Positions 1 through 64,000 of a DNA stretch of 64,000 nt are shown piece by piece. The notes under the pieces are model-generated. The model made no database searches. It was not told where the DNA came from and saw nothing but the letters and a program-made list of their open reading frames with translations. The stretch covers positions 20,425,971-20,489,970 of the forward strand of contig OZ025257.1 in assembly GCA_964019135.1 (NCBI GenBank), written 5' to 3'. This stretch comes from Arenicola marina. Lineage: Eukaryota > Annelida > Polychaeta > Arenicolidae. The position numbers and the translations under genes were made by a program. Each line of letters opens with the position of its first letter. Within the stretch, counting starts at the first letter, position 1.

Positions 1-1539
1 GGGGGGGGGGGGTAGATCATTCCGCTCCAGTGTAAGTTTCCTGATTCGTGTTATCCAATGACGCTAAATTTTTCACGTTATGATTCACCTCCTTTTTTCA
101 TGGAAAATTTGATTCCAAAATATCACAGGAGAAGCTGATGATAATATTATGATGACATGGGTTACGGCGTCGGTAGGTAAAGAATGCCACATAATTTAGT
201 GAAAATTAAAATATAAGTTGTAAACCTAATTCAATAGTAGTCATAATTATTTTGACAAATCCACACCTTTTGATTGTTTTAAATTTAATTTATTTGGGGG
301 ACAAATTTGAACGGATACTAAATTTCAGATCTGATGTATCGTTATACACGGGAATGATCAGCCGGGCTCCCCAGCTTGAAGTGGACCTATAGCGCGTTCG
401 GATATGGTCGACGAGCACGTGGCTCGAACACCATGGGGGCGGGGAAGGGGGGAGGGACCATATGCACCTTACAAATATCAGTGTCAGTCGACCCCATGCC
501 TTTCTTCGCAAAGAGTATGGGCTACATGGCTCTAGCTGTGCACCTTGAATCTTACTATTGTCGCGACAGGCCATTTCAGGAATTAAAGCTTCATACTCAA
601 AAAAGCAATTGACTTGACTGGGATCTGTCCGCGCGTGCACCTTTGCCTTGGGATAAGGTGTTGCTGCTGGTACGTGCCAAAAGCACGACGGGCGCACTAT
701 GATATCATCGCAATACGCTAGGTTTCTGCTGAGCATCGGCTTTTGGGGAGAACTCGAATATAAGGACAAGGGCGGTTATGGCCAAAAAATAATGGCCGAG
801 GGGGCTCCATACGTAATATGGTACATGCAGTTTGCATTAGGAAACGGTATCGATCCTTGCTAAAAAATTAAAATCCGCCATTGGGTCGGCCGAGTGCGAA
901 CCTCACTTTGACCATATTATGATAGAACATCAGGCAGGGAGGCCTAAGTAAACGGGTCAGCATTTCTTAAAATCCTCTGTCGTGTCTTTTACAATTACAT
1001 AAGTATCAACTTTGATGGTCACGCTTGGCTAACTTTCAGTTTTTTTAGAACCACGAGCTATTGCTATAGACCAACATTTGTTGCCCCTTTACCATGAATT
1101 CAGGGGGGTTGGGGGCGGGGGGGTTTCAGTGTTGAATTTTAGGTGGAGTTTTTGCTTAATCTCACGCATGTTTATCGTTACATCAGTTTCATTTATATCT
1201 GTGAATAAACTGACATGGACATGGATAGAGTAGGGGGGGGGGGGGGGCGGGGGGAGGAGGTGTAGGAATATTGGATGCATCTTAGCACGGCCAACTGCCT
1301 GAGCACCAATGAAGTGATTCGGGAGGCTAAGTGCGAGCGCACCGGAAGTAGCCGTCATAGGAAGTTTGTTTGTTTACGATTTCTGCGCAGGCTCATGAAT
1401 TTTACTGAAGACGAAGAAATTACATTGTCAGCTTTTACTGGAACAAATATTAATATATGATAACTGTAGCCGAGCATCTATCTTATGTAGTCCGCAAAGA
1501 TCTCATTTATAGCTCGAAGAGCAAGTTAGAGCTTTGAAT
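1..1539. other. Upstream region of PHAF1
   Basis: No coding exon is recognisable here. The window opens with a run of 12 G, and a second G-rich stretch near 1232-1258 lies about 290 bp before the PHAF1 start codon and could form a quadruplex. An old SINE-like remnant lies near 376-570. No TATA box or defined core promoter was recognised, and a non-coding first exon of PHAF1 cannot be excluded. The small open frames here (for example 290-769 on the minus strand) show no recognisable domain. Confidence 0.5.
376..570 (+). mobile_element. Divergent relic of the tRNA-like SINE family A
   Basis: A stretch near 500-530 resembles the body of the clear SINE copies elsewhere in the window: a cytosine-thymine rich segment followed by the TCGCAAAGAGTATGGG motif and a 'catggctc' block. 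The tRNA-like head is too decayed to score A and B boxes. It is old or truncated. The call rests only on similarity to the copies at 10187-10412 and 26467-26722. Confidence 0.3.
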
Positions 1540-14878
<13,339 letters not shown>

Positions 14879-15131
14879 CAACCGCTACCATGGCAACGAC
14901 GGGGTACAGTGGTTGGGGCAAGCTGTACAGACGCAAGGATTGGGGGGTTCGGGATGACTGGGCTGACGATGGACAGACCGTAACGTCAGAATGCCCCTGG
15001 TTACCTGCTTCAGTCGCACGCCGATGAGGCCGATATCTGTCAGTGGGTGGTTCGCGCATGCCCTCTGGCTCCTAGCAACGCAGACGGCTGGTCGTCACCA
15101 GCGAGGAGGAAGAAATCAAGGATGAAAAACC

Positions 15132-15137
15132 ATTAAA
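15132..15137 (+). terminator. Possible PHAF1 poly(A) signal (ATTAAA)
   Basis: ATTAAA occurs 254 bp after the PHAF1 stop and is the first AATAAA-class hexamer I noticed downstream. The A-rich context makes chance occurrence likely, and no downstream GU-rich element was identified. Confidence 0.25.
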
Positions 15138-16271
15138 AAAAACTGTAGCAACCCGTTATCGTAGGGTTCGGAGGATATAATACGTGAAAGCCATATTGCG
15201 GGGAAACGGAAACGGTTACTAAGTACTTGTAAGTTGAACGTCTACGCGTATGTATAAGGTATTGTATGCAGTTCTACATTTATGGAAGTATTTGAATGCA
15301 CGAAGTGTTTTTTTTTTGTTATTGCGTATAAGCGACTTTTCTGAATATGCCATTGTAATTGTACAGAAAAAGGATACTTTTCATTTATGTGCGTAATTTC
15401 GGCGTCTAGATGCTCAAAGTTAAGAGATTCTGATCTGTGGATGGCACTGTTACAGCTCACTGATGCTGTAGAAACCGTTTGAGCAGGTAACGTTTGATGT
15501 TAAAATCTAGTAAACGTACGCGTAGTAATATGACCATTGCATATGAGTGTGTTACGCTTCTGGTTGGTGTAGTAATGCGAGAGATATATAATCACTCGTG
15601 ATGTCTGTAATTTAGTCAAGTACTTTGTACCTGTCCTCCTGTCTGGCCTTGAACAGCGGTCAGGGGCGGGGGGACCAACAGTTCTGACCAATGTGCCATT
15701 CGGCCTTTGTTTTGGGTCGTCAGCCCTGACAAGAAACGTAGCCGCCGAACTTTTTTGTGTGTCCCACCATTTAGTAAAAAAAAACGGAATTTATTATTGC
15801 TGAAGTTTTGGCCCCACTTGCATATTGTGCTTTGAAGTAGTAATACCACCATTGCCATCATTTCACCCAGTTGCGTTGCAAACTCCCTGTGTGCATCCCA
15901 TGATGGCCTATAGGGAGACTCGCTAAATATATAACAAATCATAAACTTGCTTCTGTTCAGATAGCATCAAAAGTATTCCATCCATGACCCACCAAGTGGG
16001 CAAGGCCAGTTAATATTCACCCGTTATCGATATACGAGTGACTACTTTGTTTACAAAAACTGCTTAACGTGGCGGCCATGTTTGTTGTCTGGTCCAACGA
16101 CCTCTAAAGCTGTCTGCGAGACCTGCGTAATGACTGATCTAGTTCATTTTTTTTTTGATCTCAGGTATATCGTGTCCTAAAACCTAGGAGTCAATGAAAA
16201 AACAGCCAGTTAGTTAACTAAACGTTGTTATAAGTTTCATCGTGTAGAGGCAAAGAATGCCTTTGTTGTTA

Positions 16272-16309
16272 TGACGTCACACGTTATGACGTCACGAACC
16301 GATCACGTG
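16272..16309. promoter_or_regulatory. Two CRE palindromes and a palindromic E-box in 38 bp
   Basis: TGACGTCA, the full CREB/ATF palindrome, occurs at 16272-16279 and again at 16287-16294. It is followed by CACGTG at 16304-16309 inside GATCACGTGATC. All three are perfect palindromes 7-9 bp apart. The cluster lies 1.4 kb past the PHAF1 stop with no recognised gene downstream, so it may be an enhancer or the promoter of an unannotated transcript. Binding is inferred from motifs only. Confidence 0.55.
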
Positions 16310-17120
16310 ATCAGTTCTCGTTTCTCCTGCTGTTGACAATTTTTCCTTGTTCAGACGGTCTGATTAATCTTCAACCATCTGGTTTGTGGGTCCCACTGGA
16401 AGGCATTCTCGTTAATTCGTTCCGTTATTTCGCTAACTTCATACGTAAGAGATCCGTGAATATCTGCTGCGAAGCCAGTGATTCCTCTCCATTCATGTTA
16501 GTGTTACGTGCTGCTGTCTGGTGGCTTCAGGTAGTCTAGATAGTTAACCCATCACGCCCAGATCATCAAGGTCATAAGGTCAAACTGGGGTTGGTGTAGA
16601 TATTCATTATTATTGCATCATTCGGAAGATAGCTGTTTTACTGTACATTTTTTGGTCTTCTTACTGTGTTTCTTTTAAAAGCTCCATCGTTTTTGTTGAG
16701 AAGTGCAAAAGAAATTACGTTAATTGTATAAAAACGATATTCTGCCTATATTAGGCGGGGTAAGTTTCCGACCTGAATTGACATTTGCCCTTAGCGTAGG
16801 ATATTTGGTTTGCTTTTTTAAGCTGTTTTTAAAATGTTGAGGTGACTTATATTTGCAATTTCCATATGGAAAATTGAAAAAAGGAAAATCAGTATGCATG
16901 AAATTGTGAATCTGTCCTGATGAAACGACGGACGTTTTAATGGTTTTAAGGTGTCGGCCTCACAATCTGAAGTGAACGATTTGTAAGATTTTTGAGCCCT
17001 GGACATTTTTTGAGTTTAACTTACAAATCTGATGTTGTCCTCCCATCATTTTGGAAGGCCAACCAACCTCCACATACAACATTGCAACACCTGCATACCG
17101 ACCGGAGGCCTCACTTCGGC

Positions 17121-17292
17121 GTTAATGGTCCCTCGCGGGATCATTAATATTGAATACCAAAAAACTGAAAAACCCAAAAAAGTGAGTTCTAGGTATCTGG
17201 AGATGGTTAATGGTCCCTCGCGGGATCATTAATATTGAATACCAAAAAACTGAAAAACCAAAAAAAGTGAGTTCTAGGTCTCTGGAGATGTT
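17121..17292. repeat. 85-bp tandem duplication, two copies
   Basis: The segment from 17121 (GTTAATGGTCCCTCGCGGGA start) recurs at 17206 with only a few differences, then the similarity ends near 17292. No coding meaning is seen. Confidence 0.85.
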
Positions 17293-17499
17293 AGAAACAA
17301 AGTCCCGGGTTGCCTGTAAACGCCGGTTGAGTGAGGACAAGGGGGGGGGGGGGGCGGCTGGTGATGACGGGCAATTGTCACTGATCTTACTAACAACACT
17401 ACTGGAATACCCAATATATATGGAATGTATCCACAGTATTCAATATTTACTATAATCAGATGAAGTAAAATATAATTATAAAAAAAAAAGGTAAAATTT

Positions 17500-17615
17500 A
17501 AAATTGAAGGTAAAACATAATTTTCAAGTTAAGGTAAACCATAATTTTCAAGTTAAAGATAAACTATAATTTTCAAGTTAAAGATAAACTATAATTTTCA
17601 AGTTAAAGGTAAAAT
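17500..17615. repeat. 25-bp AT-rich minisatellite, 4-5 units
   Basis: The unit is close to AAACTATAATTTTCAAGTTA plus AAGAT, in very AT-rich DNA. Confidence 0.8.
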
Positions 17616-17944
17616 TTAAATAGATTTTAATTCAAATAAATTAAAATTTAAAATAATTCTCAAAATAAAGTAATTTAAAACCAAAGGGAACCTACGACGT
17701 CCGCAAATGTAGTGGACAAAATGTTATCCTGTAATATACGGATGGATCCAGGTCACAGGGTGCCGGAAGCCTGTGCGTGTCCTGGGCATTACCATTCCAG
17801 TATGAACGAGTTAAGTACCCGGACAGATCCGTGACTCTTTCTGGGTATACATGTATACGGCTGTTGTAGTGTTAATATTGTCGCCTTACGTACGCGCAGA
17901 GTCCCAGCGTGGGTCTGTTACACTACGCCCAAGCCTCTTATAGT

Positions 17945-18015
17945 TTGTCAATATCTGCCCTGGGGTCCCGTACCCCCGGGGCATGGCTCCTCACGACGCC
18001 CTGAATAGCCATTGA
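17945..18015 (+). mobile_element. 3' remnant of SINE family A
   Basis: It contains the 'tacccccggggcatggctcc' body block and the 'gacgccctgaat' tail of the SINE seen intact at 10187-10412. The tRNA-like head is missing. Confidence 0.5.
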
Positions 18016-19182
18016 CATAGTTATGTGTATGCACTGATTGATCTGATCGAGTCACTGAGTGAATCCTACAAGCCCGTTAACGTGCCAAGGTTTATTTTCA
18101 CGAGTGTCTAATTTATAGCATGCTGATGGGCTACTGTTTAAGTGACCCGTCATCCACTCAATGGCTAAAATCTGTTTCAATCTATCGCACTAACTACCTA
18201 AATAATTGGACCAACATCGGATCATCATATACTATTTCGCAATGTAATGGGTATTTTTAGTGACAATTATAACAAGCAGTGGCAGAGTTAAGCAGTGGAT
18301 AAAAGTAAGATTCTTTATCTGTCAATGCGATGTTGTATTTTTTAATCGTTCTTATAATTCGCTGGTTTACTTCTTGCTCTCACTTTAACCGTTGCTCTGG
18401 ATATTTTGGTTTTATTAACCCCTAAACGTGAATGCATCCATGCTTTGTCGTTGCCTTTAATCTATTAATAACTTGTATTATGCCGCTTAAAGGGCTTTTA
18501 ATTATGGGGTATCGTTTCATTTATGCTGTATTAACCCTATACGACATAATTACAGCAGCTGTACTTAATTAAGTGTATTTAGTTTATCTATACGTTATAT
18601 TTAACCCTTTAATTATCAACAGCGACATGGCCAACTGATGGGTGACCGGGAACCAGCGCTTTACGTAGCCTGTCTGGTTCCCTGTTACGGCTCTCTGTCT
18701 TTCCTTATTTTTGCCATAGACCTCAACCTGTTTAATTCCAGTGTCGTCGCTTCACGCCCCTGTAGAAATGAAAATGGATATTTCCATTGACAGGCACGTA
18801 TTGGCCAGTAAACGAGTGTGTTGTATCATACTCCCCCCTTCTCACAAAGCGTCGCATTGCCTACCAGTCACGTGACTCGAATCCTCGCACATATATATAG
18901 CACCTCGCATTCTACGTTCTCTTTGCGCACGTGGCTTCCGATAGTGACTCCAATTGACTGTTCATCGTATGATATGTGTACTGTATCAACTGCGATTCAC
19001 GAGACGATATTTTAATTGCGTTGACATTTTCTTTTTATCACGACACGAGGATGACAATGTCTGGATTAGCCCACCCCTAACTCCCTCCCCTGGCCCACCT
19101 TTCTCACTGCCCCCCTCCAATTTATTTCCTATCCCTACCCGTGGATGCACTAGCTTGCACGGCACTGAATATAGAGACATGG

Positions 19183-19413
19183 GGCCGCATTCATAAACCA
19201 CACGTAAAGTGCATTTTCGTCGTAGCTTCACCAGCTTGTTGTGGTTTTACTCATTGTTAAGAAATCATATGCAATATCATTTTATCACATTCTTCATTGA
19301 GAAAATCCACCTTTGGTTGAAGACTTTTCTATCATAATAACCGGTAATCGGTCGACAAATGTTGCGCTTGGCACTAAGTCTATTGTCGCAGCCTAAGTGT
19401 GGTTTATGAATAC
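19183..19413. mobile_element. MITE of about 230 bp with CATTCATAAACCACAC-type inverted ends
   Basis: CCGCATTCATAAACCACAC near 19185 is matched in reverse complement by GTGTGGTTTATGAATACCGC near 19397-19416. The interior is AT-rich and non-coding. A related, more diverged pair of ends is seen at 60701-60995, so this is a repeat family. Confidence 0.65.
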
Positions 19414-20261
19414 CGCTCATGGTTCTCTAGTCGTCCACCCAATTGGGTTACTCCTGGGTGAGTTCTGATTAACGCCAGCGCAAATTAAGAGGTCAAAAGC
19501 CCGTGTGGTGTAGTCCGGAATATAAACACCAGTACCGTTAGTGAGCTCACTAGGGCCCTGTCGATTGATAGGGGACTGTGACGGTTGTATTTATACTATA
19601 TGCATTGGTTGTGGTACGATGTTAATGGAAGGTTCATGCAAGGTATAGTGGTAACTATTATACATTCTGGTTCTCTATAATCTGTAGCCTATTGGTGTAG
19701 GGAGAACCGAACGAACATACCCCTATTATCGCCATGGCGACTGAAACGGTGTTCACTCCGTCTTGATTCATATTTTATGAAGGTACTTGCACAACGGAAC
19801 CTGGTTTCTGGATGAGTTATTGAAACTACTTTTCTGTGGCTAAATCTCCTAAGCAAACCGGGTAATATAGTAGCTATATATAAGTGTCTGTTGGCCAAGA
19901 AAAAGAAACCGTGAAGTGTTTCAACGTTCTGTAGCTTTCCATTGACAAGAATTCGTGAACGAAACATTCAATTCTTGAATGGAAAATCAGTGTTAAATTC
20001 AATATGAAAAACGCCTAATTCTATTATCTTGTCCTAAAAAAAACTAAGAGATTATAGTTTGCATCGAACAATGACAGTCTTGATGTGTTTGTCGCCAACT
20101 TTTGGTTAAAGATCCATTTGTTTTGTTACCTAAAAGGGGGTTCTATTCGTATTTTGTTGTGAACGCCGTTTTTGATTTGTGAAACACTTTCATATTTTAA
20201 TAAATGACTTGTCGGTACCCCAGTTTTACTTGTTAGTTGATGTTACAAGCGTTACGGCGGG

Positions 20262-20745
20262 TGTCGCGCCAGTCCAGAGTGGCGTACCGAGAGTCGGACC
20301 AGTCCAGAGTGGCGTACCGGGTCTCGCACCAGTCCAGAGTGGCGTACCGGGTGTCGCACCAGACTACATTGGCGTACCGGGTGTCGCACCAGACTACATT
20401 GGCGTACCGGGTGTCGCACCAGACTACATTGGTTCAAAGAGTGACGTACCGGGTGTCTCACCAGTCCAGAGTAGCCTACCGGATATCGCACCAGACCAGA
20501 GTGGCGTACCGGGTGTCGCCCAGTCCAGAGTAGCGTACCAGATATCGCACCAGTCCACAGTGGCGTACCGGGTGTCGCACCACTCAAGAGTAGCGTACCG
20601 GATATTGCACCAGTCTAGAATGGCGTACTGTATCTCGCACCAGTCCACAATGGCGTACTGGGTGCCGCACCAGTCCAGAGTGGCGTACCGGGTGTCGCAC
20701 CAGTTCAGAGTATCGCACCGGGTGTCGCGTTTACTGTTGCTCGAC
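20262..20745 (+). repeat. 30-bp minisatellite, about 16 units, open in several frames
   Basis: The unit is close to GGCGTACCGGGTGTCGCACC plus AGTCCAGAGT. Because 30 is divisible by 3 and the unit lacks stops, frames on both strands stay open, including a 193-codon frame at 20179-20760. That frame encodes a decapeptide repeat (GVPGVAPVQS type) resembling elastin-like sequence. There is no splice context, conserved domain or homologue that I recognise, so I treat it as a repeat and not a gene. Confidence 0.9.
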
Positions 20746-21029
20746 CAGTTGGACGCCTAAACTAAACGCCGAGATGGGACCATCATGCGGTCGACCGCAT
20801 CACAGGAAGATATGCGAGACATTCCAATGCGGGGGTCACAAGATATAATAGGCTGTCGCACAAAACAGGCGAAGCTGTGTTTCGTTCGTTAATTACTGAA
20901 AACTCGATTTTAATTTTAAAGTTCGATAGTAGATCCATAATGATCCATAATGGGCAGTTTACTTTACGGCCCCAGCACCTTATTAACGTGCCTCCTGTTT
21001 GAGCAGCAATGTGTGAACCTTGGGCTAAA

Positions 21030-22698
21030 CTTAAAGATAAAAGCGGCTATTCACTTCCACCACTGATATTGATTTCATAGTCAAAAATGTGTCAGAATAG
21101 GCCCCTAAGATTGCATTTATGGAAACAAAATCACCATACCGTTGGTATTTAGAAAATAGAGAGTTATTGCACTACGTTTCCGCGTCACTGATACGCATCC
21201 CGATCCGTTAACGCCGATACGTTTACGTTTCGGTTTTTCACTATCGCGCGGCGCACAAATGAGTTATTGCAGTCGGTATTCTGTCGACAACCGTAAAGCG
21301 ACGGCTGGCGTTCTTCACGATGTACGAAGGCAACCACAATAGAAGCAGAATCGAATACAAATAGAAAAAAGGTAGTACGATTTTGTTCAAAAGTGTTAAC
21401 ATCTGTTTTAGTGTTATGTCTATTTATATTACTTTTTTCGCTATCTTACCTCTAATCAAACAAAAACACAAACTGTAACAGAGCAGTTTCTTTAGAACTA
21501 ATTCTGTGATGGATTTAGACGATGATGAAGTAGCCATTTCCAGAAAAACACCTTCTGAAAATGGTAATTTCCTTCATTTTTTCATTTAAATTTGTGAAGT
21601 TTTTTTGTCACAGGGAACAAGTTCCTCAACTAACAGATTTCAAGTTGAAACTTCTTATTGAAACCACACTTATATAATAAATGTGAAACCATCTAAACAG
21701 TTTGCATCTTCATTGAACAATCATTTTTCATGTAGGTTCTGACCACAAATCAGGATCTGGCCTGGCCAATATTATTTCTAAATGTAGCGGTGAATTACGG
21801 TTACACCTGAATAAATGAAAGTAATACATCAATGCTATTTATGTAGCGTTCTGTGTGCAAAGTTTCAAAAAGCTTCTGGTATTTATTTCGGATTTGGATG
21901 GCTCGGGGTATGTGTGTGGGGGAAGAGGGCTGGTCTAAAAGTCTTGCACATGCAGTTTCTATTGGGCCATCTTAAGAGGAGGTCTAAATAAAAAAATTGT
22001 ATTGTTATGTTTAATCATTTTTTGCAAATGGTAATGCTTCTTTGTGAGGAAAATGTTTACATGAAACTTGAGTTGCTGAAATTATGTTAATGGTTTGTGC
22101 GGCATTGTGCACTGGGTGAACTGGCCACTGCGCTGGCCACGGCTACTGCAGACGAGCGAAAAATGTTCCACTTACATTCTACAAATTCTTTTGCTTTGCC
22201 TCGTCTAATGACATTCACTGCAATATATAAGCATCCGTAAAGTATCCTCTACCGATAACTGAGACATGCATTCGCAGAAAAATAAAAGATATGAAGGAAA
22301 TTCCATTGGGCTGTGATACGTACGGGCAAAACCTTAGAAAGGCGATTTATACGTTGTCCCGCAAAAGGATCTATATAGGTCAGGAGTTTTGATGACGTAA
22401 TTGATCATTGGGTTACGTTTTGGGATACGTTCAATCGAAAACGTAGTGCAATAACTCTCTAATATGGAAGATTTAGTTATGTAATGCTATTGAAATATAA
22501 CAATTGTGAATATTGGTCATTTTGCTCATTAAAAGCACACTGAATAGAAATGAACACTGATCTTTTCATGCAATTCATTTGTTTTGTATTTCCTTGTACC
22601 TCTGGTACATCATGCAATAAAAAAAATGATATGTCACCAACCAACGTCACAACGAGTCATTCGCATTTGCACTGACAATAGCCGCTTTTATCTTTAAG
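21030..22698. mobile_element. Non-autonomous DNA transposon with two nested inverted-repeat pairs
   Basis: The outer repeats of 22 bp, CTTAAAGATAAAAGCGGCTA plus TT, lie at 21030-21051 and in inverse at 22677-22698. An inner pair of 23 bp, containing AGAGAGTTATTGCACTACG, lies at 21157-21179 and in inverse at 22439-22461. Both pairs are perfect matches. No transposase was found; the interior is AT-rich and holds a possible tiny two-exon frame (21509-21563 joined to 21736-21818). Either one element has subterminal repeats or one element is inserted in another. Confidence 0.65.
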
Positions 22699-22733
22699 CT
22701 AGACAAAACACAGACCTGGGAGCAAAGGGCGAT

Positions 22734-22739
22734 TTTATT
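22734..22739 (-). terminator. Possible CDT1 poly(A) signal (AATAAA on minus strand)
   Basis: TTTATT on the plus strand reads AATAAA in the CDT1 sense, 1.2 kb after the stop. It was the nearest such hexamer I found downstream of the CDT1 stop. It is weak evidence without transcript data. Confidence 0.25.
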
Positions 22740-23529
22740 ATCATAGACTCGTCCCACATACAGACTAACATTATAACGTCAAATTTTAAAACGAGGACAT
22801 AACAGACCAGGGAATAAAGTACATGTCAAGATATCACTGTGAAGTCCATTGGACAGGGCACAATTAAGTACGTGATATGTTGCACGGTACGTGGAATTAA
22901 TGTTTCACAAATCATGCAACTAAAATCTCATAGTGTACTCAATTAAAACTAGGAGAGAAGATCGATAGAATAATTTAGTTTAAAATCAAGTTACTTATAA
23001 TGCCTTACTAAAATAGCCTACTACTTCGCCAACGAGGAGACACATCGAAACATGATCACGCGAAAATCTAACCGGCAATTCTGTACTAATTCGAGACCCG
23101 TAGAACTTTTATATCACGAGCCTGAAATGTCAGGTTTATCATTTTAAACACTTATCGCTAAAACAAATACATTCACTCACATGCAATGACCTAATTAATT
23201 AAATCTATAACTACATTTCACACGAAAGACAGTTCAATAAACCCCTTCACCCACCCTTGTGATATAGATTAAAAAAAAAATTCCACCCTGCAATCCCCTC
23301 CAACCCCACCCACTCCCCGCCTGTCCCAGCAGTAAAGATCCTTCACTCCCCACCTGAGGCCTCATAGTACGTTGTCCCTGGCGACGTGGTGCCACTCCTG
23401 TGTGGTCGCAGTACGTCCAGATACGTTGTGACCGGTTCGCGCTGGTTGAGACTGATCCATGCAGGTCGGTAGGTAGTCCGCCTCCGCTCAGATCTGCTGA
23501 CAACGGAATAAATACTCCCTGTCTTGGTC

Positions 23530-23939
23530 CGTATAGCTGGGTTAGACGAATGCCTGGCCCAGTTTGTTCCAGTCTGGGCCAGTTCACGGATCAGTTCTCA
23601 CCAGTTCTTCTGGCCCAGTATGCTCCAGTCTGAGCTATTTCTCACCAGTCCAGGCGAGTTCTCACCAATCCAGTTCACACCAGTCTGGTGTCAGGTTGCT
23701 CCAGTTTCGGCCAAGATTAGTTCACTCTGGGCTAGTTCTCACCGGTGCGGGCCGGTTCTCACCAGTCCGGGTCAGTTCACACCAGTCTCGACCAGTTCGC
23801 TCCAGTGTCGGCCAGTTCACACCGGTGAGAGCCAGTTCTCACCAGTTCACACTAGTCTGGACCAGGCTGTTCCAGTGTCGGCCAGTTTACACCGGTACGA
23901 GCCAGTTCACACTAGTCCAGGTCAGTTTACACCGAACTG
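23530..23939 (-). repeat. About 38-bp degenerate minisatellite forming the start of the CDT1 3' UTR
   Basis: Units contain 'ccagttctcacc', 'agtctgg' and 'ccagttcacac' blocks, about 10 in number and quite diverged. In the CDT1 sense the repeats start within a few bases of the TGA codon at 23940-23942, so they form the proximal 3' UTR. The plus strand is open in several frames by composition only. Confidence 0.75.
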
Positions 23940-26900
23940 TCATCGACTGGCCTTCAGCAGCTTGTTGAGTTTGTCCGTGACGGCGGCCATGTCTTTGTTC
24001 TTGTCCAGCTTGAGGAAGCGTCCGCGCTGGACACTGACCATGGTCAGCCATTCGGGAACCAGTTCACACAGCAGCTTGATGTGCAGCTCACACTCCACTG
24101 CAACAAACAACACAAGGCATCATCGTCTGTTATAAAGTGGTGATCCGCGTTATAAACCTCGTACACATTACAGCGGACTCAGACAACTCAATGGCCAAAA
24201 AAACAACAAATAATTCTCTCATGTCTGCCCTATGACTAAAAATCACTCCGCTGAGTGAAGTTCTTGACACCACTACAATACGGATTCAGGACACCCCTGT
24301 AATACGGAATCTTATGCAGAGACAGGTAGTTACGAGATACGTGACGTATCGCACTACGCCACCTATGCGCTCTATGCACAGACAAAATGAACTTAAACCG
24401 AGGCAATGACGTCAAAGGAAGTCACGATAACAGACACAGATGCGGGTCTGTAGTCGAAAATACTGCCCGACCACGGAGCCATGCTCCGCGGGGGTAACCC
24501 CCCTACTCTTTGTGAAGAAAGACATGGGATCTTTATCCGGCGACCACAGACATGGCCACAGCGGTTTAACCCCTGTTAGGCGCTCAGGTGGCCAGAACAC
24601 TCAAGGCGCGCGCTCTAACCCACTGAGCTACCGGGCCGGCCCCTGGAGTTTTAGGCCATTTTCGTGCACAAAGTGGATCTGTGTGAGGCAAAGCACGTCG
24701 ACTGACCTGGACCGAGGCTCGTCCGGTAGCTGTCAGAAAGCTTCTGGATAGCGTCTTCCACCCGGACCGCCGGCTTTTTCTGGGTCACACAGAAACTAGA
24801 TTCTGGGTCAAGGGTGATTTATGTAATTCTTGGTCGGTTGTGTAATTGAAATATCATGAGAATGCCCTTAACGGTACCTTTTTTTTTACTTTCATTTCAG
24901 GTATGAAACTACGTTGAAAACCAGCAGTTACTACGTACGATGCAAGATGCAATAACAGCCTTAACCAGCCAATTAGCGAGTGGGTACCGTTTCACTAGAC
25001 TTGTAACTCGTTGATATGGAAAGCTGTTTTGCAAATCTTAAGAAAGCACAAGAAGCATGCTATTTTGCTTTTTTATCATAAATAAAGGTTGAACCAATTT
25101 AAAGTTCTATTGATTAGGATGTGAATTATTTGGTTGGATCAGATTATATCCCTGTGGCTGGCGGGTAAAAGGATACGCTCGGAGGATCCGGACCACCTCG
25201 GGCAGTCTCCCCATCCGCTCCAGACGCTTCTCTTCTTCCGGGGTCCGGAGCATGGCAGCCTCCTGGAGGTGGGCCTCTTTGGCACGGATCTGAAGGAGGG
25301 CGAAGTGGAGGGATTAATTAGTCATTGCCGGCGACCGTTTGGAGCTACCAAGATCGACATATATGCAGAACATGCATTTTAATTGTGCTTATATAATGAA
25401 AAAAAGGAGGTCGCTAAAAAAAAAAACACAATCCTTTCGATGATAAAGTAAATTTCTTCAAACTGTGCAGAAGAAAGTAGTGATATATGCAGCTCTATAG
25501 AACATAACTTTTTTGAAAGCGTGTAGAAGGAGGAACGCCACGTTATGGCGAGAGCAAAAAGAATGCATCTATAAATGCAAAGTACGTGTTGCCTGCAGAA
25601 TAAGGCGTGAAGTGAACGGGACATACTCTTTCCAAAAGAGACTGGGAGACCCCTTTGAGAGCCACGTTGCCTCCCGTGGCGGAGGAGGGGGCGCTGGTTG
25701 TCGGGCTGGCAGTGGGCAGGCTGTTCCTACGACCTGCGGCACTGGAACCTTTATCAGCGGGCGGGCTATTCATAATGGCAACCTTCTCCATGGCCGCCTG
25801 GATCTATAACAAACCCGAGAGGGGGAAACAATTTCTACTTTAGAACAGTAACAGATACGACAGGTTGATATACCTTGTGTTTTATTATTATCGGTCGATG
25901 AAAAATGTGTTCTTCAGCTCTACACCAAACTCGCCATATTGAAAGAATAAAACGGTGGCCACTTTGATAACTCTTTATAAAGTTTTTTTTAGCTTTTACA
26001 GGCAACTGCCCAGGTGCGACTCAAACACGCGCAAAAGGCTGACGAGACCACGTGATGGCCCCACGAGACGGCGCCGTCCTCACCTTGGGGTCGAATGTGG
26101 ACTTGGCGGTGTTGAGAGCCTCGTTGGCCGTCATGATGATCTTGACGTCAGGTGGCTGGGGGATCGGGGCGGCCACCACGTCAGGAACCTCACTCAACTT
26201 GAACAGCGGGTGCCAGCGACTCATCTTGTGGTCTGGGATGGACAGAGGGCGCTGCAAACTGGCCAGGAATTCCTGCGCGGGGCAAAAACAGATGAAAGGA
26301 CAAGTTCAGCAGACGCAAGGACTTCGTTTGAACTGATTTAAAGTTACTATTTCCACAAACTGTAAACAAGCGGACCGGCGCCGCTGCCTGCACTCATGTT
26401 GCAATTAGCCTTAGAATAACTGATTATGAGCAAGAGTGTTTACTCAAAAAGTGACTACCATAGGGATTGGTTGGTTGGTTAGTCAGGACGCTTTAACCAC
26501 TTTTGGCACAATCGCGTCAATGGGAGAAGGAAGGGAGAGTGGAGATTGCCCGGGGGGTAACCCCCTACTCATTGTGACGAAGGACATTGGATCTTTATCC
26601 TGCGACCAAACAGACATGGACACGGCTGGGCTCGAACCATCGATCCACGTGCCGTTAGGCTTTCAGGTGACCAGAGCACTCAATGAGAGCGCTCTAGCCC
26701 ACTGAGCTATCGCGCCGGCCCCGACTACCAGGAAAGACGTTTTCCATTATAAATACGGGTGGCTGCCGTAAGTAAATGAGAAAAAGATGCCCCGATCGCA
26801 AATTTAACACACAACCCTACGATCAGAATTTCGCCGTTCTCCCGACTGAGCTTCTAGGGATCACGCACTAAATCGTACGGCACCACTCGACCAATGCTCA

Positions 26901-29624
26901 TTTAAATAGTAACTTTAAGGTCAGAAGTTAGAGATATATATTGATTCCCTATATGAAAACGGAGGAAAACTCATATAGTCATCTGGCTGTAAACCTTACA
27001 AAAATTGCCTACCTTATGGTGTTTCTTGACAATTTCCACCAGATTGCGGTGGAATATTAGTTTGCGCTCCAAAACCTTGGCAAAGGTAAAGACAGGCCTC
27101 GTTTTATCGACGGTGGCGCTCCCAGTGGAGCAAGTTTTAGCCTTCTCAATGTTCTGGTAATCTGGGGAATCTGCCTTCAGATCACTGGAGGGCGCTAAAA
27201 GAGAGGAAAAACCTCAATAAGTTGACGACAAACGTGACGTCATTTGGCATCGTATTGAGGTCTGCATATCATGATTTTGATAAAGTCGATGAATATAAAA
27301 CAAACGCAGGTAAAATTCGCTGTCTGTAAAAATATAAATAAATATTTAGAAGTTCCACAAAAATAACGACACCATTTCCAGACCACCTACATCTCCTAGG
27401 TCACATCAGAAGAATGTATTTGTGTTTCAGGACACTTTCATTTATACATCGGTCAAACCACTTCAACAAAGTCCCACTCCATGCTAGTGGATGGAATCCT
27501 GCAACTTTCATTTATACATCGGTCAAACCACTTCAACAAAGTCCCACTCCATGCTAGTGGATGGAATCCTGCAACTGTGCTACAGGCCAATGTCCGTATA
27601 TCTAGCCAATAAATCTCATCATGTCTTGCTCAATCACCGTAACTTCTGCTAAAGTCATTCACATAACAACGAGGACAATAGTAGTCAGCAACATGGTCAC
27701 CTGATAGCACTGTCGCTGCGGCATTTAAATCTGCCTCAATCGTGAGTTGGTAGCCGTTGATCTTCTTGCCAAACGAAGGCAGACCCTTCTCCTGTCTCAG
27801 GATGTACGCTGTGGGGAACACAGCTGTTATCTGACCAAGATTTTGTTCCTCGAATGCCCTGTAACAAACAGTCCAAACACAGTTACTTTCAATATTGACT
27901 GAAAACTGAACTGAATGGGAAGGAAAAGTATGAAATGTTCATCGCCAAATAATAAACAAATTTAAGAGCCACTCATCGGGTTAACATATGCATAATTCCA
28001 TGCACATGTGTAAGTATTTACTGTGTCAATGTACTGCATGCCGCTTCATGGCGCTTTGTGAATTGATCCAGGTACTATATATATATATATAAACATTACA
28101 CAGATATGTAAAGCATCGCCCAGACAGACAGGTAGCCGTCCCCCAGAGACAAATAGGTCGCTATGACATTGAAACTTAACGCGCCGTCCAGACAGGCATG
28201 CAAGTAGAAGTTGAGGCAGTCTACCTGTGGATAATGGATTGCACAGCATCCTTCAGCTTGGAGAAGGTGCACATTTCGGAGCGCTTCTGTAGCATGCTGA
28301 CCACCGTGTCCACGCTGTGGAACGTCTCCTGCAGCAGTCGGTAGCTGTCCGGCAGCGTGAGAGTGGCCGGCACCGGGGCGGCCAGACCACTGAAGCGCTC
28401 GTGGGCGGGGGCCACAGGCTCAGCAGGAGAGCTGCTGCAAGAACACACCATGACCATGCACAAGTTTATATTATAGGCAGTGATAAGAGTTAACGCTATT
28501 ACAGTTGAGATAGATATTGACAAGCGGTAACACTTACATTTTAAATTGAAACTGATAAAGAGTTAACATTAACACTTACATTTGAGATTGGAACTGACAA
28601 AGAGTTAACATTAACACTTACATTTGAGATTGGTACTAACAAGAGTTAACACTGTTACATCTAAGATAAGCACTACTGGGAGTACACCTTCTTACCTAAA
28701 GGATTTCCTTGGTCAGTAGCAAGTAACATCAAAGTGGTTGAATAAATTTGGCAGATTCCACAAGACAGCATGTAACGCAATATATATGCACATACATAAC
28801 TCGATTCCATGGAATTTTTTTACATTATAACTGTTTATGTTGCATCCAATGTAGAAGACTAACCTTGGTTTCTCATTCTTTCTTTGCTCAATTTCTTTCT
28901 CCAACTCTTTGGCCACATCGCTGAGGCGCTTTGGTTTCTTCTGCTTCTGGCTTTTTGTAGCAGCTTTCACCTTGTCTTCATTAAATTGTTTTAACTTCGC
29001 TTTTAATGCTTCCAGCTTGCCACATCTTGCAAGTTCTGCACGTACATCTTTTGGATTCTTCACTGATGTTGTCAACTGGAAAGATAATAATGAAAAAAAG
29101 AGATTTTTTATGGATGTAGATTGTTATTACTTTAGAAAACTATGACTTGTTTTCCTTTTATCCAAATAACGATCATATGTGAGTAAATATGAAGAATCAT
29201 GACACAAATTATTCTTATGTGTAACTCTTCTGTAAGCTGATGTTATCTATTATCCATCTATTAGGAAATCAAAGTGACAAAAGATCTTGTCAAACTATAC
29301 AATATTTTCATTAAGTTATTACCTTTTGAGCTGGTTCAGCATCAGCAGAATTTCTTGGAGCAATCTGTGCTCCCTTTTCCTCTTTTTCCAGTTTGGTACT
29401 TAAAGAGGCTGGTCCTGAACTAGATGATTCTTTATTTGGAAATATCAGCTTTTTTACGGATGGAACTTCAGACTGGCAGGAGAAAAATTAATATAGGAAT
29501 ATGTAATGATACATGCAAATATCGAAATAGCAGGTAAACTCATCAAGGTGCAGGATATAGTAATTGCACAATACTGCTGACATCTTTTGCAAATACGGTA
29601 ATTTTCATGGTTATAAGTTGCACC

Positions 29625-29659
<35 letters not shown>

Positions 29660-30814
29660 GCACCCACATTCAGTGTGATATTTACCCATGCATTGAAGCA
29701 CTGTGTGGCTTTCTGGACTGATGTGTTTGAGCACAAGTTTTTAATGCCACTGGCCAGGATATTCATCAACATATTCAGTTAAACAAGAAAGTACAGTAGT
29801 ACTTGCACAATTAATACCAATACTATAATCATACAATACCTATTGTTATACTTAAAATCTTTTATCTAAGATGGCCTAGCTATTACATATAAGATATTGG
29901 GTACTTAGTTTTTTCAAGCAATGCCATCCAACACAGATTACATTTGATAAAGCTTTTGGCTTGCATGCATAACTGGATGAAATGAAATCATTGACAATCA
30001 GTTATTATACCTTATTTACATTTTCTCCCTTAAATGTGTGTAAGACTTCTCGGGCTCCAGAGTCAACAGAATCTGTCTTCTTCAAAATCAGTTTTTTTCT
30101 CACTTTAGAACTGGTTTGCTGAAGTTGACTGAAATCAAAACCTTTCTCAGGAGTTTTTATTCCATCTTCCAGTAAATCCTTCGGCACAGATTTATCATTC
30201 CTAACTCGTTTCTGGGCAATAATTTCCTTTTCATCTGAACCCGCCTTAACAATTCTCTTAGTTGGAGTAGATGGTAGACTACTATTGTGATTATCTATTG
30301 CAGATGTTGGCACAGATGCTATTTCTACATTCACTGAATCAGTCGCCTGTTCTTTCTTTAAATCCAACTCCGCTTTCTTCAAAGAATCTGATGCCACAAT
30401 TGCCTGTTCTTTCTTCAAATCCAACTTCACTTTCTCGAAAGCTGCTTGTATATTTAAAGAATCTGATGCCACAGTCTTGCTTTTAGATGGCTGTGTCCTT
30501 TTTTGTCTTGTCTTGCTGACAGTTTTGGCTTTGCCAGGGACAACAGTTTTCGCCTGGGACGCAGAGGATGTTGTGGATGGGGATGGGGTGGCGGTCTTGC
30601 TCAGCTGAACGGTTCCCTTTAAATCTTCCCGTCGAGATCTTGTGCGCTTAGACACGGGAGGAGTCACCGTCGCGCTAACGGGAGTCTCGGTCTTAACCAC
30701 AACCTCCACATCAGGTTGGACTGCTATCTGAACTTTCCTCCGCTTTGAGGCATTGAAATCAACGGTAGATCTCTTGCGTGTATTGAAGAAATCTGTTACT
30801 TTCGCTTGCGCCAT
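23940..30814 (-). CDS. CDT1: DNA replication licensing factor CDT1, complete, 11 exons
   Basis: Exons in transcript order: 30011-30814, 29323-29472, 28864-29075, 28225-28434, 27701-27858, 27013-27194, 26084-26272, 25627-25803, 25177-25289, 24707-24795, 23940-24097; phases join to 813 codons (human 546). The N-terminus MAQAKVTDFFNTRK is a PIP degron: Q3, T7-D8-F9-F10 and a basic K14 at +4, the pattern recognised by PCNA and CRL4-Cdt2 for S-phase destruction. Residues about 20-390 are basic, Lys/Ser-rich and low-complexity, with an internal duplication (DLKKEQA). The central geminin/MCM-binding winged helix spans about 395-575 (SYRLLQETFHSVDTVVSML, GYQLTIEADL). The RWHPLFKLSEVPDV segment follows (about 590-603). 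The C-terminal winged helix that recruits MCM spans about 680-813 (ALKGVSQSLLER, GRFLKLDKNKDM). Known role: with ORC and CDC6 it loads MCM2-7 in G1. Exon 9 has a weak GTATCC donor. The gene is divergent from RELCH and looks intact. Confidence 0.96.
24440..24643 (-). mobile_element. SINE family A copy, CDT1 intron 10
   Basis: Reading the minus strand, GGGCCGGCCCGGTAGCTCAG gives the A box, followed by the 'gataaagatcccatgtc' and 'ggagcatggctcc' type body. It lies in CDT1 intron 10 in the gene's sense orientation. The end of the body is truncated compared with 26467-26722. Confidence 0.85.
26467..26722 (-). mobile_element. Full-length SINE family A copy, CDT1 intron 6
   Basis: The tRNA-like head (plus-strand end 'actgagctatcgcgccggcc') has A and B boxes ('gctcgaaccat' on the plus strand). 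The body matches the other copies, and the tail ends in an (AACC)n-type run (plus strand GGTTGGTTGGTT at 26470-26481). This is the best full-length copy in the window, about 256 bp. Confidence 0.88.
27435..27574. repeat. Identical 70-bp tandem duplication, CDT1 intron 5
   Basis: The segment from 'actttcatttatacatcggt' through 'gaatcctgca' is present twice head to tail with no difference that I can see. It is likely a recent duplication or an allele/assembly effect. Confidence 0.9.
28515..28670 (-). repeat. 42-bp minisatellite, about 3 units, with GTAAGT in each unit on the CDT1 strand
   Basis: Units contain 'gagttaacattaacacttac' on the plus strand. In CDT1 sense each carries AATGTAAGTGTTAA, a donor-like GTAAGT. 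It lies in CDT1 intron 3, more than 190 bp from the exon 3 donor, and no exon sequence is copied. Confidence 0.7.
29587..29665. repeat. Poly(A) tract flanked by an 11-bp direct repeat
   Basis: AAGTTGCACCC occurs at 29615-29625 and 29655-29665, on either side of a run of A (29626-29656). The 5' flank ('aatacggtaattttc...ataagttgcaccc') resembles a common hAT/Zaphod-like motif, so the direct repeats could be part of an element. Alternatively they are a target-site duplication around a poly(A)-only insertion. It lies in CDT1 intron 1, about 115 bp upstream of exon 2 in the CDT1 sense. Confidence 0.6.
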
Positions 30815-30817
30815 TTT
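30809..30817 (-). promoter_or_regulatory. YY1-like motif over the CDT1 start codon
   Basis: In CDT1 sense the start reads AAAATGGCG, matching the core of the YY1 motif (AAAATGGCGGC). YY1 sites overlapping the first ATG are known in a class of TATA-less promoters. Whether an orthologous factor binds here is inferred. Confidence 0.45.
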
Positions 30818-30856
30818 TAGATTGTGGGTCCTCCTTGGAGTGGAGCGAAGAGTGGG

Positions 30857-30864
30857 TTTCGCGC
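30857..30864 (+). promoter_or_regulatory. E2F consensus site upstream of CDT1
   Basis: TTTCGCGC, an exact match to the E2F consensus TTTSSCGC, lies 43 bp upstream of the CDT1 ATG. CDT1 is a known E2F-regulated G1/S gene in mammals, so the position fits the expected control. Confidence 0.65.
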
Positions 30865-30883
30865 GGTTTAGCGATCTATTTTG

Positions 30884-30893
30884 GTCACGTGAT
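30884..30893. promoter_or_regulatory. E-box GTCACGTGAT near CDT1
   Basis: This is one base from the palindrome GTCACGTGAC bound by USF and MiT/TFE bHLH factors. It is 70 bp upstream of the CDT1 start. A second CACGTG lies next to the RELCH start, so the pair brackets the promoter region. Confidence 0.45.
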
Positions 30894-31947
30894 ATCGTCT
30901 AACCCATGTAGAACTACAGATATTTTGCGGCCAAAATGTGTGCCGCGTAGATCAGTGAACTGTTACACCGCCAGACAAGTTCTCTGGTACAAGGCAAAGA
31001 AAGGAAGATTGCTGGTAACTTAAAAAAAGCTAAATCAAATGAAAGAAAGAGGCGGCTTCTTGTTTGAAATCCAGCTCGGCGGAAGTTTACACTTTTTAGA
31101 CCAGAAACAAGAACAGCCTCAGTATATTTCCGGTTTCATATAACGTTACTCGTTTGGGTCTTATTTATTTTAAAATATTCATATTATATGTCATATTTTT
31201 CATATCTTACGAGTTATTACCCTGGCTTCTAGCTTTATTTCACACATTTGGGTTAATCAACTCTTGGTGTTTATATTGAAATGATGGGCGACTCTCTTCT
31301 CTCATTGGAAACACTGTCATTTTACTGAGGCCCCTGGAACTATATCCTCGAGGCTCCACAAAATGCTTGATTGGAGCCAGCCACTCGGTTGATCTATATT
31401 TAATCGATCGACACAATAAAAGATAAAACGATGGCATAGTGGCCAAAATCTATATGAAAATATATACGATTACTTAAGCCAAAAAAATCTATGGCTGCCA
31501 CGCTATGATAATTAAATATATAATAATGGATAAATGTGAACTGTGATTATGCCGCGGTCTGGGCTTATCGCCGTTTCAGATTGATCTAGGCCTATATTAC
31601 TAATATGGAAATTACTTAGTTTGTGGGATTTTTTTACGGTGAATACTGCTCCTACATTTTGTGAATGGTATGCGATACATTATATATAAAGTTATATGCA
31701 ATTATATCCATGCATAAAACAAGAAAGAGCGTGGCACCTGCTTTTGAATTTCAGAGAAACATTAGAAGACATCGCGCCAAATTTGTGAATCTTTGGATAT
31801 GTTTACATGTTTAGAATAGATGTAAGAGTTTCACTTTTTCTTTATAAGTTTGACTACAAAAATGGCATAAATGGCATTAAACTAACCCCGGATATTTAAA
31901 ATAAGCTGTATGTTTCTATACAATCTTACAGGTAGAAACATTTGGGA

Positions 31948-31972
31948 CACGTGACCGGCCAAAATGGCGGAC
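31948..31972 (+). promoter_or_regulatory. E-box and YY1-like motif at the RELCH start
   Basis: CACGTG is at 31948-31953, 10 bp before the ATG. AAAATGGCGGAC at 31961-31972 covers the start codon and matches the YY1 motif closely. The mirror-image arrangement at CDT1 makes chance less likely. Confidence 0.5.
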
Positions 31973-34900
31973 TTCAATCCATTTCTGCAAGCAGATGATC
32001 TTATTGAGAACGAAATGGTTCCTCAACAGATAGCTACGATGATTGAGATTACGGAGGAAGCTCCCGATATATCGCCTGTGATAGAAACTAATGTTATCAC
32101 ATTAGATCATGTCGCTACAAAGCTTATTCAGAGTAACTTCACTTTGACAGCTCTTGAATTGCACACTGAGTTATTGGAATCTGGACGTGAACTCCCACGT
32201 CTGAGAGACTTCTTTTCAAATCCTGCTAATTTTGAGCGAACGAAGACAACACCATCGGAGTTATCGCCAACTGGTCTAGGTGAGTTTCCATTAGCTCATT
32301 ACTGTGGTTTACATGGCAGTAATACAAATTGTTATGCAAGTATTCGTCATGGAAAACTCAATAAAGATTAACACTGTCACAGTGTCAGTGGGTGCATTTC
32401 CTTGGTAACCTGGGTGTATCCCCAAGTTGAACCGAATACGCACATTGCACATCAGTTTACAGCCCGACACTTCTTTCACCCAAGTCTGGTGTGCTCGCAT
32501 CCATGCTGTATGCTGATATGCCCAGTTTCAAACAGGACAGAAGGTTTAGGAGCAGATAACGGCTTTTTGAAAAGTGACTTGTCTAGGCTGGTTCCATTAC
32601 CCCTAGATATACCAGGAGGGGTCTGGGGAACTTAAAATAAATATTGCTAAAAAAGCTATTATGGCCCGCCACCAGTGCAGTATAATGTCATAACTGTTTG
32701 ATACTGTTTTTCACTTATTTATGAGCTAGTGTAAAAAATATATCTTACATAATGTAAAATGATTTAGAAATGTGTTACTGTATTACACTTGCTACAACTC
32801 AGTATCATTTATGCATAACATCTCAATCCAGCAATGGGTGCTGCCATATTTTCCAGGTTCTGTGCAGAAGCACAAATTACAGGGATAGCCTAGGGAAATA
32901 CAGCATCATCCAGTTTCTGTTCGGGCAAAAACCCAGTTAGACCATGTATACAGGTTAGCTAGACTGCATTAGATTTGAGCTGCAGGAAGTTTTGACTAGT
33001 TAATAGAGTGGGATAAAAACTGGAGCTATAGGGGTGGGGGATGGTAGGTGATGCAGATGTAGTAATCTATTGAGGAGAGGTTGGTACCAATGACTTAGGC
33101 AATGGAGTTATGTTCAGGTGATAGTTTGTGAGAGAAAGCTTTTGAAAGGGATTAACATAATGAAGATAAGATCTGGATATTAATCAATAAGCTATTAAGA
33201 TGCTGTGTGGTTTAAAAAATGTTGTTCTATTTGTTAATGGAAATAATATCATATTCAAAGGTACAAATTGCTATCATTCCCAAATGGACACATTTTACAA
33301 CCTGGAACAGGATAGATATGGCATGGAACTGCTAACAATATAGAGAGTTCATGCTAACACACTCACTATAAACATGATAAATGAATTGAAGAACTATAGT
33401 ACCAGCTTAAGCTTACAAATGGGGCTAAGATCTATAGATACTTATTGCATAAGAATGGGATAGATTTCAAGATGTACCTGCATGTAAAATTACATATTTT
33501 GGCCTGTCTAATAGCCAATTAGTTCTCCCACATCACCTTTTGCTTTTATAATCCCTATCTGGTATCATATCAATGTAAAACAATTTGCTGCAAACATAAC
33601 CATCTACAACAATTAGTTCCATCAACCTCTATACCTCTCCCTCCAACTTCTTGTCAAGTGTCAGGCTAATATAGTCATCTCTCATGTAACACTGAATCGC
33701 TGTCCCATCCTCTTTGGTAGGTTGTATTCAATTAGCCTGTTAGGTAGCAGAAAGATTAAATATTATACATTTATAAATAGCTTGTTGAACCTACATTAGC
33801 AGCCGTAACTGGAGTCTTGTAAATAGGTGTATATTTTGAGAGAACATCATTTATGTTTATTGTACTTGTCCCTTGATTAAATAAATAAATATTGAACTGA
33901 ACATTCTGATATAAGCACAACATTCATGCCTGAAATAGATCAATGCATAAAGTGCTCAGATGAATAGCTGTAACTTTTGTGATGATGGCAGAGAACTCAG
34001 CACTAACCTTAGCAAGACCCTCATATATGATATATAGAGTATTGAATTTGCCAACAATATTTTGATGCCCTGTTTTCAGCTCGCACATCCAGTGTGCAGA
34101 CATTTGATTCTTTGGATTTTGCAAGATATTCTGATGATGGGGAGCGTCAAGAGAGTGACAGAGTTGCAGGTCAGATATCAAATGGTGGAAATTAATTGTT
34201 TTGTGACTATAAAGTTTAGCATATTTATTTATTAGCATATTTATTAGCAGAAGTAAGCGTTAGCATATTTATTAGCAGAAGTAATCTCTTGCATATTTAT
34301 TAGCAGAAGTAAGCTTTAGCATATTTATTAGCAGAAGTAATCTCTTGCATATTTAGTAGACGAAGAGATCTTTGGCATATTTATTAGCAGAAGTAAGCTT
34401 TAGCATATTTATTAGCAGAAGTAATCTCTTGCATATTTATTAGCAGAAGTAAGCTTTAGCATATTTATTAGCAGAAGTAATCTCTTCCATATTTAGTAGC
34501 CGAAGAGATCTTTAGCATATTTATTAGCAGAAGTAATCTCTAGCATATTTATTAGCAGAAATAATCTTTGTGGAATCAGATTGTAATCTCGACAGAGGAG
34601 CATATTTGTAGTAATCTGGTTATCACTAATGTCTGTCTTACGCGAGTTATACATATATGCTGATTAATCAATTTATTCATTTAAATTTCAGTTCTTGAGT
34701 TCGAGTTAAGGAAGGCTCAAGAAACCATCAGATCTTTGCGAGATGCATTGACCAAAAGCGCAGGTAAGTGCAGAAGAACACCTCCAGGGTACTCCGATAC
34801 GACATAACCAATGAAGTGATAAATGATAAATAATAAATTACATTACACTGTCCATATACAAGCAGCACAGTTCTAGTAGTGGTTCCTCTCCCCTGACATA

Positions 34901-37900
34901 GTTACACTACTACATGTACTCATATTACTCTGTCAAGAAACATGTAATGAGGAACATTCATGTAAGATAGGAGTAGAATTTGTACATAATTGCCAAACCT
35001 TTTCAGTAAATTTGGTTTTTTTAACTTGTAATTCCGTCAAATTGTGAGATAAACGAAGCCTCACTGTCAGTGATCCAGTTACATTGTTAACCACTTGGTT
35101 GTAGAGACTGAGCTCTCCTCACCCGAAGCTCCCGAAGACCAAGCACAAAACTTGGAGGGAGACGAACCCATCAAAGCATATGAAAAGAGAGCCATCAACT
35201 ACCTTGTCAATGAATATCTCATGATTAATGACTATAAGCTGACATCAGTAACATTCGCAGAGGAAAATGAAAATCAGGTTTGTGGCTTGTTCTTCAGTAA
35301 TATCTACATGTTACTCTATGATGTTCATCAAAAACAGAATAATGCAAGATAACTTTAGGGCTTATGTATTACATAGCCTCTTGGAAATGTATTACATTGC
35401 CTCTTGGAAATGTATTACATAGCCTCTTGGAAATGTATTACATAGCCTCTTGGAAATGTATTACATTGCCTCTTGGAAATGTATTACATAGCCTCTTGGA
35501 AATGTATTACATAGCCTCTTGGAAATGTATTACATAGCCTCTTGGAAATGTATTACATAGCCTCTTGGAAATGTATTACATACTCTCATCAAATATGCCA
35601 GCTTCCTTTTTTGAAATTTATATTTGTATAACCGTTTCCGTTCTACTATAACCATACATTGCACATTGCTTACACATAAGTGGCAGCCTTATCCTCATGC
35701 CCTCACTACGCTCCTGGGCTTACCATGGGCATCATCTGGGTTAAGCTCATGCTCTGCAAGTGATCAACGCCAGCACTGTGGTGATCAGCATTGATGATAT
35801 GTGTGCTGCAGGACTTTGAAGACTGGGATGACGTGGGTCTGAACATCCCCAAGCCGCCTGACTTCCTCCACCTCTACCGAGACTTCGGTCAGCGCACCTC
35901 GCCCTGTGTCGACAAGAAGGACTTCAGCTGCATGGCTCACCTCGACAGCGCCACCGACGAGGAGCAGCTGCAAGAAATCATACAGGAGAAGATAAAGATG
36001 GTATATTGATATAACCTGTTATTTAGATCCGTGCATCAGCAAAGACGTGACCTGGTTTTGTTGGTGGGGTCTGCTTAGTTACGGCGTGGACATGTTCTGT
36101 GGCGTAAAAGATCGCTTTACGTACTTCTTCAACGGTAATTGACGTGGTCAATGACGTGGACATAGGTCCTAGTTTCATGTATTTAGTTTCTTTGTGTTTT
36201 TTTATTGGTTTTGAAGTAGGACGCTTTAAGCTGTGTAGGTCATATCGCGACAATGAAAAGGGTCAAAGTAGAGAGGAGCCATCTCTCCGGGGTAACTCCC
36301 CTACTCTTTACGAAGAAAGGCAAGGGATCTTTTTCTTGCACGAACATATTTGCACAGTTGGGGTTGGAACCACGCACCGGGTGCTCGGATTGACCAAGCA
36401 GAGCACAGTCGATAATAGCCGAACGCCCTACCTACTAAGCCCCTGTTTCTTTGTTGGAACGGGTTAACAGTCAAAATGCGAATCATGCCTGTTTTTTGTT
36501 TTTTTCTTGACTTGGAAGGTTTTTACAAGGCGCCATCCAAATGGCTTGGTTGTGAGCGCGCTCGGCTTTGTCGAGTGAGCTCTGCCAGGCTATTGTAGGG
36601 GAGTTACCACCCCCCCTAAGGCACATGGCTCTGCTCTGCCCGTCATCCTCCCCACTGACTTAATGCATGAGTCAAAGAGACCTACATTAATCACCTCAGC
36701 TATAATCGTGTTTAAATGTACGCTTCTTATTCACCTTTCAGACCAGTCAAATAGCCAGAATGGATGAGCAGATTCACAATATTATGGCAGAGAATGATAT
36801 CCTTAGTCACCAACTGAAAGAGATGGAAAGGTACGATAATGACCGGTATGCATTTCTACTGAACGTGATATAGACTCTCATATTAATTGGCTTAATGCAC
36901 GGATAATTTTAATATCTTTTCTAAATTGGCACGCGTACAATCGAACTTTATTGCAGCAGTACGTATAGGATTAAAACACAAGCTGACTTTATGTAAATAA
37001 TCTGTAAATACAAAAGATAAACGAGTGAATTAAGTTAAATTGCCTATGTATTGGACTGGTACGATAGCCTTTTTATTAAATGTCTAATAATGGGTGATCA
37101 AAGTAACTGTCAAATAACGCTTGTCACTTTTCCTTCGACCTGACAAGATATTGGATGGGTGAAATGAGAAGAGTCGTTGAGTAAGCTTTTCTCAATGAGA
37201 ATCGATGACGTTTAAGTTGGTGTTAGTCAGTAGCATAATGTTTCTCTCTAATAAGTTTGATTCCTCATGGATTGCGACTGTGGCTATGATTTACCTGAAT
37301 GAAAATTTCGGAAGTTTGACAGGTCGTAATGTGTTGTATTCAATTTAATCGATTCATTTTAATTAATTTTATCTGAAATTGTCAATAGCGGGTATGGTAT
37401 TTTTGTATGTGAGGCAATTAATTTTTTTACAACGCATGATAATTAAGGTGCTTATGTGGTGTTACAGAATCCTGTTATTGCCCCTCATACAGGTGTCCAG
37501 TATTGGTTGCTGGGGGTATCGGTTGTAGTGGAATTTTATGCTCAGATTATAAAAACTTGTTATCTTTGAAATTCTCGTCAAGCTCAATCAAAGTAAAAAC
37601 AAGTTTAACAAAAGGTGTTCTTTTCCATATATGCAAAACAGTACACAAATGAGCGTATTCGCTGGTATTAGATGCTAGGTACATGATTACTCCCCTCAAC
37701 GACCGCTAGAAATGTCAATCATGTCACTCGTAAATCGCGTACGACATTGACAATTAATTATATATCACTGTATGTTGATGTACTTAATAATATCCGGTGT
37801 TGTATATTAATTTTTAGTAATCTTAGTAACAAATTTATGGTTAGTTTCGTACAACAGTTACAGTTTTGCCGAACTCTAGATCGGTCACCGTAATCGAAAG

Positions 37901-40900
37901 CGCAGCATTAAGTCTGCCGTAGAACTGTTTAAGTGAAGTTATTTCGTATTTAAGCAAATGCACATTATAGTAATGACACGGCGTATTAGGAAATGGAAGG
38001 CCACTGTAGGTCTCTAGCCAGCTCATATAGTCATTATGTCACTGGTAATTAAAGTAATTAAACAAAGCGTCACGCTATTACGTATATTACGATACTCACT
38101 GATTATGTACGTAAAGATCCGTTAAGGTGTACTGGAGATATTCATCAGGTACATCATTTACGTTCACGCGCGTCAATGGAAAGTGTGTAACTAACTGCCT
38201 GACATTACTAACGTGTACGGGTTCCGTACGTCTCGCGTGTCTTATACATGTACAATGTATTCCATCTTTGTATTTGTTGATTTCTCCAAATTGTTGTGAC
38301 AGTTAATTAACATGATATCTAAATATTTATTCCTCACATTTTACATAAGTAATGCTTTCGCATTGTCTTGAACTTGCACCTTATCTGATATCTGAACAAT
38401 ACATTCTTATGATTTATCTTTCGTCTATTTCTCCGTCAGGGTAATATATAATACTGTCCCTAGTTTTACGTCTCTGTCCATGTATCTTATCTTCCGAACA
38501 GAAGAACACTATTTCTATTAATCCATTCTCTTGTTGGGTTTTTAATAATGCGTTTGTATTATAGGGACGCTGATACGTCGCGAGCTATACCTCTGAAGTC
38601 CTCCACCCCTGCTGTGAGCCCCATTAAACCCCCCACCTACTCCACCCCCGCTACGCACAAAGCTCCGACTCGGGCCCGAGAGCCGCCACCAGATGGCGAC
38701 ACTGCCGCGGACGTCGACGAGAGCGGCGTAGAACCCCTGAGAGACGCTACGACGTCATCTCTGGAGTCGTCCAATGGGACGGTGAACGGCCCGACGCAGG
38801 GAGCTGTCTTCGCTGAAAGTTTACCCCTGGGACTCGGGGAGAGCGCGGACCCCAATCACTTGAACAACTCTAGTCAAATCCCGAATCATACCATGAACTC
38901 GCTGAAGGTGGAGGTGGGGTCTACATTGTCCGACCCCAATCTCACCGTCACGGATTCCACTTTCGCGTCTTCCGAGCAAAGCCAAACGACTCCATTCACA
39001 TGGCAACCGTCACGAAGGTAACACGCTTGTCTAATGATACACATAGCGTATGTAAGTGACCGTACAATGTGCGTGCAGATACCTCCAAAAGATACTAACA
39101 TCTTCTGCACTCATTGAGCTAACATTGACATAATCTGATGTGTGCGTTAATATGAAGTTATTTATTACACTCCCAAGCCATATTGGTTCCAACACACTGT
39201 ATATTCTTGATAACATATTAAAGTCCCATGTTGATGACACTTATATTCCAAGAGAGCATTGTGTGTTTAATACGGGGGCATGCATCCCTAATAGGTATGC
39301 ATGCCCTTGTAATTTACTTTTACGTTGGTTGCAGAAATAGGTCTGAAGCCAACGTAAAGGTTACGTTTCATGTGGCACAATAGCAAGTGATAAATAATTA
39401 GCAAGTAACAGCTACCCTGGCCAAACGTTTTTTTCTCAGTGGAAGCGTGTGTGGTTTATGTATATTTGTGTTCCAGGAAGTTGTCGTCGGCATTCCAATC
39501 GGCGCTGATGAGTACTGCATTCCAAGTGTCGCACGACAACCGTATCATCCGAGAGGTGGGTGTCGTCACTGAAGCCTTACAATATATATATATATATATA
39601 CCGTAGTTGCTCGATCAAAAGCCCGGGCGGTTATTTTCTGTCACGACATTTCCTGAGACGAGCCTGTCATTGTGGCCTAAGATAACGCCCCTAGCAAATG
39701 TGTGATATCTCTGGTTTCAGTCACGGTACAGCTATTTATACCTGTACATGTAGTCCACATGTGCCACAAACAGATTCACTTATATATGCATCAAAGGTAT
39801 AACGATCTACTGGTATTAACTGACCTCCTCCGGTCATATTTGTGTTGTGCTTGCAGTGTTGGTGCCAAGTTATTGATTAGTTAAGTTTTGCCTATTAACA
39901 TATATTAACAATATAACACATAATAATGTGTTTTTAATAACAGGTAACAGTCTCTATCCCATGAAGTCACTAAAAACGGATTATTCAAAGTCCGATCTGT
40001 TTCTTTTTTTCTTTTTTGGACCGATACTCCATGTAGACAGGCGCTATGCTATTTTGTCCATCTACTCCATGTAAACATTCGCTATGCTATGTTGTCCATG
40101 TACTCCATGTAAACATTCGCTATGCTATGTTGTCCATGTACTCCATGTAAACAGGCGCTATGCTATGTTGTCCATGTACTCCATGTAAACAGGCGCGATG
40201 CTATGTTCTCCATGTACTCCATGTAAACAGGCGCTATGCTACGTTGTCCATGTACTCCATGTAAACAGGCGCTATGCTATGTTGTCCATGCACTGCATGT
40301 AAACAGGCGCTATGCTATGGTGTCCATTTACTCCATGTAAACAGGCACTATGCCATGTTGTCCATGTACTCTATGTAACCAGGCGCTATGCTATGTTGTC
40401 CATGTACTCCATGTAACCAGGCGCTATGCTATGTTGTCCATGTACTCCATGTAAACAGGCGCTATGCTATGTTGTCCATGTACTCCATGTAAACAGGCGC
40501 TATGCTATGTTGTCCATGTACTCCATGTAAACAGGCGCTATGCTATGTTGTCCATCTGTCCAAATGTAAACAGGCGCTATGCGATGTTGTTCATGTAGGT
40601 GTCCAAGCTGACAGACTCCAGTGGAGAGAAGGTGGTGCTCATGCTGGGGCGGTGCCTGCCTCACATCGTACCCAACGTGCTGCTCGCCAAGAGAGAGGTA
40701 GGCTGAGTCCGCATTGTGCGCCATCAAAGGCTGCTCAATTATTGCTCGTGTTACGTCCTTACTCTTTGCGAAAGAGTTAAATATGGAGTCCATCATTGTA
40801 ATGCATGCTGCCTCTTTGCGAAAGAGGTAAGTATGGCTCGGCATGATGATGTCTCGGCGGTAAATTTCCCCAAACTTTTTTCGAACGAAACAATCTGGAA

Positions 40901-43900
40901 TTGATGTGATGGGGTGTGTCTCTTTGCGGAGCAAGAATAATTGGGCCTTGTCCTCTGGTAGTCGCCACGACTCTTTGCGACGGACATACTTGACCGCGCA
41001 CCAAACCTGACCTGTCGTGACGTCACGTGACCTACACGTGGTGCATGCCCGGACTTTGTTTCCTTCAGGAGCTGATCCCGTTGATTTTGTGCACGGCCAC
41101 CCTGCATCCAGACAACAAGGAGCGGGACCAACTCCTCAACATCCTCTTCAACCTCATCAAGCGGCCGGACATGGAACAAAGGTCCGTACAACAGCCTACA
41201 GCAACATGACATGTTTGTCTGGATATCTTAATATGCAATAGTTTATTTAATGCAGTCATTAAATTTAAAAAAAACATTTCAATTTATTTTTGTATTAATA
41301 CAACATTTAGTCTTGTGCAACATAATAGATACCGATAATGAATTATAAAAATAACATCAGTCATTAGCAAGAATATAATAATCAAATATAAAAATTACAT
41401 CAGTCATTAGCAAGAAATTATTAATGAAATGTTAACATAGCCTCAGTCATTAGCAAGAAATTACTAATTCGATATTTGAACAGTGCATCGTAGATTAATA
41501 TTGTACATAGTTCAGGTTGAGATGCTATTCGTATGGCACAAGGGCGTTATTTCAACATCCTCACATATCCTAGGATAAAAAATGTGTTCTGTGATAAAAC
41601 CCATCGCGCACGAGAAACTATGTCATTTGTATTTTCTCGCATGAACCTCAGTAAATTTCACCCTGATAGAAGGTTTATACATACAAATGCGCAGTCGCTG
41701 AGTGCGAGATGAGTTTATCCCGGACTTGGTGTCACAATAGGCCGCAGCTAACTGAGTGTGAAATCCATGGGATGTGAGTGAACCCTCGTTGCTTGTTTCT
41801 TGCAGACACATTATCCTGACTGGGTGCGTGGCCTTTGCTCAGCACGTGGGACCCGAGCGGGTGGAAACAGAACTACTGCCTCAGTGCTGGGAACAGGTTC
41901 GCAAGGCCCATGTTATTACTCTACATATAAATATACATGTTGTGAACGCCAATTATTAATACAAATATAATTACACACGTTTGTGCAAGTCAGTTATTAC
42001 AATATGTATAAACATACAGGCAAAAAGATATTACTTTAACGTCAATTATTACTATACAAATAAATATACAGGTTCTGAATACCAATTATTACTATAATAT
42101 AAATGTACAGGTTCTAATCTAACCTATACCCGTTGCTCGTAAAGTTAGGATCAGTCGTTACATCAGCCTGAACAGATTTCAGTGAAACGATCTCCAGATC
42201 TCCTGTACTGATGCGTGCTTGTGTGAGATGTGGAGCTACCCTCACCACGGACTGTTGTGTCAGTTGTGGCGATACGCTCTCCCAGGACTGAGGACTGAAA
42301 GGATTTCTGTTTGTAGATTACTCATAAGTACGCTGAGAGACGGCTGTTAGTGGCGGAGGCCTGTGGAGCCCTGTCGCCATACCTACCGGTGAGTGTACAG
42401 AGCATTTTAGTACCAATCTCCTTCTGTTATGTTGCGGATCAGTAACATTTCTTCTGACATGCTGCAAATCAGTGATACATGTCTTTTGATAAAAGTCAGT
42501 AAGATATTTCTTCTGATATGTTGCGAATCAGCAACACATTTTATGTGATCTGTTGCAAATCAGCAACACATTTCATGTGATATGTTGCGAACCAGCAACA
42601 CATTTTATGTGATCTGTTGCAAATCAGCAACACATTTCATGTGATATGTTGCACATCAGTAACATTTCTTCTGATATGTTGCAACTCAGTCTTACATTTC
42701 TTTTGATACAAGTCAGTAATATATTTCTTCTGATATGTTGCAAATCGGGAACACATTTCATCTGATATTTTTTCATTCAGTAATACTTCTTTCTCACATA
42801 TTACCGTAGTAGTATAATTATTTATTTAAGTGACACCTGGCATGAAAGACTACATAATATACAATCATTTAGTTGTGTGAAATACAACAGCAAGGTAACA
42901 TCGGCCAACCAGCTTTACGAGTCACTATCACCTAAACATTATCAGTATAACAGCACACTATAGTATTATGCTTCGCAAATAATATACATGCAGTTAAGTC
43001 TCAAGATTTAATTATACAGTGACTGCTATAGGATGTTTCGTCGCTTAACATGCTTCGTCGTTTAACAGATGTTTCGTTGCTTAACAGATGTTTCGTCGCT
43101 GTTACATGGCTCCTGATGCATGGGGTATATTGAGTTGTCTGTGACGGCCGGTCTGTCTGTGTGTCTCTCTCGTCAGAACGAGATCCGCAGTTCGCTGGTG
43201 CTCTCCATGTTGAACCAGATGCTCCAGGATGACAAGACGGAGGAGGTCCGGGAGGCCGTCGTCCGGAGCCTCGGACTTATCATGGGATTCATCGACGATC
43301 CCGACAAGTTCTCCCAGGTAAGTCCGGGCGTCAGGAATTAACTTGTAATAATTGTATTAATAAAGAATAAACTCGTAATAATTGTATTAATAAGGAATAA
43401 ACTCGTAATACTTGTGATAATAAGGAATAAACTCGTCAAAAGTTTATTAACAAAGAATAAACTCGTAATAATTGTATTAATAAGGAATAAACTCGTAATA
43501 CTTGTATTAATAAGGAATAAACTCGTAAAAATTGTATTAATAAAGAATAAACTCGTAATAATTGTATTAATAAGGAATCAACTCCTAATAATTGTGTTAA
43601 TAAGGAATTGTAATAATTGTAATAAAACTTAGTTGGTTGGTTGTATATTCAGGACGCTAAGCACTTTTGATCTTATCCCGCCGTCAATGGGAGAAGGAAG
43701 GGAGGCTCTCAGGTGGCCAGAGCGCTCAATGCGCTAACCCACTGGGCTATCAGGGCGGCCCTCTTGTGGAGCGGATACGACTCTCTAAATGTACCTCAGC
43801 AGGGCGCGGAGATGCAGTCCGGTTAAATTCCCCAATGCTCTATTGCGGTCCATGCACTCCGGTCTGTTTCTGTGGTTGTGCAGGGCGCCGAGATGCTGTA

Positions 43901-46900
43901 CGTGACACTGTATTCCGGTCTGTTTCTGTCGTTGTGCAGGACGCCGAGATGCTGTACGTGGCACTGTACTCTGGTTTGTTTCTATCTTTGAGCAGGGCGC
44001 CGAGATGCTGTACGTGACACTGTACTTTGGTCTGTTTCTGTCGTTGAACAGGGCGCCGAGATGCTGTACGTGGCACTGTACTCTGGTCTGTTTCTATCTT
44101 TGAGCAGGGCGCCGAGATGCTGTACGTGACACTGTATTCCGGTCTGTTTCTGTCGTTGATCAGGGCGCCAAGATGCTGTACGTGACACTGTATTCCGGTC
44201 TGTTTCTGTGGTTGTGCAGGGCGCCGAGATGCTGTACGTGACACTGTATTCCGGTCTGTTTCTGTCGTTGTGCAGGGCGCCGAGATGCTGTACGTGGCAC
44301 TGTACTCTGGTCTGTTTCTATCTTTGAGCAGGGCGCCGAGATGCTGTACGTGGCACTGTACTCTGGTCTGTTTCTATCTTTGAGCAGGGCGCCGAAATGC
44401 TGTACGTGACATTGTACTCCGGTCTGTTTCTGTCGTTGAGCAGGGCGCCGAAATGCTGTACGTGACATTGTACTCCGGTCTGTTTCTGTCGTTGAGCAGG
44501 GCGCCGAAATGCTGTACGTGACACTGTATTCCGGTCTGTTTCTGTGGTTGTGCAGGGCGCCGAGATGCTGTACGTGACACTGTATTCCGGTCTGTTTCTG
44601 TCGTTGTGCAGGGCGCCGAGATGCTGTACGTGACACTGTATTCCGGTCTGTTTATGTCGTTGAGCAGGGCGCCGAAATGCTGTACGTGACATTGTACTCC
44701 GGTCTGTTTCTATCTTTGAGCAGGGCGCCGAGATGCTGTACGTGGCACTGTACTCTGGTCTGTTTCTGTCGTTGAGCAGGGCGCCGAGATGCTGTACGTG
44801 GCACTGTACTCTGGTCTGTTTCTGTCGTTGAGCAGGGCGCCGAGATGCTGTACGTGGCACTGTACTCTGGTCTGTTTCTATCTTTGAGCAGGGCGCCGAG
44901 ATGCTGTACGTGGCACTGTACTCTGGTCTGTTTCTGTCGTTGAGCAGGGCGCCGAGATGCTGTACGTGGCACTGTACTCTGGTCTGTTTCTGTCGTTGAG
45001 GAGGGCGCCGAGATACTGTACGTTACACTGTACTCTGGTCTGTTTCAGTCGTTGAGCAGGGCGCCGAGATGCTGTACGTGGCACTTTACTCTGGTCTGTT
45101 TCTATCTTTGAGCAGGGCGCCGAGATGCTGTACGTGGCACTGTACTCTGGTCTGTTTCTGTCGTTGAGCAGGGCGCCGAGATGCTGTACGTGGCACTGTA
45201 CTCTGGTCTGTTTCTGTCGTTGAGCAGGGCGCCGAGATGCTGTACGTGGCACTGTACTCTGGTCTGTTTCTATCTTTGAGCAGGGCGCCGAGATGCTGTA
45301 CGTGGCACTGTACTCTGGTCTGTTTCTGTCGTTGAGCAGGGCGCCGAGATGCTGTACGTGGCACTGTACTCTGGTCTGTCTCTGTCGTTGAGCAAGGCGC
45401 CGAGATGCTGTACGTGGCACTGTACTCTGGTCTGTTTCTATCTTTGAGCAGGACGCCGAGATGCTGTACGTGGCACTGTACTCTGGTCTGTTTCTGTCGT
45501 TGAGCAGGGCGCCGAGATGCTGTACGTGGCACTGTACTCTGGTCTGTTTCTGTCGTTGAGGAGGGCGCCGAGATACTGTACGTTACACTGTACTCTGGTC
45601 TGTTTCAGTCGTTGAGCAGGGCGCCGAGATGCTGTACGTGGCACTGTACTCTGGTCTGTTTCTATCTTTGAGCAGGGCGCCGAGATGCTGTACGTGGCAC
45701 TGTACTCTGGTCTGTTTCTGTCGTTGAGCAGGGCGCCGAGATGCTGTACGTGGCACTGTACTCTGGTCTGTTTATGTCGTTGTGCAGGGCGCCGAGATGC
45801 TGTACGTGGCACTGTACTCTGGTCTGTTTCTGTCGTTGATCAGGGCGCCGAGATGCTGTACGTGGCGCTGGCGGACAGCTCTGAGCGGGTCCTGAGCTGC
45901 GTGCACCACGTCTTGCTGCCGTCGTACGGAATGTGGGCGCTGGAGCTGGGCCGCCTACAGACCGACCTGCTGCAGTTACTGGTCGACAAGATGGAGCGTC
46001 TCGTCCAGGTCAGCACCGCACCGCCCCCACCCCCCTCGACAGGGGGACGTCGCTCGCCATTAATACTAGCAGGGCTGTGATAGAACTTGATTAAAAAGAG
46101 AGTAACCTTCTTTAATTTCAATCTAATTTTTTAATTTAGATCTGATTTTAATTTAGATCTGATTTTTTATATTTAGATCTGATTTTTAATTTAGATCTGA
46201 TTTTTAATTTAAATATGATTTTAATTTAAAAAGAATTTTAACAATTGAAATAGTTTTAGCAATTTCAATAGTTTTCTTGCATTTGAGTTCGTTTTAGCGA
46301 TATAGCATTTTAACATGTTAATATTATCTTTCTAACATGTGAATCTTTAAGATGTTCTTTTTCTTAGTAGCTGTTATTAGACTGACAAACGATGCCTTGA
46401 CATGGTAATTTGTGTTATGTGAATATAACGTTGCATTACTGATGAATTATTCAGACACACGTTGTAATGGATGGCCTTTCTCATATCTGACTGACTACAG
46501 ACTTGCCCATCGGGGTCGCGGCCCAGTGGCGCCCCTAGCGGTCCCACTGGAGGCTCGGTGCCGTGGGACCGCAGCCAATTTTGTCAGCTCGCTCTGACCG
46601 TCCAACACCTCACGCCGCTGCTCTTCGCTGCGGTACTCATGTCCGCGCCGTTTGCTGCGCACACCGACGGGGCCGACCATACGGAGGACCTACCCACCTA
46701 CTCCGGTGAGTCAAACGATTACAGTGGAGGCCGGTGGTTGTGAGTCGGTGTACCTTGCTTACAGTGGAGGCCGGTGGTTGTGAGTCGGTGTACTTTGCTT
46801 GCAGTGGAGGCCGGTGGCTGTGAGTCAGTGTACTTTGATTACAGTGGAGGCCGGTGGCTGTGAGTCGGTGTACTTTGATTACACTGGAGGCCGGCGGCTG

Positions 46901-49900
46901 TGAGTCAGTATACTTTGATTTCAGTGGAGGCCGGTGGCTGTGAGTCAGTATACTTTGATTACAGTGGAGGCCGGTGGCTGTGAGTCGGTGTGCTTTGATT
47001 ACAGTGGAGGCCGGCGGCTGTGAGTCAGTGTACTTTGATTACAGTGGAGGCCGGCGGCTGTGAGTCAGTATACTTTGATTACAGTGGAGGCCGGCGGCTG
47101 TGAGTCAGTATACTTTGATTACAGTGGAGGCCGGCGGCTGTGAGTCAGTATACTTTGATTACAGTGGAGGCCGGTGGCTGTGAGTCAGTGTACTTTGATT
47201 ACAGTGGAGGCCGGTGGCTGTGAGTCAGTGTACTTTGATTACAGTGGAGGCCGGTGGCTGTTAGTCGGTGTACTTTGATTACAGTGGAGGCCGGTGGCTG
47301 TGAGTCAGTGTACTTTAATTACAGTGGAGGCCGGTGGCTGTGAGTCGGTGTACTTTGATTACAGTGGAGACCGGCGGCTGTGAGTCAGTATACTTTGATT
47401 ACAGTGGAGGCCGGTGGCTGTGAGTCAGTATACTTTGATTAAAGTGGAGACCGGTGGCTGTGAGTCGGTGTACTTGGATTACAGTGGAGGCCGGTGGTTA
47501 TAAGTCAGTATACTTTGATTAAAGTGGAGGCCGGTGGCTGTGAGTCGGTGTACTTTGATTACAGTGGAGGCCGGCGGCTGTGAGTCAGTATACTTTGATT
47601 ACAGTGGAGGCCGGCGGGTGTGAGTCAGTATACTTTGATTACAGTGGAGGCCGGCGACTGAGAGTCAGTATACTTTGATTACAGTGGAGGCCGGCGGCTG
47701 TGAGTCAGTATACTTTGATTACAGTAGAGGCCGGTGGCTGTGAGTCTGTATACTTTGATTAAAGTGGAGACCGGTGGTTGTGAGTCGGTGTACTTTGATT
47801 ACAGTGGAGGCCGGTGACTGTGAGTCAGTATACTTTGATTACAGTGGAGGCCGGTGGTTGTGAGTCAGTATACTTTGATTACAGTGGAGGCCGGTGGTTG
47901 TGAGTCAGTATACTTTGATTACAGTGGAGGCCGGTGGTTGTGAGTCAGTATACTTTGATTACAGTGGAGACCGGTGGTTGTGAGTCAGTATACTTTGATT
48001 ACAGTGGAGGCCGGTGGCTGTGAGTCAGTATACTTTGATTACAGTGGAGGCCGGTGGTTGTGAGTCAGTATACTTTGATTAAAGTGGAGGCCGGTGGCTG
48101 TGAGTCAGTGTACTTTGATTACAGTGGAGGCCGGTGGTTGTGAGTCAGTATACTTTGATTACAGTGGAGGCCGGTGGTTGTGAGTCGGTGTACTTTGTTT
48201 ACAGTGGAGGCCGGTGGCTGTGAGTCAGTATACTTTGATTGCAGTGGAGGCCGGTGGCTGTGAGTCAGTGTACTTTGTTTACAGTGGAGGCCGGTGGTTG
48301 TGAGTCAGTATACTTTGATTAAAGTGGAGGCCGGTGGCTGTGAGTCAGTATACTTTAATTACAGTGGAGGCCGGTGGTTGTGAGTCAGTATACTTTGATT
48401 AAAGTGGAGGCCGGTGGCTGTGAGTCAGTGTACTTTGATTACAGTGGAGGCCGGTCGTTGTGAGTCAGTATACTTTGATTACAGTGGAGGCCGGTGGTTG
48501 TGAGTCAGTGTACTTTGTTTACAGTGGAGGCCGGTGGCTGTGAGTCAGTATACTTTGCTTGCAGTGGAGGCCGGTGGCTGTGAGTCAGTGTACTTTGCTT
48601 GCAGTGGAGGCCGGTGGCTGTGAGTCAGTATACTCTGATTGCAGTGGAGGCCGGTGGCTGTGAGTCAGTATACTTTGATTACAGTGGAGGCCGGTGGCTG
48701 TGAGTCAGTATACTTTGATAACAGTGGAGGCCGGTGGCTGTGAGACAGTGTACTTTGATTACAGTGGAGGCCGGTGGTTGTGAGTCAGTGTACTTTGCTT
48801 GCAGTGGAGGCCGGTGGCTGTGAGTCGGTGTACGTTGCTTGCAGTGGAGGCTGGTGGCTGTGAGTCAGTGTACTTTGCTTGCAGTGGAAGCCGGTGGCTA
48901 TGAGTCGGTGTACTTGGATTACATTGGAGGCTGGTGGTTGTGAGTCAGTATACTTTGATTACAGTGGAGGCCGGTGGCTGTGAGTCAGTATACTTTGATT
49001 CCAGTGGAGGCCGGTGGCTGTGAGTCAGTATACTTTGATTACAGTGGAGGCCGGTGGTTGTGAGTCAGTATACTTTGCTTGCAGTGGAGGCCGGTGGCTG
49101 TGAGTCGGTGTACTTGGATTACAGTGGAGGCCGGTGGCTGTGAGTCAGTATACTTTGATTACAGTGGAGGCCGGTGGTTGTGAGTCAGTATACTTTGATT
49201 ATAGTGGAGGCCGGTGGCTGTGAGTCAGTATACTTTGTTTACAGTGGAGGCCGGTAGTTGTGCGTCAGTATACTTTGATTATAGTGGAGGCCGGTGGCTG
49301 TGAGTCAGTAAACTTTGATTACAGTGGAGGCCGGTGGCTGTGAGTCAGTATACTTTGATTACAGTGGAGGCCGGTGGCTGTGAGACAGTGTACTTTGATT
49401 ACAGTGGAGGCCGGTGGTTGTGAGTCAGTGTACTTTGCTTGCAGTGGAGGCCGGTGGCTGTGAGTCGGTGTACGTTGCTTGCAGTGGAGGCTGGTGGCTG
49501 TGAGTCAGTGTACTTTGCTTGCAGTGGAAGCCGGTGGCTATGAGTCGGTGTACGTTGATTACAGTGGAGGCCGGTGGCTGTGAGTCGGTGTACTTGGATT
49601 ACATTGGAGGCTGGTGGTTGTGAGTCAGTATACTTTGATTACAGTGGAGGCCGGTGGCTGTGAGTCAGTATACTTTGATTCCAGTGGAGGCCGGTGGCTG
49701 TGAGTCAGTATACTTTGATTACAGTGGAGGCCGGTGGTTGTGAGTCAGTATACTTTGCTTGCAGTGGAGGCCGGTGGCTGTGAGTCGGTGTACTTGGATT
49801 ACAGTGGAGGCCGGTGGCTGTGAGTCAGTATACTTTGATTACAGTGGAGGCCGGTGGTTGTGAGTCAGTATACTTTGCTTGCAGTGGAGGCCGGTGGCTG

Positions 49901-52900
49901 TGAGTCGGTGTACTTGGATTACAGTGGAGGCCGGTGGCTGTGAGTCAGTATACTTTGATTACAGTGGAGGCCGGTGGTTGTGAGTCAGTATACTTTGATT
50001 ATAGTGGAGGCCGGTGGCTGTGAGTCAGTATACTTTGTTTACAGTGGAGGCCGGTAGTTGTGCGTCAGTATACTTTGATTATAGTGGAGGCCGGTGGCTG
50101 TGAGTCAGTAAACTTTGATTACAGTGGAGGCCGGTGGCTGTGAGTCAGTATACTTTGATTACAGTGGAGGCCGGTGGCTGTGAGACAGTGTACTTTGATT
50201 ACAGTGGAGGCCGGTGGTTGTGAGTCAGTGTACTTTGCTTGCAGTGGAGGCCGGTGGCGGTGAGTCGGTGTACGTTGCTTGCAGTAGAGGCTGGTGGCTG
50301 TGAGTCAGTGTACTTTGCTTGCAGTGGAAGCCGGTGGCTATGAGTCGGTGTACGTTGATTACAGTGGAGGCCGGTGGCTGTGAGTCGGTGTACTTGGATT
50401 ACATTGGAGGCTGGTGGTTGTGAGTCAGTATACTTTGATTACAGTGGAGGCCGGTGGCTGTGAGTCAGTATACTTTGATTCCAGTGGAGGCCGGTGGCTG
50501 TGAGTCAGTATACTTTGATTACAGTGGAGGCCGGTGGTTGTGAGTCAGTATACTTTGCTTGCAGTGGAGGCCGGTGGCTGTGAGTCGGTGTACTTGGATT
50601 ACAGTGGAGGCCGGTGGCTGTGAGTCAGTATACTTTGATTACAGTGGAGGCCGGTGGTTGTGAGTCAGTATACTTTGCTTGCAGTGGAGGCCGGTGGCTG
50701 TGAGTCGGTGTACTTGGATTACAGTGGAGGCCGGTGGCTGTGAGTCAGTATACTTTGATTACAGTGGAGGCCGGTGGTTGTGAGTCAGTATACTTTGATT
50801 ATAGTGGAGGCCGGTGGCTGTGAGTCAGTATACTTTGTTTACAGTGGAGGCCGGTAGTTGTGAGTCAGTATACTTTGATTATAGTGGAGGCCGGTGGCTG
50901 TGAGTCAGTATACTTTGATTACAGTGGAGGCCGGTGGCTGTGAGTCGGTATACTTGGATTACATTGGAGGCCGGTGGCTGTGAGTCAGTGTACTTTGATT
51001 ACAGTGGAGGCCGGTGGCTGTGAGTCCGTATACTTTGATTACAGTGGAGGCCGGTGGCTGTGAGTCAGTATACTTTGTTTACAGTGGAGGCCGGTAGTTA
51101 TGCGTCAGTATACTTTGATTATAGTGGAGGCCGGTGGCTGTGAGTCAGTATACTTTGATTACAGTGGTGGCCGGTGGCTGTGAGTCAGTATACTTTGATT
51201 ACAGTGGAGGCCGGTGGCTGTGAGACAGTGTACTTTGATTACAGTGGAGGCCGGTGGTTGTGAGTCAGTGTACTTTGCTTGCAGTGGAGGCCGGTGGCTG
51301 TGAGTCGGTGTACGTTGCTTGCAATGGAGGCTGGTGGCTGTGAGTCAGTGTACTTTGCTTGCAGTGGAAGCCGGTGGCTATGAGTCGGTGTACGTTGATT
51401 ACAGTGGAGGCCGGTGGCTGTGAGTCGGTGTACTTGGATTACATTGGAGGCTGGTGGTTGTGAGTCAGTATACTTTGATTACAGTGGAGGCCGGTGGCTG
51501 TGAGTCAGTATACTTTGATTCCAGTGGAGGCCGGTGGCTGTGAGTCAGTATACTTTGATTACAGTGGAGGCCGGTGGTTGTGAGTCAGTATACTTTGCTT
51601 GCAGTGGAGGCCGGTGGCTGTGAGTCGGTGTACTTGGATTACAGTGGAGGCCGGTGGCTGTGAGTCAGTATACTTTGATTACAGTGGAGGCCGGTGGTTG
51701 TGAGTCAGTATACTTTGATTATAGTGGAGGCCGGTGGCTGTGAGTCAGTATACTTTGTTTACAGTGGAGGCCGGTAGTTGTGAGTCAGTATACTTTGATT
51801 ATAGTGGAGGCCGGTGGCTGTGAGTCAGTATACTTTGATTACAGTGGAGGCCGGTGGCTGTGAGTCGGTATACTTGGATTACATTGGAGGCCGGTGGCTG
51901 TGAGTCAGTGTACTTTGATTACAGTGGAGGCCGGTGGCTGTGAGTCAGTATACTTTGATTACAGTGGAGGCCGGTGGTTGTGAGTCAGTATACTTTGATT
52001 ATAGTGGAGGCCGGTGGCTTTGAGTCAGTATACTTTGTTTACAGTGGAGGCCGGTGGCTATAAGTCAGTATACTTTGATTACAGTGGAGGCCGGTGGCTG
52101 TGAGTCCGTATACTTTGATTACAGTGGAGGCCGGTGGCTGTGAGTCAGTATACTTTGATTACAGTGGAGGCCGGTGGTTGTGAGTCAGTATACTTTGCTT
52201 GCAGTGGAGGCCGGTGGCTGTGAGTCGGTGTACTTTGATTACAGTGGAGGCCGGTGACTGTGAGTCGGTGTACTTTGATTACAGTGGAGGCCGGTGGCTG
52301 TGAGTCGGTGTACTTTGATTACAGTGGAGGCCGGTGGCTGTGAGTCAGTGTACTTTGATTACAGTGGAGGCCGGCGGCTGTGAGTCGGTGTACTTTGAAT
52401 ACAGTGGAGGCCGGTGGCTGTGAGTCAGTGTACTTTGATTACAGTGGAGGCCGGTGGCTGTTAGTCGGTGTACTTTGATTACAGTGGAGGCCGGTGGCTG
52501 TGAGTCAGTGTACTTTGATTACAGTGGAGGCCGGTGGCTGTGAGTCGGTGTACTTTGATTACAGTGGAGGCCGGCGGCTGTGAGTCAGTATACTTTGATT
52601 ACAGTGGAGGCCGGTGGTTGTGAGACAGTGTACTTTGATTACAGTGGAGGCCGGTGGTTGTGAGTCAGTGTACTTTGCTTGCAGTGGAGGCCGGCGGCTG
52701 TGAGCTGACCCGTCTCTCTGTGATAGTGGGCACCCCGGAGCGGGCGGTCAGTCTGACCCAGGGCTACCAGAACCACATCTCTCAGGAGTGGTACGAGCCC
52801 TGGGAGGGCCTCAGCTGGGTCAGCGGACACCTGTAAGTACCTGTAACACAGGCCACGTGGTTATCTTTTGGTTATCATATGTATGTTTGCATGGCGTGCT

Positions 52901-55900
52901 CTCAGCCTGTGGTACACTTTGTGTCTTAGATCAATATAATAACAAGGAACAAATAAAGCAATAAACTCTATGACTAAATGTTCATGGTTCGTGACAGAGG
53001 TATCGTCGTCGAATGAATATGTTTACACCAACGTTTAAATTGATAACATGTCGTTCAGAATAACTCTCGACAAAGAAGTATTGTTGTGTTGCTGGTGTTA
53101 GTTCAAAGGGCATCTATGTCACAGTTACAAGCGTTTATCTCCTTAGCATCTCCCAGTTGCTGAGTACTTTACGTTTATCTCATCAGCATCCCTCAGTTGC
53201 TGCTGAGTGCTTTCCGTTTCTACCGTCAACATCTCCCAGTTGTTGCTGAGTGCTTTCCGTTTCTCTCCTGAGCATTTCCCAGTTGTTGCTGAGTGCTTTC
53301 CGTTTCTCTCCTCAGCATCTTCCCGTTGCTGAGTGCTTTCCGTTTCTCTCCTCAGCATCCCCCAGTTGTTGAGGGCATTTCGTTTCTCTCCTCAGCATCC
53401 CCCAGTTGCTGAGTGCTTTCCGTTTCTCTCCTCTGCATCACCCAGTTGTTGACTGCTTTCCGTTTCTCTCCTCAGCATCCCTCAGTTGCTGAATGCTTTC
53501 TGCTTCTCTCCGCAGCATTCCCCAGTTGTTGCTGAGTGCTTTCCGTTTCTCTCCTTAGCATTTCCCAGTTGTTGCTGAGTGCTTTCCGTTTCTCTCCTCA
53601 GCATCTTCCCGTCGCTGAGTGCTTTCCGTTTCTCTCCTCATCATCCCCCAGTTGTTGAGGGCATTTCGTTTCTCTCCTCAGCATCCCCCAGTTGCTGAGT
53701 GCTTTCCGTTTCTTTCCTGAGCATTTCCCAGTTGTTGCTGAGTGCTTTCCGTTTCTCTCCTCAGCATCCCCCAGTTGCTGAGTGCTTTCCGTTTCTCTCC
53801 TCTGCATCGCCAGTTGTTGCTGACTGCTTTCCGTTTCTCTCCTCAGCATCCCACAGTTGCTGAATGCTTTCTGCTTCACTCCTCAGCATTCCCCAGTTGT
53901 TGCTGAGTGCTTTCCGTTTCTCTCCTGAGCATTTCCCAGTTGTTGCTGAGTGCTTTCCGTTTCTCTCCTCAGCATCTCCCCGTTGCTGAGTGCTTTCCGT
54001 TTCTCTCCTGAGCATTTCCCAGTTGTTGCATACTGCTTTCCATTTCTCTCCTCAGCATCCCACAGTTGCTGAATGCTTTCTGCTTCTCTCCTCAGCATTC
54101 CCCAGTTGTTGCTGAGTGCTTTCCGTTTCTCTCCTTAGCATTTCCCAGTTGTTGCTGAGTGCTTTCCGTTTCTCTCCTCAGCATCCCCCAGTTGCTGAGT
54201 GCTTTCCGTTCCTCTCCTCTGCATCACCCAGTTGCTGAGTGCTTTCCGTTTCTCTCCTGAGCATTTCCCAGTTGTTGGGTGCTTTCCGTTTCTCTTCTCA
54301 GCGTCCCCCAGTTGCTGAGTGCTTTCGTCGTTTCTCTCCTCAGCATCCCCCAGTTGCTGAGTGCTTTCGTCGCTTTTCTCCTTAGCATCCCCAGTTGCTG
54401 AGTGCTTTCCGTTTCTCTCCTCGGCATCCCTCGGTTGCTGAGTGTTTTCCGTTTCTCTCCTCAACATCCCCCAGTTGTTGAGTGCTTTCTGTTTCTCTCC
54501 TCAGCATTCCCTAGTTGCTGAGTGCTTTCCGTTTCTCTCCTCAGCATCCCCCAGTTGTTGGGTGCTTTCCGTTTCTCTTCTCAGCATCCCCCAGTTGCTG
54601 AGTGCTTTCGTCGTTTCTCTCCTCAGCATCCCCCAGTTGCTGAGTGCTTTCCGTTTCTCTCCTCAGCATCCCCCAGTTGCTGAGTGCTTCCCGTTTCTCT
54701 CCTCGGCATCCCCCAGTTGCTGAGTGCTTTCTGTTTCTCTCCTTAGCATCCCCCAGTTGCTGAGTGCTTTCCGTTTCTCTCCTCAGCATTCCCCAGTTGC
54801 TGAGTGCTTCGTCGTTTCTCTCCTCAGCATCCCCCAGTTGCTGAGTGCTTTCGTCGTTTCTCTCCTCAGCATTCCCCAGTTGCTGAGTGCTTTCCGTTTC
54901 TCTCCTCAGCATCCCCCAGTTGCTGAGCGCTTTCTGTTTCTCTCCTCAGCATCCCCCAGTTGCTGAGCGCTTTCTGTTTCTCTCCTCAGCATCCCCCAGT
55001 TGCTGAGCGCTTTCTGTTTCTCTCCTCAGCATCCCCCAGTTGCTGAGTGCTTTCCGTTTCTCTCCTCAGCATCCCCCAGTTGCTGAGCGCTTTCTGTTTC
55101 TCTCCTCAGCATCCCCCATTTGCTGAGTGCTTTCTGTTTCTCTCCTCAGCATTCCCCAGTTGCTGAGCGCTTTCTGTTTCTCTCCTCAGCATCCCCCAGT
55201 TGCTGAGTGCTTTCCGTTTCTCTCCTTAGCATCCCCCAGTTGCTAAGTGCTTTCTGTTTCTCTCCTCAGCATCCCCCAGTTGCTGAGTGCTTTCCGTTTC
55301 TCTCCTCAGCATTCCCCAGTTGCTGAGTGCTTTCGTCGTTTCTCTCCTCAGCATCCCCCAGTTGCTGAGTGCTTTCGTCGTTTCTCTCCTCAGCATCCCC
55401 CAGTTGCTGAGCGCTTTCTGTTTCTCTCCTCAACATCCCCCAGTTGCTGAGCGCTTTCTGTTTCTCTCCTCAGCATCCCCCAGTTGCTGAGTGCTTTTTG
55501 TTTCTTTCCTCAGCATCCCCCAGTTGCTGAGTGTTTTCCGTTTCTCTCCTCAGCATCCCCCAGTTGCTGAGTGCTTTCGTCGTTTTTCTCCTCAGCATCC
55601 CCCAGTTGCTGAGTGCTTTCCGTTTCTCTCCTCGGCATCCCTCGGTTGCTGAGTGTTTTCCGTTTCTCTCCTCAACATCCCCCAGTTGTTGAGTGCTTTC
55701 TGTTTCTCTCCTCAGCATTCCCCAGTTGCTGAGTGCTTTCCGTTTCTCTCCTCAGCATTCCCCAGTGGTTGGGGGCTTTCCGTTTCTCTCCTCAGCATCC
55801 CCCAGTTGCTGAGTGCTTTCGTGGTTTCTCTCCTCAGCATTCCCCAGTTGCTGAGTGCTTTCCGTTTCTCTCCTCAGCATCCCCCAGTTGCTGAGTGCTT

Positions 55901-58900
55901 CCCGTTTCTCTCCTCAGCATCCCACAGTTGCTGAGTGCTTTCCGTTTCTCTCAGCATCCCCCAGTTGCTGAGTGCTTTCCGTTTCTCTCCTCAGCATCCC
56001 CTAGTTGTTGAGTGCTTTCTGTTTCTCTCCTCAGCATTCCCCAGTTGCTGAGCGCTTTCCGTTTCTCTCCTCAGAATCCTCCAGTTGCTGAGCGCTTTCT
56101 GTTTCTCTCCTCAGCATCCCCCAGTTGCTGAGCGCTTTCTGTTTCTCTCCTCAGCATCCCCCAGTTGCTGAGCGCTTTCTGCTTCTCTCCTCAGCATCCC
56201 CCAGTTGCTGAGTGCTTTCCGTTCCTCTCCTCAGCATCCCCCAGTTGCTGAGTGCTTTCCGTTTCTCTCCTCAGCATCCCCCAGTTGCTGAGTGCTTTCA
56301 GTTTCTCTCCTCAACATCCCCCAGTTGCTGAGCGCTGTCTTTTTCTCTCAGCATCCCCAAGTTGCTGAGTGCTTTCCGTTTCTCTCCTCAGCATCCCCCA
56401 GTTGCTGAGTGCTTTCCGTTTCTCTCCTCAGCATCCCCCAGTTGCTGAGTGCTTTCCGTTCCTCTCCTCAGCATCCCCCAGTTGCTGAGTGCTTTCAGTT
56501 TCTCTCCTCAGCATCCCCTAGTTGCTGAGCGCTTTCTTTTTCTCTCAGCATCCCCAAGTTGCTGAGTGCTTTCCGTTTCTCTCCTCAGCATCCCCCAGTT
56601 GCTGAGTGCTTTCCGTTTCTCTCCTCAGCATTCCCCAGTTGCTGAGCGCTTTCCGTTTCTCTCCTCAGCATCCCCCAGTTGCTGTGTGCTTTCCGTTTCT
56701 CTCAGCATCCCCCAGTTGCTGAGTGCTTTCCGTTTCTCTCCTCAGCATCCCCCAGTTGCTGACTCTGCTGAATCGCGTCGACCTCTCCCACCCCACGGTT
56801 GTCCACAGACTCGTCAAACTCGTCTTCACACTGTGTCGAACCTTCGGCAGGACTTTCACTTTATCCAAGGTACTGTACCATTGACAGTTCCCACGGTCAT
56901 GGGAAATCCTTTAATATCCTTGAAAAGATGAATCTGGAAAGAAAAGTCTTGGAAAAAATCCATTTTTATTTTTCAAACTAATCTGGGAAAGTTGCAGTAG
57001 GGGTAAACAGTCCTGGACAAATTATGAAATTCTACCCTTACTTTCCCGATTTCACAACTCATTATTTGGGAGAGGGGGGAGGGGGTACATTGCGCACTGT
57101 GACCAATGGCATTACCAAGCTCATATTACACTATCATCCATATCATGTTTGCACCTTGACATAGGTACCAAATGATGTACTGAAATAGTCTTCGAGATAC
57201 TCAATTATTTTAAACTGATGTAAATGACAATAGTTTTTCCTACGACGGGAAAATGCCAACCAGTATTCTATATATATTCATAAATCACATAGCGGTTGCA
57301 GTTTGTGTACAGATAGTTGAGTCTGCTAATAATGCCGCGTTAATATTTTCAGGTCAAACAGCGCTTTCAGGTTGTGATGAACATTCCAGAAGATCAGATC
57401 GGTAAGGACGCTCAACCACGCGCACTCTCCGCCCGTGTGGCAACCTCGAGACTTGCGATTTAAAGACGCTCATCTGATTATATAATGCGTCTACCTCACT
57501 TAGCATTTAGTTAAAATACTAATTAATTACTCTTTATGGTGGATACCAAATATTATGTCAGTAAAAAAAGCCAGGTTTTCCGACAGCAGAACTGTTTAAA
57601 GGCAGTTTCAGTACGTGCATGAGGGATGTCTTGCGTGCATGTCTGTACGTGCATGTCTTTCTTAGTATTTTTGAATACAGTAATGCTTGGAGAAGTGCTA
57701 AAATCAAATTATTTATGTATTAGTGAAATTGTACTTTTTATTTTAATGCAGATACCCAGGTGTCCGCGGGACGCACGCCGCTGACCAAGTGCACAGTGCC
57801 GGTGTACGCTGCCGGCGTACTGAGTGCTTTCAGTCAGGTAGGGGTGCAGTGTCGGTGTACGCTGCCGGCGTACTGAGTGCTTTCAGTCAGGTAGGGGTGG
57901 AGTGCCGGTGTACGCTGCCGGCGTACTGAGTGCTTTTAGTCAGGTAGGGGTGGAGTGCCGGTGTACGCTGCCGGCGTACTGAGTGCTTTCAGTCAGGTAG
58001 GGGTGGAGTGCCGGTGTACCCTGCCGGCGTACTGAGTGCTTTCAGTCAGGTAGGTGTCTATTAGTACATAGCAATTATTCAGTATTATAACAAGTATAAA
58101 CTAGGGGCCCTCCCTGGTGTAGTGGTTAGCGCACAAGACCGCAGATCTAAAAGGTATGGGTTCGACTCCGGACTCGGGCATCTAATGTGGGTTTCATCTA
58201 TTCATCTTTTATCGCCCCGGAAGGTTCCTTCGCCTAATTTAGCAGCTTGGGCACAAAAGCGGCCTTCATCACCAATTGATTTTATTTCAATTATAAACCT
58301 ATATGCCTTTCACACTGTCTTTATTATATTTAATGTCATGTTTCTTGCAGGAAGAAGACTTGAAACAACTGACTTCATTCCTCCAGGACCTGCTCTGCAC
58401 TCTGTCCATCTGTCAGGCTCCACTAGATAGCGTCAAGGCAGCATTTGTTGAACTATGGTAAGAGTACCACGTGCTTTCCGGTCTCGTGGAGTCTCACAGT
58501 TTCTCGTAGCCACGCGGCAACTCCTATTACTCCTATTACTCCTTATTACTTTTCGGTGAACGATATTAAAAATTGTATCTTGCGGAATGCAAGTTGTATT
58601 AAGTTTTATTGTTATTGCCAGTTTCAATCTATTAATATGTGTATCTTTACATTAAGGAAACCGCAATATTTGGCACTTGCTGATGATGGATCCCTGTTAA
58701 ATAAATATGTTATTACCCACATTTGCGTTAACTTCAATAGATTACATTGAAAGTACAACATTTATATCTCCTCTAACCGAAACACATATCATATTGGGTG
58801 CAAAAAGCGTTAAAAACTGTGATACACTCATAATTTTACTGACACTGTTTACGTCATTTGTGCGTCGTCACGGATATAAGAAGATAAACTACACGTATGT

Positions 58901-60334
58901 TTAACTCGGTGCCACAGCACAAAGCTCATGACATGTATGATGTCAATTCACTGTTGAGATTGCTCAAGGTATGCGTGATGCAGTGCAAGTAACATGGCAG
59001 CAATGCTGTAACGCTTCACTCCACCCTTCAGTTTAGATTCCAACTTCCACGACCTCCTGCTCACAGTATTATGGGATGGCGTTGTCCACACGTCAGCCAA
59101 CGTGCGCAGCTCCGCGGCACGCATGTTTGAGGTTCGTACCAGCAGTGAGCAACGATGAAGACCTCTTTCTTTGGGGCCATGTTTTTGAGGAACATGAAAT
59201 TTCTAGCGTGATGATGTCTGGTGATCAGTTGCGGATAAGGTTTTGTTTATACTACTGGGCAATACTAAGTCATCTAATTAAAGGAAAAACGATTTCCGGT
59301 GTTATCATTTTTCTTATGAATGTCCACTATCGCAGTGGCTCCGTGACTTAGGCTCACCACGGAATTATATTAATTGATAGCGATTTTGAAGTGACTTGAT
59401 GATAGAAACGTTAACTTACCATTTTAAATTGTATGGTTTTGTAGTCTGAACTGCAAGCTCGGACGTTTGAAATTTATATATGGTAACAACACTGTATATT
59501 GTAAATTGGAGGGTTATGTAATTAAAATTAAAATTTTACGGATTTGAAAATTTAGCAAAACTGAAAATGTTTATTTAGCAAAACAAAAAAAGGGTTTACA
59601 AATGAAGGGTATACGATACTATACATACTGCGCAATGTCCTGAGCTATTATCATGAGGTCTTATTTACCCTTTTAGTCGCTGATCAAGTCTCTACACGAG
59701 GGGCTGGTGGCCGCCCGAGTCGTTCCGGCCCTGGTCACCCTGGCCTCCGACCCCGAGATGTGAGTAACCCCCCCCCCCCGCCCACACCCACCCCTCCCCC
59801 TCCCCATGACGATAACATCAGTTTTGTGAGCAGCACACTGGGCTTCAAACCCACAAACCGGGGTTCCATCATTCTCGGTGATTGATGGGGTTGGCGGGTG
59901 GGGGGGGGGGGGAGGAGGGGGGGGGGGGGGCACCCTGATGTAGTGTAGTTCGCAGACCAGTAAGTCCCGGGTTCGAATCCGGGCCCTAGCACCTAACCTG
60001 GGACATGTTTCATCCACTCAGCCTCCATCGTCCCGGGAGGTTCCTTGGCCTCAGTTTAGCCTTTTTGTGAACAAAAACCCGGCCTAAGACACCGATTAAT
60101 TTAATTTCGATTGTTCTCGGCGTTTCGCATCTCGGACGTGTGTTCATACCGTTCATCTGATCGTCTCGGGAGCTTCCTTCATCGGTCCGGTCAACCCCGT
60201 AACTTATGTGCACAAAGGCGGTCGATAAGTTAAATGATAAAAATATCACTTGTGAAAATATTGCACGGACATTTACTTTTGTAAATTAGTTTTATTTATT
60301 GAAAATTATTTTAGAATTATTTCATAGCTTATTC

Positions 60335-60365
<31 letters not shown>

Positions 60366-63300
60366 CTACCTTATATCACAGGGTAGTTATGTCGAACGCT
60401 TGTCGTGATTTTATTGGTCCAGTGTGTCACGTAGATTAAGCTGATCACGTGATCGGCGAGCGTCGGTAACGTGTACAGAGTCTTGATCTCGATATGTCAC
60501 GGTGGATCAACATATCTGTTTGGCGTGGTTTCTGGGCTGGATATAACGCTTGTACCTCTGTGTGGGAGAATCCTCGTACCCATGCATTACGTTTCTCTTC
60601 CAGTTCTGTGCGGATCTCCACCGTGCCCGCCTTCGGCACCATCATGGAGTCGGTGTCCGACAGAAGCGTGAGTGTACAGCCACTAAACTCTGCACATCTG
60701 GGGCCGAATTCATAATCGCCACCGAGGCGACGCCAATAGATTATAGACAATAGACTATAGACAATAGGACTATAGACAATAGACTATAGGCAATAGGCTA
60801 TAGACAATAGACTAGCGAATATCGGGTTCAAAATTTCATAAATATTCGCCCCCAAGAGGTGGATTTTCCTAATTAAGAAAGTGCTAAAATTATATTGCCT
60901 GTCATTTCTTGACCATGAGCACAACCACAACCAGCTGGTGAGGCCAAGACGAAAACACACATCGAACGTATGCTACGTGTGGTTTATAAATACGGTCGCT
61001 GGTCCCATATTGAACATGTTTTTTGTTTAGATCCCATTTCAACGCATGATGCAAGTCATGGTTGGTGGGGGGGGGCCTCCCTGGTGTAGTGGTTAGCGCA
61101 CTAGACCGCAGATCAATAGGTCCTGGGTTCGAATCCGGGCTCGGGCACCTAATCTGGGGCATGTTTCATTCCTTCATCCTTCATCGTCTCGGGAGGTTCC
61201 TTGGCCCAATTTAGCCTGTATGTGCACAAAAGTGGCCTAAAACACCAACATTCCATTCCTCATGGTTGGTGGGTTTAAATAGGACGCTTGAACCTCCCGT
61301 AGATCATATCGCGACAATAGGAAGGAAAGAGAGAGTGAGGCGCCATGTCTCCCGGGGTAACCCCTAAATCTTTGCGACAGAAAAAGGGAAGACATGGGAT
61401 CTTTATCCTGTATAAACAGACATTTGCACAGATGAGACAAGAACCTCGCGCCGGTCGCTCTGTCCGGCTGGCCTCGCTGAGCACACAACCCACTGGGCCG
61501 CGGGGTGACCCCCCCCCCCCCACCCTGGATAATGAAGTCGCTGCCCTCATTATATGGCCACAGCTGGACGGCCCCGGGGCGCCCATTCCGTGCTCAGTCC
61601 TTTGTGGTACGTTTCATTTCCTCACCGCAATCAGTAAAATCCGAGACATAAACGTGGTCGTAAACCGCTTTCCAGCCATCCTTGGAAGACTCTGTCTCTC
61701 TCTTTACTCCTGATACCGTCAGCACTGGTGCATTTTATATTATCCCCCTTATGCAACCAGGATTTTACGACCGACGCTTCCCTATTTTATTGCCCTTCCG
61801 TTTCTTCTTCATATGTCGTGAATATATTTTTGAGCAATGATTTTTTTTTTTTTTTTTTTTTTTTTTATTGCATCACAGCGATCTCATATACATAATATAC
61901 AGTATGAACTACAGAGGATTCACATCTAGCGACATACACAGCAACATTTAGAGAGGCGGAATATGAGGTGGCGTTTATAAGAAGGAGTTCCATTGGCGGA
62001 GGAAGTCTATCCTTCGATTATTCCTTGTGGCATTATGTTCCTCAAAGCGAAGTACACTCCTGAAGTGAAGTTTAAAACCATACGAGCTTGGAAACGTTCT
62101 TTGAGTTTTACAACTATAAATATATTCTCGAGGAATAAGGCATACAAAATCTAGGCTATATCCATATCCACCGAGAATTAAATTTGTTGGCTCATACGAC
62201 ACTTCTTGACCAGTTTTCTGACCATACCATAACAATAAACTCTTCCAAAACAATTTAATAATCTCACATTCCATAAAGGCGTGTTGGATAGTGTCAATGC
62301 CTTCATCACAGAAGTCACATATATCAGTATTCCTGATTTTGCAGATGCATAATTTCTCATTTGTGAACAGTATTCGATGTAGAAGCCGAAATTGAAAACA
62401 CTGATACTTTACGCATTTTGTAATAGTATATAGTCTCTTAAAACTAGAAAAATATTCAGTTAGCGTGAGAGTCCCACCTAAATCACGTTTCCATTTCTCA
62501 TAAGTAGATTCAGGTTCTGCGGTTACATTAGTAATTAATTTCTTATAGACGTGTTGACAGGTACGCGCGACTGTGGTATACATTTCGAAACGTGGCATAA
62601 ATACCTCTACTCGTATATCAGTTTCTAACATTAATTTCCACGATTTCGGCAAACTTCTGATTATACCGTAGTACTGTAATATGTTGACATGAATATTATA
62701 CTTCCTGCATAAATCATCATACGATAAGAAGGAATTATCTGTTCCAACAAGGTCTCTTACGGTCAATACACCTGCAGCATGCCATTTTGGAAAATAAATC
62801 ATCCTACCCCCTACTTTAATCCACGAATTGAACCAGATGGTCTCATTGAGAACTTCAGTCTTTGAGTCTATTTCGTGAAAGTGAAAAAGACACCTTGCTT
62901 CAATCACGCAGTGTATAAAATTGCTTTGTACATATCTCAATGGGAGTTCCTTGACATCATTACTCTTAACATTACATTTCCACATAATGTCCTTCATTTG
63001 TCCGAGGTAATGTGAAACTAGGTAGGACAGCGTATTTGCTTTTTGCCACCTCTTAACCCATGAGGCTTTGACGGCCTTATCTCTTATCGATACATTTATG
63101 ATGTTCATACCGCCGTGGTTTCTGTCGTTATACATCACGGTTCTCTTTATACCTTCTGGTTTACCATTCCATATAAATTTGAATATATCTTTTTGCAAAG
63201 CGTTATAATAGTTCTCGTCGACCGTCGGTAAGACTGACATGACATAGGTAAGCTTTGGCATAAATCATTATATCGTGGCTGTTTACTGCTAATTAGAAGG

Positions 63301-63746
63301 TAAATCGGTTTAAAATCTGATCCCGGGTTTATTTAATGGACAGAGGGCTGTGTTGACCCCCTCCCCCCTCCCCCCCGCCGCCCCCCCTGGGTGTTTCTGG
63401 TTTTCCGTTCTCGTTATCGCACGTGGTGCTTTGCGAACGGTTGCGTTATGACACACATTCCGTCCATACAGTAAATGTGGGGGAACCACCATCCGTCCCT
63501 GATATTGTGTGATTGCAAATTTTGTGTAGTAGTCTTTTACATGGGTTTTGTACATCACACATGTGGCAGGCAGGTGGCGTGTAACTACTTGTAATTCTGT
63601 ATTACAGATGTTGGACAAGGTGTACATGCAGCTACAAACGTTTATGGACGATCCGCTTTACCAGGACCAACATTCCCTCCACCTAGAACTGATCAAGACC
63701 TTCGCCAGGGTCGGACCCAATACCGAACCCAAGTTCAGGGATGAAT
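31964..63746 (+). CDS. RELCH: RELCH (RAB11-binding LisH, coiled-coil and HEAT repeat protein), 24 exons, 3' end beyond window
   Basis: Exons: 31964-32279, 34080-34169, 34692-34763, 35105-35277, 35812-36000, 36742-36830, 38565-39017, 39477-39555, 40599-40697, 41069-41181, 41806-41896, 42317-42388, 43177-43317, 45844-46008, 46501-46705, 52727-52832, 56746-56869, 57353-57401, 57752-57837, 58351-58457, 59032-59131, 59677-59759, 60604-60667, 63608-63746. Phases join to about 1068 codons; human RELCH is about 1216, so roughly 150 remain outside. N-terminal TALELHTELLESGRELPRL (exon 1) is diagnostic. A coiled coil lies at about 125-160 and a LisH motif at about 188-217 (YLVNEYLMINDYKL). A second coiled region (exons 5-6) is followed by a disordered Pro/Ser/Thr-rich linker (exon 7). 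HEAT-like repeats run from about 488 (LGRCLPHIVPNVLLAKRE) onwards. Known role: binds RAB11 and OSBP to tether recycling endosomes to the trans-Golgi for cholesterol transfer. Five introns carry arrays built from, or ending at, splice junctions. Confidence 0.96.
32280..34079. other. RELCH intron 1, no feature recognised
   Basis: 1.8 kb of AT-rich DNA. I saw no tandem array, no transposon end and no credible coding exon; the short open frames lack domains. Confidence 0.4.
34220..34575. repeat. 28-bp minisatellite, about 12 units, RELCH intron 2
   Basis: The unit is close to AGCATATTTATTAGCAGAAG plus TAATCTCT. Two unit types ('taatctctt' and 'taagcttt') alternate over much of the array, indicating a 56-bp higher-order unit. 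It begins about 50 bp past the exon 2 donor but contains no exon copy. Confidence 0.9.
35362..35583. repeat. 23-bp minisatellite, about 9-10 units, RELCH intron 4
   Basis: The unit is close to TATTACATAGCCTCTTGGAA plus ATG, nearly identical throughout (some units have 'cattgcc'). It does not include the exon 4 donor at 35278. Confidence 0.92.
36216..36450 (-). mobile_element. SINE family A copy, RELCH intron 5
   Basis: The plus strand shows the tail block 'taggacgcttta', the 'catatcgcgacaat' block, 'ggggtaactcccctactctt' and 'gggatcttttt', then a decayed tRNA-like head ending near 36450. More diverged than the 26.5-kb copy. Confidence 0.7.
36540..36690 (+). mobile_element. Diverged SINE family A relic, RELCH intron 5
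   Basis: Blocks 'tgagcgcgctcgg', 'ggggagttaccaccccccct', 'aaggcacatggctctgctct' and a weak tail near 36655 follow the SINE order. It lies 50 bp upstream of exon 6, in the opposite orientation to its neighbour at 36216-36450. Confidence 0.45.
36831..38564. other. RELCH intron 6, no feature recognised
   Basis: 1.7 kb, AT-rich. I saw no tandem array or transposon end; short minus-strand frames (for example 37841-38026) have no recognisable domain. Confidence 0.4.
40021..40598 (+). repeat. 38-bp minisatellite whose last unit forms the RELCH exon 9 acceptor
   Basis: The unit is close to CCATGTAAACAGGCGCTATG plus CTATGTTGTCCATGTACT, about 15 copies. The final unit runs 'gctatgcgatgttgttcatg' then tag, and that AG is the genuine exon 9 acceptor (exon starts 40599). 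In the other units the corresponding bases read 'gtac', so they lack the AG. The array therefore abuts the exon and supplies its whole 3' splice-site context. Confidence 0.9.
40730..40990 (+). repeat. Dispersed CTCTTTGCGAAAGAG motif, four copies, RELCH intron 9
   Basis: Related motifs occur near 40759, 40812, 40919 and 40971 ('ctctttgcgaaagag', 'ctctttgcggagcaag', 'ctctttgcgacgg'). The second reads AAAGAGGTAAGTATGG, a very strong donor-like sequence about 130 bp past the real exon 9 donor. The related SINE block 'cttcgcaaagag' suggests decayed SINE body fragments. Confidence 0.4.
42420..42790. repeat. About 32-bp minisatellite, roughly 11 units, RELCH intron 12
   Basis: The unit is close to GATATGTTGCAAATCAGCAA plus CACATTTCATGT, with variants in length and sequence. 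It begins about 30 bp past the exon 12 donor but contains no exon bases. Confidence 0.8.
43340..43620 (+). repeat. 30-bp AT-rich minisatellite, about 9 units, RELCH intron 13
   Basis: The unit is close to TAATAAGGAATAAACTCGTA plus ATAATTGTAT. It starts some 20 bp past the exon 13 donor. One plus frame stays open (43414-43632) because 30 is divisible by 3; I do not regard it as coding. Confidence 0.9.
43632..43761 (-). mobile_element. Internally deleted SINE family A copy, RELCH intron 13
   Basis: The plus strand shows the tail GTTGGTTGG and 'ttcaggacgct', then 'gtcaatgggagaaggaaggg'. It then jumps to the tRNA-like head ('ctctcaggtggccagagcgc', 'aacccactgggctatcaggg'). The central body block is missing. 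It sits between the 30-bp array and the 56-bp splice-junction array. Confidence 0.7.
43799..45870 (+). repeat. 56-bp array of the RELCH exon 14 3' splice site plus exon start, 35 extra copies
   Basis: Each unit is 29 nt of pyrimidine-rich intron ending in CAG, followed by the first 27 nt of exon 14 (GGCGCCGAGATGCTGTACGT plus GGCACTG-like). The first clear copy of the exon start is at 43884 and the real one at 45844: 1960 bp, exactly 35 x 56. A more diverged copy lies at 43799-43815. Only the last copy continues into the true exon (GCGGACAGCTCT). Subtypes differ at 'tcgttgagcag', 'tctttgagcag', 'ggttgtgcag' and 'gacactg/ggcactg'. A variant block (AGATACTGTACGTTACACTG) recurs at 45013 and 45573, 10 units apart. 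The acceptor three units upstream (exon start 45676) is in frame and open to the exon. Confidence 0.97.
46120..46235. repeat. About 19-bp repeat, 5-6 units, RELCH intron 14
   Basis: Repeats of TTTAGATCTGATTTTTAAT with small length variation; no splice sequences are contained. Confidence 0.75.
46706..52704 (+). repeat. 40-bp array starting at the RELCH exon 15 donor, 149 units
   Basis: The unit is TGAGTCAGTATACTTTGATT plus ACAGTGGAGGCCGGTGGCTG. The real donor context (CCG then gtgagtc, gattacag, tggaggccgg) aligns with the unit but is shorter, so the array starts at the junction. From 46741 to 52701 is 5960 bp, exactly 149 x 40, with no net indel. Almost every unit keeps GTGAGT (donor-like) and TTACAG (acceptor-like). 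After the last unit only about 25 bp (ctgac branch-like motif and pyrimidine tract, tgatag) separate it from exon 16 at 52727. Marker variants (tgagacagtg; acattggaggctgg) recur at 640-1040-bp spacing, showing higher-order blocks. Confidence 0.97.
53140..56762 (+). repeat. About 40-bp array of the RELCH exon 17 3' splice site plus exon start, about 88 units
   Basis: The unit is a strong acceptor (CTTTCCGTTTCTCTCCTCAG) followed by CATCCCCCAGTTGCTGA, which is the first 17 nt of exon 17, then GTG. The genuine exon starts at 56746 and diverges from the unit at CTCTGCTGAATC. The left third is more degenerate, with 43-bp units containing an extra 'ttg'; the right two thirds are more regular, with some 36- and 42-bp variants ('tcgtcgtttc'). 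Apparent open frames on both strands are artefacts of composition. Confidence 0.96.
57795..58049 (+). repeat. 53-bp array of the RELCH exon 19 end plus 5' splice site, four extra copies
   Basis: The last 43 nt of exon 19 (from AGTGCCGGTGTACGCTGCCG to TTTCAGTCAG) plus 10 nt of intron (gtaggggtgg) are repeated. Donors lie at 57838, 57891, 57944, 57997 and 58050, exactly 53 bp apart. The first is the one that gives normal RELCH: reading on from it meets a stop codon within the next unit, and 53 is not a multiple of 3. Units are nearly identical, so the expansion looks young. Confidence 0.97.
58104..58290 (+). mobile_element. tRNA-derived SINE (family B), RELCH intron 19
   Basis: The head CTCCCTGGTGTAGTGGTTAG (A box) and GGGTTCGACTCC (B box) are followed by a body shared with the copies at 59927 and 61075: 'catcta.tgtgggtttcat', 'ggaaggttccttcgcc', 'taatttagc' and 'gcacaaaagcggcc'. 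It is distinct from family A in head and body. It is inserted 55 bp past the exon 19 donor array. Confidence 0.85.
59766..59928. repeat. C-rich tract at exon 22 donor and complementary G-rich tract
   Basis: A run of about 13 C starts 7 nt after the exon 22 donor (59760) and is followed by C-rich DNA to about 59806. About 80-130 nt further on (59888-59928), two runs of 12-14 G occur. The two tracts could pair in the pre-mRNA, or the G tract could form a quadruplex. Homopolymer lengths may be unreliable in the assembly. Confidence 0.7.
59927..60110 (+). mobile_element. SINE family B copy, RELCH intron 22
   Basis: It contains 'caccctgatgtagtgtagtt' (a slightly decayed A box region), GGGTTCGAATCCGGG (perfect B box), 'gcacctaacctgggacatg' and 'gggaggttccttggcc'. 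It ends near 'accgattaatttaatt'. A further fragment of the same body near 60165-60240 suggests a partial second copy. Confidence 0.8.
60701..60995. mobile_element. Diverged MITE related to 19183-19413, with internal repeat
   Basis: GGGCCGAATTCATAA at the left and 'gtggtttataaatacggtc' at the right form weak inverted ends like those at 19.2 kb. The interior carries an 'agacaatagactat' repeat (60733-60812, about five units). It lies in RELCH intron 23, 33 bp after exon 23. Confidence 0.5.
61075..61255 (+). mobile_element. SINE family B copy, best preserved, RELCH intron 23
   Basis: CCTCCCTGGTGTAGTGGTTA, 'gcgcactagaccgcagatc', GGGTTCGAATCCGGG and 'gggcacctaatctggggcat' make an almost ideal tRNA-like head with both pol III boxes. 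The body ends in 'aaaacaccaacattcc'. It follows a run of about 10 G. A family A SINE begins 8 bp later in the opposite orientation. Confidence 0.88.
61263..61512 (-). mobile_element. SINE family A copy, RELCH intron 23
   Basis: Plus-strand landmarks in order: 'ggttggtgggtttaaatagg', 'acgcttgaac', 'atatcgcgacaatagg', 'ggggtaacccctaaatcttt', 'gacatgggatctttatcctg', and a decayed head ('cacaacccactgggccgcgg'). It is back to back with the family B SINE at 61075-61255. Confidence 0.75.
61841..63290 (-). mobile_element. 5'-truncated LINE (L1/Tx1-like), RELCH intron 23
   Basis: The minus strand encodes a 428-codon frame (61975-63261) ending in a stop, a short 3' UTR and a 26-nt poly(A) tail (T run at 61841-61866). 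The protein is the C-terminal part of a LINE ORF2: FKFIWNGKPEGIKRTVMYND and GGMNIINV with KASWVKRW (thumb and connection region), then ICDFCDEGIDTIQHAFMEC, a C-C-H-C zinc-binding motif typical of LINE C-termini. Endonuclease and the YXDD catalytic core are missing, and a stop lies two codons before the first ATG, so it is a dead 5'-truncated copy. The poly(A) tail favours an L1/Tx1-type clade over CR1. It is antisense to RELCH. Confidence 0.85.
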
Positions 63747-63858
63747 GTAAGTGTCATTTCAACTCTTCACCTCTCTCTGTCTGTCCGTGCCTCTATCTCT
63801 CTGTATCATTTATTCAACATTACAGACCACTGTGACCTTGTGGGCGATTGTTCTTTTG

Positions 63859-64000
63859 TGCAGCGTTGCCTTATTACGCAGCGTTGCCTCATTATGCAGC
63901 GTTTCCTCATTACGCAGCGTTGCGTCATTATGCAGCGTTGCCTTATTACGCAGCGTTGCCTCATTATGCAGCGTTTCCTCATTACGCAGCGTTGCGTCAT
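63859..64000. repeat. 18-bp minisatellite reaching the window edge, RELCH intron 24
   Basis: Units of GCAGCGTTGCCTCATTAC type repeat about eight times. Four variants (ccttattac, cctcattat, tcctcattac, cgtcattat) recur in order, giving a 72-bp higher-order unit. It starts about 110 bp past the exon 24 donor and continues beyond the window. Confidence 0.9.

Follow-up and report, generated by a model that had tools for sequence, protein, structure and literature searches.

Mirages, minisatellite-like tandem repeats of exon-intron boundaries, were first named at amphioxus Adh (Adh3; Canestro et al., 2002, as cited in PMC3087553), and later cases were described in globins (BflGb6, BflGb9), troponin C and PGBD5 (PMC3087553; PMC3902484). 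The amphioxus Adh case mentioned in an earlier note on the DNA analysed here is thus real. Donors as well as acceptors can be repeated, many copies keep AG or GT, and it has been proposed that mirages seed new introns (PMC3087553; PMC3902484). They are reported not to disturb the normal mRNA, and RT-PCR at the globin mirages indicated normal splicing (PMC3087553). The arrays in RELCH and PHAF1 described below are built in the same way, and their pattern would fit the Branchiostoma origin assumed in the earlier note.

The window, i.e., the whole analysed stretch of 64,000 nucleotides, contains three genes, RELCH, PHAF1 and CDT1, for which exon models were built by hand from the sequence. RELCH (31964-63746, plus strand), in which HEAT repeats were recognized by Pfam, extends beyond the window, and its exons 1-24 join into an open frame of 1068 aa with zero stops. 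PHAF1 (1540-14879, plus strand; Pfam PHAF1, E 3.1e-165) has 14 exons that join into a full open frame; in both genes the exon numbering used in the earlier note is correct. CDT1 lies on the minus strand between PHAF1 and RELCH, and its model has a frame shift near the 3' end at the exon 9/10 boundary, where there is no array. The names RELCH and CDT1 are putative and were given by resemblance. Arrays account for 44% of the span of RELCH (31964-63746), compared with 4% for CDT1 and 11% for the intergenic segment 14880-23939. A further array with 18/36/72-bp periodicity (63859-64000) starts 112 bp past the exon 24 donor and exceeds the window end. RELCH intron 23 harbors a 429-residue open frame on the minus strand (61975-63264) which, judged by eye, resembles the C-terminal portion of the reverse transcriptase of a non-LTR retrotransposon; a poly-A-like tail is found on its 3' side, as poly-T at 61841-61866.

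Twenty-one intronic arrays can be found in the three gene models, including all six that had been cited before, which Tandem Repeats Finder returned at the same positions. Each intronic array was matched against every one of the 92 exon edges in the three genes, using exon sequence only and with the exon part of the functional copy taken out of the query beforehand. For four arrays the best match among the 92 is the neighbouring edge itself, scoring 49 against 21 for the next best edge at RELCH exon 14, 34 against 25 at exon 17 and 86 against 23 at exon 19, while at PHAF1 exon 12 the lead is narrow (21 against 20). In these arrays a single unit spans the exon-intron boundary and holds sequence of both sides, the homology crossing the junction and ending abruptly at a single position within the exon. 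In the other tested intronic arrays, the own exon edges rank unremarkably among the 92, and no hidden or decayed junction copies were detected. The earlier view of six junction-linked arrays therefore stands for four, whereas the arrays at RELCH exon 9 and in intron 15 abut splice sites without recognizable exon sequence.

Regarding the acceptors, the RELCH exon 14 array (43856-45870, plus strand) consists of 36 units of 56 bp, each combining 29 intron and 27 exon nucleotides. According to the exon model the functional copy is the last unit; exon 14 starts at 45844, and the array extends 27 nt into it with 26 of 27 bases identical to the unit consensus. The exon 17 array (53132-56762, plus strand) comprises about 90 copies of a 40-bp unit (23 intron and 17 exon nucleotides), and here too the modelled functional copy is the last one, exon 17 starting at 56746 and all 17 array nucleotides within it being identical to the consensus. 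Of the two donor arrays, that of RELCH exon 19 (57795-58054, plus strand; 4.9 units of 53 bp, with 43 exon and 10 intron nucleotides) begins 43 nt inside the exon with 43/43 identity, and the first donor, at 57838, is the functional one in the model. These three arrays had been described as plain copies of their junctions, which the identities of 26/27, 17/17 and 43/43 confirm. The sixth cited array, at PHAF1 exon 12 (13366-13529, plus strand), has about five units of 33 bp (22 exon and 11 intron nucleotides) and begins 27 nt inside the exon; the first donor, at 13393, is functional according to the model, and 27 of the 33 bases of the junction unit equal the consensus. Despite its weak score, it is accepted as a junction copy because all 11 of its intron bases agree with the consensus and because TGCGGCACCA is common to the exon and the most distal copy.

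The copies in these arrays often keep their AG or GT. At exon 14 the AG is intact in 35 of 36 units, one further unit having lost the preceding C twice, and the decoy AGs, with 1 change in 72 bases, are not preferentially lost; at exon 17, AGCAT is kept in 60 of 68 segments. By a crude position matrix derived from about 40 sites of the window's own introns, the used acceptor is equalled or outscored by 21 decoy AGs at exon 14 and by 51 at exon 17, and by the same matrix the four decoy donors at exon 19 score 8.2-10.8, compared with 8.2 for the used donor. Since the decoys are intact and, by this crude measure, as strong as the used site, sequence alone does not choose the used copy. Arrays with 20-50 intact decoy acceptors whose scores equal or exceed that of the used site are natural experiments on how splicing chooses among near-identical copies.

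Splicing at a strong decoy would in most cases introduce a premature stop codon, namely for 18 of 19 at exon 14, 25 of 26 at exon 17 and each of the four repeat-unit donors at exon 19. PHAF1 differs, as its 33-bp units (13393-13530) are in frame and free of stops, so that use of a decoy donor would add 11-residue repeats to the protein. Only the last copy of a duplicated acceptor, and only the first of a duplicated donor, can be joined to the exon body with no repeat units left in the mRNA. The observation that the copy touching the exon is always the functional one and that growth is always into the intron holds in all junction arrays; it is not independent evidence of a directed process, because purifying selection for an intact coding sequence, together with exon calling, imposes it.

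The four arrays are probably amphioxus-type mirages that arose by local tandem duplication and are tolerated through exon-proximal splicing. A local segment of 33-56 bp, spanning a junction by accident, would have been duplicated in tandem, and the array would then have expanded and been partly homogenized like an ordinary minisatellite. Selection at the protein level would permit such an array only if splicing stays at the copy touching the exon body and, because joining at the exon-proximal copy is required, the surviving arrays would all lie on the intron side. Exon definition is known to favor the splice sites closest to each other across an exon, while for human 3' splice sites the effect is partial, the upstream preference being reduced but not reversed (PMC9225289). 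In the now-long introns it would likely pair the last acceptor or the first donor, whereas decoy copies, which lack the rest of the exon, would be disfavored. Exon definition thus predicts the correct copy at acceptors and donors alike, with the published effect for 3' sites being partial. That the RELCH and PHAF1 mRNAs are normal is suggested by the open models joined at the exon-proximal copies. The arrays are most likely tolerated passengers rather than elements with a demonstrated function.

The main alternative, which the earlier note had proposed in place of chance, is a recurrent process that targets junctions and makes arrays commoner there than elsewhere. It might act at exon edges through breaks, replication stalling or R-loops, or consist in selection for extra splice signals. 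Placement was evaluated for the set of 21 arrays as the frequency with which segments of the observed unit length, placed at random, extend into an exon by at least 10-15 nt, with the arrays removed from the intron lengths. A duplication inside an exon changes the protein, whereas one inside an intron or across a junction need not do so. When each array is kept in its own intron, 2.3-2.9 junction copies are expected against the four observed (P 0.18-0.31, or 0.10-0.48 with other score cut-offs). When the arrays are distributed over all introns, each weighted by its length, 1.3-1.6 are expected (P 0.03-0.07), and a subset chosen post hoc, arrays with at least four copies, gives P 0.007-0.016 under this whole-gene null. 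All these P values are affected by the choice of the window, which was picked for its visible pattern. The introns were short before expansion (median 424 bp), so a duplicated segment of 30-60 bp would often span an edge. Mirages in several unrelated amphioxus genes speak for targeting; however, the published cases were also found singly and with no denominator given in the cited papers. Taken together (four observed, 1.3-2.9 expected, P about 0.03-0.31), the counts do not support the proposed recurrent process over chance placement and, given how the window was selected, they do not establish a junction-directed process, while a real excess is possible. Targeting is accordingly an unlikely explanation. 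Hardly more probable is the broader proposal that tandem duplication has true hotspots at the exon-intron junctions of cephalochordates, with dozens of intact decoys per intron ignored through an exon-proximity rule and in-frame protein repeats occasionally added. Chance duplication combined with selection for an intact spliced message accounts for the arrays well enough, and a pattern that selection tolerates can easily be mistaken for a targeted process.

It can also be supposed that the array came first, an intronic minisatellite having reached the exon, after which a splice site was recruited from one of its repeats or the exon boundary shifted into the array. This suits exon 9 best. The array at its acceptor in RELCH intron 8 (40025-40597, plus strand; 15 units of 38 bp) ends 1 bp before exon 9, which starts at 40599, and provides the acceptor TAG, which differs from the TAC of the repeat unit. 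Its last unit had been said to form the acceptor, and it does provide the TAG, but it is not a copy of the junction; no exon 9 sequence can be recognized in the array, whose own edge ranks 19th of 92. The array-first order possibly applies to intron 15 as well, where 150 units of 40 bp (46717-52704, plus strand) occupy 5988 of the 6021 bp of the intron (46706-52726), i.e., nearly all of it. This array was described as beginning exactly at the donor; it adjoins the splice site but starts 11 bp past the donor. No sequence of exon 15 or 16 is recognizable in it (edge ranks 69 and 40 of 92), and it was rejected as a junction copy, having only 8 bp in common with the donor, GTGAGTCA. For neither the exon 9 nor the intron 15 array is boundary-spanning exon homology above background. 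The intron 15 units hold acceptor-like and GTGAGT motifs, 15 nt apart in each 40-bp unit; 123 of the acceptor-like sites, and only one donor, reach the lower quartile of the authentic sites. At exons 14, 17 and 19 and at PHAF1 exon 12, by contrast, the sequence held in common is coding sequence that fits the frame of the open protein model, so that the exon is the likelier source, and an array-first origin is improbable as a general account.

The exon 14 and 17 arrays carry a trace of their history, their exon-distal units being the most diverged (rho -0.45; blocks falling from 5.3 to 3.1), whereas no significant gradient was found in the six other tested arrays. Just beyond the exon 14 array, on its exon-distal side, lies a degenerate remnant of the unit (43797-43822, plus strand; 21/24 matches: AGCAGGGCGCGGAGATGCAGTCCG). 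Distal divergence and a decayed outer copy are to be expected of an array founded by the exon copy, and both arrays are in this respect weakly consistent with a putative founder at the exon end. The polarity was rejected as proof of directional growth, neighbouring units being related, so that P values overstate the gradient. An assembly artefact that misbuilt or inflated the arrays, as long exact internal blocks might suggest (576 bp in the intron 15 array, 287 bp in that of exon 14), is very improbable given the ordered point variants, the divergence gradients and the decayed edge copy, and given that mirages occur in independent amphioxus data, those of PGBD5 being backed by resequencing. 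The copy number of the arrays, read from one haplotype, may nevertheless be wrong.

With regard to other known systems, the four arrays share their period range and variant structure with ordinary intronic minisatellites, as represented by the 17 other intronic arrays here, and differ from these in a unit that includes 17-43 nt of coding sequence. As in the gain or modification of introns by tandem duplication (Rogers 1989 model; Gao and Lynch, 2009; human ITRs, PMC2812944; reviewed in PMC3443670), duplication has produced extra splice signals within a gene. Unlike in that process, existing boundaries are copied, with no sign of a newly made intron; an intron with duplicated AGGT-type sites at its two ends is not seen, since the copies concern a single boundary and the opposite boundary of each intron shows no unit homology above background. 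Such arrays represent raw material for the evolution of introns and protein repeats. The closest counterparts are the amphioxus mirages, from which the present arrays differ in the genes concerned, in copy number (36 and about 90 copies, compared with 2-7 in globins and PGBD5) and in the presence of three junction-copying arrays in a single gene, RELCH. As far as the cited papers show, RELCH and PHAF1 are new members of the mirages relative to the published amphioxus cases.
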